64,000 nucleotides of DNA, taken from positions 1,488,001-1,552,000 of the forward strand of contig CP002084.1 in assembly GCA_000143165.1 (NCBI GenBank), given 5' to 3'. This document shows positions 1-64,000 of the stretch, piece after piece (positions within the stretch are counted from its first letter, which is position 1; each line of letters opens with the position of its first letter). The position numbers and the translations under genes are program-made. Below the pieces are notes generated by a model. The model had not been told where the DNA came from and made no database searches. It was given only the letters and a program-made list of their open reading frames with translations. The DNA is from Dehalogenimonas lykanthroporepellens BL-DC-9 (GTDB lineage: Bacteria > Chloroflexota > Dehalococcoidia > Dehalococcoidales > Dehalococcoidaceae).

Positions 1-2007
1 TAATAACCGCACGCGGCAATCGTCCAGCCAGCAGCGGACAAACGGATCCACCGGCGATTTATTCGCCACTTCTTGAGCCTTTTCAAAGGTGTCGTAGGCG
101 CCGATCCAATTGTTTTGAGCCAATTGGAGCCGGGACAGCGCCACATATGCATCCGCCAAAACATCCGGATGACCCAGCTGAATACACTGCTCTATGCCTG
201 GATGTAGCCACTGTTCGGCTCCCGCCAAATCGTTTTTTTCGCGCAGCACGTCGCCGAGCTTCACTTTAGGGAAACCGGCTATGGGTAATTGCTGGCCGCC
301 GGCCATAGTAGCCAAAGCCAAGCCTTCATAATAGATACAAAGAGCTTCATCCAGCTTTCCCTGTTTAACTAGCTGCATGCCCACATAGCAGGATGGGGGC
401 ACAGCCAGCAACGGGTAGTTAGGCTGCAAGGCCACGGTTCTAGCTGTCTGGAATGCTTGTAACGAGGCATTGACGTTGCCTTGACCCCAATAGGCGCCAC
501 CCAAAGCCGTGGCTGTCCACCCCCGCATATAATCGCCCTCAGGCAGTTGCTGGATGGCTGCCTCTGCCATGGCCAGAACACGGGGAATATTGCCGCTCAC
601 TAAAGCAAGGTGAGCCCGAATGGCGGCGATGTAGCCTATAAGACGGGTAGTTTCCTCTACTGGCAGGGGGGAGCCCGGCCATGTCTGCTCGGCTAGTTGC
701 AGAAATTCCTCGATACGATCTCTCGGCCCAGTCCAATAGAATGCCAATGACTGGTAAACGCACAACCAGGGTCGGGCCCGAATGACCGACTCGGGCAGGC
801 CAGCCAACCAACCACTCAGTTTTGTCAGGTTGGTCTGCCTGTGAACCCGGTAGGCGAAATGCTGGATCAGATCAGCCGTATGCTCCCAATCGTGGCTGGC
901 AAAGGCGTGAGCCACGGCTTCCTCAATCAGGTTTTCGCTCTCAAACCAGGCGCTGGCCCGGTGATGCAACTTTGGCACTAAAGCCGGGCTGGACTGCTCC
1001 AGGCGTTGGCGCAATAGTTCCGCAAAGAGATGATGATATCGGTACCAGCGCCGCTCGTTGTCCAGGGGAACGATGAACAGGTTGGCCCGTTCGAGATATT
1101 CCAGGGTTTCCTGCCCGGAAGTCGAGGAGTCGAGCGGAATAGTATCACAAAGGGGGCCGCAAAGGCGTTCGAGTATGGATGTGCGTAGCAAGAACGTCTG
1201 GATGCTTTCAGGTTGTTGACGCAGAACTTCTTCGACCAGATAGTCCAGGATGAAATGGTGGCTGCCGGTGAAAGACTTGATGAAATTGGCATTGTCTTGA
1301 TGTCCCCGCATGGAAATCGCGGCTAACTGCAGCCCGGCTATCCAGCCTTCGGTGCGGGTTTCTAGTGCGGCAATGTTTTCCGCTGAAAGGTTGAGGTCCA
1401 TCACCTGATTGAGAAACTCGGCGGCTTCGGCGGGCGTAAACCGCAAATCAGAGGCGCGCAGTTCGGTTAGTTGGTCACGGGCGCGTAATCGGGCCAGGGG
1501 TAAATCTGGATCCTCACGAGTGATTATAGCCACATGCATTTGTGGCGGCAGATGTTCAAGCATTAAGGCGATGGTATCGTCAATCGGTTTGGCATCAAGA
1601 ACATGATAGTCGTCAAGTATCAGAACGAAATCGTTTTGGATGGCGGTGATTTCGTTGAGTAAGATGGTTAGAATCGACTCAATTGGTGGCGGTTGAGGGG
1701 ATTGGAGCGCCCCCAAAACTCCTTCCCCAATTTTTGGGGCAATCATCTGCAAAGCTGCAACGAAGTATATAAGAAAGTTCGTGGGGTTTTTATCTGCTTC
1801 TCCCAAAGACAACCATGCTACAGGGCGCCCACAGCCTGCCACCCATTCGCTGATCAAGGTGGTTTTACCAAAGCCTGCAGGAGCAGAGACAAGGATTAGC
1901 TTGTGATGTAGACCTTCATTTAGGCGCTCGAACAGTCTAGCCCTGAGGACAACTTTAGACCGTGGTGGGGGTATGAAAAATTTAGTAGCTAAAATTGGTG
2001 TAGACAT
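1..2007 (-). CDS. LuxR-family ATP-dependent regulator, MalT/LAL type (partial, 3' end beyond window)
   Basis: An open frame of 669 codons runs from ATG at 2007 to the window edge without a stop. The N-terminus carries a Walker A motif (SAPAGFGKTTL, about residues 41-51) and a Walker B-like FVLILDDYHVL near residue 125. A winged-helix-like segment (RWYRYHHLFAELL) and a TPR-like helical region follow. This order is typical of MalT-type STAND regulators of about 900 residues, whose LuxR DNA-binding domain lies at the C-terminus; that part would be outside the window. By family, such proteins bind ATP and an inducer, oligomerise and activate transcription. The inducer and targets cannot be read here. 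It is not obviously in an operon with the next gene (233 bp gap, same strand). Confidence 0.85.
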   Translation of the reverse strand, partial: MSTPILATKFFIPPPRSKVVLRARLFERLNEGLHHKLILVSAPAGFGKTTLISEWVAGCGRPVAWLSLGEADKNPTNFLIYFVAALQMIAPKIGEGVLGALQSPQPPPIESILTILLNEITAIQNDFVLILDDYHVLDAKPIDDTIALMLEHLPPQMHVAIITREDPDLPLARLRARDQLTELRASDLRFTPAEAAEFLNQVMDLNLSAENIAALETRTEGWIAGLQLAAISMRGHQDNANFIKSFTGSHHFILDYLVEEVLRQQPESIQTFLLRTSILERLCGPLCDTIPLDSSTSGQETLEYLERANLFIVPLDNERRWYRYHHLFAELLRQRLEQSSPALVPKLHHRASAWFESENLIEEAVAHAFASHDWEHTADLIQHFAYRVHRQTNLTKLSGWLAGLPESVIRARPWLCVYQSLAFYWTGPRDRIEEFLQLAEQTWPGSPLPVEETTRLIGYIAAIRAHLALVSGNIPRVLAMAEAAIQQLPEGDYMRGWTATALGGAYWGQGNVNASLQAFQTARTVALQPNYPLLAVPPSCYVGMQLVKQGKLDEALCIYYEGLALATMAGGQQLPIAGFPKVKLGDVLREKNDLAGAEQWLHPGIEQCIQLGHPDVLADAYVALSRLQLAQNNWIGAYDTFEKAQEVANKSPVDPFVRCWLDDCRVRLL

Positions 2008-2239
2008 CGATCAAGAAATTCTTGTCAGCAGTCCAATGCTGAACAGGTTGTATTGTAGTTTCTTGATGGCTAGTTCGCAATATGATTAGAATTCTGTGAT
2101 CAGTTGATATTTGGGGCGTGGCTGAAACCTCTTCGATTCAATGAGTCCGAGGAAACAACGTATTGAGTGAATGTTGGTTCACGCCCTCTGACGATTTGTT
2201 AGTTTTATAGGATTTAGTTAGAACCTTAGGCGAGCCTGT

Positions 2240-4192
2240 CTATTTCTGACCGAATGGCAACACCTTCAAATCCGCCATGGTGGTGAGGTCATTCAACTGC
2301 AGCCTCGATTGGGAAACGGTGTAAAGGACATTGCCGATGAACAGGCTGCGGGTGATCTCACCCGTCCCTCCATAGAAATACTGACCGCTCTTTTGAAAAG
2401 CATCGTTCGAATCGTAGTGGGTGACCTTACCTTTGATGGTGAAGCCGCCTTTCAGCGTCAGGTTGTATACATAGGCGCCCTGGAAGACGTATTCTCCCTG
2501 CATGTTCTTGGGCTGCCCCGGTTTTAACTGGGCTACGGTAACCGGCAGAACCAGCAAACCCGATTCCTTGTCGAAAAGGAAAGCTTTATGATCGGTGGCG
2601 GCCAGGCTCTCCGAGCCTCGGTCGCCGATGACTTCCTTGTAAACCTCGATCGGATTGGCGACGTCAGTGACATCGAAGAGAGCCAGCTTGACGCCCTGGA
2701 TCGCTGTATAGTAGACGGCGTTATCCGTGTGGACCAAGTTGGCATCAATGCTTGGGTCAACTTCCTTGCCGATGCCGATCAAGTGAGTCTCATCGTAGGG
2801 TTCCAGGTAATCGCTGTAACCCGGTATCTTCAGCTTGCCCAGGATCTTCGGCGCGGCCGGTTGGGAAAGATCGATGACAAAGAGCGGATCAACGTGCAGG
2901 AAAGTCACCATGTAAGCGCGCTTGCCCATGAACCGGACGGCGTAGATGCTTTCCCCGGGAGCGACGTCTTCGAGAGCGCCGGCGGCCTTCAGGGAGGCAT
3001 CCAGGACGTAGATGTTGTTGGTGGAGGTGTCGCGGTTATTCACGTAGCCGCTGATTGTGGTGGCGATGCGGAAGTAGCCGTTGTACTCGTCCATGGCGAA
3101 CTGGTTCAGGATGTGTCCTTTGACTTTCCCGGTGGCGGTATAAGTAGCCTTGCCGCCGGACAGGGAGAACTTGGTGACAACGGTGCCTTGAGCGTTATCG
3201 GCGATGGTCATGCCGATTTCGCTGTAAGCCGGCCAGGAGGTCTGGGCGACATACAGGCTATCCATCGAGGCATAAACGTTTTCACCGCTGCCGACGACGA
3301 CGGTCTTGCCGACCTCTTTATTCGTATCAATCATCGACATAGAGGCGATGGTAAGAAAGCTGGCAGCCTGAACGGGCGGGATATAGCCTATCTGGTTATA
3401 GCTCGCGACAGGCTTGAGATCACCGGAGGATGCGGTGCCGCCAAGAATCTCCCGGTATCCGGGGATGAGATCGCCGGCGATGGGTTTAGTCTGGATGTAG
3501 CTGGGATATGAGTTGACGACGAAATAAACGTCGGTGCCTATCTTGCGTGAGGTCAGGTAAGATCCCTCGATGTCGAAGCTTTTGAGAAGCTTCGGATTGG
3601 AACGGTCTTTAATATTGTAGAGTTTTACGGATACCATGCCGGTCCGGTAGGGATATATGGAGGAGATGCCCGATTTGGCATCGGCGGGCAGGATCGTGGG
3701 ATAGCCTTGATCGCCCGAGGTGGAATAGGTGGAACCGAAGACTACCAGGCGGTCGTCGTCGATAAAAAGCTCCTGGGGGGTGAATCCGGCGATGGAGATC
3801 TGCCCGACGATTTTGGCTGATTCACCGGGGTAGGCTTGAGCCAGGTAAATGGTGCTGCCGGAAACAACATAAATGTACTTGCCGTCGGTTTTGACGATGT
3901 CAGCTTCATCCACGCCGGCGACCTGGACATTGGTACCGGAGTAAGAGACGCCGTTGGTTGCCTCCGCAGCGCCTGCTGCGGCCGGCGCCAGGATTGCGCC
4001 GTCTTTGGCATAGTAATTGCCGGAATTGCCCCTCGCTTGTGCCTGGGTGAAGGCGGAAACCAAAGCCGCTTCCGAAGTAAACGTGGGCAAGCCGGAAATG
4101 GGATCTTTCACCTCACCTGTCACACAGCCGGGGAGGGACAGGATGAAGATAAAAGCCAACATCCCCAAAATACCCAATACGGTCTTTTTCAT
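2240..4192 (-). CDS. secreted beta-propeller domain lipoprotein
   Basis: 650 residues. The N-terminus has a lipoprotein signal (MKK, hydrophobic stretch, LPGC lipobox with Cys near residue 22), so export and lipid anchoring are expected. The body resembles the Pfam 'Beta propeller domain' family: repeated YVVSG/DGKYIYV/YMVTFLHVDPLFVIDLS blades, including the motif GVDEADIVKTDGKYIYVV near residue 92 that is characteristic of this family. The function of these proteins is unknown; a role at the cell surface is inferred from the signal. It starts at ATG 4192 and is probably monocistronic, since its neighbours are more than 230 bp away on both sides. Confidence 0.85.
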   Translation of the reverse strand: MKKTVLGILGMLAFIFILSLPGCVTGEVKDPISGLPTFTSEAALVSAFTQAQARGNSGNYYAKDGAILAPAAAGAAEATNGVSYSGTNVQVAGVDEADIVKTDGKYIYVVSGSTIYLAQAYPGESAKIVGQISIAGFTPQELFIDDDRLVVFGSTYSTSGDQGYPTILPADAKSGISSIYPYRTGMVSVKLYNIKDRSNPKLLKSFDIEGSYLTSRKIGTDVYFVVNSYPSYIQTKPIAGDLIPGYREILGGTASSGDLKPVASYNQIGYIPPVQAASFLTIASMSMIDTNKEVGKTVVVGSGENVYASMDSLYVAQTSWPAYSEIGMTIADNAQGTVVTKFSLSGGKATYTATGKVKGHILNQFAMDEYNGYFRIATTISGYVNNRDTSTNNIYVLDASLKAAGALEDVAPGESIYAVRFMGKRAYMVTFLHVDPLFVIDLSQPAAPKILGKLKIPGYSDYLEPYDETHLIGIGKEVDPSIDANLVHTDNAVYYTAIQGVKLALFDVTDVANPIEVYKEVIGDRGSESLAATDHKAFLFDKESGLLVLPVTVAQLKPGQPKNMQGEYVFQGAYVYNLTLKGGFTIKGKVTHYDSNDAFQKSGQYFYGGTGEITRSLFIGNVLYTVSQSRLQLNDLTTMADLKVLPFGQK

Positions 4193-4514
4193 GGAATATC
4201 AACCTCACGCGGAGTATCTACCTTATATAACGCAGATGGTGGCGTAAAGTTATCACTGGTTTCGCTTCCGGCAAGAAAAATGCGCGAGGGAATATCACAG
4301 CGATACATATTTACGGCTTGTTGCTTACCGTTATTGAACAAAACTGACTATTGTGGGATCAATACTTGCATGAGGGCTTCACTCGGGCGTCGAGGTAGGT
4401 GACGGCATTATTGTTGATCTAGGCGTACAGCCTATTATTTTAAGGACGTCTCAGGTTCGTAGTTCTCAAAGGGTCGGCGAGAGATACTGGGGTGATTGGA
4501 AACTGAATTCGGGG
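4193..4514. other. intergenic region, no gene seen
   Basis: 322 bp between the cytochrome c gene and the beta-propeller gene, which lie on the same strand. I see no convincing coding frame, RNA gene or strong hairpin. It presumably holds the promoter of the beta-propeller gene. Confidence 0.4.
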
Positions 4515-4964
4515 CTATTTCAAAATAATGCTGCTTAATTGAGCCTCGTTAAAGGGAGTACTACCTGTTATTGCATTAGATTGGATGAGCAAGTAACAGA
4601 CTATATCAATGTGATTCTGTCGCGAAAGGCTACTTGCTGAACCAGGCGGCATCGCACTCGAGGTGTAGCCAAGCAGTAGTTGAGCATTTCCAAGATCAGA
4701 TAGATGGGAGTTCGGTCCCCAAAGTGCGGGAGCCCTTACACCTTGGCCGTTATCACCGTGGCAACCGGCACATTTGGTGGTATAAAGCACCTGCCCACTT
4801 TGTGCCAGCTGTGCGAAAGTGACGGGTGCCGTAGTTGTGGTGGGTTTGGTTGTAGTCGTAGATGGTGTCGAACCACAGCCGGAAAACACTATCAGTAAAG
4901 ATATTAACGGAACAACTACCAACCCCGACAAAACAAGTGATGGTTGCTTAGGTGATGTTCCCAT
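4515..4964 (-). CDS. small cytochrome c lipoprotein (mono-haem)
   Basis: 149 residues. A signal sequence with lipobox FSGC (Cys near residue 30) is followed by a Thr/Ser/Pro-rich linker and a single class I cytochrome c domain. The haem-binding CAGCH motif is near residues 65-69, and a likely axial methionine lies in SSAMPPG. This predicts a membrane-anchored extracytoplasmic electron carrier with one covalent haem. A GGAG-type ribosome site precedes ATG 4964. No cytochrome maturation or oxidase gene is nearby, so its redox partners are unknown. The gene is notable because known organohalide-respiring Dehalococcoidia use electron chains thought to work without cytochromes. Confidence 0.85.
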   Translation of the reverse strand: MGTSPKQPSLVLSGLVVVPLISLLIVFSGCGSTPSTTTTKPTTTTAPVTFAQLAQSGQVLYTTKCAGCHGDNGQGVRAPALWGPNSHLSDLGNAQLLLGYTSSAMPPGSASSLSRQNHIDIVCYLLIQSNAITGSTPFNEAQLSSIILK

Positions 4965-5300
4965 TTCCCCGCTCCTCTATTATGTGCTGCCTAATCCACC
5001 ACTTACATTATACTGAAATTATTTTCCCCGCCAAACTCAGCTTTGTATGGTCACGGCCTGATCCCAAGACTCGTCCTATTTAAAGAATGGAACTCTCTCT
5101 GAAACGCGGAATATTCTGGAGGGAGTCTTAGCGAGAACAACCGAGGGATGATAAGGTCTTTAATCACACTTTTTGTTAAAAGTGTTCAGTGCCTGCATAT
5201 ACAACCCAATCCGCCAGAAGGGATGATCCAACATCAGCCCCGAGATAACTATATGTAACCCTTGACCAATCCTAAAAACCGAGCTCCGCAAAATGGGGTA
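4965..5300. other. intergenic region, no gene seen
   Basis: 336 bp upstream of the XRE promoter. No coding frame with a ribosome site, no RNA gene and no strong inverted repeat were seen. It includes the divergent upstream region of the cytochrome c gene. Confidence 0.4.
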
Positions 5301-5340
5301 TTGACAATATAGTGTATACCATATATTATATAGGATATAG
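5301..5340 (+). promoter_or_regulatory. sigma70-type promoter with AT-rich operator for XRE regulator
   Basis: TTGACA (5301-5306) and TATTAT (5324-5329) are separated by exactly 17 bp, a near-consensus promoter. The spacer and -10 region contain alternating AT-rich repeats (AGTGTATACC, ATATATTATATAGGATATAG), a plausible operator for the XRE protein encoded 24 bp downstream of the last repeat. Autorepression is an inference. Confidence 0.6.
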
Positions 5341-5352
5341 GTTATATTTGTT

Positions 5353-5601
5353 ATGAGTACTAATAATTCTTTAGAACATACAATTGTAAAGAGGTTGTCG
5401 GAGTACAGACGGTTGAGTGGTATTACTCAGCAAGAACTGGCTTCTCGAATTGGTACAAAACAGCCCGTTATATCTGAGTTTGAACGTATGATGAATTCAC
5501 TGACATTGGGTTTCATTGAAAGAGTAGCAAACGCTCTTGGGGTTGAAATCAAAATCAGGATACAACCTGGCCATACTGATGACATATATGGAGGTTCCTA
5601 G
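5353..5601 (+). CDS. XRE-family helix-turn-helix regulator (HigA/antitoxin-like)
   Basis: 82 residues, almost entirely one Cro/CI-type HTH. The pattern RLSEYRRLSGITQQELASRIG followed by QPVISEFER matches helices 2 and 3 of the fold (residues 12-45). Such stand-alone proteins often act as antitoxins or small repressors, but no toxin gene is adjacent. It lies 23 bp upstream of the interrupted rdhA and in the same direction, so both may be transcribed from the promoter at 5301. A role in controlling that rdhA is possible but inferred. Confidence 0.8.
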   Translation: MSTNNSLEHTIVKRLSEYRRLSGITQQELASRIGTKQPVISEFERMMNSLTLGFIERVANALGVEIKIRIQPGHTDDIYGGS

Positions 5602-6068
5602 TTCTGATTAGCTAAGAGGTCAATATGGATAGATACCATTCTTCGATCAGTAACAAGGATTTCATGCAAGGTCTTTCTTTGTCCGAAAAAGGCAAGGATA
5701 GTAGTGATGAATTTCGGGACTTGGACCAGATGTTGAGTGCATCGGAGTTAAATAAACCCTGGTTTATCAAAGATATCGACGTGCCTACTGTCGAAATCGA
5801 TTTAAAATTACACAACCCATATCCTCAGTCTGCGAATGTATATAATATTAATACGTTTTTCAGATATCTAAACGATCCCAAAATAGAAGCGGAGATTATT
5901 AGTAATAGTAAACTCCGCGAAACAAATGGCATTCTGCAACAATTGCCTGGGAATTCTCTACGCGATATATCTCTCGTGAAGGCACTAATATCCGATTATT
6001 ATTATGTGAGATAGGATGGATAAAACGGACACCAAAGTCAGGTAAAATAGAGAGACGGAGGTGTCAGG

Positions 6069-6386
6069 ATGGAAAGGATTCCACACGGGAAGTATACGAG
6101 GGAGTTCAGGCTGGAAGCGGTGAAGCTGGTGACAGAGGATAAATTGTCTGTGGCGGAAGCTGCCAGGCGGCTGGCACTGCCGTCAAACACCTTGGACAAC
6201 TGGCTCAGGAAACACAGAGCCGGCAAGCTTGAAGAAGTGGGCAAGTCATACCGGCCGCTGACAGAAGTAGAGATGGAGCTGGCCCGGGTAAAGAAGGAAA
6301 ATGCCGAACTCAAAATGGAGCGGGAAATATTAAAAAAAGCAGCCGCGTACTTTGCCAGGGAGTCGCTGCCCGGTACGCGGCGATGA
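6069..6386 (+). CDS. IS3 OrfA (HTH part of transposase), copy A
   Basis: 105 residues with an HTH_Tnp_1-type helix-turn-helix (YTREFRLEAVKLVTE, then LSVAEAARRLALPSNTLDNW) and a leucine-zipper-like coiled coil at the C-terminus (ELARVKKENAELKMEREILKK). It binds the IS ends in IS3 elements. It overlaps orfB by 4 bp (ATGA). A run of seven A residues at 6332-6338 read as A-AAA-AAA allows -1 slippage into the orfB frame, which stays open from there. An OrfAB fusion is therefore plausible, as in other IS3 elements. Confidence 0.92.
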   Translation: MERIPHGKYTREFRLEAVKLVTEDKLSVAEAARRLALPSNTLDNWLRKHRAGKLEEVGKSYRPLTEVEMELARVKKENAELKMEREILKKAAAYFARESLPGTRR

Positions 6387-7243
6387 AAGAACTGCGGCTC
6401 AAATATCCAGTCCCTATTCTCCGGCGAATGCTTGGTGTCTCCGGTAGCGGCTTTTATGCCTGGATGGATAGGCCTTTATCGAAGCGGGGTCAGGAGGAAG
6501 CGCGGCTTGAGTTGGAGATCAAGGCAGCGGATAAGCGGACGCGCCAGACCTATGGGCCGGAGCGACTACAGCGGGATTTGGCAGCGCACGGCGTGAAGGT
6601 GGGTATTTGCCGTATCAAGCGTATCCGGAAAAAGCTGGGGATACGTTGCAAACAGAAGAGTAAGTTCAAGGTTACCACGGATTCCAGGCACAGGTTGCCG
6701 GTAGCCGGAAACCTGTTGGCGCAGAAGTTTGTGGCCTCCAGGCCGAATGATGTATGGCTCACCGATATCACCTATATTTCCACCGATGAAGGTTGGCTGT
6801 ATCTGGCAGGCCACAAGGACCTGTGGAATGGCGAAATTGTCGGATATGCCATGGGTAAGCGCTTGACCAGAAACCTGGTCAATGAGTCTTTGCTTCGGGC
6901 GGTGGCCGCTAAACATCCGGCCGAGGGGCTGTTGCACCACTCTGACCGGGGTAGCCAGTATTGCTCCCTTGAGTACCGGCGACTACTGGAACGATTTGGC
7001 TTGAGAGCTTCCATGAGCCGGAAAGGGAACTGCTACGACAACGCACCTATGGAGAGCTTCTGGGGAACGCTAAAACAGGAACTGGTGAATCATCGGCGCT
7101 ATAGAACCAGACAAGAAGCCATCCGGGAGATCACGGAGTATATCGAAATCTTCTACAACCGGCAACGCCGGCAAGCCAGGCTGGGATTCTTGTCGCCGGC
7201 GGCTTATGCTCAACAATTCTACGCAGGACTGGTGGCGGCATGA
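6383..7243 (+). CDS. IS3 OrfB DDE transposase, copy A
   Basis: 286 residues. An HTH_21-like segment is followed by an rve integrase core with the DDE residues in WLTDITYI, HHSDRGSQY and APMESFWGTLKQE, the last with the IS3-typical spacing and the ending IEIFYNRQRRQARLGFLSP. It catalyses cutting and joining at the IS ends. Full length for the family and intact. Confidence 0.94.
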   Translation: MKELRLKYPVPILRRMLGVSGSGFYAWMDRPLSKRGQEEARLELEIKAADKRTRQTYGPERLQRDLAAHGVKVGICRIKRIRKKLGIRCKQKSKFKVTTDSRHRLPVAGNLLAQKFVASRPNDVWLTDITYISTDEGWLYLAGHKDLWNGEIVGYAMGKRLTRNLVNESLLRAVAAKHPAEGLLHHSDRGSQYCSLEYRRLLERFGLRASMSRKGNCYDNAPMESFWGTLKQELVNHRRYRTRQEAIREITEYIEIFYNRQRRQARLGFLSPAAYAQQFYAGLVAA

Positions 7244-8345
7244 AAGGTTTGGTGTCCGAATTTGACATCCGACCTCAATGACTTACCTTCTCCCGTTGGG
7301 GGATTTCGCTCAATTCCGTCTCCCAAAGATTATGGGGTGCCACGCTGGGAAGGCAAGCCGGAAGATAATGCCAAGATGATCCGAACGGTGGCAAAAGCCA
7401 TTGGGTGTTCTTATGTAGGAATTATCGATTTAAATGACCACAAATTGGGGCCTATTATAAATCTATTTTACTCAGAAATGGCTGTGAAATTTGAAGAGGG
7501 AATCGGAGACTATAAGCTTCAAGGCCTGAATACAATCTGTTACCCGAGCAATTGTAGATATTTGATCGTCCTTGTTCCACAAATGAAGAGTATCTATAAG
7601 AGATTCGGTAACTTCACTACACTGGCAACGGCTGGGCAAGATTCAACGGACAAGGTATTACATTTGGCAAAAATGATGAATTTCTTGCATGGAATTGGGT
7701 ACCTGGGATTCGAAATAAGATCACCCCTTCCTCCTCTAGAAATATTAACCGGCATTGGAGAATATAACCGAACCCACGGACCACCTATCACACCGGCTTT
7801 TGGCAACGAATGTTTGTCTGGGACGTTTAGTATTCTCACGGACTTGCCTTTAGCGCCGAGCAAACCGATTGATATGGGGATCCTGAAATACTGTGAAAAT
7901 TGCCTGAAATGCGCAGTCGCCTGCCCATCTGGCGCGATTGACAAAAACAAATTACCGAGTTGGGAAATTAACACAGGACCTTGGAACGCATCTAATGATC
8001 ACAAAGGATACAAGAATAATTCTTTTAAATGCATGGAATTCATCGTCGAGAGCATTGCAACTGGATTTCGGCCAAGATTGATGGGCCATTGTATGAATTG
8101 TGTTTATTCTTGCCCATTCACCCAATCCACAATGCTTGACAAATACCTTAGACCTCTACCAAATGTAATGCCTACTTTATCTTTAGACCGAGAACATACC
8201 CGACAATTTTGGGACATCGACCTGCCGGAATTTGGAATGAAGTCAATCATTAACACTCCGAAAATAGGGGGGCAAAACGTATAAGATGGAGGTGGTGATT
8301 AATAATATTTAATAATAAATACTCAAAATACCAGCACGAAAAGAA

Positions 8346-8371
8346 CTGACGGCTCCTGGCAGAGCCGTCAG
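8346..8371 (+). terminator. hairpin after the interrupted rdhA
   Basis: A perfect 10-bp stem CTGACGGCTC/GAGCCGTCAG with a 6-nt loop, 62 bp after the rdhA stop. No clear T-run follows, so termination is likely but not certain. It may also act as a processing site upstream of the next rdhA. Confidence 0.5.
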
Positions 8372-8491
8372 TTAAGGAAGGAAAAGTACTGCGTCTTACA
8401 ACAGTGTCTTGTCGCCTCCCTGTGTTCATTCTAGTAAACAAGGGTCACAGAGTCAAGGAACCAACAAAAATCAAAACATAAAAGAGGTAAT

Positions 8492-9940
8492 ATGAAATCG
8501 CATTCCACAATGAGTCGCCGAGATTTTATGAAGACCCTAGGTTTGGGTGCAACAGCCATTGGTAGTGTAGGTGTCACCGCTCCCATTTTCCATGATCTCG
8601 ACGAAATGATGAGCATAAGTGCTGCCGAAACTTTTAACTCCACTACATCCATGCAAAAACGTCCTTGGTGGGTTAAAGAGGTTGACATTCCTACAGTAGA
8701 AATCGACTTGAAACTACGTACCCCCTATGCGGGCCATCTATCTGCTGGTTTGTCTCCTCTATATCTTTCTAAAGAGGAGATTGCTGCCATCCTGGCTTCT
8801 CAACAGAACAATGCTATTGAAGGAGCTAAAAACAACCGGCCAGGTTTTACATTGCGTGATCAAATTGGAGCCTGGGCCTCGTTAGATAGAGGACAAACGG
8901 GATATGTGAAATATCCGCCTGAAGGTTTTCGAACAATAAAAGTTACTCATGAAACTTTAGGTGTACCGAAGTGGGAAGGCTCCGAAACGGAAAACGCATT
9001 CATGATTCGAACTTTCCTGAGGCAATTTGGTGCGGGGGCGATTGGCTATGCAAGAGTGGATGACGACAGCGTCGGACCACGTAAACCCCTTTTTAACACT
9101 CATGTAAGATTGGAGAACAACCCAGATTACAAGTATGACGCTAATGGTACATTCGTCATGCCAGAAAAGTGCAAGTATGCCATCATAATTTATGATAGAA
9201 GTCCCCGAGATCCTAACAACTATCGTCGTACCGTCAACAGCCCTCAAGCCTTTGTATCAAATATGGAGAAATGTGAGTATGGTCATAAGCTTCAAAACTT
9301 CCTTTGGGGTTTAGGCTACCAATCTTATTGGTTTGAAGATGGCACAACAAGCAAATTCACCGGGACTCCGACGAATGTTTGGGGTATCCTCTCAGGCATA
9401 GGCGAATACACCCGAATTCACAATCCGGTCTCGCAACCCGAAGGTGAGACCGGTAATTTTGCCAGTATTCTCTTCACAGATTTGCCTCTACCTACTACTA
9501 AACCGATAGACTTTGGAGCTTTAGAATTCTGTAAAACTTGTGGGATATGTGCCGACGTTTGCCCAGCCGGAGCAATTCCTACAGTAGAAGAGTATAGAGA
9601 GCCAACTTGGGATCGAGCAACTGGTCCCTGGAGTGCTTCCAATGACCATAAAGGATATCCTAATAAATCCATTGAATGCGTAAAGTGGTATTTTTCTAAT
9701 GCAGTTACAGCCTTCGCTCCTGCCTCTCGCCCAGTTGGTGTGTGTCGTCGATGTTCCAGCCATTGTGTCTTTAGTAAAGATCATAAAGCTTGGATTCATG
9801 AAGTAGTTAAGGGTGTAGTGTCCACTACTCCTGTGATGAACAGCTTCTTTACTAAAATGGATACGCTATCCGGTTACAGTGACGTCATCTCAGATGAAGG
9901 CAGGGCTGAATATTGGCACCAGTACCTGCCCGCTATTTAA
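8492..9940 (+). CDS. rdhA: reductive dehalogenase catalytic subunit, intact
   Basis: 482 residues. The Tat signal is complete (SRRDFMKTLGLGA near residue 9, then a hydrophobic stretch), predicting folded export to the outer face of the membrane. The C-terminal half has the two 4Fe-4S sites: Cys347, 350, 353 and 357 (CKTCGICADVCP), and Cys396 with Cys418, 421 and 425 (CRRCSSHC). The family reductively removes halogens from organohalides with a cobamide cofactor as the terminal step of respiration. A GAGG site precedes ATG 8492. It is followed 18 bp later by rdhB, so the two form an operon. It is the only intact rdhAB pair in the window. Substrate not predictable. Confidence 0.95.
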   Translation: MKSHSTMSRRDFMKTLGLGATAIGSVGVTAPIFHDLDEMMSISAAETFNSTTSMQKRPWWVKEVDIPTVEIDLKLRTPYAGHLSAGLSPLYLSKEEIAAILASQQNNAIEGAKNNRPGFTLRDQIGAWASLDRGQTGYVKYPPEGFRTIKVTHETLGVPKWEGSETENAFMIRTFLRQFGAGAIGYARVDDDSVGPRKPLFNTHVRLENNPDYKYDANGTFVMPEKCKYAIIIYDRSPRDPNNYRRTVNSPQAFVSNMEKCEYGHKLQNFLWGLGYQSYWFEDGTTSKFTGTPTNVWGILSGIGEYTRIHNPVSQPEGETGNFASILFTDLPLPTTKPIDFGALEFCKTCGICADVCPAGAIPTVEEYREPTWDRATGPWSASNDHKGYPNKSIECVKWYFSNAVTAFAPASRPVGVCRRCSSHCVFSKDHKAWIHEVVKGVVSTTPVMNSFFTKMDTLSGYSDVISDEGRAEYWHQYLPAI

Positions 9941-9958
9941 AATGAGAGAGGAAAAAAC

Positions 9959-10177
9959 ATGAAATTAAATATTGACTTTAAATGGTATCAATGGCTTTTT
10001 GGAGTGATTTCTCTTATTCTGGCATTTTTCTTGACTCATGAAATATTTGCTACCCTAGCAGAATCTCAGCCTGGCGTTGTCAAGGTACTTTCCTTGCTTA
10101 TAGGAATCCCATTGATTATCTTCCTGTATCTGACCTTTGGTTTAAGGTCAGCCCTAAAAAAATCCAAATCTAACTAA
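9959..10177 (+). CDS. rdhB: reductive dehalogenase membrane anchor, short form
   Basis: 72 residues with two membrane segments (about residues 11-27 and 38-60) and a lysine-rich cytoplasmic tail. RdhB proteins are usually about 90 residues with three segments. This one starts directly at the segment matching helix 2 of the other RdhB in the window, so the first helix is missing. It carries no charged EXE-like motif as clear as in the longer one. A GAGAGG site precedes ATG 9959 and the gene is 18 bp after rdhA. It probably holds RdhA at the membrane; whether the short form is functional is uncertain. Confidence 0.8.
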   Translation: MKLNIDFKWYQWLFGVISLILAFFLTHEIFATLAESQPGVVKVLSLLIGIPLIIFLYLTFGLRSALKKSKSN

Positions 10178-10192
10178 TCTCCCCAAAACTCA

Positions 10193-10237
10193 AAGCGCCC
10201 GTGTACGCTTTTTTAACAAAAAGCTACACGGGCGCTT
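10193..10237 (+). terminator. terminator of the rdhAB operon
   Basis: A long hairpin: 13-bp perfect arms AAGCGCCCGTGTA/TACACGGGCGCTT, continued by a GCTTTTT/AAAAAGC inner stem. It lies 16 bp after the rdhB stop. Confidence 0.8.
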
Positions 10238-10453
10238 CTATATTGACCAAATGCGATCGTGATTAGATAAGCTAGTAAATTTCCTGTCCACGAACAGGAA
10301 CCAACGGTAGTAAATCTAACCTAATCGTAGGGAATGGTCTTGGCCAAGGTTAAAAACCAGCGCAGCGGTTCTGTGTATTGACTGCCAGCGCCCACCATTA
10401 AAGACTATTCCACACTCAAAGTGCAAAATGTTTCTTGAGTTAAGTTGTTGATC

Positions 10454-10484
10454 AAATGGGAGATGTTGTAAACATCTCCCATTT
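10454..10484 (+). terminator. terminator-like hairpin
   Basis: Stem AAATGGGAGATGTT/AACATCTCCCATTT, loop GTA, followed by TGTTTA. Strong and perfect, but no intact gene precedes it directly. Confidence 0.55.
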
Positions 10485-10575
10485 TGTTTAACCGGTCAAG
10501 AAACGACCTGCTGGAAGAAATATAGTCAAAGTCACAATTGCAGAAGTTGGGACCTTTCTACCAATCACAACCTGA

Positions 10576-10713
10576 CCGAAGAAGACCCTCTCTTTCTATT
10601 TTGAATTTGGAGTAACTGATCCGGAAATCCCTGATAAGTTTGATAATTGGTGGCAAGCTTTCTGCACTGGAGCCGGCCGTGGTATGAAGTATACTCAGGT
10701 TCAAGTGGCCTAG
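10576..10713 (+). pseudogene. short coding relic, function unknown
   Basis: A 45-codon frame without a start codon or ribosome site ends at TAG 10711. Its residues (FEFGVTDPEIPDKFDNWW, then QAFCTGAGRGMKYTQVQVA) have protein-like composition, and a terminator-like hairpin follows 28 bp later. It is most likely the end of a lost gene; I do not recognise the family. Confidence 0.3.
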
Positions 10714-10741
10714 CCCGATGATAATAGTTTCGCAAGCTAAA

Positions 10742-10772
10742 AGGAGCGCATGGGTTTATAACCCATGCGCTC
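10742..10772 (+). terminator. terminator-like hairpin
   Basis: Perfect 14-bp stem GGAGCGCATGGGTT/AACCCATGCGCTCC with loop TAT, just after the coding relic. No T-run. Confidence 0.5.
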
Positions 10773-11046
10773 CCCTCTGATGCAAATAGGCCATGCCTTC
10801 GTAACCCGGTATGGGGTATGTATCCTATATTTTATGTTTGTTCGAGCATGTTCATTCTGTTAAAATAAATTGCCGCCCAAGACGTCCGATGCTTTGGACA
10901 ACTTCCAAACGTTTTTCTAACCCCACTAGATCAGGAGCATCCAATGCAGTTTTCTACCGAAGTCATTGCCGATTTCGCCATCATCATGACTGTTGGTGGA
11001 CTGGCAACTTTCTGAGGTCGGATGTCAAATTCGGACACCAAACCTT

Positions 11047-11907
11047 TCATGCCGCCACCAGTCCTGCGTAGAATTGTTGAGCATAAGCCGCCGGCGACAA
11101 GAATCCCAGCCTGGCTTGCCGGCGTTGCCGGTTGTAGAAGATTTCGATATACTCCGTGATCTCCCGGATGGCTTCTTGTCTGGTTCTATAGCGCCGATGA
11201 TTCACCAGTTCCTGTTTTAGCGTTCCCCAGAAGCTCTCCATAGGTGCGTTGTCGTAGCAGTTCCCTTTCCGGCTCATGGAAGCTCTCAAGCCAAATCGTT
11301 CCAGTAGTCGCCGGTACTCAAGGGAGCAATACTGGCTACCCCGGTCAGAGTGGTGCAACAGCCCCTCGGCCGGATGTTTAGCGGCCACCGCCCGAAGCAA
11401 AGACTCATTGACCAGGTTTCTGGTCAAGCGCTTACCCATGGCATATCCGACAATTTCGCCATTCCACAGGTCCTTGTGGCCTGCCAGATACAGCCAACCT
11501 TCATCGGTGGAAATATAGGTGATATCGGTGAGCCATACATCATTCGGCCTGGAGGCCACAAACTTCTGCGCCAACAGGTTTCCGGCTACCGGCAACCTGT
11601 GCCTGGAATCCGTGGTAACCTTGAACTTACGCTTCTGTTTGCAACGTATCCCCAGCTTTTTCCGGATACGCTTGATACGGCAAATACCCACCTTCACGCC
11701 GTGCGCTGCCAAATCCCGCTGTAGTCGCTCCGGCCCATAGGTCTGGCGCGTCCGCTTATCCGCTGCCTTGATCTCCAACTCAAGCCGCGCTTCCTCCTGA
11801 CCCCGCTTCGATAAAGGCCTATCCATCCAGGCATAAAAGCCGCTACCGGAGACACCAAGCATTCGCCGGAGAATAGGGACTGGATATTTGAGCCGCAGTT
11901 CTTTCAT
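11047..11907 (-). CDS. IS3 OrfB DDE transposase, copy B
   Basis: 286 residues, same protein as in copy A except for a Ser-to-Arg change (KQKRKFK). DDE residues are all present. It overlaps orfA by 4 bp. Confidence 0.93.
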   Translation of the reverse strand: MKELRLKYPVPILRRMLGVSGSGFYAWMDRPLSKRGQEEARLELEIKAADKRTRQTYGPERLQRDLAAHGVKVGICRIKRIRKKLGIRCKQKRKFKVTTDSRHRLPVAGNLLAQKFVASRPNDVWLTDITYISTDEGWLYLAGHKDLWNGEIVGYAMGKRLTRNLVNESLLRAVAAKHPAEGLLHHSDRGSQYCSLEYRRLLERFGLRASMSRKGNCYDNAPMESFWGTLKQELVNHRRYRTRQEAIREITEYIEIFYNRQRRQARLGFLSPAAYAQQFYAGLVAA

Positions 11908-12221
11908 CGCCGCGTACCGGGCAGCGACTCCCTGGCAAAGTACGCGGCTGCTTTTTTTAATATTTCCCGCTCCATTTTGAGTTCGGCATTTTCCTTCTTT
12001 ACCCGGGCCAGCTCCATCTCTACTTCTGTCAGCGGCCGGTATGACTTGCCCACTTCTTCAAGCTTGCCGGCTCTGTGTTTCCTGAGCCAGTTGTCCAAGG
12101 TGTTTGACGGCAGTGCCAGCCGCCTGGCAGCTTCCGCCACAGACAATTTATCCTCTGTCACCAGCTTCACCGCTTCCAGCCTGAACTCCCTCGTATACTT
12201 CCCGTGTGGAATCCTTTCCAT
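11904..12221 (-). CDS. IS3 OrfA, copy B
   Basis: 105 residues, identical in sequence to OrfA of copy A, with the same A7 slippery run before the overlap with orfB. Confidence 0.92.
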   Translation of the reverse strand: MERIPHGKYTREFRLEAVKLVTEDKLSVAEAARRLALPSNTLDNWLRKHRAGKLEEVGKSYRPLTEVEMELARVKKENAELKMEREILKKAAAYFARESLPGTRR

Positions 12222-12636
12222 CCTGACACCTCCGTCTCTCTATTTTACCTGACTTTGGTGTCCGTTTTATCCATCCTATCTCATTCATTTTCCACCGACT
12301 CAAACAACCGTTGATCTTGGGTTATCTTATTGCGGGCATTCTCATAGGCCCCTATACTCCACCTTTTAGCTTCATCAATCAGCCGGAAGTCCTGGAAGCC
12401 GCAGCGGAATTGGGTGTTATTTTACTGTTATTTGGAATCGGTCTTGAGTTTCCTTTAGATAAACTGAGGAAGATCGGCATCAAAACCTATGCCGTTATCT
12501 CACTGATCGAGATAGCTTGGATGTTTGCGCTCAGTTTCGTTATCGGGCGCATGCTTGGTTGGCCTTTAATAGATGCCCTGTTCTTAGGAATCGCCTTGGC
12601 ATCGAGTAGCACAGTTGTCATCGCCAAAGTTCTTAC

Positions 12637-14011
12637 AGTAGAATCCCCGTACGTGGTGTAAATTCCTGGAATTGAAAAAGCAGGCCATTGTGTGGTTTCT
12701 TGAAAGAAAATAACAACAAAGACTTTCAGGAGGTAACCACAACAATGGCCAAAGACAGGATGACACTTTTGGAACTGCTACGCAAGTCAGGAAGCGACGG
12801 TGATCTTGATTTTCTGAGAGAAGGGGTGAAAATGCTGGCCGAAGCGGTCATGGAGCTTGAGGTTAAGCAGAAGACCGGAGCTGAGAAACATGAGCGCAGT
12901 GACGGTCGTTTAACCTACCGTAACGGCTACCGGGGGCGTATCTGGGACACCCGGGCCGGCACGATACCCTTGGCGATTCCCCGGTTGCGGGACGGCAGTT
13001 ATTTTCCCAGCTTACTCGAGCCCCGGCGCCGGGCGGAACATGCCTTGCTGGCGGTAATCCAGGAAGCCTATGTGTTGGGCATCAGCACCCGCAAGGTGGA
13101 ATCTCTGGTTCAGTCACTGGGTCTTAACGGGGTCAGTAAGAGCGAGGTATCGCGAATATGCGGGGCTCTGGACGATGAAGTGGAACGATGGCGTCACCGG
13201 CCTTTGTTATGGCGTTATCCCTATCTGTGGCTGGATGCGACCTACGTCAAGGTCAGGGATACCGGGCGGGTGGTCAGTCAGGCGGTAATTATCGCCTACG
13301 GCGTCCGGGAAACCGGAGAACGCGAGATCATCGGGCTTGAGGTCGGCCCCAGTGAAGACGGTGTATTCTGGAAAGAGTTTCTGCGGGGGCTGGTCAGCCG
13401 TGGTTTGAGCGGGGTGATGCTGGTAATCAGTGATGCTCATCTGGGGCTGAAGGAAGCCATCAGCACGGTACTCACCGGGGTATCGTGGCAACGTTGCCGG
13501 GTGCACTTCATGCGCAATGCGCTGGCCAGAGTGCCACGGGGCGCCCAGGCTATGGTATCTGCCGCTATCCGTACCATCTTCGCTCAACCTGACCGCGACA
13601 GCGCTTGCAGCCAGCTCCGCCGGGTAGCCGATAACCTCAGACTCCGATTCGGTCCTGTTGCCGACCAACTGGAAGAGGCAGAACCGGATATCCTGGCCTA
13701 TACCGCCTTCCCCCGGGAACACTGGCGGCAACTGTACTCTACCAATCCCCTGGAGAGACTGAACAAGGAAATCAAGCGCCGCAGTAATGTGGTCGGCATC
13801 TTTCCCAACAGCCAATCGGTAATCAGGCTGATTGGGGCGGTGTTAATGGAACAGCAGGACGAGTGGGAGGTCGGACGACGCTACTTTTCTTTGGATTCGA
13901 TGAAGAAAACGCTGGAAGGGGCGCAGGAGGAACCCCTGATCATGGCTTTACCAGCTTGATTATTCGGGAAACCACCAATGATGAATTTACACCACTTGAC
14001 GGGACACTACC
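12637..14011 (+). mobile_element. IS256-family insertion sequence, copy 1 (no target duplication)
   Basis: 1375 bp. The left end AGTAGAATCCCC and right end GGGACACTACC form imperfect inverted repeats that share GTGGTGTAAATTC internally. The ends were fixed by comparison with copies 2 and 3, which have 8-bp duplications. Here the flanks are GTTCTTAC and GGGCCAGC, which do not match. This points to a deletion or an exchange with another IS256 copy after insertion. Confidence 0.9.
12745..13959 (+). CDS. IS256-family (mutator-type) transposase, copy 1
   Basis: 404 residues from ATG 12745, chosen because AGGAGG lies 11 bp upstream; a frame-matched upstream start at 12688 lacks such a site. Mutator-type DDE residues are visible in LWLDATYVKV, LVISDAHLGL and STNPLERLNKEIKRR, and the C/H motif in WQRCRVHFMRN. 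Full length and intact. Confidence 0.94.
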   Translation: MAKDRMTLLELLRKSGSDGDLDFLREGVKMLAEAVMELEVKQKTGAEKHERSDGRLTYRNGYRGRIWDTRAGTIPLAIPRLRDGSYFPSLLEPRRRAEHALLAVIQEAYVLGISTRKVESLVQSLGLNGVSKSEVSRICGALDDEVERWRHRPLLWRYPYLWLDATYVKVRDTGRVVSQAVIIAYGVRETGEREIIGLEVGPSEDGVFWKEFLRGLVSRGLSGVMLVISDAHLGLKEAISTVLTGVSWQRCRVHFMRNALARVPRGAQAMVSAAIRTIFAQPDRDSACSQLRRVADNLRLRFGPVADQLEEAEPDILAYTAFPREHWRQLYSTNPLERLNKEIKRRSNVVGIFPNSQSVIRLIGAVLMEQQDEWEVGRRYFSLDSMKKTLEGAQEEPLIMALPA

Positions 14012-14189
14012 GGGCCAGCCAGATAGTCTTTATATATGGCTAAATTTCTTTGTCTGAGTTCAGTATGTGGTTTTGTTCTTGTTAATGGCATGACTCTGCA
14101 CCTCACCCATTTACACTAACAGGTATCAATCAGAAAAACATCGTACTAAAGGACTAATAAGTCTAAGCATTTGGTATAATGAGAAAATA

Positions 14190-14220
14190 TACTAAAGTAT
14201 GTATACTGCAGTATAAACAG
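14190..14220. promoter_or_regulatory. TACTAAAGTA-type repeat region downstream of rdhA
   Basis: TACTAAAGTA (14190-14199) followed by the palindromic AGTATGTATACT and a further AGTATA. The same decamer core occurs near two other rdh regions (26032, 61175). A TATAAT box at 14175-14180 precedes it. A regulator site is possible but unproven; no gene obviously starts here. Confidence 0.35.
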
Positions 14221-14262
14221 GGTGAAGTTAGTCCAATCAGTTTCCTGGCTCAAAATAAAATA

Positions 14263-14292
14263 AGAGAGGCTCGCTTCAAAGCGAGCCTCTCT
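14263..14292 (-). terminator. terminator of the rdhA at 14337
   Basis: A 14-bp stem AGAGAGGCTCGCTT/AAGCGAGCCTCTCT with a 2-nt loop. On the minus strand it is followed by TTATTTTATTTTG, a good intrinsic terminator 45 bp after the rdhA stop. Confidence 0.85.
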
Positions 14293-14336
14293 ATGAACGT
14301 GTTTAATTTTGGACTGTCAGATATGATATGTTGCTT

Positions 14337-15758
14337 CTAAGTTCCTGTCCATTGTCCCTGAGTCAGGTCCTGGTCAAAGGGTAGCATGTCTTCCGTCCAC
14401 CATTCGTCAGGAGTTATAGGTGTATTGTACCCGAAGAAATCATCCATATTTGCAAAGAAGCCGTTGAAAAGTGATGTAGATGATACGGTCATGTGAATGA
14501 TCTCGTGAATCATAGCATCATCCAGCTTGGAGAAGGTACACTGGCGCATACAGGTGTTCCAGTTGCCCAAGCGGCAAGGGTTAACTACACCGTCATTTGC
14601 ACCGGCGCGGCAAGTAGCGCCGTTGACCTGGAATCTCTTTGCGCCTTTCATGTTGAAACCGCCGATAATTTCATAAGTGGGTTCTTTATCAAACGATATG
14701 GATTTGGTTGGGCAGACATGGGCGCATTTCATGCAGGTGGCGCAGAAGCGGTGGATACCGGCGTCAATAGGCTTGGTTGGCGCTAAAGGTAAATCTGTAA
14801 AAAGCATACCTGGTCGCGGAGTTGGGCCCGCAATGGGTGCAATAGCGCTCAGCATGCGGGATTGCTCATGACTGCCGCCCAAGACGGCCATTGCCGTTTT
14901 GGTGGTTAGAGATTGATTGGACGTTTGTCCTACTGATTGGTAGCCCAACCCTCTGATAAACTCCATTAACTGATTCTGTATGTTGAAGAAGTGCTCGTAA
15001 CAACGGGCGATATCCCCCATGGCTTCAGCTACTCTCGTGTTGGTTCTAATCGATCCGGGCACATAGAAAACTACAGCGTATCGAATAGCGTTGGGGATAG
15101 CCTTTTTATCTGCAGTTAAGTAAGGTACGTCTACATCTTCAAACTCAATTTTCCTGCCGTCATGGTCCCATGACCAGACAAATTTCTTCGTTGTTCCGGG
15201 CTCAAGTTCAACCACGTTAAAGTGAGTGGCACCCCAGATTTTGGCGGCATTACGAAGCATGTTGAAGTTCTCTTCGGGGTTGCCTTGCCACTTTGCTACT
15301 CCGCGATCTTGAGGAGTAGCAGCTTTTTGACGTCCCAGAAAGCTATAACCACCGGACATAGCTCCTCTGGCAGTGGTTAAAGCTACGTCTCGTAAGGCAT
15401 ATCCGGGTTTACCTTCATTAAATAATTTCGCGCCGGCTTCACCGGCAAGTTTATTTTGTTCATTGACAACGATTGTTCCCTGGGCAACATCCCCGTTACC
15501 GAAGTATCTTTGAAGGCCGATCTGAAAAGCACCTTCACGCTGATCATACCGCTCCATCAGGCTATAGTCGATGTCCACCATGGGTTGATCTACTGTTTTG
15601 ACCCACCAGGGTTTTGGGCTGTTATTAGTGGCGCCAATGGCTTCATCCAGGTCTTTGAAACCTGGTGCTACCAGAGCCGCACTTCCTAACCCTGCGCCGG
15701 CCAGGCCAAGGCCCTTCATGAAGTCTCTTCTGCTGACGGTACTGTGGAATTTAGTCAC
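14337..15758 (-). CDS. rdhA: reductive dehalogenase catalytic subunit, intact, without rdhB
   Basis: 473 residues from GTG 15758, which is preceded by GGAGG. The Tat signal SRRDFMKGLGLAG is intact. The first Fe-S site is Cys339, 342, 345 and 349 (CATCMKCAHVCP). The second has CRLGNWNTCMRQC with an upstream Cys in GATCRAG. The length and ending (FNGFFANMDDFFGY...EWW) are typical for the family, so it should be a working exported cobamide/Fe-S dehalogenase. No rdhB lies next to it, which is common in Dehalogenimonas; an anchor would have to come from elsewhere. A terminator follows. The kinase/regulator pair just upstream is on the same strand, so it may control this gene. Confidence 0.94.
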   Translation of the reverse strand: MTKFHSTVSRRDFMKGLGLAGAGLGSAALVAPGFKDLDEAIGATNNSPKPWWVKTVDQPMVDIDYSLMERYDQREGAFQIGLQRYFGNGDVAQGTIVVNEQNKLAGEAGAKLFNEGKPGYALRDVALTTARGAMSGGYSFLGRQKAATPQDRGVAKWQGNPEENFNMLRNAAKIWGATHFNVVELEPGTTKKFVWSWDHDGRKIEFEDVDVPYLTADKKAIPNAIRYAVVFYVPGSIRTNTRVAEAMGDIARCYEHFFNIQNQLMEFIRGLGYQSVGQTSNQSLTTKTAMAVLGGSHEQSRMLSAIAPIAGPTPRPGMLFTDLPLAPTKPIDAGIHRFCATCMKCAHVCPTKSISFDKEPTYEIIGGFNMKGAKRFQVNGATCRAGANDGVVNPCRLGNWNTCMRQCTFSKLDDAMIHEIIHMTVSSTSLFNGFFANMDDFFGYNTPITPDEWWTEDMLPFDQDLTQGQWTGT

Positions 15759-16068
15759 TTTCTTTACCTCCGATTACGTATTTTTGCTGGCTTAATTGAT
15801 TCTCGCCTTTAAATGGTAGCCGATTAATCAATAGATTTGAATTAATAACGTTGATGGTTAAGATAATAACATATGAACACACTAGTGGGTATCCGCCATT
15901 ATGCCTAGAAATAATGACAATAAAAATACAACGAAGTAAATAATACTAATATGGAATGGCTGGTTGTTACAAAATTATTTGAAAACTGCACAGGTTAAGG
16001 AGGATCACCTTGACACGATAGGAGCAACGAAATTCTGGCTAGCGATTTAGTGTCTCTAGGACATAACA
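15759..16068. other. intergenic region upstream of rdhA
   Basis: 310 AT-rich bp between the response regulator stop and the rdhA start, both on the minus strand. It must hold the rdhA promoter; I see no strong hairpin that would block readthrough from the regulator genes and no clear repeat. Confidence 0.4.
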
Positions 16069-16752
16069 TTAGCTCAATCCCAATTGCTTGGCCGCCAGCG
16101 CCGCCTGGGTACGGTTGGCGGCATTGAGTTTATGAAGCAGATGGCCGATGATTTTCTTGACCGTGACTTCGGCCAGTCCCAGTTTCATGGCTATTTCCTT
16201 GTTGGTCAGGCCTTTGACAATCAAATCCAGCACCTGCTTCTCCCGGGATTTGAGCAGTATTTCAGGCCCGGACGATGAACCGGTCGAACCCGGTATCGGC
16301 GGATTGTCGGACAGGTCGGCATGCAACATATCGGTGTAATTGAACACCGTACCGCCGTCGTTGACCACCCGGATGCTGTTGAGCAGGAGTTTGCGCGGTG
16401 TGTTTTTGCCCATGAATCCGTGAACTCCGGTTTCGGTCGCTTCGGCGGCATAAAGGTCGCTTTCATATCCGGTCAGCATGATGATCTTAGCGGATGGGAA
16501 ATGCTCGATAATCTCTTTGGCGGTCGCAAAGCCGTCCATCCCCGGCATCTTCAGGTCCAGTAGAATTACATCCGGCTTCAGTTCTTCGGTCAGAGTCACC
16601 CCCTGACGACCGGAATCGGCTTCTCCGACAATCACCATATCGGCTTCGTTCTGGAGAACCGTCCGCAGGCCTTCCCGTACCACGTCGTGGTCATCAATGA
16701 TCAGCACTCGTATCTTTTCCATGGTTTCCCGTGGTTCGGTCAAGGTTTCCAT
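16069..16752 (-). CDS. NarL/LuxR-family response regulator (rdh-associated)
   Basis: 227 residues from ATG 16752. The receiver domain (VLIIDDHDVVREGL, phospho-acceptor Asp in DVILLDLKMPGMDG, conserved Lys in MGKNTPRK) is followed by a LuxR-type HTH (LKSREKQVLDLIVKGLTNKEIAMKLGLAEVTVKKIIGHLLHKL). The start overlaps the kinase stop as TGATG, so the two are translationally coupled. It is the expected partner of the kinase encoded just upstream and a candidate activator of the flanking rdh genes. Confidence 0.92.
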   Translation of the reverse strand: METLTEPRETMEKIRVLIIDDHDVVREGLRTVLQNEADMVIVGEADSGRQGVTLTEELKPDVILLDLKMPGMDGFATAKEIIEHFPSAKIIMLTGYESDLYAAEATETGVHGFMGKNTPRKLLLNSIRVVNDGGTVFNYTDMLHADLSDNPPIPGSTGSSSGPEILLKSREKQVLDLIVKGLTNKEIAMKLGLAEVTVKKIIGHLLHKLNAANRTQAALAAKQLGLS

Positions 16753-18575
16753 CAATGTTCCCCCCGGATCTGACCGGAGTCGGGCAATTGAGAAACGATG
16801 ATCGTACCCATGCCCGGCCGGCTTTTTATTTCGAAGATACCCCCCAGCAGTTCCGTTCTGCGGCGCATCGAGGCCAGTCCACCCGGCTTGTCATTCATGC
16901 GGCCGGGGTCGAAACCGATGCCGTTGTCGGCGACGCGCATAATTGTCAGGTTGCCCTGGCGTTTCAGGGAAACGGTTACCCGGGGGGCGGCCGCGTATTT
17001 CCGGATATTAAGCAACGCTTCATGGAAAACCCGGTAGAGGGTTTTTTCCAATTGCGGCTGACTTCGGTAGGCCGGGTCAAGATTGAATATGACCTGACAG
17101 CCGGTCTCGTGCCGGAAACGTTCCAGTTCCTCACCGATGATTCCGGGCAGGCCGTATCGGTTCAGGGTTGAAGGATAAAGCTCTTTCATCACCGAGCGGG
17201 TTTCTCTGATGACCTGGTCGGTCAGTTCGATCGCCCGGCTGAGTCCATATTGGGTTTCAGGGCATCTTTCTGCCGCCGGCACTATTCCCTGTAACTGCTG
17301 GTAGATGGCCGCCATCGGCTGAATAACCCGGTCGTGAACCTCGAACGACAGCCACTCCCGTTCCTCGTCCTGGGCATTGATGTAAGCCTTGATCAGACAG
17401 CTGACCCTCTCTTCCTGTTGACGCAGTTTGGTTTCCGTTTGTCGCCTCAGCCGTATATCTCTGGCGATGGTCAGTATCGCCGTGGAGCCGTGAAAATCGA
17501 ACAGGTGAAGCGCTATTTCTACCGGCAGACTCTCGCCTTCTCTGGTGATGAATGCCGACTCCAGCAACAATTTACCGGACCGTTTTAATTTTCCGATAGC
17601 CATGGCCGGCGTCATCGGCGCGATTTTTTTATCGATGATATCGTTCGGCCTCATCCGGTACAGTTCATCGGCAGTATAGCCCAGTAAGTTACACGCGGCT
17701 TCGTTGACTTCGGCGAATTTCCCCGGTCGGTTGCCGGGGCCGGGGAAGTGAAGGAAAATAGCGTCTGAGGCGGCATTGAAAAGGGCTCGGAATCTTTCTT
17801 CACTGCGACGCAGGGATTCGGTCAGTTTCTGACGTTCCTCCGCTTCGGCGATGAGCTGTGTATTCAGTTCCTGGAGCCGGGTGGTGCGCTCCAGAACCAT
17901 GTCTTCCAGTCGACAGCGATATTTTTGCAGTTCTTCCTCAATTTGAACCCTGACCAGCGCTGTACCCAGTTGAAGCGCCACATTTTCCAACAGGCTGGCC
18001 ATGGATGGGGATACCCGATCCGGTTGGGAATCCACCAGGTGGATAAGTCCGATGACCTTGCCGGCCTGCCGTATTGGCAACAGCGCCAGCGTTTCGTAAC
18101 CGAAGCGACGGCAAGCGCCGCGGCCGGGATTTGCCCCGGGTACTGGTGGATTGGCCGCCCGGTGGCGGCTGATACTGCCCATGCAGAATGAGCCGTGTTC
18201 GGTATAATAGGCAGTCAGGTGCGCCTTGCGGTTGCCGGTTATCACGTCGGTACAGACGCAGGTATCGTTTTCCAGGTTCAGGTCGCTTTCTTCCCGGTAA
18301 AATTCCGGGCTGAAGCCGTTACACGACTGGTAGGGGATATGACCCCGGTCGTCCAGTACCCGGATGCCGACCGCTTCGCACCCGGTGATAGTCTTTATTT
18401 CTGTGGCGAAGTCATCCAGCAGGGGTTGCATCGCCGAATGACGGTTGGCTATTGCCAGGAAGCGGTTGGTCAGCCGGAGAGCCTCGGCCGGGTCGTCTGT
18501 TAAGGGGGGCATGGCGACAGGCGACGCTCGGTTGAATTTAGGGACCGCGATATCCGGCTTGCGGGCGATAACCAT
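16752..18575 (-). CDS. cytoplasmic sensor histidine kinase, GAF-PAS-HisKA_3 (NarX type)
   Basis: 607 residues from ATG 18575 (GAGG upstream); an in-frame start at 18614 is less likely. No membrane segment. Order: GAF-like domain (about residues 30-210), coiled coil, PAS (about 260-380, RFRALFNAASDAIFLH), HisKA_3 with the phospho-His in SFEVHDRVIQPMAAIYQQ, and HATPase_c (FHEALLNIRKYA, VADNGIGFDPG). The GAF domain is rich in cysteines: SCNGF, DTCVC, GSFCMGS, RGACRRFGY. This suggests a bound metal, corrinoid or haem, or a redox sensor; that is an inference. Coupled to the response regulator and separated from rdhB by a terminator, so it has its own promoter. Confidence 0.88.
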   Translation of the reverse strand: MVIARKPDIAVPKFNRASPVAMPPLTDDPAEALRLTNRFLAIANRHSAMQPLLDDFATEIKTITGCEAVGIRVLDDRGHIPYQSCNGFSPEFYREESDLNLENDTCVCTDVITGNRKAHLTAYYTEHGSFCMGSISRHRAANPPVPGANPGRGACRRFGYETLALLPIRQAGKVIGLIHLVDSQPDRVSPSMASLLENVALQLGTALVRVQIEEELQKYRCRLEDMVLERTTRLQELNTQLIAEAEERQKLTESLRRSEERFRALFNAASDAIFLHFPGPGNRPGKFAEVNEAACNLLGYTADELYRMRPNDIIDKKIAPMTPAMAIGKLKRSGKLLLESAFITREGESLPVEIALHLFDFHGSTAILTIARDIRLRRQTETKLRQQEERVSCLIKAYINAQDEEREWLSFEVHDRVIQPMAAIYQQLQGIVPAAERCPETQYGLSRAIELTDQVIRETRSVMKELYPSTLNRYGLPGIIGEELERFRHETGCQVIFNLDPAYRSQPQLEKTLYRVFHEALLNIRKYAAAPRVTVSLKRQGNLTIMRVADNGIGFDPGRMNDKPGGLASMRRRTELLGGIFEIKSRPGMGTIIVSQLPDSGQIRGEH

Positions 18576-18656
18576 AAATATAACCTCTGGGCTAAGAAAT
18601 ATTGCCTGTCTCATTATACCTCAGGCCGCAAGCCTTTGCTTATGGTGGATAATAGA

Positions 18657-18692
18657 AAAGGAGAAGCCGTGGATATCCACGGCTTCTCCTTT
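18657..18692 (-). terminator. terminator between rdhAB and the kinase gene
   Basis: A perfect 36-bp palindrome (18-bp arms, AAAGGAGAAGCCGTGGAT and its complement), 18 bp after the rdhB stop and before the kinase. On the minus strand TTCTATT follows. It isolates rdhAB from the kinase/regulator operon. Confidence 0.75.
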
Positions 18693-18709
18693 AAGGGTAT
18701 CTCAGAACC

Positions 18710-18976
18710 CTAGCCCTTGTTGTGACGCCAGACGAACTGGATGGTTACTATATACAGTATCAGCGTGATGGAGCCGAATATCAATCCGCCGATGGTGGCG
18801 GCTGTTTCCTGATACTCGTTGAGTGAACCAGTATAGTGTTGGAACGTCATGAGGGTGAACAGCACGGCCAGTCCCCCCAGCACCCATTCATACCAGGTCA
18901 TTTTGATACCCTTTTTGATTATCCAGAAGACTAAAGCGGCAATTACCGCCGCGACCAGCATTCCAATAAAAAACAT
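18710..18976 (-). CDS. rdhB: reductive dehalogenase membrane anchor
   Basis: 88 residues with three membrane segments (about residues 2-20, 28-46, 61-82) and the conserved periplasmic-loop glutamates in SLNEYQETAATIGG. Normal length for RdhB. AAGGAGG precedes ATG 18976. It follows the frameshifted rdhA by 31 bp on the same strand; if that rdhA is truly dead, this anchor is free to serve one of the orphan RdhA proteins. Confidence 0.92.
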   Translation of the reverse strand: MFFIGMLVAAVIAALVFWIIKKGIKMTWYEWVLGGLAVLFTLMTFQHYTGSLNEYQETAATIGGLIFGSITLILYIVTIQFVWRHNKG

Positions 18977-19007
18977 GTCTGTATCCTCCTTAACTTAATC
19001 GATGACC

Positions 19008-20422
19008 CTAGGTTCTGGAGTCCCATCCCCAGACCGGATGTTTGTCGAAGACGTCCCAATATCCGGCTTCCGGCAGTTCGGAATATTTGAAGGTTTTTTC
19101 CATGTTGGTGAAGAACCGATTGAAGATGGAGGTGTTGGTGATTGTTACCTTGACCAGGTCATGCACGAACGATGACCCATCGGTTTCGAGGGCGTTGAAC
19201 GGGCACATTCGATGGCAGATCGGGCAATGCGGGCAAAGCGCCAGTTCACTGCGCCAGCCCAGGAACCCTAATTGCTGGCTCGGGTTGCCGGTCGGGTTAC
19301 CGTCCCAGGTAGGATCGCCTTTTTGGATACAGCCTGATGGGCAGGTATCCGAGCAAATTTCACAGGTTTTACAGAATTCGTAGTTACCGAAATCAATCGG
19401 TTGTCCGGGCGGCAACGGGAAGTTGGTAATCATCTTGTAGGTTCCACGCGGGGTAACACCCCATCGCGGGAAGGAAACCGGCTGTCCCATCCGGACATGT
19501 TCCGCCCATCCGGACATGATGGCGACCGAGTTGCCGGGCAGATTACCCCGCATACCGCCAGCTACCCCGTGATAACCAAGACCCATCAGGAATTTCTGGA
19601 TACGGTCTTCGACCATGTCGATCCGATTGTAAGATATGGCCATGGCCCAGTTTTCAGCCAGGCGCAACGGGTTTCGGTCGCTTTGACCGCCGCCACCTGC
19701 CTGGCGCATGGTCGCGTCCATCGGTTGGCGGAATATCCATGTAAATGCCCAGTTATAGCTGGACGGTATCGCTCTTTCGGTAATCCGGTCGCCCAAGTCG
19801 CGTTCTTCAGCCATGGAGATACCGCTGTCGAAGGAATAGACTGTTCTACCCATCTTTTTGAACATCATCTTCATGAATTTGTCGTCCCGTTCCAATGGGC
19901 CGACGCCCTGGGCGCCGAAAAAGCGGGCGGCACCGGTCAGCAGGCGGTGGTTTTCTTCCAGTGTTCCGGACCATTTTGGGTACCCACTCTTTTCGGGGTA
20001 TTGGCACCTAGGTCTCCCAGCCAGCTCCCGTATGAATGACTTCGGGAAAAGCTTGTTCGGGCGCCGCTTTGCATGGCCTGTCTTCGTGGGTCGGTCCAGT
20101 TCAGGTCCGGGTCGATTTTGAGCATCTGCTCCTCAAAGACTTCAGGGCCGGGCCGCTCAGGGGCATTATAGACCCAAGTGTCTCTTTCATCTTGGTCGAA
20201 GGGTTTGACCTGGTCCCAGTCTACGGGTACGGTAGGATTATAAGCGTCGCGTTTTTTTACATACCAGGGCATCGCCGGGCCAACGGATTTGGCCGAGGCC
20301 GCCACTTCGTCCAGGTCGTGGAATACTGGGGCGGTGGCCGCGGCGGCCCCCCAGACGGCGCCGGTGAATCCCATGGCTTTCATGAAGTCTCTTCGTGTAA
20401 TGGTTGAATGGAATTTCGACAT
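19008..20422 (-). pseudogene. rdhA: reductive dehalogenase rdhA with a single-base frameshift
   Basis: The N-terminal half (Tat motif TRRDFMKAMGFTG; ...SWLGDLGANTP) runs from ATG 20422 into a wrong frame near 19993-19998 and stops at about 19937. The correct downstream frame begins there as EKSGYPKWSGTLEENHRLL and continues to 19008. Adding one G to the CCCCGAAAAG run restores one 471-residue RdhA. The C-terminal half keeps both Fe-S sites: CKTCEICSDTCP and CPHCPICHRMCP. So this is either a recent frameshift or a sequencing error in a short run. A complete rdhB follows. As read, the protein would end before the cofactor-binding part. Confidence 0.9.
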
Positions 20423-20620
20423 TTTGATTAGCCTCTCATTCTTGCTTATTCCGTTCTTTCACGATGTCCGCCAGTCTCTCCTGACAGCCAGATGTCATAC
20501 GCGCCCCTGAAAAAATTATTAGAGATTAATAATGGTGTTACTTAAATATACCGTAACATAAAAAATAAACTAAAACATCGTACCTAAGTACTTGTATCTT
20601 TAACTAGTAGTAAAATATCT

Positions 20621-21729
<1,109 letters not shown>

Positions 21730-21934
21730 TTTTCATTACAGTTGCTAGTCAGTATAGGACTTTATGCGTAAATATTAGAAAATAATTAAATAATCGGAAC
21801 AATTTTCGCCGAGGCAATGGCTTCATGGAAATAACGGAAAAATAAAAAACACAGGGTGTCGACAGATGAAAGAGTGCCGCACAGGATTGGAAAATGAAGG
21901 GGATACCCCGGGTTGAGGGATAAACCGTTTAGCT

Positions 21935-22822
21935 TTAAGCCGACTGGTCGTCGGTCGGAGGCGCCTGTTCCGCTTTAGCCAGCTCCGCCAGTCGGGCCAG
22001 GTCGGCGTATTTTTCCAGTTGAGCGTTGTCGAAAAAGAGCTTGGTATGGGGGAAGGGTATCTCGATGCCTTCCTGGTCGAAGGCCTTTTTCAGGCGGCGG
22101 CGCAATTCGCCGGTGACCATCCACTGCTTCATCGACTTGGTGTCGCCCAGTATCTTGATTTCGATGCCGGAGTCACCGAAGTTATCCACCCGGAGCACCT
22201 GGGGAGCGCTGATAATGAGCGGGCCGAATTCAGTGTCGTCCGCCAGTTCTCGGCCGACCCGGTTGATGACCGTAGTCGCCTTATCCAGGTCGGTGGAATA
22301 GGCGACCGGTACATTCAGGTTCACCCTTGCCCATTCGCGGGTATAGTTGGAAACGGTGGTTATCTGGCCGTTGGGGATGATGTGGACGACGCCGTCAAGA
22401 TCGCGGAGCACCGTGCGGCGCATATTGAGGTCTTGCACCGTTCCCGATACACCACACACCTTGACCACATCTCCGTTGTTGAACTGGTCTTCAAAAACAA
22501 TGAAAAGACCGTTAAGGGCGTCCTTGATGAGGCTCTGGGCGCCGAAACCGATGGCGATGCCAACTACACCGGCGGAGGCCAGCAGGGGGCCGATATCCAC
22601 ATTGAACTCGGAAAGAACCATGAAGCCGGCCAGCATGGCGATGACCGTGCCTATGGCGCCGACTATAATCCCGTTAATGGTCTTGACTCGCCTGATGCTT
22701 TCTTCTCTGGCTTTGCGGGTATTAGCCTGGTACTCGATGTAACGCTGAACCAACCGGGTCACAAAGACCTTGAGGGTTTTATAGACAAAATAGGCGCCGG
22801 CGACTATCAGCAGGATACGCAA
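21935..22822 (-). CDS. MscS-family mechanosensitive channel
   Basis: 295 residues. Two membrane segments are seen (about residues 2-18 and 47-70), then the pore helix region LLASAGVVGIAIGFGAQSLIKDALNGLFIVFEDQFNNGD, highly typical of MscS TM3 and the start of the beta domain, then the C-terminal alpha/beta domain and a charged tail. It relieves osmotic downshock by opening on membrane tension. The start is uncertain: the frame stays open upstream to about 22860, giving an extra amphipathic segment after a GAGAGG site, but without a standard start codon; TTG 22822 is the listed start. Confidence 0.9.
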   Translation of the reverse strand: MRILLIVAGAYFVYKTLKVFVTRLVQRYIEYQANTRKAREESIRRVKTINGIIVGAIGTVIAMLAGFMVLSEFNVDIGPLLASAGVVGIAIGFGAQSLIKDALNGLFIVFEDQFNNGDVVKVCGVSGTVQDLNMRRTVLRDLDGVVHIIPNGQITTVSNYTREWARVNLNVPVAYSTDLDKATTVINRVGRELADDTEFGPLIISAPQVLRVDNFGDSGIEIKILGDTKSMKQWMVTGELRRRLKKAFDQEGIEIPFPHTKLFFDNAQLEKYADLARLAELAKAEQAPPTDDQSA

Positions 22823-22936
22823 GCCGTGTTCGCCCAGCCAGGTCAGAATGGTATCTATGGCAGACCTCTCGTGTCCGAAATTAACCTACATTATAACATC
22901 GGCGGTCGGTGTGTCCACAATACCTTGGTTTGCCGC

Positions 22937-24115
22937 TCAGACGGAAACCGGCCAAAGCCCGGTCAACGGGGAGAGAGACAGGAAAAACAACAGGTGGATG
23001 ACCACGAATAATCCGATAAGCCGTCTTACCAGGCGGGAACGACCGTGTTCACGCCCCCATTCCAGTGCCCGGTCCATGAAATAGCCGATAGCAAGGATGA
23101 CGCCCCCAGCCACCGGAGCAAAATAAAAGATATAGGTAATACGGTTGGTGATGAAACCCAGAATTATCCATACAATCAGGGTGGCGAACAGCCAGGCGGC
23201 AATGAAGAAAGCGCTGTTCCGCCGCTGTTTCAACCCGAGCCAGGCGGTATAGGCGAAGGCCGGCAGGGTCATAAGCCAGGTGGTTGGGTTGACGGCAGAA
23301 ATATACTGCGGCGTCCACCAGAATGGCATCACCTGGTAGGTCAGCACCCATTGCCAGGGGTGTATCGCCGATGGGTGGGTGGAGTTCTCGAAGGTGATGG
23401 TGGTAGGGATATAGATGATTTCCTCGATTCTGGTGAACGGGTTGGGCCAGGTGCCGGTCAGCATCACTTCGGTCAGCGGGATCAGCGCCATGATACCCAC
23501 ATACGCCGCCAGACTGGAGGCAGCTACGGTCAGGAGTCGGTCACGCCGGAAGAACAGCCAGTGCAGGCCGACGGCAATGATGCCGAAAGCGGCAGTCAGC
23601 TTGCAAAGCAAAGCCAATACCAGAATCGCCGCCGCCAGCGGATAGCGCCGTCCCAGGTAAGCCCAGAAGCCGCCCAGCATCAGTGTGATGGAGAAGATGT
23701 CCAGCATGGCCACCGATGCCATGAGAAAAACCGAATTCTCGAAGGCGAACAGGGTTGTAGCGATGGCGGTTATCGGCGGAGACAAGCCCAGTCGGCCGCA
23801 GATAAGATAGAAGAAGATGATAGCGCCGATGCCGAAAACCGCCGGCAGGAAGCGCCAGCCGAACTGGTTGTCACCGAAAAGCCAGACGCCGCCGGTGATG
23901 ATGGCCTTGCCCAGCGAGGGGTGCTCGGGCTGTTGCAGGGGGCCGCCGTCCAGATAATTCCGGGCGCTTTCGATGTAATACTGTTCATCCAGCACCAGTT
24001 CGTCCGGAAACCACATCAACCCCAGGTGAAGCAGGGAAGAAACGATGACAATAACTCCCAGCCAGAAGTGAGGCCAGCGTCGAAAACGTCGCAGGTTTTC
24101 TTTAATGAATGTCAT
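22937..24115 (-). CDS. GT39-like (protein O-mannosyltransferase/ArnT-type) membrane glycosyltransferase
   Basis: 392 residues with about ten hydrophobic segments. The first external loop carries the acidic motif VLDEQYYIESARNYL followed by EHPSLGK, which marks dolichyl/polyprenyl-phosphate-sugar dependent PMT-type enzymes. It would transfer a sugar from a lipid carrier to an acceptor on the outer face of the membrane, for example protein or cell-surface material. Acceptor and sugar are unknown. It lies 114 bp upstream of the MscS gene on the same strand; a functional link is not evident. Confidence 0.85.
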   Translation of the reverse strand: MTFIKENLRRFRRWPHFWLGVIVIVSSLLHLGLMWFPDELVLDEQYYIESARNYLDGGPLQQPEHPSLGKAIITGGVWLFGDNQFGWRFLPAVFGIGAIIFFYLICGRLGLSPPITAIATTLFAFENSVFLMASVAMLDIFSITLMLGGFWAYLGRRYPLAAAILVLALLCKLTAAFGIIAVGLHWLFFRRDRLLTVAASSLAAYVGIMALIPLTEVMLTGTWPNPFTRIEEIIYIPTTITFENSTHPSAIHPWQWVLTYQVMPFWWTPQYISAVNPTTWLMTLPAFAYTAWLGLKQRRNSAFFIAAWLFATLIVWIILGFITNRITYIFYFAPVAGGVILAIGYFMDRALEWGREHGRSRLVRRLIGLFVVIHLLFFLSLSPLTGLWPVSV

Positions 24116-24267
24116 GCCTTACCAATATATATTCATAACGACGGCGGGGGTGTCAATGTTAGCCCGTTCGGGAACTAATGCCCCGTTTCCATTCTTTACA
24201 TTGAACGATGATTCAAGATATTATATGGTAAAATTGTTCGCTTTGAACAAAAAGAGGAGGGAACCCC

Positions 24268-25110
24268 ATGGCCGTCAGGGTAGTTACCGACACCACCGCC
24301 GACCTGCCCCCCGCGATTCTGTCAGAACTGGGTATCACCGCTTTGCCGATGTATGTGCGCTTCGGTGATCAGATCTACAAGGACGGAATAGATATCACCC
24401 AGGATGAGTTCTATGCCCGTTTACCGGTGGATCCGAACCACCCCAATACCTCACAGCCTACACCCCAGGACTTTATCGAAGTTTATGAAAAGCTGGCCGC
24501 CGATGGCGCCGACGGTATTCTGTCGGTCCATATCTCGCGCAAGATGAGCGGCGCCTGGGATTCGGCCATGCAGGCCAAAAAAGAGCTGGAAGGCAAAATC
24601 GCCGTCGAGGTGGTCGATTCCATGTCGGTCACCATGGGCCTCGGTCTGCTGACATTGCTGGGCGGCCGTATGGCCAGAGACGGCGCCGCACTGGCCGATA
24701 TCAAAGCCGAAGTGGAAAAAGCGATACCGCAGATTCATGTGCTGTTACTGTTCGATACGCTGAAATATCTGGCCGCTGGCGGTCGCATCGGCAAGGCCAA
24801 GGCGCTGGTCGGTGGCATGCTTAATGTCAAGCCGGTATTGATCGTGAAGGACGGCGAGATGCATCCCGCCGGACAGGTACGGAGCCGGGCTAAGGGCATT
24901 GACCGCCTGGTGGAGTGGGCCAGCAGTTTCAAGGACATTGCCGACATGTCGGTAGGTCATACCACCACCCCTGAAGAATCGGACCGTCTGGCCGAGCTTC
25001 TTGGAGATACTTTCCCCAAAGATAAGATAATCAAGGCCCGACTGGGCGCGGTGATGGGCACGCACACCGGCCCGGGGACGTTGTTCGTGGCGTTACGCAC
25101 CGCCGGTTGA
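24268..25110 (+). CDS. DegV-family fatty-acid-binding protein
   Basis: 280 residues: VVTDTTADLPP at the N-terminus, the SQPTPQDF motif near residue 54 and ILSVHISRKMSGAWDSA, all typical of DegV. These proteins bind fatty acids and, in some bacteria, present them to fatty-acid kinase for phospholipid synthesis. GAGGAGG precedes ATG 24268. It is followed by a strong terminator, so it is probably monocistronic. Confidence 0.93.
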   Translation: MAVRVVTDTTADLPPAILSELGITALPMYVRFGDQIYKDGIDITQDEFYARLPVDPNHPNTSQPTPQDFIEVYEKLAADGADGILSVHISRKMSGAWDSAMQAKKELEGKIAVEVVDSMSVTMGLGLLTLLGGRMARDGAALADIKAEVEKAIPQIHVLLLFDTLKYLAAGGRIGKAKALVGGMLNVKPVLIVKDGEMHPAGQVRSRAKGIDRLVEWASSFKDIADMSVGHTTTPEESDRLAELLGDTFPKDKIIKARLGAVMGTHTGPGTLFVALRTAG

Positions 25111-25132
25111 GTATAATCCATTGAGGGATTCG

Positions 25133-25165
25133 GGAACCCCCGGTGTACCCGGGGGTTCCGTTTTT
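25133..25165 (+). terminator. terminator of degV-family gene
   Basis: Stem GGAACCCCCGG/CCGGGGGTTCC followed directly by a T-run (TTTTT at 25161-25165). It also rules out a GTG start at 25143 for the next gene. Confidence 0.9.
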
Positions 25166-25187
25166 ATACGATTTCGGAGAATTATCG

Positions 25188-25871
25188 ATGGCGTCAGAAC
25201 CCGAAACCTTTCTGTTGATTAGGTCTGCTCGTCGGACGCTGGGTCTTGAAGTCCGGCCGGACGGCGACCTGGTGGTGCGGGCGTCCCATTTGGTTCCGGA
25301 GGAGCAGATCCACCGCTTCCTGGCGCGCCACGAAGCGTGGATAAGCCGGAAGCGGGCGGAAGCGCTTTCCCGGCCCCGACCAGTGCCCCGGTCTTTCACA
25401 GATGGCGAAGAGTTTCTTCTCCTGGGCCGAACGGTGATTCTCCGCCTGACGGACCGCCGCCGGCCTCTGGTTTGCGGAGACAACGATAATATAATGCTGG
25501 CGGCTTCCGAACAAAAGAATGCCCGCCGACTGGTCGTCCGCTGGTATCGGCAGAAAGCCCGGGAAGTCTTCACCGATAGAGTGCGTCATTATGCCGGCGT
25601 CATGAAGCTTGAACCCACCCGCATCCGCATCACTTCACCCCGCCGGCGTTGGGGTTCCTGCGGTGCCGGCGGTAGTATCAACTTGAATTGGAAATTGGTC
25701 ATGGCGCCGCTGGAAATCATTGATTACATCGTCATTCACGAACTGGCGCATCTGAAAATCCGAGGCCACGGCCCTGATTTCCGGGAACTGGTCAGGCAAT
25801 ACACTCCGGATTACCGTCAGCATGAAAAGTGGCTCAGAGAAAACGCGTATAAGCTGGAGATAGGATACTAG
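25188..25871 (+). CDS. YgjP/DUF45-type zinc metallopeptidase
   Basis: 227 residues from ATG 25188 (CGGAGA 7 bp upstream; a longer frame from 25143 would start inside the terminator). The C-terminal half has the YgjP zinc motif VIHELAHLKIRGHGPDF, in which HExxH plus a further His supply the ligands, preceded by RRRWGSCGAGGSINLNWKL, a family signature. The N-terminal half matches the DUF45 beta-rich region. No signal peptide, so cytoplasmic. Its substrate is unknown; homologues often lie next to type I restriction genes, which is not so here. Confidence 0.9.
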   Translation: MASEPETFLLIRSARRTLGLEVRPDGDLVVRASHLVPEEQIHRFLARHEAWISRKRAEALSRPRPVPRSFTDGEEFLLLGRTVILRLTDRRRPLVCGDNDNIMLAASEQKNARRLVVRWYRQKAREVFTDRVRHYAGVMKLEPTRIRITSPRRRWGSCGAGGSINLNWKLVMAPLEIIDYIVIHELAHLKIRGHGPDFRELVRQYTPDYRQHEKWLRENAYKLEIGY

Positions 25872-26027
25872 CGATTTCGCTGGTTAATCGACGGTTGTTG
25901 TAGGCAAAGTGTTGGGCACGAATAATATTTGGACTTGATACGTCTGGATTGTAACAAGTCGGTTCTAATTATTGAATTCCATATTATTAACCGAAGAGTC
26001 TTTTGCCCTCACATAGGACCGCCTTGA

Positions 26028-26074
26028 TATATACTAAAGTCGCTATAACAATAGACAACGGTATATATACTAAA
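26028..26074. promoter_or_regulatory. paired TATATACTAAA direct repeats upstream of rdhA
   Basis: Two perfect copies of TATATACTAAA (26028-26038 and 26064-26074) start 36 bp apart, about 110 bp before the rdhA start. The spacing is near an integral number of helical turns. They are related to the TACTAAAGTA sequences at 14190 and 61175. A binding site for an rdh regulator is inferred. Confidence 0.45.
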
Positions 26075-26180
26075 TGCTTAGACGAATTAGTCCTTTTGAC
26101 CGATGTTAAGAACAATAACAGGGGTATACAATACATTAACAGTAACTGTAGAAGTTATAAAAACCGTAAAAGGGGGGAGT

Positions 26181-27578
26181 ATGACCAGATTCCACACCAC
26201 AGTTTCCCGAAGGGAGTTCATGAAAGGGCTTGGGCTTGCCGGATCCGGGTTGGGAGCGGCGTCGGTAATTGGCGCCAATTTTACTGACCTGGATGAAATG
26301 GTTGTCGCCAACAATGCTGGTATTGGGAATCCATGGTGGGTACAAGAAAGAGAAGCCTACAACCCAACAAATGGAGTGGATTGGGATTTTATTAAACCCT
26401 TCGCTCCTGATTTCCAAGGCTATCGATTCGGGATAAAAGAAGGAGACCCTTTCCCGGAAGTTCGTTCTCAATGGGAACTAGCTCAACTGAAAGCAAATGC
26501 TCCTGGGATGTCTCTGAGAGATATAGCTTTAGATGAAGGGTGGTTGTTTGCTCGCCGGAACTCCACTGCTAACGGCTTGTATCAAGTGGATTTTACTGGT
26601 GAAAAAGTCACTACTCCTGAAGAACGGGGTGTCCCCAGATATTCTGCCAGCCAGGAAGAGGCTTCTAAGGTTGTACGTGCCGCTTTGCATAACTACGGAT
26701 CTCCCCGAGTCGGTTTCTTGGAATTCGATGAACGAATACAGAATTTGATTGTGGGCGCTGGTAACGCTCGTATCGAAGATGTTGATGAAGCTTATATGGA
26801 TGGGAGTGTCCATGTCATCCCAAGAAAATGCAAGTGGTTGATAGTGGCTAATGTGTGGCAATCTATACCGCACACCAAATTCGGGGACCACACTCAGGAC
26901 CCTCCGGCAGATCAGGTAAAATTGAATGTTGGCTCAACTAATGGGTATTCGACAGCTACTATTATTACCCGTAGGCTCCAGAGATTTATTAAAAGCCTGG
27001 GTTATCAGGCTTTAGGTGGCTATGGTACCGGTCCTGTGTCATATAATGTGGCGGCTGGTATTATGGCAGGGTTATCCGAGCTCAGCCGTAATGCACATCA
27101 ATTAACTCCCGATGTCGGCACTATCGTCCGCGTGGCTATATGCACCATTACCGACTTGCCTCTTGAGCCGACCAAACCAATCGATTCCGGCATGCATAAG
27201 TTTTGTTATACCTGTAAAATCTGCGGCGAGGTTTGTCCTTGGGATTCCATTGACATGGATACCGACCCTTCTTTTGATATTCCGACTAACAATACATGGA
27301 CCAGGCCAGGTTACAGCCGCTGGGCGATGAATTTTATCAAGTGTCACGGATGCCCGCATTGTGACGCGTCATGCCCATTTGGCACTCCTGGTGCCGCTTC
27401 TATTCATGATGTCGTTCGCGCAACGGTTTCGACAACTTCGTTATTCAATGGGTTCTTCACCAACATGGATAAGTTCATGGGTTATGGTCAGAGTCAGGCT
27501 TATGATGAATGGTGGGATAGAGACCTGAAAGCAAATAACAATGATACCATTCTAAATGCCGCTACGGTTAAAGCTTAG
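26181..27578 (+). CDS. rdhA: reductive dehalogenase catalytic subunit, intact, without rdhB
   Basis: 465 residues from ATG 26181, chosen because GGGGGGAG lies just upstream and the Tat signal SRREFMKGLGLAG then falls at residue 9; a longer in-frame start at 26103 would bury it. The first Fe-S site is Cys342, 345, 348 and 352 (CYTCKICGEVCP). The second is Cys388, 391, 394 and 398 (CHGCPHCDASCP), a full ferredoxin-like motif. The ending FNGFFTNMDKFMGY...EWWDRDL is typical. It should be an exported cobamide/Fe-S dehalogenase. No rdhB follows; 39 bp downstream starts another, truncated rdhA. Confidence 0.94.
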   Translation: MTRFHTTVSRREFMKGLGLAGSGLGAASVIGANFTDLDEMVVANNAGIGNPWWVQEREAYNPTNGVDWDFIKPFAPDFQGYRFGIKEGDPFPEVRSQWELAQLKANAPGMSLRDIALDEGWLFARRNSTANGLYQVDFTGEKVTTPEERGVPRYSASQEEASKVVRAALHNYGSPRVGFLEFDERIQNLIVGAGNARIEDVDEAYMDGSVHVIPRKCKWLIVANVWQSIPHTKFGDHTQDPPADQVKLNVGSTNGYSTATIITRRLQRFIKSLGYQALGGYGTGPVSYNVAAGIMAGLSELSRNAHQLTPDVGTIVRVAICTITDLPLEPTKPIDSGMHKFCYTCKICGEVCPWDSIDMDTDPSFDIPTNNTWTRPGYSRWAMNFIKCHGCPHCDASCPFGTPGAASIHDVVRATVSTTSLFNGFFTNMDKFMGYGQSQAYDEWWDRDLKANNNDTILNAATVKA

Positions 27579-27617
27579 AAAAGAACCTAATAGAACATAT
27601 AATGTAAAGGAGATGAT

Positions 27618-27765
27618 ATGACCAAATTCCACACCACAGTATCCCGGAGAGACTTCATGAAAGGGCTTGGGCTTGCCGGGGCGGGTCTCGGCGCCGCGTC
27701 GGTGGCTGGCCCATCCTTTCAAGACCTGGACGCTTTCAATGCCGCCCCGGAAACGAACTACCGTG
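27618..27765 (+). pseudogene. rdhA: reductive dehalogenase rdhA stump cut by IS3 copy C
   Basis: Starts at ATG 27618 after AAGGAG and encodes a perfect Tat signal (SRRDFMKGLGLAGAGLG) and 49 native residues before IS3 copy C begins; translation would stop at TAG 27771 inside the IS. The rest of the gene is not on the far side of the IS, and the IS flanks (GTG and GGT) do not match. The remainder was therefore lost by a deletion or recombination at the IS. A short exported signal-peptide-only product could still be made. Confidence 0.88.
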
Positions 27766-27827
27766 TGAGATAGGATGGATAAAACGGACACCAAAGTCAG
27801 GTAAAATAGAGAGACGGAGGTGTCAGG

Positions 27828-28145
27828 ATGGAAAGGATTCCACACGGGAAGTATACGAGGGAGTTCAGGCTGGAAGCGGTGAAGCTGGTGACAGAGGATA
27901 AATTGTCTGTGGCGGAAGCTGCCAGGCGGCTGGCACTGCCGTCAAACACCTTGGACAACTGGCTCAGGAAACACAGAGCCGGCAAGCTTGAAGAAGTGGG
28001 CAAGTCATACCGGCCGCTGACAGAAGTAGAGATGGAGCTGGCCCGGGTAAAGAAGGAAAATGCCGAACTCAAAATGGAGCGGGAAATATTAAAAAAAGCA
28101 GCCGCGTACTTTGCCAGGGAGTCGCTGCCCGGTACGCGGCGATGA
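27828..28145 (+). CDS. IS3 OrfA, copy C
   Basis: 105 residues, same as OrfA of copy A; overlaps orfB by ATGA. Confidence 0.92.
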   Translation: MERIPHGKYTREFRLEAVKLVTEDKLSVAEAARRLALPSNTLDNWLRKHRAGKLEEVGKSYRPLTEVEMELARVKKENAELKMEREILKKAAAYFARESLPGTRR

Positions 28146-29002
28146 AAGAACTGCGGCTCAAATATCCAGTCCCTATTCTCCGGCGAATGCTTGGTGTCTC
28201 CGGTAGCGGCTTTTATGCCTGGATGGATAGGCCTTTATCGAAGCGGGGTCAGGAGGAAGCGCGGCTTGAGTTGGAGATCAAGGCAGCGGATAAGCGGACG
28301 CGCCAGACCTATGGGCCGGAGCGACTACAGCGGGATTTGGCAGCGCACGGCGTGAAGGTGGGTATTTGCCGTATCAAGCGTATCCGGAAAAAGCTGGGGA
28401 TACGTTGCAAACAGAAGAGTAAGTTCAAGGTTACCACGGATTCCAGGCACAGGTTGCCGGTAGCCGGAAACCTGTTGGCGCAGAAGTTTGTGGCCTCCAG
28501 GCCGAATGATGTATGGCTCACCGATATCACCTATATTTCCACCGATGAAGGTTGGCTGTATCTGGCAGGCCACAAGGACCTGTGGAATGGCGAAATTGTC
28601 GGATATGCCATGGGTAAGCGCTTGACCAGAAACCTGGTCAATGAGTCTTTGCTTCGGGCGGTGGCCGCTAAACATCCGGCCGAGGGGCTGTTGCACCACT
28701 CTGACCGGGGTAGCCAGTATTGCTCCCTTGAGTACCGGCGACTACTGGAACGATTTGGCTTGAGAGCTTCCATGAGCCGGAAAGGGAACTGCTACGACAA
28801 CGCACCTATGGAGAGCTTCTGGGGAACGCTAAAACAGGAACTGGTGAATCATCGGCGCTATAGAACCAGACAAGAAGCCATCCGGGAGATCACGGAGTAT
28901 ATCGAAATCTTCTACAACCGGCAACGCCGGCAAGCCAGGCTGGGATTCTTGTCGCCGGCGGCTTATGCTCAACAATTCTACGCAGGACTGGTGGCGGCAT
29001 GA
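28142..29002 (+). CDS. IS3 OrfB DDE transposase, copy C
   Basis: 286 residues, same protein as copy A (KQKSKFK variant), which suggests that A and C are the most recently related pair. DDE residues intact. Confidence 0.93.
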   Translation: MKELRLKYPVPILRRMLGVSGSGFYAWMDRPLSKRGQEEARLELEIKAADKRTRQTYGPERLQRDLAAHGVKVGICRIKRIRKKLGIRCKQKSKFKVTTDSRHRLPVAGNLLAQKFVASRPNDVWLTDITYISTDEGWLYLAGHKDLWNGEIVGYAMGKRLTRNLVNESLLRAVAAKHPAEGLLHHSDRGSQYCSLEYRRLLERFGLRASMSRKGNCYDNAPMESFWGTLKQELVNHRRYRTRQEAIREITEYIEIFYNRQRRQARLGFLSPAAYAQQFYAGLVAA

Positions 29003-29130
29003 AAGGTTTGGTGTCCGAATTTGACATCCGACCTCAGGTTACGGACGGAAGCGAGGTGTTTGAGATGAATGGATGAAGAGGGGTTCACCGGATATTCAAG
29101 AGTATTTAAATGAATGAAAGGAAAATTCAT

Positions 29131-29544
29131 ATGAAGTTCAAGAAACGGTTTCTAATGGTTTTCATGTCACTGACTCTCCTGGTGGGGATGATGGGTGGAG
29201 GTGGTGTGGCTGCGGCGGATGAATCAACTCAGCCGAGCGGTGGGGTAGCTTTTGTCGTAGTTAATGGGAATCAGATTGTGGCTAAGGAGGGAACCGTAGT
29301 CGCCACTGCAACTCCTATTCCTGGATCTAACAGTTGCAAGTTGCCAAATATCAGAGTCATTGGCGGGGGAGATGCAAACATTGCGTTTGTCTCAATTCGG
29401 CTACTTGTCACGGAAGACTACCAGGTGGTTGTCGATAAAGTGATCTTTGACACCGTTGCGCATCCTGAACCATCTCGTCCGAAAGGCGCGATTCCGCAGG
29501 ATCCTAGACTCAACTCTGCCGTGGATCTTTCGGAAATTACTTAA
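29131..29544 (+). CDS. secreted protein of unknown function (possible 5' half of a broken gene)
   Basis: 137 residues from ATG 29131 (AAAGGAAAATTC upstream; an upstream ATG at 29110 lacks a site). It has a clear Sec signal peptide (MKFKKRFLMVFMSLTLLVG, cleavage near AAADE). The rest, with VVVNGNQIVAKEGTVVATA and IAFVSIRLLVTEDYQVV, looks beta-rich; I do not recognise the family. It stops at TAA 29542-29544, but the same frame reopens seven bases later and encodes the next 129 residues. The two may have been one 269-residue exported protein before a nonsense mutation. Confidence 0.6.
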   Translation: MKFKKRFLMVFMSLTLLVGMMGGGGVAAADESTQPSGGVAFVVVNGNQIVAKEGTVVATATPIPGSNSCKLPNIRVIGGGDANIAFVSIRLLVTEDYQVVVDKVIFDTVAHPEPSRPKGAIPQDPRLNSAVDLSEIT

Positions 29545-29550
29545 GGTACG

Positions 29551-29940
29551 ATGGGAATACTTTCCACACACTTTCGCGGGTGGGCAGAACAAGACTATAA
29601 CGACGTTATTGGATGGGACCTGACCACCGTTCACACAGGTTTTGATTACTATGACAGCGGAACCTCCATGTGGGGCGTCAGTAATCCGGACTGTTGGTAT
29701 AGCTATTTATTTGATGGTTGGTATAACCTTTCAAATGCTGCATATTGGGATCCGAACAGTTCAAGCTACATATGGGTGAATGAAGAAGCATCTTTCCGTT
29801 TTTCCGGAATGCGTTGGGAGCATTGGCAAAAAATCCAATATAACGCTTGGCCTGGAGGCTGGAACTATTGGTCTGACTTTAGTGGTGCCCTGGTTCCGCT
29901 TGGATATTTGGATACAAGCGGTGGGCGGAATATAATCTGA
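29551..29940 (+). CDS. unknown aromatic-rich protein, likely 3' half of the preceding gene
   Basis: 129 residues in the same frame as the gene before it, after a single TAA. It is very rich in Trp, Tyr and Gly (STHFRGWAEQDYNDVIGWD, HTGFDYYDSG, WYSYLFDGWYN), like the extracytoplasmic beta domains of secreted proteins, yet has no signal peptide of its own. Only a weak AAGG lies before ATG 29551. It is best read as the C-terminal part of a secreted protein separated from its signal by a stop codon. A terminator follows. Confidence 0.55.
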   Translation: MGILSTHFRGWAEQDYNDVIGWDLTTVHTGFDYYDSGTSMWGVSNPDCWYSYLFDGWYNLSNAAYWDPNSSSYIWVNEEASFRFSGMRWEHWQKIQYNAWPGGWNYWSDFSGALVPLGYLDTSGGRNII

Positions 29941-29956
29941 TTAATCGTTGTATCGT

Positions 29957-29987
29957 TGAGCGGAGGGTTCTTCATTCCCTCCGCTCA
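29957..29987 (+). terminator. terminator-like hairpin
   Basis: Perfect 11-bp stem TGAGCGGAGGG/CCCTCCGCTCA, 16 bp after the stop at 29940; only a weak T content follows. Confidence 0.6.
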
Positions 29988-30015
29988 TTGAAAGAACTTG
30001 ATTACTGGGGGAACG

Positions 30016-30363
30016 ATGAGTAAACGTGCCTTTGTGATAACCAGCTTTATTCTTGGCTTAGTAGCTCTGGTTGTATTTACTGGAATCACCTTAGGCAATT
30101 GGGGCGAACTTGTTAATAGTGATGAGAACCGCAATTATCTAAGGATATTATTCAGTCTTATCGCGGTGTTTACGGTAGTTTTATTAATATTGGGGGTATT
30201 TTTTCGGGAAAAAGACCGCTGGCTATCGTTCACTTTAGCCGCCCTTTTAATCACCGGGTTTTCCATGAGCTATTTTTATAGTATCGGTCCTTTGTTGGCG
30301 CCAATAGGAATTGTACTTCTTGTAATTTCAGTTTTTAAACTTGCCCGCTATGAGGGCCGTTAA
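30016..30363 (+). CDS. small integral membrane protein, unknown
   Basis: 115 residues from ATG 30016 (GGGGGAA upstream). Four hydrophobic segments (about residues 5-25, 44-64, 73-91, 93-110), few charges, no recognisable domain. It converges with the kinase cassette on the other strand. Function not known. Confidence 0.65.
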   Translation: MSKRAFVITSFILGLVALVVFTGITLGNWGELVNSDENRNYLRILFSLIAVFTVVLLILGVFFREKDRWLSFTLAALLITGFSMSYFYSIGPLLAPIGIVLLVISVFKLARYEGR

Positions 30364-30390
30364 GCAGCATCATACCGGAGCAGGACGTCG

Positions 30391-30621
30391 CTACCCTGCA
30401 TCCCGCCCCTTCTTCCACTCGATGACCAAGACAGTTATCAACAGCACAATTCCGGTCAGCATCAACCCCAGCCCGACGGGCGGGGAACACAACACCGTTC
30501 ACCTTAAACCAAAAATAGGCCCGGAGATGAACATGTCAACGGCGGGGATGGCCAGCATAACCAGGCCGGTGATACTGAGTATCCGTGCCGGTTTGATGTG
30601 CGGTTTTGTTGGCTGATTCAT
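30391..30621 (-). pseudogene. two-helix membrane protein with in-frame stop, coupled to the kinase
   Basis: Starts at ATG 30621, sharing its A with the kinase stop (TAATG), so it is translationally coupled. The frame reads a first membrane helix (ILSITGLVMLAIPAVDMFI), hits TGA at 30499-30501, and continues in the same frame with a second helix (LGLMLTGIVLLITVLVIEW) to TAG at 30391. Without the TGA it would be a 76-residue protein. Either the gene is broken or only a 40-residue one-helix peptide is made. The second copy of the cassette (at 36966) has no such gene behind it. Confidence 0.5.
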
Positions 30622-31976
30622 TATCTTTCCTCACTTGCCAACGGCAGTCTAATGGTAAATGTTGCACCCTCGCCCGGCGCGCTTTCCACTTCCATCCGCC
30701 CCCGGTAAATCTGCGCCGTCCCCTGGACGATGGACAGCCCCAATCCGGTGCCTTCCACCCGGCGGTCAATGCGGTAGAACCTTTCCCCCAGGTGGGGCAG
30801 GTGTTCCGGACTGATGCCGATACCGGTGTCGGTAATACTGATGATGATCTCGCCGTTCCGTTTTTCCAGCGTGAGGCTGATTTTGCCGCCCGGCGGCGTA
30901 TATTTCACGGCATTGGACAGCAGGTTGTCGAAAAGATTATCGAACTGGAGGTTGTTGCCGTAAATCCATGTCTCCGCTTCGATGTATTGCGTCAACTCGA
31001 TATCTTTGTTCTTTATAGGTGTTTCCCAACGGCTGACTACTTCACGGGCAATGGTGGCGAGGTTCAGTTCCCGGCTGTCTTGCGGCACCGGCCCGGCGTC
31101 CAGCCCGGCCAGTGTCAGGAGGTCTTCCACGATGAGGCGCATCCTTCCTACCTGGCCGGAGACGACAGTCAGCGCCTGGCGGTATTCTTCAGAGTTTCGC
31201 TCCTTCATCAGCGCCAGATCAGTTTCAGCCTTGATCACCGTCAGCGGTGAAGTCAGGTCATGCGAGGCGTTGGCGGTGAAGCGGTATTGGCGGTCGATGA
31301 AACCGTGAATACGGTCGAAGAGGGCGTTGAGCGTGCCGGAAAGCCTGCCCAGTTCGTCTTCATGCTTCACCGGTATCCGGTCTTCCAGCTTTGCCGGGTC
31401 AATCTTCTCGGCGGTATCGGTAATGACCCGCACCTGTCTCAGTGAATTGTGAGCCAGGAAGAAACCGGAGATGCCGGAGACGACTAGGGCTAAGGGGATA
31501 GCGGCAAAAAGGACGTTCCGGTATTCCTCCAGCATGTTGCCGATGTAGCTGGAGTCACGGGTTACTACCAAAAACTTGCCCGGGTCCGATTCATTGTATT
31601 GTCCGATGCCCATACGCAGGTGGCCGTCAAGCCATTCTCTTAATTGAATGCTGGTACCTAAAAAGATGAAATCTGTTAGAGATGTGTGGATGTCATCGGC
31701 AACTGAAGGATTACCAAGTAACGTTTCACTTTCTGAGTCATAGATGAAAGCTGAGCCGGGAATCTGGCTCTCCAGTTCTTCGAGAATACCAACGAGGTCG
31801 TGGTCGGGGCTCAATGAGATGACAGCTTTAGCTCTGTCAAAATCTGTCCTTAATGATTCACTCAAGTTGTGGGACAGACCAGATGACAACAGAGCCACGG
31901 ATATCCAGCCTGCCGCTACCAGTGTGAGCGCCATAACGGTAGTGTAAACAAATGTCAGTTTTAGCTTAACACTCAC
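30621..31976 (-). CDS. membrane sensor histidine kinase, cassette copy 1
   Basis: 451 residues from GTG 31976, which overlaps the stop of the regulator fragment as GTGA. Layout: TM1 (about residues 9-30), extracytoplasmic sensor of about 120 residues, TM2 (about 155-177), HAMP, HisKA with the phospho-His in RFTANASHDLTSPLTVIKAE, and HATPase_c (NLLSNAVKYTPPGG, ITDTGIGISPEH, GTGLGLSIV). From HAMP on, it is nearly identical to the kinase at 36966. About 440 bp (31029-31468) match base for base as far as I can read, whereas the sensor domain is strongly diverged. Its adjacent regulator has lost the receiver domain, so it may phosphorylate the regulator of copy 2. Confidence 0.92.
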   Translation of the reverse strand: MSVKLKLTFVYTTVMALTLVAAGWISVALLSSGLSHNLSESLRTDFDRAKAVISLSPDHDLVGILEELESQIPGSAFIYDSESETLLGNPSVADDIHTSLTDFIFLGTSIQLREWLDGHLRMGIGQYNESDPGKFLVVTRDSSYIGNMLEEYRNVLFAAIPLALVVSGISGFFLAHNSLRQVRVITDTAEKIDPAKLEDRIPVKHEDELGRLSGTLNALFDRIHGFIDRQYRFTANASHDLTSPLTVIKAETDLALMKERNSEEYRQALTVVSGQVGRMRLIVEDLLTLAGLDAGPVPQDSRELNLATIAREVVSRWETPIKNKDIELTQYIEAETWIYGNNLQFDNLFDNLLSNAVKYTPPGGKISLTLEKRNGEIIISITDTGIGISPEHLPHLGERFYRIDRRVEGTGLGLSIVQGTAQIYRGRMEVESAPGEGATFTIRLPLASEER

Positions 31977-32293
31977 CGGTTTAGCCTGTAGCCGCAACCC
32001 CTGACTGTCTGAATAGGGCCGGTTTGCGGGTCCCACCCCAGTTTCTCCCGCAATCTTTTGATGACGACGTCCACCACATTGGACTTGAAATCTTTGTCGT
32101 GGGTTGTCGAAATATACTCTTCTATTCTGACGCGTTCGATTATGACATTGGGATTGTTGGCGAACAGTTCCAGAACTCTGAATTCACTGGCCGTTAACTC
32201 TACTGTTTCTCCTTTAAGGCTGACCCGGTGAGCCGTTATATCGATAGTAATTCCATCTATATCTATAATCCGCATAGTAAAAGAATGATACAT
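31973..32293 (-). pseudogene. OmpR-family response regulator, DNA-binding domain only (receiver lost)
   Basis: The last 100 residues match the C-terminal winged helix of the regulator at 38315 almost exactly (IDGITIDITAHRVSLKGE ... VRGCGYRLNR). The receiver domain is replaced by about 250 bp of unrelated sequence (32276-32535); homology to copy 2 resumes around the old start codon (near 32540). Weak ATG starts at 32293 and 32275 have no good ribosome site. If translated, it would be an unregulated DNA-binding domain able to compete for the same sites; otherwise it is a dead remnant that keeps the kinase coupled. Confidence 0.75.
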
Positions 32294-32604
32294 GCTTTAG
32301 TCGGAAGGTAATTTCTGGCGGATTAAACAGGTACGCCGGAGCCGGCGGTGACCTGAAAAGGACAGCCGGGGTTGAGTCAGGGGAAGAAGCGGACGTTCAG
32401 AAAGTATTTCATTGTGGAATTATTTCGCGGCATGCCGCGGCGGTCTGTTGGATTTGGGTTACTTAACCATCATAACCCATCGAGGTTATCATTTCAACCC
32501 TCGTCGCGGTTTTTGGCTTCATTTTGTTGGCGGCAGGTCATGACCCGGTACTAATTACCCATTACTAAATTCTTTTATACCGTTCTCTTCCAGTAGTTTA
32601 GCCA

Positions 32605-33600
32605 TTAGACAGCCTTCTTTCGGCTACTCCCGACAGCCATTACGCCCGGTTTTACTTCCGGTTTAGGCTGGAGTTTCCGCCCCGGCTTATAAGGCTTACC
32701 CGTTACTACCCGCCTTGCCCTGTGTAATTCAGCCGGGACAATATGCGGTTTTTCAACTGTGATTTTACGGCTGGGTTCATCTACCCGGATGACTTCAGTC
32801 CAGCTTTTAGCATCGTAGTCTATCCCCGCCGCTTGTGCCGGTGTAGTATTCCCCAAGCCTTCATGCGGCCTGATGAAGTTGTAGTATGCGATAAAGCCGT
32901 CAGTAAACCTTAAGGCCGTTTCAGCGTTCCGTAATGCCCGCATTACTTTGGTGCGTTCTTTTAAGGTGCTATGCCATCGTTCTATCCGGTTAGTTGAGTG
33001 TTCAGCCATTACCGGCCCGCTTCTGATATGGTCGGCTTCTTCCCCGAATACTTCCCGGCTGGCATCTATGTATGCCCGGAGTTTGTCCGTCATTATCACC
33101 TTAGGTGATTTACCCGCCCGGTTCTTGGCTAACTGGAATAGCGTTTTAGCGTCTGATGTATTCCGGGTATAGCTGAGTTTGCTGGCAAGTAAGAACCGTG
33201 TTTTATCGTCTATGATGTCCCATAGCCAAACGTCTTTACCGTCAAGACTCAGTACCGTTTCATCGGCGATCCAAGTGTCACCGACATTCGGCCTGTATTG
33301 GTCGTAATGGTCAACAGCCTTATCGGTGAACTTGTTTATCCACTTGAACACCACCGACTTAGACGGCATATAGTCTTTTTCCTGTTTGAGTTGATGGCGT
33401 ATATCGTCAATGCTCATGCCCCGGTAGTACATGGACATAGCGGAACTGACGTATTCGGCGGGTACTCGGCAGTCAAACAATGCGTCATCATCCTTGAACT
33501 TGCGGTTACAGTCCTTGCAAAAGTACATCTGAGTTCCGCTTTGGATACCGAACTTGATTACGTTTTCGGAGTCACAATGTTTACATATTAATTCACTCAT
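32605..33600 (-). CDS. IS6-like DDE transposase with N-terminal zinc ribbon
   Basis: 331 residues from ATG 33600. The N-terminus has a zinc ribbon (CKHC ... CKDCNRKF) as in IS1/IS6-like and archaeal elements. An HTH region follows (MSIDDIRHQLKQ, SVVFKWINKF), then a DDE core with Asp in WIADETVL, Asp in VIMTDKLRAY and Glu in NRIERWHSTLKERTK, ending YNFIRPHEGLGNTTPAQAAG. A basic proline-rich tail of about 70 residues (KPYKPGRKLQPKPE) is longer than usual. The start lies one base after the stop of the upstream gene, so the two are coupled. Exact family assignment (IS6 versus a related group) is uncertain. Confidence 0.88.
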   Translation of the reverse strand: MSELICKHCDSENVIKFGIQSGTQMYFCKDCNRKFKDDDALFDCRVPAEYVSSAMSMYYRGMSIDDIRHQLKQEKDYMPSKSVVFKWINKFTDKAVDHYDQYRPNVGDTWIADETVLSLDGKDVWLWDIIDDKTRFLLASKLSYTRNTSDAKTLFQLAKNRAGKSPKVIMTDKLRAYIDASREVFGEEADHIRSGPVMAEHSTNRIERWHSTLKERTKVMRALRNAETALRFTDGFIAYYNFIRPHEGLGNTTPAQAAGIDYDAKSWTEVIRVDEPSRKITVEKPHIVPAELHRARRVVTGKPYKPGRKLQPKPEVKPGVMAVGSSRKKAV

Positions 33601-33601
33601 T

Positions 33602-34282
33602 TTATACGGCCTCATTCAGTTTATTTGCTAATATCACAATAGTATTGCCAACGCCTTGCGGTTGCATACTCTCTAATTGGCGGACTTTAGTACTCACGTA
33701 TAATCCACCTCGTTTTTTTATTTTGGTAAAGAACAAGATACAATTATAAACATCATGCCAGTAATTCAAATGACGATGAACCGCATTTCTAAATGGGACA
33801 CTCTTTAGCCTCATTTTACTTTCTAAGTCAGCACGTAAAGCCAAGTACTGTTTATCGTTAACTATTTCCTTAACACCCATGCCGTTTTCATCCATTAGGG
33901 TAGAAATATAATCTATCGCTTTATAACCGAAAAACATACCACTAAAGAGTATTAGTAGCATATTGCCTAACCCAAACGCTTTATTTTCTTGCTCAATAGG
34001 AATGGATTTACCTTTTACTACTGGCAATAACTCATACAATCGGTTATCCATTTTCTCTATAATTACAAGTATTTCATCAATGCTTTTATTCTTTCGGCGG
34101 GTTGTTTGTGCTTTCTCAATTTTTCCTTTTGGGATAGTATTAAGCGATGATGACAATGGTTTAAATGGGTTAGAGACAAACAACACCAAACCCGCCAATA
34201 CTAAACACCAAATAACAAGCGTTTGGGCGGCATCTGGTGTTATCCACCCGGTTTCGGGCAACACAAAGGCGGTTACCCACAT
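33602..34282 (-). CDS. membrane protein passenger of the insertion sequence, unknown function
   Basis: 226 residues. Two hydrophobic segments near the N-terminus (about residues 1-40), a basic linker (KGKIEKAQTTRRKNKS), a coiled-coil-like part, another segment around residue 100 (NMLLILFSGMFFGYKAIDYI), and a soluble C-terminal part. I recognise no family. It lies wholly between the inverted repeats and ends one base before the transposase start, so it moves with the element and is probably co-translated. Passenger genes encoding membrane proteins are unusual in simple IS elements. Confidence 0.7.
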   Translation of the reverse strand: MWVTAFVLPETGWITPDAAQTLVIWCLVLAGLVLFVSNPFKPLSSSLNTIPKGKIEKAQTTRRKNKSIDEILVIIEKMDNRLYELLPVVKGKSIPIEQENKAFGLGNMLLILFSGMFFGYKAIDYISTLMDENGMGVKEIVNDKQYLALRADLESKMRLKSVPFRNAVHRHLNYWHDVYNCILFFTKIKKRGGLYVSTKVRQLESMQPQGVGNTIVILANKLNEAV

Positions 34283-34395
34283 AAGCCCACCGAGTATCTT
34301 TTTAGCCGTAATATCCCCCTAGTCTTACTAGGGAAGATTATACTTCTGCTACTGAAGGGTAAACAACTTTTAGAGAACGGTATGAATTCTTTTGA

Positions 34396-34451
34396 TTGTC
34401 ATCGAATTGTCATCCAAAATTCATCTCCTGTTCATCTTCGGGTGGTATTCT
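34396..34451 (+). promoter_or_regulatory. OmpR/PhoB-type direct repeats and -10 box, cassette copy 1
   Basis: Four 11-bp repeats: TTGTCATCGAA, TTGTCATCCAA, AATTCATCTCC, TGTTCATCTTC (34396-34439). Six bases (GGGTGG) follow, then TATTCT (34446-34451). This is the geometry of PhoB-class activated promoters, which replace the -35 box. The sequence parallels 39025-39080. The gene it served is now only a fragment. Confidence 0.7.
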
Positions 34452-34499
34452 TTAATTATAAAAGAGTTTCTGGCATCAGGAAATTATGACAAGACCATC

Positions 34500-34655
34500 A
34501 CATCTGCAAAACACTGTGATCAAGCCGGTGTTTACATCTACGAATATGCTGATTTCGGGGGTTCCTATTTCTATATGCCGCCGGGCTCTACCTGGAGCAT
34601 GCTCACCTTCCAGGGTTGGAATGACCGAATTTCTTCGATCTGGGCGTTGGGATAA
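34500..34655 (+). pseudogene. C-terminal fragment of a beta/gamma-crystallin-like secreted protein
   Basis: The last 50 residues (GVYIYEYADFGGSYFYMPPG, then STWSMLTFQGWNDRISSIWALG) match the end of the protein encoded at 39106 nearly residue for residue, and the promoter upstream matches too. The signal peptide and N-terminal two thirds are missing: the homology jumps from the promoter to the C-terminal domain. This is the deleted paralogue in cassette copy 1. Confidence 0.85.
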
Positions 34656-34806
34656 ACATAGGCCGCTTTGGATGTCAGTCGCGGACGGAAATGAGGTGTT
34701 TGATGAATGGATGAAGAGGGGAGCTTCGCCCCAAAAGAATCTCAAGGTTCAACGAAGAGGTCTTAGCTACCGGTATTAATAAAAAGATAACGAGAGGAAT
34801 AGTCAA

Positions 34807-35997
34807 ATGAGAAAGTCAATATTTGCCATTCTTGCGGTGTTATTAATTCTTTCAAATATAACAATGGAGAGTGTTATATTTGAAGCAAAAAGTGATAATG
34901 TAACTATAGCGGAAGCAAGTGAAGTCGGGCAATATTTCAAACAATGTTATGGTGATATTGTGGATTCGACTTGGAATAACTCTGATATTCTTGGGCCTGT
35001 TGTTTATTATGCGGTTGATGGTACTAAAGTAGCTTATGAGTTTACGGTAGTAAACATGGACGAACCCATCGGTTACGTGATCATCTCTGCTACAAAAGAC
35101 TTGCCACCACTCTTGGAGGCTGGTGAAGGAAGATCACCGAGCAGTTATCTCAAAGAAACCAAAAATTTAGCGATAATGGAAAATCTAACCTCCTCTGCTG
35201 ATAAACCTAGATTTCTATGGTGGGGAGCGCTGACGTATTCGGTTCAATACGGTGAACAAATGAAGGAAAAGGGGTTGGCAATTCATTTACAGTCCGGCAG
35301 GATAATGAGTGTGCCCAGTGAGTTACCTGTTTTTGAGGTTGACACTACACTTGCTGAGGCCGCTTGGATTGAGGTAATGAACAAGTCCAATCAAGTGGGA
35401 ACAGTAGTTAGAAGCTCCAACTATCACTGGATTACTGGAGTGCCTTGTTATTATCAACAGGGTTGGAGTGGTGGACATGGTGATGACTATAGCCAATATG
35501 CCACGTGGCCTTCCTGTCGCGGTACTGGTGCAGACCCATGGGCAAAATGGGATGGCTGTACTCCAATCGCTGGTTCAATGATTCTTGGGTATTGGGACGG
35601 AATGGGTTATACATCCATTCCTAATGGTGAGGATCTTTTAATCGATGATTGCCATCATTGGATGCATACTGACTTTGACGGGTTTACTACTGGAAGTGAC
35701 ATTGATGACGGGCTTGAAAATCTATTAGAAGAATATGGTTACAATGACTTTAGTGTGAGGAATGATGGACATGTGGCTTGGAGTGATATCACGATTCATG
35801 TCGATAATGATTATCCAGAAATATTGTCGTTCGTTTTCAATCCAACTTATGGAAATCATTCCGTTGCAGTGGTTGGCTACATTGAAGATGGCGAAAACAA
35901 ACAAATAATTATCCATGATACTCTGACTGCATCTGCAGCGTGGATTGGTTGGGGTACGTTTGCTTATCCCATTATCACGATGTGTAATCCAGAGTAA
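34807..35997 (+). CDS. secreted C39-like cysteine peptidase
   Basis: 396 residues. An N-terminal hydrophobic signal (FAILAVLLILSNI) is followed by a propeptide-like region with GYVIISATKDLPPLLEAGEG, resembling the pro-domain of streptopain-type peptidases. The catalytic domain has a likely nucleophile in WDGCTPIAGSMILGYW (Cys near residue 256), a His in GNHSVAVVGY and an Asp in IIIHDT, the order of papain-like C39 peptidases. It should be exported and may process itself. GAGAGG lies upstream of ATG 34807. Substrate unknown. It sits between the two sensor-kinase cassettes, among other envelope genes. Confidence 0.8.
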   Translation: MRKSIFAILAVLLILSNITMESVIFEAKSDNVTIAEASEVGQYFKQCYGDIVDSTWNNSDILGPVVYYAVDGTKVAYEFTVVNMDEPIGYVIISATKDLPPLLEAGEGRSPSSYLKETKNLAIMENLTSSADKPRFLWWGALTYSVQYGEQMKEKGLAIHLQSGRIMSVPSELPVFEVDTTLAEAAWIEVMNKSNQVGTVVRSSNYHWITGVPCYYQQGWSGGHGDDYSQYATWPSCRGTGADPWAKWDGCTPIAGSMILGYWDGMGYTSIPNGEDLLIDDCHHWMHTDFDGFTTGSDIDDGLENLLEEYGYNDFSVRNDGHVAWSDITIHVDNDYPEILSFVFNPTYGNHSVAVVGYIEDGENKQIIIHDTLTASAAWIGWGTFAYPIITMCNPE

Positions 35998-36131
35998 AGT
36001 CTTTCAATTAGGGGCGCATTGGGAGGCAATTTCTCTAAATGCCCCCTAAATTGTTGTAACAGTTAAAATTGAAGTTTAAACTGATTTGTCTAATTTGTGT
36101 ATCGGTTTATCTTCAGCGCTGAGGTAGAGTA

Positions 36132-36938
36132 ATGAATGTTCACCAGGTATTCAAGATTTGGGTAGACCGTAATTGGCGTATCATGATTACTATTTGGTTA
36201 TTAATATACGTGCCGATTATTCTCTTTACCATATTAATTCATGAATTGATGCGTATTGCGGATGGTAGTATTTTAGTTACTGTGATTGATTTACTTGTTC
36301 ATTATTTTGTATCGGTCACGGGCCCTTCGTTGATTCTTTCGTTTGCAGTCTATGCCATGATCCTAGTGGTGATAAATTTAAAAAATACTGATATTACCAG
36401 TTCCCTCACACACATAAAGTTCAAATGGCTGTGGCACTATTTTCCCATTGTTTGGTTAGGGGCAGTGTCACCGTGTTTGATTTTGGCGTCGCTTCAGTCA
36501 GGCGGGTTAAGTTTAACTGATTTTATTATCCCATGTATCGTTAGTGTCGTATTTTCAATTATCGTCTTTTATGTTTATCTCAACAGAAGCCATTCAGCGC
36601 GTTTTAGGAATAGAATTATCAACTATTGTCAAAAATTAAGTAATGATTGGAAGAATGCGGAATATTTATTAATATGGATAGGTGTCTTTTGGGTAGCACC
36701 ATCTTATAAAATCCATGCTATATTAGGTTTTGGGAACTCAAAGCCGGATTTTTTACAGTTTGGTGGTCTTTATTTTATTAAGGAAACCTTGGGGGGTGGG
36801 CTCTTTCCGTTAATCTACCAACTAATTCCTTTTATTGTTTTCACTATTGCCTTCGCTGGTCTCTTGTATATGATATTCCTTCCAACTAAAGCGTTGGTAT
36901 TGGGACTGATGCAGGTTCGTTCAAAAGATAGTAAGTAA
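36132..36938 (+). CDS. polytopic membrane protein, unknown
   Basis: 268 residues, AT-rich relative to its neighbours, with about six membrane segments (for example IWLLIYVPIILFTILIHELM, LIYQLIPFIVFTIAFAGLLYMIFL). GAGG lies before ATG 36132. No domain recognised. It converges with the kinase at 36966 on the other strand. Its low G+C compared with the flanking kinase genes suggests a different origin. Confidence 0.6.
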   Translation: MNVHQVFKIWVDRNWRIMITIWLLIYVPIILFTILIHELMRIADGSILVTVIDLLVHYFVSVTGPSLILSFAVYAMILVVINLKNTDITSSLTHIKFKWLWHYFPIVWLGAVSPCLILASLQSGGLSLTDFIIPCIVSVVFSIIVFYVYLNRSHSARFRNRIINYCQKLSNDWKNAEYLLIWIGVFWVAPSYKIHAILGFGNSKPDFLQFGGLYFIKETLGGGLFPLIYQLIPFIVFTIAFAGLLYMIFLPTKALVLGLMQVRSKDSK

Positions 36939-36965
36939 TAGTTAGCCTTTAGGATTACCCCCGAT

Positions 36966-38318
36966 TCATTTTCTTTCCTCATTTACCGGCAGTCTGACGG
37001 TAAATGTTGAACCTTCGCCCGATTTACTCGCCACTTCCATCTTTCCCCGGTATATCTGCGCCGTCCCCTGGACGATGGACAGCCCCAGTCCGGTGCCTTC
37101 CACCCGGCGGTCAATGCGGTAGAACCTCTCCCCTAGGTGAGGCAGGTGTTCCGGGCTGATGCCGATACCGGTGTCGGTCACGCTGATGATGATCTCGCCG
37201 TTCTGTTTTTCCAGCGTGAGGCTGATTCTGCCGCCCGGCGGTGTGTATTTGACGGCGTTGGAGAGCAGGTTGTCGAAAAGATTATCGAACTGGAGGTTGT
37301 TGCCGTAAATCCATGTCTCCGCTTCGATGTCTTGCGTCAGTTTGATGTCTTTGTTCTTTATCGGTGTTTCCCAGCGGCTGACTACTTCACGGGCAATGGT
37401 GGCGAGGTTCAGTTCCCGGCTGTCTTGCGGCACCGGCCCGGCGTCCAGCCCGGCCAGTGTCAGGAGGTCTTCCACGATGAGGCGCATCCTTCCTACCTGG
37501 CCGGAGACGACAGTCAGCGCCTGGCGGTATTCTTCAGAGTTTCGCTCCTTCATCAGCGCCAGATCAGTTTCAGCCTTGATCACCGTCAGCGGTGAAGTCA
37601 GGTCATGCGAGGCGTTGGCGGTGAAGCGGTATTGGCGGTCGATGAAACCGTGAATACGGTCGAAGAGGGCGTTGAGCGTGCCGGAAAGCCTGCCCAGTTC
37701 GTCTTCATGCTTCACCGGTATCCGGTCTTCCAGCTTTGCCGGGTCAATCTTCTCGGCGGTATCGGTAATGACCCGCACCTGTCTCAGTGAATTGTGAGCC
37801 AGGAAGAAACCGGTACCGGAAGCGATTATTAGAGCGAAGGGGATGGCCATATACAGAATATTTTTGTACTGGTCAAGGACATTGTATATGAAGTTTGAGT
37901 CACGTGCCGCTACCAACAGCTTGCCGGGGGTTGATGCGTCATATGCACCGATACCCATGCGCACTTGACCGGTGGTGCTATCTCTGGAATGGAGAAGGGG
38001 TACCGGCTCCAAACTGGTCAATGTTGATAGTACATGCTTTCCCAAAGACTGGTCGCCGGTCAGCGCTCCGCTTTCGGTGTCATAGATAAAAAGAGAACTC
38101 GGGACACTATCTTCCAATTCTTCGAGCGCGGCGGCAATGTCATCATCCGAGTGACGTTCTATGGCGGTTTTTGCGCGTTCGTAATCCGCCATAATCGCAT
38201 TATCCAGATCATGAAACAAGCCGTATGACAGAAACGCCCAGGAAACCCACCCGGTTACAGCCAGGGTAACCACCATCACCGCTGAATAGATTAGCGTCAG
38301 TTTTAGCTTAACACTCAC
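36966..38318 (-). CDS. membrane sensor histidine kinase, cassette copy 2
   Basis: 450 residues from GTG 38318, overlapping the regulator stop as GTGA. Same layout as the kinase at 30621: TM1, a sensor of about 120 residues, TM2, HAMP, HisKA (NASHDLTSPLTVIKAE), HATPase_c (VTDTGIGISPEH). The kinase core is nearly identical to copy 1, but the sensor differs strongly (for example YGLFHDLDNAIMADYERAKT against SGLSHNLSESLRTDFDRAKA). It should sense an envelope signal and phosphorylate the regulator encoded just upstream. Confidence 0.94.
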   Translation of the reverse strand: MSVKLKLTLIYSAVMVVTLAVTGWVSWAFLSYGLFHDLDNAIMADYERAKTAIERHSDDDIAAALEELEDSVPSSLFIYDTESGALTGDQSLGKHVLSTLTSLEPVPLLHSRDSTTGQVRMGIGAYDASTPGKLLVAARDSNFIYNVLDQYKNILYMAIPFALIIASGTGFFLAHNSLRQVRVITDTAEKIDPAKLEDRIPVKHEDELGRLSGTLNALFDRIHGFIDRQYRFTANASHDLTSPLTVIKAETDLALMKERNSEEYRQALTVVSGQVGRMRLIVEDLLTLAGLDAGPVPQDSRELNLATIAREVVSRWETPIKNKDIKLTQDIEAETWIYGNNLQFDNLFDNLLSNAVKYTPPGGRISLTLEKQNGEIIISVTDTGIGISPEHLPHLGERFYRIDRRVEGTGLGLSIVQGTAQIYRGKMEVASKSGEGSTFTVRLPVNEERK

Positions 38319-38986
38319 CGGTTCAGCCTGTAACCGCAACCCCTGACTGTTTGGATAGGGCCGGTTTGCGGGTCCCACCCCAGTTTCTCCCGCAGTCTTT
38401 TGATGATGACGTCCACCACATTGGACTTGAAATCCTTGTCGTGGGTTGTCGAAATATACTCTTCTATCCTGACGCGTTCGATTATGACATTGGGATTGTT
38501 GGCGAACAGTTCCAGAACTCTGAATTCGTTGGCCGTTAACTCTACTGTTTCCCCTTTAAGGCTGACCCGGTGAGCCGTTATATCGATGGTAATCCCGTCT
38601 ATTTCTATCACCAGGGGCGCCATCTGGCGGGGTCGCCTGCCAAGTGCGCAGATACGAGCGAAAAGCTCATTGTATTCGAAGGGTTTGGCTAAATAGTCGT
38701 CAGCTCCTGTGTTCAAGCCCTGGGCTTTTTCCTGTGCTGTACCTCTGGCGGTCAGCATCAGAATTGGAGTCGTCACTCCAGCTTTTCTTAAATCCTGGCA
38801 AACGCTGAAACCGTCTTTGTCGGGCAACATGATATCCAGAATGATGAGATCGAAGGGCGTGTTTCCGGCAAACGTTTCTCCATCTCCACCGGTGTAGACG
38901 CATTCCACCACATGCCCCGCTTCCCCTGCGGCGCGGGAGAAGGTTGCGCACAACTGTTCATCGTCGTCAATCAGCAGGATTTTCAT
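38315..38986 (-). CDS. OmpR/PhoB-family response regulator, cassette copy 2 (intact)
   Basis: 223 residues. The receiver has ILLIDDDEQL, the phospho-acceptor Asp in DLIILDIMLPDKDG, and Lys in DDYLAKPFEYNEL. The winged helix has LTANEFRVLELFANNPN, VVDVIIKRLREKLG and IQTVRGCGYRLNR. It is coupled to its kinase. The divergent intergenic region (38987-39105) carries four 11-bp-spaced repeats of the type bound by this family, so it probably controls the crystallin-like gene next to it, and by motif also the ABC operon at 46.4 kb. Confidence 0.95.
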   Translation of the reverse strand: MKILLIDDDEQLCATFSRAAGEAGHVVECVYTGGDGETFAGNTPFDLIILDIMLPDKDGFSVCQDLRKAGVTTPILMLTARGTAQEKAQGLNTGADDYLAKPFEYNELFARICALGRRPRQMAPLVIEIDGITIDITAHRVSLKGETVELTANEFRVLELFANNPNVIIERVRIEEYISTTHDKDFKSNVVDVIIKRLREKLGWDPQTGPIQTVRGCGYRLNR

Positions 38987-39024
38987 TGCCCCGGTACTAT
39001 TTACCCATGACTACATTCTTTTGA

Positions 39025-39080
39025 TTGTCATCGAATTGTCATCAAAATGTCATCGTCTGTTCATCTTTGAGTGGTATTCT
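39025..39080 (+). promoter_or_regulatory. OmpR/PhoB-type direct repeats and -10 box, cassette copy 2
   Basis: Four tandem 11-mers: TTGTCATCGAA, TTGTCATCAAA, ATGTCATCGTC, TGTTCATCTTT (39025-39068). Six bases (GAGTGG) follow, then TATTCT (39075-39080). The start codon at 39106 is 25 bp further on. The repeat unit resembles the PhoB half-site CTGTCAT with 11-bp periodicity, fitting a PhoB-family regulator dimer pair upstream of a -35-less promoter. Confidence 0.75.
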
Positions 39081-39105
39081 TTAATGAAAAAAGTGGGGGA
39101 CTATC

Positions 39106-39780
39106 ATGAAAAAACGTTTTCCATCGGTTATATGTGTCGCTCTGGCGCTGATTGTCGCCTCCTCCAGCCCTATCCTGTCAGCTTCAGATACTGAAAAATA
39201 CACCTATGGAACAGGGGCTGTCAATAACAGTTATGCAGGACTCTTAAAACCATCGCAGATTGAGGCCATGTATCCCATGTCCGCGGAGGCCGAATCGTCT
39301 CTCGTTCATGTCATTCCTGAATGTCCGGTTATTGTTGACGGGGTTTGGTTCAAAGCAGAAGACATCATTCTTTTCAACGGTCAGCGGCTTCGTTTCACTG
39401 TGGATAAGGCAGGTCAGTTATACGCGTTTGCCACGGCGGTGGGGCTGGAAAAGTTCGTCGAAGCTGAATACGGAAAGGTGTTCGATGGTGCGGGTAGCAT
39501 TGGCACCCTCTCTACAGGTCTGAGTAAATCGGAATTTTTTGTTGATATGTGGTATAGGGGAGCAAAACTCCCTATAGAACCTGGTATGCAAGTGGGAGAT
39601 CTCGGTGGGTTTGAGAATGCTTTCTCATCTGCCAAAATCTGTGATCAAGTCGGTGTTTACATCTACGAATATGCTGATTTCGGGGGTTCCTATTTCTATA
39701 TGCCGCCGGGCTCTACCTGGAGCATGCTCACATTCCAGGGCTGGAATGACCGGGCGTCTTCAATCATAGCTTTAGGGTGA
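39106..39780 (+). CDS. secreted protein with C-terminal beta/gamma-crystallin (inhibitor I36-like) domain
   Basis: 224 residues. A Sec signal peptide (MKKRFPSVICVALALIVASS, cleavage after LSA) is followed by an unrecognised middle part. The C-terminal 50 residues have the crystallin-like pattern VYIYEYADFGGSYFYMPPGS ... LTFQGWNDRASSIIALG, as in peptidase-inhibitor family I36 and related calcium-binding proteins. Extracytoplasmic; role as inhibitor or structural protein not settled. It is divergent from the sensor-kinase regulator gene and has the PhoB-type promoter at 39025, hence a likely regulon output. GGGGGA precedes ATG 39106. A deleted copy lies at 34500. Confidence 0.82.
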   Translation: MKKRFPSVICVALALIVASSSPILSASDTEKYTYGTGAVNNSYAGLLKPSQIEAMYPMSAEAESSLVHVIPECPVIVDGVWFKAEDIILFNGQRLRFTVDKAGQLYAFATAVGLEKFVEAEYGKVFDGAGSIGTLSTGLSKSEFFVDMWYRGAKLPIEPGMQVGDLGGFENAFSSAKICDQVGVYIYEYADFGGSYFYMPPGSTWSMLTFQGWNDRASSIIALG

Positions 39781-39862
39781 AAACATAGTCCGTCCGTCTA
39801 TTGAAAAATCACTTATTCAGAAAGCCTAGGCTGAAACAGCCGTAAAACTACTGGAGGCATCA

Positions 39863-40351
39863 ATGAAAAATCTTATTAATACAGTTATGTTCACAACTAC
39901 CATTCTTTTATCTTGTTTGGTTAGCGGCTGTGTTTTATCTTCAAACCAAGAAGGAGAAATGATTTTACCTCCAGTCGAATTTGTAAGCGCGAAAACGTAT
40001 AATGATAATGGTCTTGTCGTATTATATATGCGACCATTTGATAATGAAATTACAAACGAAGAGATTGTATTCATCAAATCTGAATTACTTGAATACTATC
40101 CCCAATTTTATTATGATCCGGATGGTGTTCTCAAAGCTGTCGATCCCTTACCAACGTTTCCAGTTGGTAGCAAACTCGTGGCATTTGGATATGCCATTTA
40201 TAATGACCGTATATCCAATTCTTATTATGGAAGTATAGGGAATGCAACAGATATAAGCCCCGTCTATGAGAAAGCTCAAGAATGGTTTATTAATGAGTTG
40301 GCAAGGTCCAATTGGGGTAGGATGGATAAAACGGACACCAAAGTCAGGTAA
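39863..40351 (+). CDS. lipoprotein, unknown; last codon altered by IS3 copy D
   Basis: Lipobox VSGC (Cys near residue 23) after a hydrophobic signal; the rest (for example SAKTYNDNGLVVLYMRPFDN) is not recognised. The IS3 copy at 40313 sits exactly at the 3' end: removing it gives AAT followed by TGA (41588-41590), so the native protein has 150 residues. With the IS, translation runs 12 residues into the IS (WGRMDKTDTKVR) before TAA. The protein is thus probably still functional. Natively, its stop overlapped the start of the caspase-like gene (TTGA), so the two were coupled and the IS broke that link. Confidence 0.75.
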   Translation: MKNLINTVMFTTTILLSCLVSGCVLSSNQEGEMILPPVEFVSAKTYNDNGLVVLYMRPFDNEITNEEIVFIKSELLEYYPQFYYDPDGVLKAVDPLPTFPVGSKLVAFGYAIYNDRISNSYYGSIGNATDISPVYEKAQEWFINELARSNWGRMDKTDTKVR

Positions 40352-40375
40352 AATAAGACAGACGGAGGTGTCAGG

Positions 40376-40693
40376 ATGGAAAGGATTCCACACGGGAAGT
40401 ATACGAGGGAGTTCAGGCTGGAAGCGGTGAAGCTGGTGACAGAGGATAAGTTGTCTGTGGCGGAAGCTGCCAGGCGGCTGGCACTGCCGTCAAACACCTT
40501 GGACAACTGGCTCAGGAAACACAGAGCCGGCAAGCTTGAAGAAGTGGGCAAGTCATACCGGCCGCTGACAGAAGTAGAGATGGAGCTGGCCCGGGTAAAG
40601 AAGGAAAATGCCGAACTCAAAATGGAGCGGGAAATATTAAAAAAAGCAGCCGCGTACTTTGCCAGGGAGTCGCTGCCCGGTACGCGGCGATGA
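40376..40693 (+). CDS. IS3 OrfA, copy D
   Basis: 105 residues, same protein as in the other copies, with HTH and coiled coil. Confidence 0.92.
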   Translation: MERIPHGKYTREFRLEAVKLVTEDKLSVAEAARRLALPSNTLDNWLRKHRAGKLEEVGKSYRPLTEVEMELARVKKENAELKMEREILKKAAAYFARESLPGTRR

Positions 40694-41550
40694 AAGAACT
40701 GCGGCTCAAATATCCAGTCCCTATTCTCCGGCGAATGCTTGGTGTCTCCGGTAGCGGCTTTTATGCCTGGATGGATAGGCCTTTATCGAAGCGGGGTCAG
40801 GAGGAAGCGCGGCTTGAGTTGGAGATCAAGGCAGCGGATAAGCGGACGCGCCAGACCTATGGGCCGGAGCGACTACAGCGGGATTTGGCGGCGCACGGCG
40901 TGAGGGTGGGTATTTGCCGTATCAAGCGCATCCGGAAAAAGCTGGGGATACGTTGCAAACAGAAGCGTAAGTTCAAGGTTACCACGGATTCCAGGCACAG
41001 GTTGCCGGTAGCCGGAAACCTGTTGGCGCAGAAGTTTGTAACCTCCAGGCCGAATGAGGTATGGCTCACCGATATCACCTATATTTCTACCGATGAAGGT
41101 TGGCTGTATCTGGCAGGCCACAAGGACCTGTGGAATGGCGAAATTGTCGGATATGCCATGGGTAAGCGCTTGACCAGAAACCTGGTCAATGAGTCTTTGC
41201 TTCGGGCGGTGGCCGCTAAACACCCGGCCGAGGGGCTGTTGCACCACTCTGACCGGGGCAGCCAGTATTGCTCCCTCGAGTACCGGCGACTACTGGAACG
41301 ATTTGGCTTGAGAGCTTCCATGAGCCGGAAAGGGAACTGCTACGACAACGCACCTATGGAGAGCTTCTGGGGAACGCTAAAACAGGAACTGGTGAATCAT
41401 CGGCGCTATAGAACCAGACAAGAAGCCATCCGGGAGATCACGGAGTATATCGAAATCTTCTACAACCGGCAACGCCGGCAAGCCAGGCTGGGATTCTTGT
41501 CGCCGGCGGCTTATGCTCAACAATTCTACGCAGGACTGGTGGCGGCATGA
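40690..41550 (+). CDS. IS3 OrfB DDE transposase, copy D
   Basis: 286 residues; differs from copy A at a few positions (GVRVG, KQKRKFK, FVTSRPNEVW). DDE residues intact. Confidence 0.93.
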   Translation: MKELRLKYPVPILRRMLGVSGSGFYAWMDRPLSKRGQEEARLELEIKAADKRTRQTYGPERLQRDLAAHGVRVGICRIKRIRKKLGIRCKQKRKFKVTTDSRHRLPVAGNLLAQKFVTSRPNEVWLTDITYISTDEGWLYLAGHKDLWNGEIVGYAMGKRLTRNLVNESLLRAVAAKHPAEGLLHHSDRGSQYCSLEYRRLLERFGLRASMSRKGNCYDNAPMESFWGTLKQELVNHRRYRTRQEAIREITEYIEIFYNRQRRQARLGFLSPAAYAQQFYAGLVAA

Positions 41551-41783
41551 AAGGTTTGGTGTCTGAATTTGACATCCGACCTCAAATTGATTAAGATTGG
41601 CACGAAAGACGGTTATTGGGTTTTTAGGCGATTATTAGCAGTACTCGTTGGAGCGACTGTTGTTGTGGTTTTTTTATTTGCTTTTCATTTGAGTGATAAA
41701 TCGCATGATAATAAAAAGTATATATTGTGGAGTGAAGATGTCTGGTTGTTAATTATTGGAGTTGGGGACTATCCATACGCAGG

Positions 41784-43158
41784 GGTAGTGTCCCGTCAAG
41801 TGGTGTAAATTCATCATTGGTGGTTTCCCGAATAATCAAGCTGGTAAAGCCATGATCAGGGGTTCCTCCTGCGCCCCTTCCAGCGTTTTCTTCATCGAAT
41901 CCAAAGAAAAGTAGCGTCGTCCGACCTCCCACTCGTCCTGCTGTTCCATTAACACCGCCCCAATCAGCCTGATTACCGATTGGCTGTTGGGAAAGATGCC
42001 GACCACATTACTGCGGCGCTTGATTTCCTTATTCAGTCTCTCCAGGGGATTGGTAGAGTACAGTTGCCGCCAGTGTTCCCGGGGGAAAGCGGTATAGGCC
42101 AGGATATCCGGTTCTGCCTCTTCCAGTTGGTCGGCAACAGGACCGAATCGGAGTCTGAGGTTATCGGCTACCCGGCGGAGCTGGCTGCAAGCGCTGTCGC
42201 GGTCAGGTTGAGCGAAGATGGTACGGATAGCGGCAGATACCATAGCCTGGGCGCCCCGTGGCACTCTGGCCAGCGCATTGCGCATGAAGTGCACCCGGCA
42301 ACGTTGCCACGATACCCCGGTGAGTACCGTGCTGATGGCTTCCTTCAGCCCCAGATGAGCATCACTGATTACCAGCATCACCCCGCTCAAACCACGGCTG
42401 ACCAGCCCCCGCAGAAACTCTTTCCAGAATACACCGTCTTCACTGGGGTCGACCTCAAGCCCGATGATCTCGCGTTCTCCGGTTTCCCGGACGCCGTAGG
42501 CGATAATTACCGCCTGACTGACCACCCGCCCGGTATCCCTGACCTTGACGTAGGTCGCATCCAGCCACAGATAGGGATAACGCCATAACAAAGGCCGGTG
42601 ACGCCATCGTTCCACTTCATCGTCCAGAGCCCCGCATATTCGCGATACCTCGCTCTTACTGACCCCGTTAAGACCCAGTGACTGAACCAGAGATTCCACC
42701 TTGCGGGTGCTGATGCCCAACACATAGGCTTCCTGGATTACCGCCAGCAAGGCATGTTCCGCCCGGCGCCGGGGCTCGAGTAAGCTGGGAAAATAACTGC
42801 CGTCCCGCAACCGGGGAATCGCCAAGGGTATCGTGCCGGCCCGGGTGTCCCAGATACGCCCCCGGTAGCCGTTACGGTAGGTTAAACGACCGTCACTGCG
42901 CTCATGTTTCTCAGCTCCGGTCTTCTGCTTAACCTCAAGCTCCATGACCGCTTCGGCCAGCATTTTCACCCCTTCTCTCAGAAAATCAAGATCACCGTCG
43001 CTTCCTGACTTGCGTAGCAGTTCCAAAAGTGTCATCCTGTCTTTGGCCATTGTTGTGGTTACCTCCTGAAAGTCTTTGTTGTTATTTTCTTTCAAGAAAC
43101 CACACAATGGCCTGCTTTTTCAATTCCAGGAATTTACACCACGTACGGGGATTCTACT
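41784..43158 (-). mobile_element. IS256-family insertion sequence, copy 2
   Basis: 1375 bp between 8-bp duplications TACGCAGG (41776-41783 and 43159-43166). Nearly identical to copy 1 and in inverted orientation relative to it. Confidence 0.95.
41836..43050 (-). CDS. IS256-family transposase, copy 2
   Basis: 404 residues; one visible difference from copy 1 (EVDPSED for EVGPSED). Same start choice by the AGGAGG site. Intact. Confidence 0.94.
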   Translation of the reverse strand: MAKDRMTLLELLRKSGSDGDLDFLREGVKMLAEAVMELEVKQKTGAEKHERSDGRLTYRNGYRGRIWDTRAGTIPLAIPRLRDGSYFPSLLEPRRRAEHALLAVIQEAYVLGISTRKVESLVQSLGLNGVSKSEVSRICGALDDEVERWRHRPLLWRYPYLWLDATYVKVRDTGRVVSQAVIIAYGVRETGEREIIGLEVDPSEDGVFWKEFLRGLVSRGLSGVMLVISDAHLGLKEAISTVLTGVSWQRCRVHFMRNALARVPRGAQAMVSAAIRTIFAQPDRDSACSQLRRVADNLRLRFGPVADQLEEAEPDILAYTAFPREHWRQLYSTNPLERLNKEIKRRSNVVGIFPNSQSVIRLIGAVLMEQQDEWEVGRRYFSLDSMKKTLEGAQEEPLIMALPA

Positions 43159-43828
43159 TACGCAGGATATATTTCAAAGTTTGGTGAAGAAGACGCAACG
43201 AGTTTGACTTATGAGTTTTCAAAGTTCGTAAGCAGTACTAGGATCAATCTTATTACTGATGAAGACGCGACGAAATCCGGAATTCAGAATGCCTTCGAAA
43301 ACTGGTTAATTCCGAGAGAATCGGCCGATTCTACAGTTTTGGTATACATAGCCGGACATGGAACTCCCATGTATTTTGCGCCTTTTGATTCTGTTTTATA
43401 TACCAATGAAAATAATCTCAGTAGTCAAGAGCTGGGATATTGGCTTGAAAGGCTTGATTCTCAAAACATCGTGTTATTGATGGATTTCTGCAATAGTTAT
43501 GATTATTCATTGGATATAAATATCGATGATATAGACATCATGACATGTGGGTCAATGGGACAGATTTGTTGGGAATCTGAAGAATATCAGGGGGGCATTT
43601 ATTCACTGGCTCTTCGGGAAGCAATAAAAAAACCCGCGGAAATAGATATTGACAATGATAATATTATATCAACGAAGGAACTCTTTGCATTTATGGATCA
43701 GTATATGCACGTGTTATTTGAGTCGAATCCACCACCAGCCCCACAGAATCCTCGGATTATAGATTAGGCATCAGATAAACAATACAATCGGATTAACCCC
43801 ATTAAAAAGGTCAGTCAGGAGGCACCGA

Positions 43829-44794
43829 ATGTTCAGAAAACAGGTGGTTTCAGTCATTGCACTGGTACTCGTGGTTGCTTCGTTTGCCGGGTGTGGTCCC
43901 GGTGAAGAAGCGGTATTCTTCATTACTTCTCCCTTGACCGACACTGAAACGCGTTCCAATATCGTTAAGGTGGAAGGAACGGTTTCGTCCAATGCTTCGT
44001 CTGTTGAGATTAACGGTCAGTCTGCATGGGTGGATGACGGCGCTTTTTTCGCCTGGGTGGAACTGGAGGAGGGGGCTAATGTCATCGAAGGCAGTGCCGT
44101 AATCGGCGGCAACCAGCTGGATGACAGCGTTACGCTTACCTTTACCCCGAATCTAACGGTGTTCCTTGATTATCCCAACGGTGGCACTCAGGTTGATTAC
44201 CGGGTTTCGCCGGTGACGGTCAACGGCCTGGTAACGGTACCGGAGGCCACGGTCACGGTGAACGGTTCGCCGGTTACCGTTGATGCCGCCGGCTCGTTTT
44301 CCGCTGACGTTCAGCTTGGTGAAGACGGCGGAACCCTGGAAGTTGTCGCCGTTTCGGGTGGTGACCAGGACAGCCTGGTTTATGCCGTTCCCCTGGATGA
44401 TGCCGGCCATGTTGTGTTCGACCCTTATACCTCAGGGTTTCTGGAATACAACGGTTCCACGGAGTTTCCGGACACGCTAACAGTCACTCGAGGTGAAATG
44501 ACCGTGATGAACTGGACGCTGGCAACCGGGAAAAGCATAGACTCTCCCCAGGTCTGTTATGTGACGGTTACCGGGAAGGAGAATTATTCGGCTGTCGATA
44601 AACCGCTCCCATCGGGCTTGAGTATTACCCCGGTGCCGGTCGATCCCTTGGTGTACCCGAATACCGAATATCAGATGGCGTTTATCATCGAGGCATATAA
44701 AGGTTTGAATCCCGGAACTTATTCCATCGAAGCCTCGGTGTTTGTCCAGGACGGGTTCCGTAGTTCTCAGCGTATTGTGATAACGGTGGAGTAG
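43829..44794 (+). CDS. lipoprotein with two Ig-like (glucodextranase B-type) domains
   Basis: 321 residues. Lipobox FAGC (Cys near residue 22). Two tandem beta-sandwich repeats follow: FITSPLTDTETRSNIVKVEGTV ... SVEINGQSAWVDDGAFFAWVELEEGANVI and FLDYPNGGTQVDYRVSPVTVNG ... TVTVNGSPVTVDAAGSFSADVQLGED. This is the pattern seen in glucodextranase B-like/Big surface domains. The C-terminal part (from about 190) is unassigned. Lipid-anchored on the outer face; probably adhesive or structural. CAGGAGG lies upstream of ATG 43829. Confidence 0.8.
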   Translation: MFRKQVVSVIALVLVVASFAGCGPGEEAVFFITSPLTDTETRSNIVKVEGTVSSNASSVEINGQSAWVDDGAFFAWVELEEGANVIEGSAVIGGNQLDDSVTLTFTPNLTVFLDYPNGGTQVDYRVSPVTVNGLVTVPEATVTVNGSPVTVDAAGSFSADVQLGEDGGTLEVVAVSGGDQDSLVYAVPLDDAGHVVFDPYTSGFLEYNGSTEFPDTLTVTRGEMTVMNWTLATGKSIDSPQVCYVTVTGKENYSAVDKPLPSGLSITPVPVDPLVYPNTEYQMAFIIEAYKGLNPGTYSIEASVFVQDGFRSSQRIVITVE

Positions 44795-44843
44795 CGGTAT
44801 TGGGTATCAGCCGGGCTCACCGCGGAACCGGAGTTGTCCGTAT

Positions 44844-44885
44844 TTGACAAACTCCCGCAATAAATGTATCTTCAATGTAGATACA
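44844..44885 (+). promoter_or_regulatory. mazEF promoter and operator
   Basis: TTGACA (44844-44849), 17-bp spacer, TATCTT (44867-44872). The -10 overlaps the inverted repeat TGTATC...GATACA (44865-44885), a likely operator for autorepression by MazE. Confidence 0.65.
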
Positions 44886-44901
44886 ACAAATTGGGGGTGT
44901 C

Positions 44902-45144
44902 ATGAAAACGCGTATTCAGAAGTGGGGCAATAGCCTTGCTTTGCGTATTCCTAAATCCTTCGCCTGTGAAACTGGGCTGGTGAAAGAGTCACCCGTGGAA
45001 GTGACGTTAGAAGACGGTAAGCTCATTATTAGTCCAGTGAATCAACAAAAGTCGGGTCTTGCGCAACTGCTGGCGCAGGTTACTCCGGAAAATCTGCATT
45101 GTGAAGTTGATACCGGCATCGCAGTCGGTAAGGAAATATGGTGA
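44902..45144 (+). CDS. mazE: MazE-family antitoxin
   Basis: 80 residues. The N-terminal AbrB/MazE swapped-hairpin fold (MKTRIQKWGNSLALRIPKSFACE, VEVTLEDGKLIISPV) binds DNA, and the flexible C-terminal half should wrap the toxin. It overlaps mazF by 7 bp. GGGGGTGTC lies before ATG 44902. Confidence 0.92.
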   Translation: MKTRIQKWGNSLALRIPKSFACETGLVKESPVEVTLEDGKLIISPVNQQKSGLAQLLAQVTPENLHCEVDTGIAVGKEIW

Positions 45145-45485
45145 GCCGCCTGGCTTATGTCCCCCGGTGCGGCGATGTAGTATGGCTTGATTTGGATCCA
45201 CAGGCAAGTCACGAGCAAGCAGGGAGACGCCCCGCACTGGTGCTGTCGCCGCAAGACTATAACAGTAGGGTAGGGTTAGCCGTCTTTTGCCCCATCACCT
45301 GTCATGTCAAAGGTTATCCGTTTGAAGTCCCTCTTCCTGCCGGGTTGCCGGTAGCGGGGACAATCCTGTCCGACCAGGTCAAGAACCTGGATTGGTCTGT
45401 TCGTAACGCTGAATTGATCTGTCCGTTGCCGGCGGAGACAGTCTCTGAAGTACTTCAGAAATTGCATACCCTGTTGTTTGAATAA
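45138..45485 (+). CDS. mazF: MazF-family mRNA interferase toxin
   Basis: 115 residues with the family motif GDVVWLDLDPQASHEQAGRRPALVLSP and downstream PITCHVKGYPFEV and TILSDQVKNLDW. Sequence-specific RNase that stops growth unless bound by MazE. Start at ATG 45138 overlaps the mazE stop; GTG 45141 is an alternative. Intact. Confidence 0.92.
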   Translation: MVSRLAYVPRCGDVVWLDLDPQASHEQAGRRPALVLSPQDYNSRVGLAVFCPITCHVKGYPFEVPLPAGLPVAGTILSDQVKNLDWSVRNAELICPLPAETVSEVLQKLHTLLFE

Positions 45486-45513
45486 GAAAGCTCCGGGGTG
45501 CTGACACAGGTGC

Positions 45514-45542
45514 TTGACTGGTAGTATTACTGGTAGTATTAT
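45514..45542 (+). promoter_or_regulatory. promoter with tandem 12-bp operator repeats for the vapBC-type pair
   Basis: TTGACT (45514-45519), 17-bp spacer, TATTAT (45537-45542). Two perfect tandem copies of ACTGGTAGTATT (45517-45528, 45529-45540) overlay both boxes, a plausible operator for the antitoxin. Confidence 0.7.
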
Positions 45543-45579
45543 CAGTATGCCGTGGTTTTATTACGGCAGGAGGAACACC

Positions 45580-45873
45580 ATGGGCGGCAAAGCGAAAACG
45601 GAAAAAATGTCGGTTACTCTGCCCAAAGAGCTGGCCGGGGAAATACGAACGGTTGCATCTCAGGGAGAAATCAGCGCATTTTTCACTGAAGCGCTGGAAC
45701 ATTACCTGGCCTACCGCAAACAGTCGATAGCCCTGGAGAAAGGTTTTGGGGCCTGGAAGGATAAAAGTCATCCTGACCTGGTGACCCCTGAGGATTCGAC
45801 GGCCTGGGTTCGCGGTATCAGAACAGCGGGTGAAGCACGGCTGACAGAGACCGGTGAGATTAATGCCAGGTAG
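45580..45873 (+). CDS. vapB: antitoxin of VapBC-type pair (ribbon-helix-helix-like)
   Basis: 97 residues from ATG 45580 (AGGAGG upstream; an earlier in-frame start at 45514 would lie in the promoter). The N-terminus KMSVTLPKELAGEIRTVA resembles a ribbon-helix-helix domain, and the acidic C-terminal half (DLVTPEDSTAWVRG) likely neutralises the toxin. It overlaps vapC by 11 bp. Confidence 0.75.
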   Translation: MGGKAKTEKMSVTLPKELAGEIRTVASQGEISAFFTEALEHYLAYRKQSIALEKGFGAWKDKSHPDLVTPEDSTAWVRGIRTAGEARLTETGEINAR

Positions 45874-46273
45874 CCGGGTCAAAGGTATTTCTTGTATCGT
45901 CGATACGGATATCGCTATCGATTTTCTGAGAAAGCGCCAGTACGCCCGCCAACTGCTTAATCGGTGGGCCGATGAAGGTCTGCTGGCAGTGAGCGCGCTC
46001 ACTCACCTTGAAATATACCAGGGTATGAAGCCCGGTGAAGAAGTGAACACAGATGCTTTCCTGGATGGTCTGATTTCTTTGCCAGTTGATATTCCTGTTG
46101 CCCGGCAGGCGGGTGCGATGTTAGGCGTACTCAGGTCGAAAGGGATAACCATCGGTATGGCTGATGCCATTATCGCCGCCACCGCCCTTCTATTGGGGGT
46201 CCCGCTTTTAACCAACAACGTTGACCACTATCCATTTTCCGGCCTGAAAGTAATCAGAGGTATGGAAGCTTAG
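45863..46273 (+). CDS. vapC: VapC-type PIN-domain toxin
   Basis: 136 residues. PIN-domain acidic residues: Asp in CIVDTDIAIDF, Glu in LTHLEIYQG, Asp in IGMADAIIAATA, and Asp/Asn in LLTNNVDHY. These RNases usually cut tRNA or rRNA. Start at ATG 45863, 11 bp inside the antitoxin frame. Second toxin-antitoxin pair in tandem after mazEF. Confidence 0.9.
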   Translation: MPGSRVKGISCIVDTDIAIDFLRKRQYARQLLNRWADEGLLAVSALTHLEIYQGMKPGEEVNTDAFLDGLISLPVDIPVARQAGAMLGVLRSKGITIGMADAIIAATALLLGVPLLTNNVDHYPFSGLKVIRGMEA

Positions 46274-46349
46274 TAAACCGGTGGCTGACAACCAGGCGGA
46301 CTTGAATCGGCGTTTTGTTCCGGAAAAAAATTGTTAAAAAAACCCGTTT

Positions 46350-46383
46350 CGTTCATCTTGTGTTCATGTTGGGGTGGTATAAT
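46350..46383 (+). promoter_or_regulatory. PhoB-type repeats and -10 box of the ABC operon
   Basis: Two 11-mers CGTTCATCTTG and TGTTCATGTTG (46350-46371), six bases GGGTGG, then TATAAT (46378-46383). This is the same arrangement, to the base, as in the promoters at 34429 and 39058. It links this operon to the sensor cassettes at 30-39 kb. Confidence 0.7.
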
Positions 46384-46431
46384 CCCCTGAAAGCCGTGTA
46401 AAAACGGTAAAAAATCATCCGGAGGTTGCCC

Positions 46432-47481
46432 ATGTCCGACACCAGCAGTCTCTCCCGGCTCAGCCGCCTGGAGTTCCGGAAGCTCCGCAAGGGTACTTCG
46501 CTCTACATCATTGCGGCAGTCATTATCCTTTTCTCCCTGCTGATAAGCTCCAACGTGAGCGACAGCTACAGTCATCAGGTCCGTTTCATTGATGAGAACC
46601 GTTCACAGATGATCTCTCAGATAGAAGCGGGTTTCCTGGCCTTGGATATGAATGTCATTCCGGAAGATTTTGACTGGGAGGCTTACCCGGTACGGGATGA
46701 TCTGGGCAACCTGATACCGGAAAACATCGAATTTTGGAAGGAATTCTACCGGGATGCCTACCAGGCGGAAAAGGACAAGCTGACCGCCGAGGGCGGCCGT
46801 TATTCCCTGGCCCAACTGACCAGTAACGCCGCTATCAGTTTCTCCAATCTTATCCCGGTACTGGGGGTGGCCGCCGGTGTCAGCCTTTTTGCCGGTGAGT
46901 TCCGTAATTCCACCTACCGGCTGATGTTATCCCGCGGCATCCGCCGCTCCTCTCTGATGGGCGCCAAGATACTCACCGTTATCGGTATGTCGCTCTTTTT
47001 CGCCCTGGTGCTCGGGCTGGCGGTGACGCTGAGCGGGTTTATTTCTTATTCCGGTTTATCTTCGGCGGCGCCGGCGGCCTTCAGCTTCGGCGCTTTCCTG
47101 TCCATTTTCTGGCTGGCGGCCCTCATGTTCATTGGCTACACCATGGGTGGCGCCGCTCTGGGCATACTGCTGGGTTCGCCGGTGACCGCCATGACCGTCG
47201 GGCTGATCATCGCTTTTGTCGGCGGCACCATCTTTCTGTTCGCTCATCCGGGCATGGACGGCATCATCGGCGCGCTGTCGCCGTTGTCATTGGGTTATAA
47301 CTTCGGTTCGATGATTCAGGAATCCTGGGTTAACACCGCCAGTATGGGGGTCACCATCCCGGGCGATGGTCGCAATGACTACCGTGACCTGCCGGCGGCT
47401 CTCATCGGCGTCTTCATCTATATCGGCCTGTATGCCACGGTTGTCTTTACCGTGTTCGGTCGCAAGGAGCTGAAAGCATGA
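46432..47481 (+). CDS. ABC-2-type transporter permease
   Basis: 349 residues from ATG 46432 (GGAGG upstream; TTG 46426 is less likely). TM1 (about 20-42) is followed by a large extracytoplasmic loop of about 85 residues and then five more membrane segments. AGEFRNSTYRLMLSRGIRRSSLMGAK is typical of the ABC-2 permease coupling region. It forms the membrane pore with the ATPase encoded next (ATGA overlap). Substrate unknown; such pairs often export lipids, peptides or antibiotics. First gene of a seven-gene operon behind the PhoB-type promoter. Confidence 0.88.
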   Translation: MSDTSSLSRLSRLEFRKLRKGTSLYIIAAVIILFSLLISSNVSDSYSHQVRFIDENRSQMISQIEAGFLALDMNVIPEDFDWEAYPVRDDLGNLIPENIEFWKEFYRDAYQAEKDKLTAEGGRYSLAQLTSNAAISFSNLIPVLGVAAGVSLFAGEFRNSTYRLMLSRGIRRSSLMGAKILTVIGMSLFFALVLGLAVTLSGFISYSGLSSAAPAAFSFGAFLSIFWLAALMFIGYTMGGAALGILLGSPVTAMTVGLIIAFVGGTIFLFAHPGMDGIIGALSPLSLGYNFGSMIQESWVNTASMGVTIPGDGRNDYRDLPAALIGVFIYIGLYATVVFTVFGRKELKA

Positions 47482-48392
47482 ATTTAAATAATCACATTCT
47501 GGAAACTGAAAATCTGACCAAACGCTTCGGCGAGGTTATCGCGGTCAAGAACCTGAGCATCACCGTGGAGCGGGGGCAGGTCTTCGGCTTTCTCGGCCCC
47601 AACGGCTCCGGCAAGACCACCACCATTTCCTGTGTCCTGGGGCTGATCAATGCCACCTCCGGGCAGGTGAAGCTGTTCGGTGAGCCTTGGCGGGCGGAGT
47701 CTTTACAGCGGGTCGGCGTGGTCATGGACCTGCACGGTTTTTACCCCAACTTTTCCGGCCGGGACAATGTTCGCATCTTCGGTGAGCTGACCGGGCCGGT
47801 ATCCGATGAACGGGTGAATGAAGTCTTGAAACTGGTCGGCCTGGCCGACCGCGCCGGCAGTAAGTTCCGCACCTATTCCATGGGCATGAAACAGCGTCTG
47901 GCGGTAGCTCTGGCTCTGTTGAACGACCCGGAGTTTCTGATATTGGATGAACCCACCAACGGCATGGACCCGGAAGGCATCGTCGAGATTCGCAACCTGA
48001 TCATTGACCTTAACCGTCGCGGCAAGACTATCCTGCTGGCCTCCCATCTGCTGTCCGAGGTGGAGCAGGTCTGTACCCATCTGGCCATCCTCAAGAAAGG
48101 GGTTGTCGTCAGCCAGGGAGCTATGGCCGACCTTATCAGCGGCGCCGGTCAGGCCGGTGTCGTCTTCGAAATTGTGACTTCCAACCTGGAGGCGTCGGCT
48201 ACGGTGCTGGAGAAGGCGGGCTATGAGGTCAAACAGGGTCGGGACCGGGTGCTGGTTTCGGCTCAGGCGGACGCGGCGGAAAAGATATCATCAGCTCTGG
48301 CCGCTGAAAAGCTCTTTGTCACCGAGATGCGCCGCACCACCGGTAGTCTGGAGAGTGTCTTCATCGAGGCCACCCAGCCGAAACAGCGGTAA
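47478..48392 (+). CDS. ABC transporter ATP-binding protein
   Basis: 304 residues: Walker A GPNGSGKTTT, signature YSMGMKQRLAVA, Walker B LILDEPTNGMDPEG, H-loop LLASHLLSEVEQ, and a C-terminal extension of about 90 residues as in CcmA/bacitracin-exporter-type ATPases. It drives the permease encoded upstream. Starts within the permease stop (ATGA), so stoichiometric synthesis is likely. Confidence 0.94.
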   Translation: MNLNNHILETENLTKRFGEVIAVKNLSITVERGQVFGFLGPNGSGKTTTISCVLGLINATSGQVKLFGEPWRAESLQRVGVVMDLHGFYPNFSGRDNVRIFGELTGPVSDERVNEVLKLVGLADRAGSKFRTYSMGMKQRLAVALALLNDPEFLILDEPTNGMDPEGIVEIRNLIIDLNRRGKTILLASHLLSEVEQVCTHLAILKKGVVVSQGAMADLISGAGQAGVVFEIVTSNLEASATVLEKAGYEVKQGRDRVLVSAQADAAEKISSALAAEKLFVTEMRRTTGSLESVFIEATQPKQR

Positions 48393-48429
48393 AGAAGGCT
48401 GTTGATCATGGGTAAAAGGAGGTAATGTC

Positions 48430-48543
48430 ATGAACGGAAGAAATGCTCGTCACCGGCAGGGACTGCGCCTGATGATTGTTGGCCTGGTGGTTTATCGGTC
48501 AGCAGGTAACCAGGCGGCGGTTGAACCGGAGACTCGGGCGTGA
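48430..48543 (+). CDS. small hydrophobic peptide in the ABC operon
   Basis: 37 residues from ATG 48430 behind a very good site (AAAGGAGGTAATGTC). The sequence is basic at the N-terminus, then LRLMIVGLVVY. It ends at TGA 48541, which overlaps the GTG start of the next gene (GTGA), so it may serve mainly to couple translation. A second frame over the same stretch also looks membrane-like, so an older frameshifted gene is possible. Confidence 0.45.
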   Translation: MNGRNARHRQGLRLMIVGLVVYRSAGNQAAVEPETRA

Positions 48544-48995
48544 ACCCCCGCGGTATCCGGATATTTGCCGGAATTCAGATGGTGCTGGGCGTAGGGTTGG
48601 TCTATTGCGCCTGGTACCTGGCCGACATAAAGGCCGGTTCCGTGCCTTTGTCGGACGGTATCATATTCTATTCCCGTCCGCCGAGTATAAGTCTTGAAGT
48701 TGCGGTTCTGCTCCTCGGCATCTTTATCTTTCTATTGGCGCTTATTCAGCGGGAATATGATATTCGGTTCAGCGGGTATCAGATTATGGCGGGTCTGGCG
48801 TCAGCCGTTGTGGGCGGCGTTTTATTCTCGCGGGCGGCCTTGACGACATACGGTGAAATATCGCCTTGGTATTATTCGGCTTACCTGCCGATGGCATTGG
48901 GACTGGCAGTGCTCGTCATCGGGTTTATCCAGTTCCGCCATGCTGAAGCCCTTGGGGACGTTAAGTCGGACAGCCCGGAGAGGTTGTATCGGTGA
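48540..48995 (+). CDS. four-helix membrane protein, unknown
   Basis: 151 residues from GTG 48540. Four hydrophobic segments (about residues 6-26, 45-66, 81-100, 115-135) and short loops. No domain recognised. Its place inside the ABC operon, coupled on both sides by GTGA overlaps, suggests a role with the transporter or the envelope. Confidence 0.7.
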   Translation: MNPRGIRIFAGIQMVLGVGLVYCAWYLADIKAGSVPLSDGIIFYSRPPSISLEVAVLLLGIFIFLLALIQREYDIRFSGYQIMAGLASAVVGGVLFSRAALTTYGEISPWYYSAYLPMALGLAVLVIGFIQFRHAEALGDVKSDSPERLYR

Positions 48996-49195
48996 GGTTC
49001 GGTATCTTCGAAACGTTGTTCATCGGCCTGCTCGTGGCCGGTCTGGTCTGGGTTGTCTACCAGATTGTCCGGCCGCCGGTTGCGCCGGAAAACGAGTCAC
49101 TGAAACAGGAACTGCGTGACCTGCGCCGTCGCCTGGCAGCCTTGAGTTCCGATGACGGGCAAGAAACGGACGAAAAGAAGGGAGATTCCGGCTGA
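48992..49195 (+). CDS. small membrane-anchored coiled-coil protein, unknown
   Basis: 67 residues from GTG 48992 (GTGA overlap). One N-terminal helix (ETLFIGLLVAGLVWVVYQIV), then a heptad-like charged stretch (ENESLKQELRDLRRRLAALS) and an acidic tail. Resembles phage-shock PspB-like small anchors in layout but is not clearly homologous. The following gene has the same architecture. Confidence 0.65.
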   Translation: MRFGIFETLFIGLLVAGLVWVVYQIVRPPVAPENESLKQELRDLRRRLAALSSDDGQETDEKKGDSG

Positions 49196-49389
49196 TGACA
49201 TTCGGACCTTTGGAATTCATGATTATAATCATCAATATCCTGCTCTGGCTTGTTCCCATCGCCATCGTCGTTGTTCTGGTACGCAACTATTTCATTAAAA
49301 GGCACCGGGCAGAAAACCGTGAACTGCAGGAAGAAATTGACGCTTTGAAGGATCAGGTTTCCTCTCTGGAGCGGAACCGGAAGGGTTGA
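49195..49389 (+). CDS. small membrane-anchored coiled-coil protein, second of a pair
   Basis: 64 residues from ATG 49195 (TGATG overlap). One helix (IIIINILLWLVPIAIVVVLV) then a coiled coil (RAENRELQEEIDALKDQVSSLE). PspB/PspC-like layout; with the previous gene it could form a hetero-oligomeric membrane scaffold. Function unknown. Confidence 0.65.
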   Translation: MTFGPLEFMIIIINILLWLVPIAIVVVLVRNYFIKRHRAENRELQEEIDALKDQVSSLERNRKG

Positions 49390-49390
49390 G

Positions 49391-50617
49391 ATGTTCGGTT
49401 TCTACGCTTTTCTCCTGATGTGGTACGGCCTGGGGGCTATCATCGGTGTCATTGTATTCCGTGATGCCCGCAGACTGGGTCGGCGGGTCGGTGAAGCACT
49501 GGCCTGGGCTCTGGCTTCGGGTTTGTTGCTCCCGTTTGCCGCTCTGATTTACTATTTTCTCACCCGTCGGGACTGGCAAAAGGAATCAGCCGGTGAGCTT
49601 CCGGCGGCTGATGACTCCGCTAATCCCTTCATTCGTTTTCTGCGGTCGGCCGGCCGTAATCGGGGTGCGCTGGTTGTGCTTCTCTTGATCCTGGCCAGTG
49701 TGATCCCCAATCTCTACGGTCAGGGCTGGTTTTGTTTTTCTTTCGGTTCGGAAGATGTCGATCCGTTGACCGTTCAATGGCAGAGCGGCATCGGCGCCTG
49801 TTTCGACGGTGAGTACCTGTGGGTGGCCGATGACGGCGGCCTCGCGGTTCGTAAGGTAGACCCGGCTGACGGGTCGGTGGTGGGTGAGGTTCCTATCGAG
49901 GGCCGGGCCGAGGGCATGGCCTTTGACGGCAAATACATTTGGGTATCGGTTCTCAGCGGTAGTTACCCGAGTGGCCATCTGGTGAAAATAAATGCCGACA
50001 GTCTGAAGGTGACAGTGTATGACCGGTGGTCGGTCAACCCCGATGATTATGGTTCCTTGTATTATGACGGCAAGTATCTCTGGGGCGGCATGGGCGGCAT
50101 CAGTAAAATCTGCCGCACCAACGGCATCGTTGTCGATGACCGGCTGGTCGAACACGGCCCTAACTATCTGGTCTCCGACGGCCGGTATCTCTGGTCGGCC
50201 GGACAGAATTTCAACCGGATTGACCCTGACCGCGGCAGTATCGTTGACTCAACCGGCAGTGTCCCCGGCGCCGTCGGCGGTTCTCTGATGTTCGATGGTA
50301 AAGACCTGTGGTTTTTCAATGGTTTAGCCTTATATTGGTTGGATCTCGACAGTGACGGTAATCCTATCTCGGAAACTAAGTTTGAAATGCCGGTCTACGG
50401 CGGCAATGCGGTGACCGACGGTAGCACCATCTGGATGGTGGACATCGAGGACGGCACCGTGGTCGAATTCGACATCGCCACCCGGGAAATCGTCGGCTTG
50501 ACCACGGTTTCATTCGCCGATGGCACCTATGCCATGAGAGCCGCCCTGGCTTACGACGGTCACGATGTCTGGGTCGTCAACCGCGCCAACGGCTCGGTCT
50601 ACAAAGTGCAGGGCTGA
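49391..50617 (+). CDS. membrane protein with extracytoplasmic beta-propeller-like repeats
   Basis: 408 residues. Two N-terminal helices (about 4-22, 35-55), a linker, a third helix (ALVVLLLILASVIPNLYG), then repeated blades ending in DGEYLWVAD, DGKYIWVSV, DGKYLWGGM, DGRYLWSAG, DGKDLWFFN, DGSTIWMVD and DGHDVWVVN, spaced about 45 residues. At least seven repeats suggest one propeller outside the membrane. It starts one base after the previous stop and ends the ABC operon. Possibly a sensor or binding partner of the transporter. Confidence 0.75.
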   Translation: MFGFYAFLLMWYGLGAIIGVIVFRDARRLGRRVGEALAWALASGLLLPFAALIYYFLTRRDWQKESAGELPAADDSANPFIRFLRSAGRNRGALVVLLLILASVIPNLYGQGWFCFSFGSEDVDPLTVQWQSGIGACFDGEYLWVADDGGLAVRKVDPADGSVVGEVPIEGRAEGMAFDGKYIWVSVLSGSYPSGHLVKINADSLKVTVYDRWSVNPDDYGSLYYDGKYLWGGMGGISKICRTNGIVVDDRLVEHGPNYLVSDGRYLWSAGQNFNRIDPDRGSIVDSTGSVPGAVGGSLMFDGKDLWFFNGLALYWLDLDSDGNPISETKFEMPVYGGNAVTDGSTIWMVDIEDGTVVEFDIATREIVGLTTVSFADGTYAMRAALAYDGHDVWVVNRANGSVYKVQG

Positions 50618-50810
50618 TGTTCACCTTCTTTCGCGAAAGGTACTATGCTATGAGAGCCGCCGCCGCGGCTATTGAGCACCGTCATTACGAGGAGCTCAGC
50701 GACGTGGTGATCTTGTTCATCTGCCTGCCCGCCTGCCATTGCGCGCACCCATCAGCCGAGAAACAATCTCGGTACCCCTATCCGCCGCAACTATCTATGT
50801 CATTACCCGT

Positions 50811-50930
50811 GAAAACGGGAACGCTGATGGCTGACAGCTCGTCCCCCGTTTTGGACATTGAATATTTAAGATTTAATATTGTTTATGATTTGTTATTTGG
50901 GATTTGGAATTTCCCGGCCAAACCGGGGGT
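50811..50930. repeat. dispersed intergenic repeat, copy 1
   Basis: About 115 bp matching 52043-52150 with scattered changes, for example ACGGGAACGCTGA, GACAGCTCGT, GATTTGTTATTTGGGATTTGG and CTTCCCGGC-like ends. It lies in the 326-bp gap after the ABC operon, which also has a CGTCATTACGAGGAGC segment like common REP-type repeats. Confidence 0.7.
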
Positions 50931-50943
50931 ATGGGAGGGGTAA

Positions 50944-51648
50944 TTGAAAAAGGCCTCAGGATTAAAAAAGAGCCTGTTGCTCATCGGCTTATTCGTCGGG
51001 CTGACGGTGGTGTCCGGTTGCGCCGATCCGGTAGCTTCCGTTCCCCGGAATATTGAAGACCTTTCGCTGACCGGGGTCTGGCGCCAGGTGGTGGACGTCA
51101 TCGATATCCAGGCGGAGTCGGCCCGGCTGGACACATTCAATCTGGTTACCGACGCTGAGGGTGAAATACAACGGCTGTCGCTGAAATTCTATGGCTATGA
51201 TTCTGACGGGAGACCGAAATTCTTTAGCGCCGAGATGAACTCAAACAGATTGCTGGGGGTGAAAACTTTGGTCACTACGTCGGTTTTGGAGTATCGGCAC
51301 CCTCTGGGGATTCTGGCTGAACTCGACGCCGTGGGCATCGCGGCGTTGGAGCCGGGGGACGACGGCTTATCCATCCAGATAAGATTTCAACGGAACGATA
51401 TCAGCTATAGGTATGAATACACTGATGTCTTCCATTTGTCGAACGGAAACTTGCGGCAATTGGATAAAATCCGGTTTTCCAACGATTATTATTCTTGTGT
51501 CATCGAATATTTTCAGCTTCAAAAGTCCGATTCCGGTATCTATACCACGCCGCCGGCGCCGGTGCCGCCCGGACAGCGGACGGGCCAGGTGTGGTTTCTG
51601 ACCGAAGACCTGTCTATGGCAGTCGATGTGGTATATTTGGATGAATGA
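50944..51648 (+). CDS. lipoprotein of unknown function
   Basis: 234 residues from TTG 50944 (GGGAGGGG upstream). Signal with lipobox VSGC (Cys near residue 26). The mature part (SLTGVWRQVVDVIDIQAESA, LSLKFYGYDSDGRP) is not recognised; beta-rich. It has its own ribosome site but no clear promoter, and the dispersed repeat lies directly before it. Confidence 0.7.
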   Translation: MKKASGLKKSLLLIGLFVGLTVVSGCADPVASVPRNIEDLSLTGVWRQVVDVIDIQAESARLDTFNLVTDAEGEIQRLSLKFYGYDSDGRPKFFSAEMNSNRLLGVKTLVTTSVLEYRHPLGILAELDAVGIAALEPGDDGLSIQIRFQRNDISYRYEYTDVFHLSNGNLRQLDKIRFSNDYYSCVIEYFQLQKSDSGIYTTPPAPVPPGQRTGQVWFLTEDLSMAVDVVYLDE

Positions 51649-51787
51649 ATGGAATTACCGATGGTCTTGAAATTATCCGGATTCGGCCAAACTCCACCGA
51701 GTCGTCATTGCGGGCGATCCCGAAGGGGCGCGAAGCAACCTCGGTCGCTGTCGCGCTTCACGGCGGTGTCCATCTTTTAAGGAATCG

Positions 51788-51976
51788 ATGCGTATGCTGA
51801 AACAATTTTTAGCCGGTGTGTTCGTCATCGTTATCGGCTTTTCGACGGTCGCCTGCGGCAACGCATCGGCCAGCCCCGGCCCGCCATCCATCAGTCCGGT
51901 TTCAGTCATCGCCGCCTTCATCGGCGGCTTCGCCGTGGCTGGCCTGATATTCAACCTGCTCCGTCGCCGTAAGTGA
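51788..51976 (+). CDS. small lipoprotein with C-terminal membrane helix
   Basis: 62 residues. N-terminal signal with STVAC lipobox-like site (Cys near residue 23), Ser/Pro-rich linker, second hydrophobic helix (VIAAFIGGFAVAGLIFNLL) and a basic end RRRK. Layout fits a small protein with the linker outside. A start at ATG 51794 is also possible. Upstream lies a short REP-like segment (CGTCATTGCGGGCGATC). Confidence 0.6.
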   Translation: MRMLKQFLAGVFVIVIGFSTVACGNASASPGPPSISPVSVIAAFIGGFAVAGLIFNLLRRRK

Positions 51977-52042
51977 CTGATTTACCCGGAATTACAGTCC
52001 CCCGCTCCCGTATCCCGTTCGTGGTGAGCTTGTCGAACCATG

Positions 52043-52150
52043 AACGGGAACGCTGACAGCTCGTTCCTCGTTTTGGGCATTGGATATTTAAGATAAGATA
52101 TTGTTTAAGGTTTGTTATTTGGGATTTGGCACTTCCCGGCAAAGCCGGAG
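52043..52150. repeat. dispersed intergenic repeat, copy 2
   Basis: Matches 50811-50930. Here it directly precedes dnaE. No coding frame is conserved between the two, so it is a repeat rather than a gene. Confidence 0.7.
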
Positions 52151-52220
52151 GCTAAAGGCTGACGGCCATCTGCTGAAACATCCCCTCCGGTGATGATATA
52201 ATGACCCCGGGTTTTACCGC

Positions 52221-55200
52221 ATGTTCACTCATCTTCACGTCCATACCGAATTCAGCCTGCTCGATGGCATGTGCCGCATTCCGGCACTGGTTCACCGTGC
52301 CAAAGAGTTGGGCATGACCGCTCTGGCCATCACCGACCATGGCACCATGTACGGTGCCCTGAAGTTCTACCGGGAATGTCTGGCTCAGGATATCAAGCCC
52401 ATCATCGGTTGTGAGGTCTATGTCGCCCCCGGCTCCCGGTTGGACAAGACCCCCGCCGGCAAGAATCACCGCCACCTGGTGCTCCTGGCCCGCAACAACA
52501 CCGGCTACCGCAATCTGCTCCAGCTGGTATCCCTGGCCAACACCGAGGGTTTCTACTACAAGCCCCGGGTGGACCGGGAAATCCTGGCGAAGTATCGGGA
52601 AGGGTTGATTGCCCTGTCGGCCTGTCCTTCGGGTGAAGTGCCCCGGCTGATACTGGAAAACCGCCTGTCCGAAGCCCGAGAGACAGCTGAGTGGTATCGT
52701 GACAATTTCGACGGTGATTTCTACTTCGAGATTCAGCGCCACCCCATGCCGGAATTCGACCGCATCAACAACGCCCTCATCGACCTGTCCCGCGAACTGG
52801 ACATCCCGCTGGTGGCCACCGGTGACACCCACTACGTCCGGAGAGAGGACGCCCAGACGCATGACCTTCTGCTGTGTATCGGCACCGGCGCCATGGTGAA
52901 GGATACCTCCCGCATGAAGATGCAGGCGGACTCCTTCTATCTGAAGAGTGAGGCCGAAATGGCTGAGCTGTACCGGGATATTCCCGAGGCGCTGGAGAAT
53001 ACCAACCGTATCGCTGATAAATGTGATCTCAAGCTGGAGTTCGGCCGGGTACACCTGCCGCAGATAGACCGGCCGGCCGGGCTGACCTCCGATGAATACC
53101 TGTCTCAACTGTGTCATGAGGCTCTGCCGCGGCTCTATCCCGACGCTTCCGAGGCGGTCAGGGAGCGCCTGACCTATGAACTGGAAGTCATCGAAAAGAC
53201 CCAGTTCGCGGACTATTTTCTGGTCGTCTGGGACATCATCCGCTTCGTCAAGGAGCGCGGCATCTACTTCGGTGTCCGCGGCTCGGCGGCGGCTTCCATC
53301 GTCCTGCGCTGTCTGGACATTACCGAGGTGGATCCTCTGGAGTACAATCTGGTCTTCGAGCGCTTCCTCAACATCGAACGCAAGGAAATGCCCGATATCG
53401 ACATGGATTTTCAGGATGACCGTCGCGACGAGGTCATCGAGTACGTTTCTGAAAAATACGGGCTGGATCACGTCGCCCAGATCATCACCTTCGGCACCCT
53501 GGGCGCCCGCGCCGCCATCCGGGACACCGGCCGGGCGCTGGGCATCGACCTGCCGGTCGTCGACCGGGTAGCCCGTCTCATCCCTTTCGGCCCCAACATG
53601 ACGCTGGACAAGGCGCTGGAGGAAAACACCGAACTGCGCGAGGCGGTGGCCAAAGACGGTACCGTCCAGAAGATTATCGACGCCGCCCGTCAGGTTTCCG
53701 GCCTGTCCCGCCATGCCTCCACCCACGCCGCCGGCGTGGTCATCTCCAAGGAACCGCTGGCCCTTCACGCGCCGCTTCAGCGGCTGAATCGGGAATCGGC
53801 CAGCGACGCCAGGTCGGACCTGGTCATGACCCAGTACCCGATGGAGGATATCGGGCTGATCGGTCTGCTGAAGATGGACTTCCTGGGCCTGGCCAACCTC
53901 TCTATCCTGTCCCGCGCCCAGGAGATAATCGGCCAGCGCCACGGCCGTCCGCTGGACGTCCACCGTATCCCGCTGGATGACCCCAAAACCTTCGCTCTGC
54001 TCTCAGCCGGCGAAACCATGGGCGTCTTCCAGTTGGAAGGCGCCGGCATGCGCCGTTATATCAAGGAATTAAAACCGACTCATTTTACCGACATCGCCGC
54101 CATGGTGGCCCTCTACCGTCCCGGGCCCATGGAACAGATTCCGCGCTTCATCCGCTCCAAGCACGGCGAGGAAGCCATCACTTATCCTCACCCGGCGCTT
54201 GAAGAGATACTGCAGGAAACCTACGGTGTCATCGTCTACCAGGAACAGGTGCTGTTCATCGCCCGCACCTTCTCCGGCTTCTCGCTGGGCCAGGCCGACA
54301 TTCTGCGCAAGGCTATGGGCAAGAAGAATCCCGAGGTGATGCAGAAGCAGAAGCAGAATTTCATTGCCGGGGCGCTGAAGAACGGCTATAGCGAAGACCT
54401 GGCCGTCGAGGTTTTCGGCCTCATTGAACCTTTCGCCGGTTACGCCTTCAACAAAGCTCATGCCGTCAGCTACGCCCTCATCGCCTACCAGACTGCCTAT
54501 CTCAAGGCCAATTACCCGGTGGAATACATGGCCGCTTTCCTGGCCACTCAGCGTGATGTCGCCGAGAAGGTCGCCGCCGCGGCGGTGGAATGTCGTCGTC
54601 TGGGTATCTCTCTCCTGCCGCCGGACATCAACAATAGTGACGTCAACTTCTCCGTCGAGGACAGTAGCCCGGCCGGCCCGGCCATCCGTTTCGGCCTGGC
54701 CGCTGTCAAGAACGTCGGTGAAGCCGCTGTTACCGGGCTGGTCGCCGAGCGCCGTTCCGGCGGGCCGTTTACCTCGGTAGAGGATTTCTGTCGCCGGGTT
54801 GACGGCGCCTGCCTCAACCGCCGGGTGCTGGAAAGCCTCATCAAGGCCGGCGCCCTCGACTGTCTGGGTGACCGGGCCACCCTGCTTCAGAATGCCGGCC
54901 GCCTGCTGGACTTCGCCGAGCGGGAACGCCGCATCCGTGACTCCGGTCAGGGGACGCTCTTCGACCTGTTCGGCGGTGTCGCCGAAGCGCCACCGGTGGC
55001 CCTGGACCTGGAAAGCGGCTCGGCCACTTTCAATGACATCCTGGCCTGGGAAAAGGACCTGCTCGGTCTGTATGTTTCGGCTCACCCCTTTTCCCGCTTC
55101 GTCGGCAAGGTGGACCATGACACCACCGCCCTGTGCGGCGAGATTACCGAAGAAATGGAAGGCCAGACGACCACCCTGGCCGGCATGGTCGTCGCCGTGC

Positions 55201-55856
55201 GCTTGGCCCAGACCCGCGACGGCAACACCTTTGCCAACGTGGAGCTGGAAGACCTGAACGGCCGCGTTGAGGTTATCGCCTGGCCGAAGCTGTATTCCCA
55301 GACGAAGGACTACTGGCAGGAGGGCAACGTCCTGCTGGTCGAGGGCCGGGTGGTTTTCCGCGGTGACCGCGGCTCCATCCACACCGACGCCGTCCGGCTG
55401 TATCAGCCGGGTGCCGCCGACGATGACAATCCCTCAGCCGGCGAACTGATTCGGGTCGGCCGGCCGGGCGGCAACGGTAAACGGAAGTTCCCGCCCCGGC
55501 CGGCCAAGACCCTACCGGCAAGAAATCCCCCGGCGGCGGTAGCCGTCGCCGAACCGGAACCTTCAACATTACCAGACAAGGATACAACACCAACCATGTC
55601 CTGTTTCCTGAATATGACCATCGACCAGAGCGATAACGCCGAGGCTGACCTCAGGCTTTACAACCAGGTGCTCGAAACTCTCGACCTCTACCCCGGCCCG
55701 GGCGCCGTCAAGCTTCGTATCAATTGCCCCGGCCGCCGCTACCTGATGAATCTGCCGCAGGTCCGGGTGACCTGCAACGAAGAACTGCTGGAGGAACTGA
55801 CCGGCCTGCTGGGTGACCGCGGCACGGCCGTTTTCGTGGAAAATGGCAAACACTGA
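52221..55856 (+). CDS. dnaE: DNA polymerase III alpha subunit
   Basis: 1211 residues from ATG 52221. PHP domain at the N-terminus (HLHVHTEFSLLDGMCRI, ITDHGTMYGALKFY). Polymerase core: RGSAAASIVL, catalytic Asp pair in MPDIDMDFQDDRRDEVIEYV, YQEQVLFIA, and GYAFNKAHAVSYALIAY. Helix-hairpin-helix, OB fold (LAGMVVAVRLAQTRDGNTFANVELED), and a C-terminal domain after a proline-rich linker. It is the replicative polymerase. First gene of a four-gene run with overlapping ends. Confidence 0.97.
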   Translation: MFTHLHVHTEFSLLDGMCRIPALVHRAKELGMTALAITDHGTMYGALKFYRECLAQDIKPIIGCEVYVAPGSRLDKTPAGKNHRHLVLLARNNTGYRNLLQLVSLANTEGFYYKPRVDREILAKYREGLIALSACPSGEVPRLILENRLSEARETAEWYRDNFDGDFYFEIQRHPMPEFDRINNALIDLSRELDIPLVATGDTHYVRREDAQTHDLLLCIGTGAMVKDTSRMKMQADSFYLKSEAEMAELYRDIPEALENTNRIADKCDLKLEFGRVHLPQIDRPAGLTSDEYLSQLCHEALPRLYPDASEAVRERLTYELEVIEKTQFADYFLVVWDIIRFVKERGIYFGVRGSAAASIVLRCLDITEVDPLEYNLVFERFLNIERKEMPDIDMDFQDDRRDEVIEYVSEKYGLDHVAQIITFGTLGARAAIRDTGRALGIDLPVVDRVARLIPFGPNMTLDKALEENTELREAVAKDGTVQKIIDAARQVSGLSRHASTHAAGVVISKEPLALHAPLQRLNRESASDARSDLVMTQYPMEDIGLIGLLKMDFLGLANLSILSRAQEIIGQRHGRPLDVHRIPLDDPKTFALLSAGETMGVFQLEGAGMRRYIKELKPTHFTDIAAMVALYRPGPMEQIPRFIRSKHGEEAITYPHPALEEILQETYGVIVYQEQVLFIARTFSGFSLGQADILRKAMGKKNPEVMQKQKQNFIAGALKNGYSEDLAVEVFGLIEPFAGYAFNKAHAVSYALIAYQTAYLKANYPVEYMAAFLATQRDVAEKVAAAAVECRRLGISLLPPDINNSDVNFSVEDSSPAGPAIRFGLAAVKNVGEAAVTGLVAERRSGGPFTSVEDFCRRVDGACLNRRVLESLIKAGALDCLGDRATLLQNAGRLLDFAERERRIRDSGQGTLFDLFGGVAEAPPVALDLESGSATFNDILAWEKDLLGLYVSAHPFSRFVGKVDHDTTALCGEITEEMEGQTTTLAGMVVAVRLAQTRDGNTFANVELEDLNGRVEVIAWPKLYSQTKDYWQEGNVLLVEGRVVFRGDRGSIHTDAVRLYQPGAADDDNPSAGELIRVGRPGGNGKRKFPPRPAKTLPARNPPAAVAVAEPEPSTLPDKDTTPTMSCFLNMTIDQSDNAEADLRLYNQVLETLDLYPGPGAVKLRINCPGRRYLMNLPQVRVTCNEELLEELTGLLGDRGTAVFVENGKH

Positions 55857-56091
55857 CTGGGTGGCGGCCGCCACCGCCGATAATGAATTCGCCGCCACGC
55901 TGTGGCGCGACATACTGGCTGACGCCGGTATCCCGGCTTATGTTGAAACCGCCGGTTCGGCCACCTTCCTGCAGGTTTCTTCACCGCTTCGTCCCCGCCG
56001 GGTGATGGTGCCCCCGGAACGACTGAAGGAAGCCCGGGTCGTCCTGGACGATATCGAAATCGTCGATGGCGCCCCCGGTGAGGAGTCATGA
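55843..56091 (+). CDS. DUF2007-type small protein
   Basis: 82 residues from ATG 55843, 14 bp inside the dnaE frame. The pattern NEFAATLWRDILADAGIPAYV ... VMVPPERLKEARVVLDD matches DUF2007 (putative signal-transducing, PII-like fold). Coupled to dnaE and the next gene (ATGA overlap). Function unknown. Confidence 0.8.
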   Translation: MANTDWVAAATADNEFAATLWRDILADAGIPAYVETAGSATFLQVSSPLRPRRVMVPPERLKEARVVLDDIEIVDGAPGEES

Positions 56092-56792
56092 AGCTGGCCC
56101 CGCCGTCAGCGTACCGTGTCGCCGCCTGGGGACTGGCGGTAGCGGTGCCGCTTTTCATCGTGGCCGTTGTCATCGCCGCGGCCGTCAATCTGTCGCCGCT
56201 GTATCATTACGGCTTCGACCGCTACAATGTGGCCGCCGTCACCGGCCTGGAACAGGCCGAACTGGAAAAGGCCGCTGACGGCCTCATCGACTATTTCAAC
56301 TCCTCGGAGGAATATATCGAACTGACTGTCCTGAAAGACGGTGAGCCGTTTGTCCTGTTCAATGAACGCGAGGTCATTCACCTTTATGACGTCAAGGGAC
56401 TTATCCGGCTGGACTACCGGATACTGGCCGGCACCGCCGGTTATATACTGCTGGCCGGGGCTTTTCTGCTCTACCGCAGTATGCCCCGGCTGGCATCAGC
56501 GCCGCTGTTCTGGGGCGGAGCCGTCACTCTGGCCGGGCTGGGCGCGGCCACGCTGGCGGCGGTGGTTGACTTCGATGCCCTATTCACTCAATTCCACCTG
56601 ATCAGCTTCGCCAATGATTTATGGCTGTTGAACCCGGCCACCGATTATCTCATCATGCTCTTCCCCGGCCCCTTCTGGCAGGACGCCGCCATCGTCGTCG
56701 GGGCTGGCATCGGTCTTCTGGCGGCAGTGGTTCTGGTCATCGGCTGGCGGGGCATGGGCGCCCCCAAAGAACGACAGGAGAATCAGGAATGA
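56088..56792 (+). CDS. DUF1461/TIGR01906-family integral membrane protein
   Basis: 234 residues. Helix near residues 15-35, an outer loop with YHYGFDRYNVAAVTGLEQAELEKAADGLIDYFNSSE (the family hallmark), then three more helices and LFPGPFWQDAAIVVG. Function unknown; common in Chloroflexi and Firmicutes. Overlaps both neighbours by ATGA. Confidence 0.85.
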   Translation: MKLAPPSAYRVAAWGLAVAVPLFIVAVVIAAAVNLSPLYHYGFDRYNVAAVTGLEQAELEKAADGLIDYFNSSEEYIELTVLKDGEPFVLFNEREVIHLYDVKGLIRLDYRILAGTAGYILLAGAFLLYRSMPRLASAPLFWGGAVTLAGLGAATLAAVVDFDALFTQFHLISFANDLWLLNPATDYLIMLFPGPFWQDAAIVVGAGIGLLAAVVLVIGWRGMGAPKERQENQE

Positions 56793-57418
56793 CGGTTATC
56801 GAACGTTTAAAAGACGGTTTCAGACAGTTCCGGACGGAATATTTCGGTGGGACGCGCCCCCGGTTCGAGGCGCTGAAAAAGGGGCAGAAACCGGCGGTCA
56901 TGATTATCGCCTGCTCCGATTCCCGGGTGGACCCGGCTATCCTGACCAACGCCCGGCTGGGGGAACTCTTTACCGTGCGCAACATCGCCAATCTGGTTCC
57001 TCCCTGTGAGGATGACGGCGGTCATCATGGCGTCAGCGCGGCGCTGGAATTCGCCGTCACCTCCCTCAAGGTGGAACATATTATCGTCCTGGGCCATACC
57101 GGTTGCGGCGGTATCCGGGCGCTGATGGCCGGGAGGGCTTCCGGTGGCGATAAGTTCATCTCCAACTGGATGGCCGTTGCCGAACCGGCCCGGGAGAAGG
57201 CGATAGAGGCCTCCCCGGGTGGGGATGATACGGCGCGGTGCCGCGCCGCCGAACGCGCCGCGGTAGTGCTGTCGCTGGACAATCTGCGGACTTTCCCCTT
57301 CGTTTCCCGGCGTCTGGCGGCCGGAAAGCTGTCACTCCACGGCTGGTATTTCGACCTGGAAAATGGCGAACTGCTGGAGTACCGCCCGGAGACAGGGGAC
57401 TTCGTCAGCGTCAGCTGA
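56789..57418 (+). CDS. beta-class carbonic anhydrase
   Basis: 209 residues from ATG 56789. Zinc ligands and catalytic dyad are visible: ACSDSRVDP (Cys, Asp, Arg) and VLGHTGCGG (His, Cys). RNIANLVPP is also conserved. It interconverts CO2 and bicarbonate, useful for carboxylation in an autotroph-like metabolism. Last gene of the dnaE run. A run of ten G residues (57420-57429) lies between it and the convergent CBS gene. Confidence 0.95.
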   Translation: MTVIERLKDGFRQFRTEYFGGTRPRFEALKKGQKPAVMIIACSDSRVDPAILTNARLGELFTVRNIANLVPPCEDDGGHHGVSAALEFAVTSLKVEHIIVLGHTGCGGIRALMAGRASGGDKFISNWMAVAEPAREKAIEASPGGDDTARCRAAERAAVVLSLDNLRTFPFVSRRLAAGKLSLHGWYFDLENGELLEYRPETGDFVSVS

Positions 57419-57435
57419 TGGGGGGGGGGTAACCC

Positions 57436-57918
57436 TCAAGCCTTGTTATCGCTGGTCTGCTCGTGTCCGGCCTCAACGGCCTTGAGCAGTATCTCCGACA
57501 GCCGCAGGTCACCGATGACGTGACCTTCGTCGTCCACCACCGGTAATATGTCCTCACCGATGTCCATCATACGGGCGAAGGCGTCCTCCAGCCGGTCGGT
57601 CTCCCGCAGACCGGTGGCCGGCCAACCGCCGTGGGCCAGTTCGCGGGCCTTGATGCCGCCGACCAGGTCGCTGACGGCGGAGAAGTCCCCCTTGTTCTTC
57701 CATTTTCCGAAGAGCTGGTACTCGGCCCATTTCTGGATGGCCAGCCGGGATACCATGCCGGCGAAACGCTTATCGGTATCCACCAGAAACACGCCGCGCA
57801 CTGCCGGGTTGGTGGCGTAGATATTGATGAGGCGCTCCAGCGTCACCTCCTCGTCGGCGACGACGCTGGCCGTGCCGTGGAGCAGATAAACATCCTTGAC
57901 TGAAAGAGGTTGATTCAT
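57436..57918 (-). CDS. CBS-domain pair protein
   Basis: 160 residues. Two CBS motifs: VTLERLINIYATNPAVRGVFLVDTDKRFAGMVSR and DRLEDAFARMMDIGEDILPVVDDEGHVIGDLRLSEIL. These bind adenosyl nucleotides and regulate partner proteins. No attached catalytic domain, so it acts in trans. It converges with the carbonic anhydrase gene. Confidence 0.9.
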   Translation of the reverse strand: MNQPLSVKDVYLLHGTASVVADEEVTLERLINIYATNPAVRGVFLVDTDKRFAGMVSRLAIQKWAEYQLFGKWKNKGDFSAVSDLVGGIKARELAHGGWPATGLRETDRLEDAFARMMDIGEDILPVVDDEGHVIGDLRLSEILLKAVEAGHEQTSDNKA

Positions 57919-57983
57919 CGTTACCTTTCATCATCCTGTCGGGGCGATGCTTCTATTCTAAACCCTGAACATTGTCAGCACAA

Positions 57984-58014
57984 AAAAGGGGCGGCTGTTA
58001 CAGCCGCCCCTTTT
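57984..58014 (-). terminator. terminator of rdhA at 58034
   Basis: A 15-bp stem AAAAGGGGCGGCTGT/ACAGCCGCCCCTTTT with a one-base centre, 20 bp after the rdhA stop. On the minus strand it ends in CCCCTTTTTTG. Confidence 0.9.
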
Positions 58015-59410
58015 CAGGCCATGAAAACGTTGGTTACCAGACGTTCTTGCCGGAACCGAGGGTGGTGTCGCCCGGCCAGGAATCCAGATCGCGGGTCCAC
58101 CAGGCTTCCAATTCCTCGTCGGACTTGGCTTCGGCGTAGGCGAAGGCCCGGTCCATGGTGGCGAAGAAGCTGTTGAAGACAGGCGTCGTCGCGGCGGTGG
58201 CCCGGACGATGGGATGAATCAGGCCATCCGAGGGATGGTTGAAGGGGCAGGTCGCCTGGCAGTTGCCGCAGGCCTGAGGTGAGCCGAAGTCGATACAGCT
58301 TGCCCAGTTGACGTACCAGCCCTTGAAGCCGGGGCGATTGAAGTTGCCGGCGGTATCCCAGGAAGCGTCGTTTTCCTGAGAAATGGATTCCGACGGACAG
58401 CGTTCGCCACAGCGGACGCAGGTCTTGCAGAAGGTCTCCAGACCGGCGTCTATGGGGGGAGTCGCCGCCAGCGGCAGGTCGGTGAAGAAGTAGTTGGTGT
58501 AACGCACCATCAGGCCGTAGCGGGGAGTGAGAAGGTGAGAAGTCCGACCCTGCTCACCCAGGCCGGAGAACACACCCAGGGGCACATTGGCAGTCACACC
58601 GGTCTTGTAGGTGCCGTAACCGAGAGTCTTGACCATGCGCATGGCCATGTAGCCGACCTGAGCGGCGTGGGAATAGGCGTGGCCGATAGCCTCGTTGCCC
58701 AGTTGTTTCTTGGTGCCATAACCACCGGGATAGCTGTCATCCTTGCGGAGCTGGTAGAGGCTCTGGATGTAATGTTGCTGGGTGGTAAAGGTCAGCATGT
58801 ACCTGGCTTTCTGCGGGATGTGGTAGGTGCCTTCTCCATCCCGGAAACCTTCATCGATGTTTTCGAAGACGAAGCCGGAGGCGTCGAAAATCTGGCGCGT
58901 CTTTTCGTTGACTTCCAGAGCGCCGGTCAGGACGGCGCCGTAGGTATGCAGGGCGGCGCGCATCATCTGGAGGTTGTTTTCCGCGGAATCTTCCCAGCGC
59001 TTGCCTTCGGCATTACCAGGAAGAGCGGCACTGGGGCCGTCCCAGGGAGCGTTGGGACCGATGAAGCTGGAGCCGGTACCAAAGGCATAGTCGCGCAGGG
59101 AGTCGCCGGGGGTCTTGTTGGCAAAGGCGGCTTTCTGCATTGCATCGTCTCGTTCCCGGTTACGAGCGTTGACATCGGAAGGTCTTTGGTGCATCGGATT
59201 GGCGTTGCGGTCATAAGGCTTGAAAGTGTTCCAGTCGATTTCGTTGGTCGGGTCGTGGTGGTCTCTTTCCGCGACCCACCAGGGATGTGACTGGTTGTTG
59301 GCTGAGGTGGCGACTTCGTCAAGATCCTTGAAGCCGGGGGTGATGGCGGCGGCGGCGCCCAGGCCGACACTGGAGATACCCAGCGCCTTCATGAAATCGC
59401 GGCGGCTGAG

Positions 59411-60785
59411 AGTAGAATCCCAATACGTGGTGTAAATTCCTGGAGTTGAAAAAGCAGGCCATTGTGTGGTTTCTTGAAAGAAAGTAACAACACAAACTTT
59501 CAGGAGGTAACCACGACAATGGCCAAAGACAGGATGACACTTTTGGAATTGCTACGCAAGTCAGGAAGTGACAGCGAGCTTGATTTTCTAAAAGAAGGGG
59601 TGAAAATGCTGGCCGAAGCGGTCATGGAGCTTGAGGTTAAGCAGAAGACCGGAGCTGAGAAGCATGAGCGTAGCGATGGTCGTTTAACCTACCGTAACGG
59701 CTACCGGGGCCGTATCTGGGACACCCGGGCCGGCACGATACCCTTGGAGATTCCCCGGTTGCGGGACGGCAGTTACTTTCCCAGCTTGCTCGAGCCCCGG
59801 CGCCGGGCGGAACATGCCTTGCTGGCGGTAATCCAGGAAGCCTATGTATTGGGCATCAGCACCCGCAAGGTGGAATCTCTGGTTCAGTCACTGGGGCTTA
59901 ACGGTATCAGTAAGAGCGAGGTATCGCGAATATGCGGGGCTCTGGACGATGAAGTGGAACGCTGGCGCCACCGGCCTTTGTTATGGCGTTATCCCTATCT
60001 GTGGCTGGACGCGACCTACGTCAAGGTCAGGGATTCAGGTCGGGTGGTCAGTCAGGCAGTAATTATCGCCTACGGCGTCCGGGAAACCGGGGAACGCGAG
60101 ATCGTCGGGCTTGAGGTCGGCCCCAGTGAAGACGGTGTATTCTGGAAAGAGTTTCTGCGGGGGCTGGTTAGCCGTGGTTTGAGCGGGGTGATGCTGGTAA
60201 TCAGTGATGCCCATCTGGGGCTGAAGGAAGCCATCAGCACGGTACTCACCGGGGTATCGTGGCAACGCTGCCGGGTGCACTTCATGCGCAATGCGCTGGC
60301 CAGAGTGCCACGGGGCGCCCAGGCTATGGTATCTGCCGCTATCCGGACTATCTTCGCTCAACCTGACCGCGATAGCGCTTGTATCCAGCTCCGCCAGGTA
60401 GCCGATAACCTCAGACTCCGATTCGGTACTGTTGCCGACCAATTGGAAGAGGCAGAACCGGATATCCTGGCCTATACCGCCTTCCCTCGGGAACACTGGC
60501 GGCAACTTTACTCAACCAATCCCCTGGAGAGACTGAATAAGGAAATCAAGCGCCGCAGTAATGTGGTCGGCATCTTTCCCAACAGCAAAGCGGTAATCAG
60601 GCTGATTGGGGCGGTGCTAATGGAACAGCAGGACGAATGGGAGATCGGACGTCGCTACTTTTCTGTGGATTCGATGAAGAAAACGCTGGAAGGGGCGCAG
60701 GAGGAACCCCTTATCATGGCTTTACAACCTTAATGATTCGGGAAACCACCAATCATGAATTTACACCACTTGACGGGACACTACC
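59411..60785 (+). mobile_element. IS256-family insertion sequence, copy 3
   Basis: 1375 bp between 8-bp duplications CGGCTGAG (59403-59410 and 60786-60793). Slightly diverged from copies 1 and 2 (left end AGTAGAATCCCAAT). Confidence 0.95.
59519..60733 (+). CDS. IS256-family transposase, copy 3
   Basis: 404 residues from ATG 59519 with AGGAGG upstream. About ten residue differences from copy 1 (for example SDSELDFLKEG, PNSKAVIRLIG, ending MALQP). DDE residues and the C/H motif intact. Confidence 0.94.
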   Translation: MAKDRMTLLELLRKSGSDSELDFLKEGVKMLAEAVMELEVKQKTGAEKHERSDGRLTYRNGYRGRIWDTRAGTIPLEIPRLRDGSYFPSLLEPRRRAEHALLAVIQEAYVLGISTRKVESLVQSLGLNGISKSEVSRICGALDDEVERWRHRPLLWRYPYLWLDATYVKVRDSGRVVSQAVIIAYGVRETGEREIVGLEVGPSEDGVFWKEFLRGLVSRGLSGVMLVISDAHLGLKEAISTVLTGVSWQRCRVHFMRNALARVPRGAQAMVSAAIRTIFAQPDRDSACIQLRQVADNLRLRFGTVADQLEEAEPDILAYTAFPREHWRQLYSTNPLERLNKEIKRRSNVVGIFPNSKAVIRLIGAVLMEQQDEWEIGRRYFSVDSMKKTLEGAQEEPLIMALQP

Positions 60786-61034
60786 CGGCTGAGCGTGGAG
60801 TGGAACTTGTTTGCCATGGTTATCTCCTTATTAGATATTTAGCCGATAATATACTTACTAATAATACCAGCCTTTGTAACACAATATAACATTTCGGTGA
60901 GAATAAGTATATAAGCATTTATGCGTATATATAATAATAGAATAACAACCTTGGGTTAATAGCCCGTTATTTTAGGTTGCAGAACGGGAATCAGGTAAGA
61001 GAGGTGTTGATGTATAGCCTTAGAACAATAAGAA

Positions 61035-61057
61035 GCGGGCTCGCATTGCGAGCCCGC
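61035..61057 (-). terminator. hairpin after the rdhA relic
   Basis: Perfect 11-bp stem GCGGGCTCGCA/TGCGAGCCCGC with a one-base loop. On the minus strand TTCTTATTG follows. It likely ended the rdhA whose relic precedes it. Confidence 0.7.
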
Positions 61058-61125
61058 CAAGCCTTGAGCTCCTCGTCGGACTTGGCTTCGGCGTAGGCGA
61101 AGGAGCGATCCTTGGAGGAAACGGA
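61058..61125 (-). pseudogene. rdhA: rdhA C-terminal relic
   Basis: Minus-strand translation gives SSKDRSFAYAEAKSDEELKAW, matching the rdhA at 58034 (DRAFAYAEAKSDEELEAW) at both the DNA and protein level (25 identical bases CTCCTCGTCGGACTTGGCTT onward). Only about 22 codons survive. The native terminator hairpin still follows. Evidence of an eighth rdhA that was deleted. Confidence 0.75.
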
Positions 61126-61174
61126 ATAGAGTCGCTAAGCATTTCGGCTATGGCTAAAAGTATAAAAACTACGC

Positions 61175-61184
61175 TACTAAAGTA
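61175..61184. promoter_or_regulatory. TACTAAAGTA motif
   Basis: One copy of the decamer found at 14190 and, in related form, twice before rdhA 26181. It lies between the rdhA relic and the regulator genes. Confidence 0.3.
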
Positions 61185-61190
61185 CAAAAT

Positions 61191-61218
61191 AGTATAGGCT
61201 TCAATTGAAGCCTATACT
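61191..61218 (-). terminator. terminator of the regulator/HTH pair
   Basis: Perfect 28-bp palindrome (arms AGTATAGGCTTCAA), 42 bp after the response regulator stop, followed on the minus strand by ATTTTGTAC. Confidence 0.7.
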
Positions 61219-61260
61219 CCAGGTGGCGGATTGATTCGGTCTAGTAGCTGGAGAGAATGG

Positions 61261-62007
61261 TTACTGAATTATATTCAACTGAGAAGCCTTGAGCGCTATC
61301 TGCGTCCGGTTGGTCACGTTAAGCTTGTTCATGATGCGGGTGACGTAACCCTTGACCGCTGATTCGGAGCAGTTCAACTTCATGGCAATTTCTTTATTGG
61401 TCATACCGTCGGAAACCAGCCTCAAGGTGCTCATCTCCCGCGGGCTGAGCTGTTGTACCACGATGTCGGCGCTGGTTATTTCCGAACTGTCATCGCTGGC
61501 TTCCTGGAGTTTGGTCGGCAGTCTCAATAATCGGATAGCCCGATACAACAGCGTCCGGTCCCAGAGGCCGCCGCCGGCGGCGGCGGCCCGGATAGCGATA
61601 GCGATGAGCTCTTTACTGCTTTCCCGGGTGATGAATCCGGCCACCTCGTATTGGAGCGCCTGGGCCAGCGAATATTCATCGCCGCGGCTGGTCAGCACCA
61701 CTACTGCGGTACCGGGAGAATTGGCATTGACGGCCCGGACAATCTCCATGGTATCCATCTCGGTCAACTCGCTGTCAATGACCACCACGTCCGGTTGCAG
61801 GGTTTCGATTTTATCGATAGCTTCCTGATTACCTTCGGCCTCGCCGACGCAGTCCATGTTCGGCTGTTCGCGAACCAGAGTTTTCATCCCGGTTCTGACA
61901 ATTGGGTGGTCGTCCACCAGGAATACCCGGATGGGAGAGGAGGTTTCTTCCAAGGTCAATTCACTTAAATCCGGAACTACCATCTCGTTATGGTCATGCT
62001 GTTTCAC
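61261..62007 (-). CDS. NarL/LuxR-family response regulator
   Basis: 248 residues. Receiver: VFLVDDHPIVRTGM; the phospho-acceptor position is Asp in DVVVIDSELTEMDT; the usual Lys position is in FITRESSKELIA, where a clear KP is lacking. LuxR HTH: LSPREMSTLRLVSDGMTNKEIAMKLNCSESAVKGYVTRIMNKL. A 25-residue N-terminal extension. Coupled to the HTH gene upstream (ATGA overlap). No kinase is adjacent, so it is an orphan or responds to a kinase elsewhere, for example the one at 16752. Likely an rdh regulator from its position. Confidence 0.88.
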   Translation of the reverse strand: MKQHDHNEMVVPDLSELTLEETSSPIRVFLVDDHPIVRTGMKTLVREQPNMDCVGEAEGNQEAIDKIETLQPDVVVIDSELTEMDTMEIVRAVNANSPGTAVVVLTSRGDEYSLAQALQYEVAGFITRESSKELIAIAIRAAAAGGGLWDRTLLYRAIRLLRLPTKLQEASDDSSEITSADIVVQQLSPREMSTLRLVSDGMTNKEIAMKLNCSESAVKGYVTRIMNKLNVTNRTQIALKASQLNIIQ

Positions 62008-62387
62008 TTTCGAACCTCCTTTACAAGATGGTTGTTATCAGTCCTGTCGTTGACGCCTTCTATCTCCGGCACGGACTTGACCGGGCACACCAGGCAGGTT
62101 CGTTTTCTGATGGCCTGCTGAACTCTATAATACTCTTTGGGGTGGGTGGCGGCGAACAGTTCTCCCGGAACGCCGTCGCCATTAATGACATTCCGATCGT
62201 AATAACGTTCCAGCAGTTTGTTCCGCTGTTTAATCAGCCGGCGACATTCGTAGGTGCGGATCAACTGGGATATCCTCTGCTGGGACAGACCGAATTTCTC
62301 ACCGAGCTCGGCCAGTGTAAAATCGGGATTGGCCTTATGGTATTCGTAAATATCCCGGTTGCGTTTGGTCAGTTCGTTGGTCTGCAT
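62004..62387 (-). CDS. small HTH protein (sigma-70 region 4-like), regulator partner
   Basis: 127 residues. The N-terminal HTH (RNRDIYEYHKANPDFTLAELGEKFGLSQQRISQLI) is like sigma region 4/HTH_7. Then a basic stretch and CLVCP near residue 97, a possible redox or metal site. It shares an operon with the orphan response regulator. Role unknown; probably DNA binding. Confidence 0.75.
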   Translation of the reverse strand: MQTNELTKRNRDIYEYHKANPDFTLAELGEKFGLSQQRISQLIRTYECRRLIKQRNKLLERYYDRNVINGDGVPGELFAATHPKEYYRVQQAIRKRTCLVCPVKSVPEIEGVNDRTDNNHLVKEVRK

Positions 62388-62603
62388 GGCACAGCTCCGT
62401 TTCCGGTTGACAACCTGGCCACGGCCTTTGTCGATTTATCAACGGCCTGAACAGTTTTTCGATGTCCCGACTATTCCTTGCCGGGATGATTGACGGCCCC
62501 TGCCGGACTGACCAAGGTTACCCTTGCGCTTGATGTTGCCGGTGTGAGCAGATATTTTTGTTAACCGACTGAAATACTCAGTTGCCGTATTGTAACATGT
62601 TAA

Positions 62604-63794
62604 GGAATCTCTGAACAAGTCACGTTTGATGAGGTATAATTAGTCATCCATAAACGAAGGATGGCGAAGTTAATGAAGACCTTGTCATTTGCCAGTCTGG
62701 CTTATGCTAACAAAAAGAAACAGACGCGACGGGAAGTATTCCTTCAGGAAATGGATCGGGTAATTCCCTGGAAAGAACTACTGGAAATCATAGTTGAGTA
62801 TTACCCCAAAGCCGGTAATGGTCGACATCCAATGCCGCTGGAGCGCATGCTACGGATATATTTCATGCAACAGTGGTACGGTTTATCGGATCCGGCGATG
62901 GAAGACGCGCTTTACGATATAGAATCGATGAGACGATTTGCCGGAATCGATATCCAATCTGACCCTGTACCGGATGAAAGTACTATACTGCATTTTCGTC
63001 ATCTGCTGGAGAAGCACAATCTGACCATGGCGTTATTTGAAAAGACAAGGAATTATCTTTCAGACAAAGGTTTATTGTTAAAAGAAGGGACAATAGTCGA
63101 CGCTACGATAATCAATGCGCCATCTTCGACCAAAAACCGGGATAAGGCCCGAGACCCACAGATGCGACAGACCAAAAAGGGGAATCAGTGGTATTTTGGC
63201 ATGAAGGCTCATATAGGCGCAGACACCGGCAAGGGACTGGCGCATACGATAGTGGTGACCGATGCCTCAGTTCATGATTCACAGGTCATGGATAAGTTAC
63301 TGCACGGAGAGGAAAAGGCGGTCTATGGAGATAAAGCCTATACCAGTGAGGAAAGGCAAAGACGTTACGAATCCCGAGGCATTGATTGGCGGGTAAAACG
63401 CAAAGCCAGCCGGCACTATCAACTGACACCGGAAGACGCCGAGTTTAACCGAAGACAAGGCAAAGTTCGAGCCAAGGGTGAGCATGCGTTTCTGGTGGTC
63501 AAGCATCTATGGCGATACCGGAAGGTCAAATACAAAGGCCTCCACAAGAATATGGTGCAGGTCTTCAGCCTGTTCACGCTGGCTAATTTATATCTGGTAC
63601 GCCGGGAATTAAGCATGATGGCAACCTGAAGGGTGAATTGCGCCCAATAACCGGAAAACCGCTCCTTCAGGGTGGAGCAAACCGGATAAAGGCCGGTGTA
63701 ACCTGCCAAAAACACTGCGGTTTCGCTTCGTGGGCGCAAGATATCACCAACAATATCACCGAAACTTTACAACTATGTGTTTTTCAGAGGTTCC
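62604..63794 (+). mobile_element. IS5-family insertion sequence
   Basis: 1191 bp with terminal inverted repeats GGAATCTCTGAA (left) and GGAACCTCTGAA (right, reverse complement). Flanked by TTAA on both sides (62600-62603 and 63795-63798), a 4-bp duplication typical of IS5. Confidence 0.9.
62661..63629 (+). CDS. IS5-family transposase
   Basis: 322 residues from ATG 62661; ATG 62673 (MKTLSFASLAYANKKK) is also possible. N-terminal DUF772 domain (GRHPMPLERMLRIYFMQQWYGLSDPAMEDALYD). DDE core: Asp in GTIVDATIINAPSS, Asp in AVYGDKAYTS, Glu in RAKGEHAFLVVKHLW, with the IS5 YxxxRxxxxE-like spacing. Full length, intact. Confidence 0.94.
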   Translation: MAKLMKTLSFASLAYANKKKQTRREVFLQEMDRVIPWKELLEIIVEYYPKAGNGRHPMPLERMLRIYFMQQWYGLSDPAMEDALYDIESMRRFAGIDIQSDPVPDESTILHFRHLLEKHNLTMALFEKTRNYLSDKGLLLKEGTIVDATIINAPSSTKNRDKARDPQMRQTKKGNQWYFGMKAHIGADTGKGLAHTIVVTDASVHDSQVMDKLLHGEEKAVYGDKAYTSEERQRRYESRGIDWRVKRKASRHYQLTPEDAEFNRRQGKVRAKGEHAFLVVKHLWRYRKVKYKGLHKNMVQVFSLFTLANLYLVRRELSMMAT

Positions 63795-63914
63795 TTAACA
63801 ATAATAGTTGTCAAGGTTAATAATAACTAATTATATAAGTCTGGCAATAAAAGTCGGGCTGTTGTCATACTTTGGAAACCCCTGATTCAAACCGATGTCG
63901 GTTTTTATAAACAT

Positions 63915-64000
63915 TTATTTCAGGGGGAATTCAGCCAGCCGGGTATAAACCGCTCCCGCCGGCGTCAGAAGACTGCGCATCAGGCAGGCCGTGTCCACGG
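63915..64000 (-). CDS. 3' end of an unidentified gene (partial)
   Basis: A minus-strand frame open from the window edge to TAA 63915, ending SLLTPAGAVYTRLAEFPLK. Too short to identify, but its composition is protein-like and it fits the spacing to the IS5 element. Confidence 0.4.
   Translation of the reverse strand, partial: VDTACLMRSLLTPAGAVYTRLAEFPLK

Follow-up and report, generated by a model that had tools for sequence, protein, structure and literature searches.

At this locus two histidine kinases share nearly identical cores and carry strongly different sensors. The question is how such a pair arose and whether, as an earlier note on the sequence proposed, two signals could feed one regulator through it. 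The window (G000:C1:1488001-1552000) is a stretch of 64,000 nucleotides from the dechlorinating bacterium Dehalogenimonas lykanthroporepellens BL-DC-9, whose genome is a single contig of 1,686,510 bp. It contains two copies of a cassette in which the genes for an OmpR-type regulator and a kinase are divergent from a gene for a secreted beta/gamma-crystallin protein. A third cassette in the same genome (HK3, or K3, with RR3) lies at 452 kb. Further cassettes were sought in related genomes, and whole-cassette relatives were present in other Dehalogenimonas (G001, G005), in Dehalococcoides (G008, G010) and in other families of the same order. A scan of genome contigs for relatives of the kinases returned only distant gammaproteobacterial kinases (21-33% identity); the close relatives were taken from a separate genome search, and 11 kinases were used in the trees. 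By inspection, most crystallin genes of the family have 11-bp direct repeats upstream, together with a GTGCTAT-like -10. The papers searched gave no description of a cassette family with a beta/gamma-crystallin output and linkage to ectoine genes.

Several other features of the window and of the relatives were recorded. An rdhA-like gene (26103-27578) is accompanied by an 87-bp repeat, 85% identical, between its 5' end (26180-26266) and a site just past its end (27617-27703). One IS family is present in four near-identical copies (6005-7277, 11012-12283, 27764-29036 and 40318-41585) and another in three (12637-14011, 41784-43158 and 59411-60789); at the ectoine (ect) locus, too, an IS copy adjoins a crystallin remnant. 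A secreted-protein gene (29110-29940) is broken by a stop near 29545, and an intact homologue lies beside the G005b cassette (L157 6893-7777). In G010 (L161), a second OmpR-type regulator gene (8025-8702; 43% identity to RR2) adjoins the 3' end of the cassette kinase gene in the opposite orientation.

Copy 2 of the cassette is complete. RR2 (38315..38986, minus strand) contains a receiver and a winged helix (Trans_reg_C) by Pfam, which places it in the OmpR family of response regulators. Its kinase, HK2 (36966..38318, minus strand), and HK1 of copy 1 (30621..31976, minus strand) both score above the Pfam gathering thresholds for HAMP, HisKA and HATPase_c and are orthodox HAMP-containing histidine kinases. 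As first called, these two ORFs were each about 20 codons too long (to 38378 and 32036). The likely starts are GTG 38318 and GTG 31976, in GTGA overlaps with the regulator stop codons, and the identical N-terminal residues of the longer ORFs are thus overlap with regulator coding sequence. Between RR2 and the output gene lies a putative operator (38987..39105, plus strand) of four TGTCATC/TTCATC repeats at 11-bp spacing, with an extended -10 for the crystallin gene (39106..39780, plus strand). The product is a secreted protein whose C-terminal domain joins the beta/gamma-crystallins by Greek-key similarity to the solved members clostrillin and protein S in profile comparison (E ~1e-6); single-sequence Pfam hits fell below the cut-off, and the AlphaFold model was poor (pLDDT 32). 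Assignment to heavy-metal sensor pairs of the CusS/CusR type (TIGR01386/TIGR01387) was rejected, with kinase scores of 209-215 bits against a cut-off of 292.55 and a regulator score of 185 against 279.2.

Copy 1 is eroded. All that is left of its regulator, RR1, is the Trans_reg_C domain (31973..32275, minus strand; the ORF extends to an ATG at 32293, MYHSFTM...). By Pfam it has neither a receiver domain nor a phospho-acceptor Asp and so does not qualify as an OmpR-family response regulator. The regulator C-termini are indeed paired, as had been claimed, at 95% identity over 313 bp, but the pair is an unequal one. In place of the receiver, RR1 now has the ectoine-operon leader: a 303-bp copy of the region upstream of ectABC (32274..32576, minus strand; 92% identical to G000:C1:1286700-1287006) is fused ahead of the DNA-binding domain, with the ectA leader and start codon in frame with it, and the remnant starts at this captured codon. 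The fusion ORF reads MYHSFTM/RIIDIDGITI... in copy 1 compared with MYHSFTIM/KINYRQ... at the ect locus. The captured segment includes a putative ect promoter, TTGAAA-17-TATGAT, with a palindrome, ATAACC-N5-GGTTAT, in its spacer (32469..32497, minus strand), so that the RR1 stub and HK1 stand behind an ect promoter, the original promoter of HK1 being interrupted. Upstream of the stub no clear ribosome-binding site was seen, and the leader had no Rfam match.

The promoter of copy 1 is split by an IS element of ~1.8 kb (32577..34384) with inverted ends ATACCGTTCTC, flanked by AATTCTTTT repeats. It encodes an IS240-type DDE transposase (32605-33615) and a passenger ORF (33602-34282). The element is present once in the genome. 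At the ect locus (L159), where the region upstream of ectABC lies at 1,286.7-1,287.0 kb, the operon is preceded by a crystallin remnant and an operator copy, directed away from ect, without this element, and the locus therefore represents its empty site. Beyond the insertion in copy 1 lies a putative operator and promoter (34386..34464, plus strand) with 11-bp direct repeats TTGTCATC and a -10. The pairing of the promoter repeats that the earlier note described was borne out (89% over 79 bp). The pairing of the crystallin-like outputs was not, as the copy-1 gene (34498..34665, plus strand) is a non-functional remnant: it consists of the final ~55 codons with their stop, and its frame contains neither a start codon nor a signal peptide. 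The promoter and the crystallin 3' end diverge by 11-12% between the copies.

Such losses raise the possibility that copy 1 is a decaying pseudo-cassette with no function at all: the receiver is gone, the crystallin gene is gutted, the promoter holds an IS, and the neighbouring secreted-protein gene is split as well. We regard this as somewhat unlikely. The HK1 ORF is open and retains all catalytic domains by Pfam, and the derived changes in the core, counted with G001a as main outgroup, are 5 nonsynonymous to 7 synonymous in HK1 and 8 to 10 in HK2, so HK1 is decaying no faster than HK2. The RR1 stub differs from RR2 by 3 nonsynonymous and 12 synonymous changes, where ~8 nonsynonymous changes would be expected had it been neutral since the leader fusion (P 0.03-0.04), although a later conversion from RR2 could also account for this shortfall.

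The two kinases are near-identical from HAMP onward, as first reported. Nucleotide identity in 15-codon windows is 38-71% over most of the sensor, rises to 100% at codon 196, stays there to about codon 330 and is then ~92% (91-98% over codons 331-450). The profile is stepwise rather than gradual, in agreement with the sharp drop at the end of TM2 noted earlier. The identical run begins at the TM2/HAMP boundary and covers HAMP, DHp and beyond, without a single difference over 439 bp (31030..31468 in HK1 and 37375..37813 in HK2, both minus strand); the run of about 440 bp claimed earlier is thus exact, with its starts (31029 and 37374) off by one base. Synonymous differences (Nei-Gojobori) were counted in the kinases and in the regulator DNA-binding domain. 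The sensor is saturated (96 of 116 sites); the tract shows none in 112 sites, and the remaining core 24 in 90 (a divergence of ~0.3). The contrast between the tract and its downstream flank (p=5e-10) identifies a gene conversion and strongly supports that part of the earlier proposal, as a recent event in HAMP-DHp. The DNA-binding domains of RR1 and RR2 differ at 12 of 67 synonymous sites, similar to the rest of the core (p=0.25). From these counts the pair combines an older, duplication-level divergence with one recent conversion tract that ends where sensor homology falls off.

The sensors of the two kinases have different ancestries. The segments concerned run from TM1 through the extracytoplasmic part to TM2 (HK1, 31470..31955; HK2, 37815..38297; both minus strand) and are homologous, with 48% identity. 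In the sensor tree (residues 21-188, 11 kinases), HK2 is sister to the G005a kinase (support 99/99; 69% amino-acid identity), and HK1 falls with G001b at a support of only 71/75. Sisterhood of the HK1 and HK2 sensors was rejected at p-AU 0.019, a moderate value from 11 kinases with nearly saturated sensors. In the core tree (residues 196-466), HK1 and HK2 are sisters at 100/100, G001a is next (90/92), and the AU test rejects HK2 with G005a at 3e-6 and HK1 with G001b at 2e-6. Informative nucleotide sites reverse in the same way: HK2 has 129 in common with G005a and 33 with HK1 in the sensor, against 0 and 66 in DHp. By triplet tests the breakpoints fall at residues 187-196, and the trees on either side differ significantly, which defines the two genes as mosaics. 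The earlier note was correct that the sensors differ strongly; the incongruent trees, the AU tests and the reversed site counts replace its divergence of sensing by exchange among paralogue lineages. A second paralogue pair, HK3 and G001b, likewise has sister cores (100/96) and sensors whose sisterhood is rejected (p 0.0285), and sensor exchange at the TM2/HAMP joint is therefore likely to be recurrent in the cassette family. Mosaicism also extends beyond the sensor, since G005a and G001a are more alike in DHp than in the flanking segments and the DHp of HK1 and HK2 departs from both. The AlphaFold model of the sensor was poor (pLDDT 53) and gives a hint of an alpha/beta, PAS-like domain.

Incongruent trees would be expected equally if the core had been overwritten and not the sensor replaced. 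HK1 and HK2 would then be two old paralogues with sensors of their own, made alike by conversion of the core and of the regulator DNA-binding domain, and a conversion tract is certain. We nonetheless consider it unlikely that conversion did all of this. The similar synonymous divergence of the DNA-binding domain and the rest of the core, given above, speaks against it, as does the 11-12% divergence of the promoter and crystallin 3' end. A single duplication of the whole cassette and a single replacement of the sensor also require less than a series of conversions on both sides of the sensor. Plain duplication followed by fast sensor divergence is very improbable: across the family, sensors do change more quickly than cores, but a difference in rate cannot flip the ranking, in which the HK2 sensor is nearer to a sensor from another species than to the HK1 sensor while the cores show the reverse.

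The history that we favor, and consider rather probable as a whole, is duplication and sensor exchange followed by conversion and by losses in copy 1 that leave two kinases acting on RR2. As the sequence shows, the whole cassette exists twice, and in one copy recombination has put the sensor of another family member in place of the original one, over a segment that starts within TM1 and reaches the end of TM2. A later gene conversion made identical the first 439 bp past TM2, including the dimerization and phosphotransfer domain DHp. Copy 1 subsequently lost both the receiver domain and the output gene, and the RR1 DNA-binding stub and HK1 came under the copied ectoine-operon promoter, from which HK1 is predicted to be transcribed. 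Both kinases would probably phosphorylate RR2, which may use the 11-bp repeats to activate the crystallin promoter, so that two stimuli would be integrated there. Apart from RR2, no complete regulator in the genome belongs to this core type; trees of the receiver and of the DNA-binding domain were too weakly supported to place the lineage of RR2. Because DHp is identical, the HK1 core is intact and RR2 stands alone as a complete regulator, RR2 is most likely the target of both HK1 and HK2. The suggestion that two signals could feed one regulator thus gains support, at the level of sequence, from the loss of the copy-1 receiver, which had not been part of it.

A bolder version of this history is that the locus has been functionally rewired, the ect promoter and leader driving both a sensor-swapped kinase and a receiver-less DNA-binding domain that would occupy RR2 operators free of phosphorylation. 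We think this quite unlikely. If it were true, salt stress would set the HK1 input together with a phosphorylation-independent competitor or activator, the RR1 stub, of the RR2 regulon.

Polymorphic peptide-sensing kinases such as ComP, ComD and AgrC also join a variable sensor half to a conserved kinase half. The D. lykanthroporepellens kinases resemble them in this respect, but those differences are allelic, between strains, and accompanied by a co-varying peptide, whereas here the two kinases are paralogues within a single genome, for which no co-varying peptide turned up. OmpR/PhoB-type systems share the HAMP-HisKA-HATPase_c kinase, the regulator with receiver and winged helix, and an operator of 11-bp direct repeats before the -10; unlike them, the present system has a secreted beta/gamma-crystallin as output, a regulator (RR1) cut to its DNA-binding domain and, in a relative (G001), ectABC directly downstream. 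For duplicated kinases, sensor rearrangement after lineage-specific expansion and loss of the cognate regulator have been described (Alm et al. 2006, as summarized in PMC3040137). Kinases of that kind likewise keep the core, change the sensor and are often separated from their cognate regulator. In contrast to them, the sensors here come from exchange between homologues within a single cassette family, and the breakpoints, the recent conversion tract and the receiver loss can be read at one locus. Sensor swapping in two-component systems was already known; what the sequence adds is the combination, at one place, of breakpoints and a conversion tract with receiver loss and promoter capture.

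The nature of the stimuli may be approached through the ectoine genes. EctA was identified by TIGR02406 (178 bits against a cut-off of 120.6), and ectB and ectC by gene order and PMC4918011 (Dehly_1306-1308). The TTGAAA-17-TATGAT promoter and its palindrome are found upstream of ectA in G001 and G005 (L155, L175) as well as at the D. lykanthroporepellens ect locus (L159 6781-6809), and the palindrome, conserved in three Dehalogenimonas, is a likely repressor site. In G001 the order on one strand is operator, regulator, kinase, ect promoter, ectA, ectB and ectC, followed by a single-domain response regulator and a rhomboid-like gene. The latter two also follow ectABC in D. lykanthroporepellens (1,287-1,290 kb), and the other flank of the G001 cassette matches window positions 43829-46273 at 81-86%; by comparison with the contiguous G001 locus, a rearrangement has split one locus in two. 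Cassette and ectC co-occur in the same 3 of 8 genomes of the genus (p 0.018). Among 156 genomes of the order, the crystallin gene is present in 12, ectC in 9 and both in 6 (p 4e-6, uncorrected for relatedness), and Dehalococcoides has the cassette without ect. The linkage to ectABC and the co-occurrence suggest osmotic or envelope stress as the stimuli. In the passages searched, PMC4918011 and PMC13390484 tie ectABC to higher NaCl tolerance in Dehalogenimonas and mention no regulator of ectABC, and a genus-wide study (PMC13390414) discusses two-component systems solely beside rdhA.

The locus would thus record a signaling pathway gaining a second input by sensor exchange; the breakpoint lies at TM2/HAMP, where engineered chimeric kinases are joined, and similar exchange appears to be recurrent in the family. 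By linkage and co-occurrence, the cassette may also offer a first candidate for the locus that regulates ectoine-linked salt tolerance, a trait that sets apart Dehalogenimonas strains used for bioremediation.
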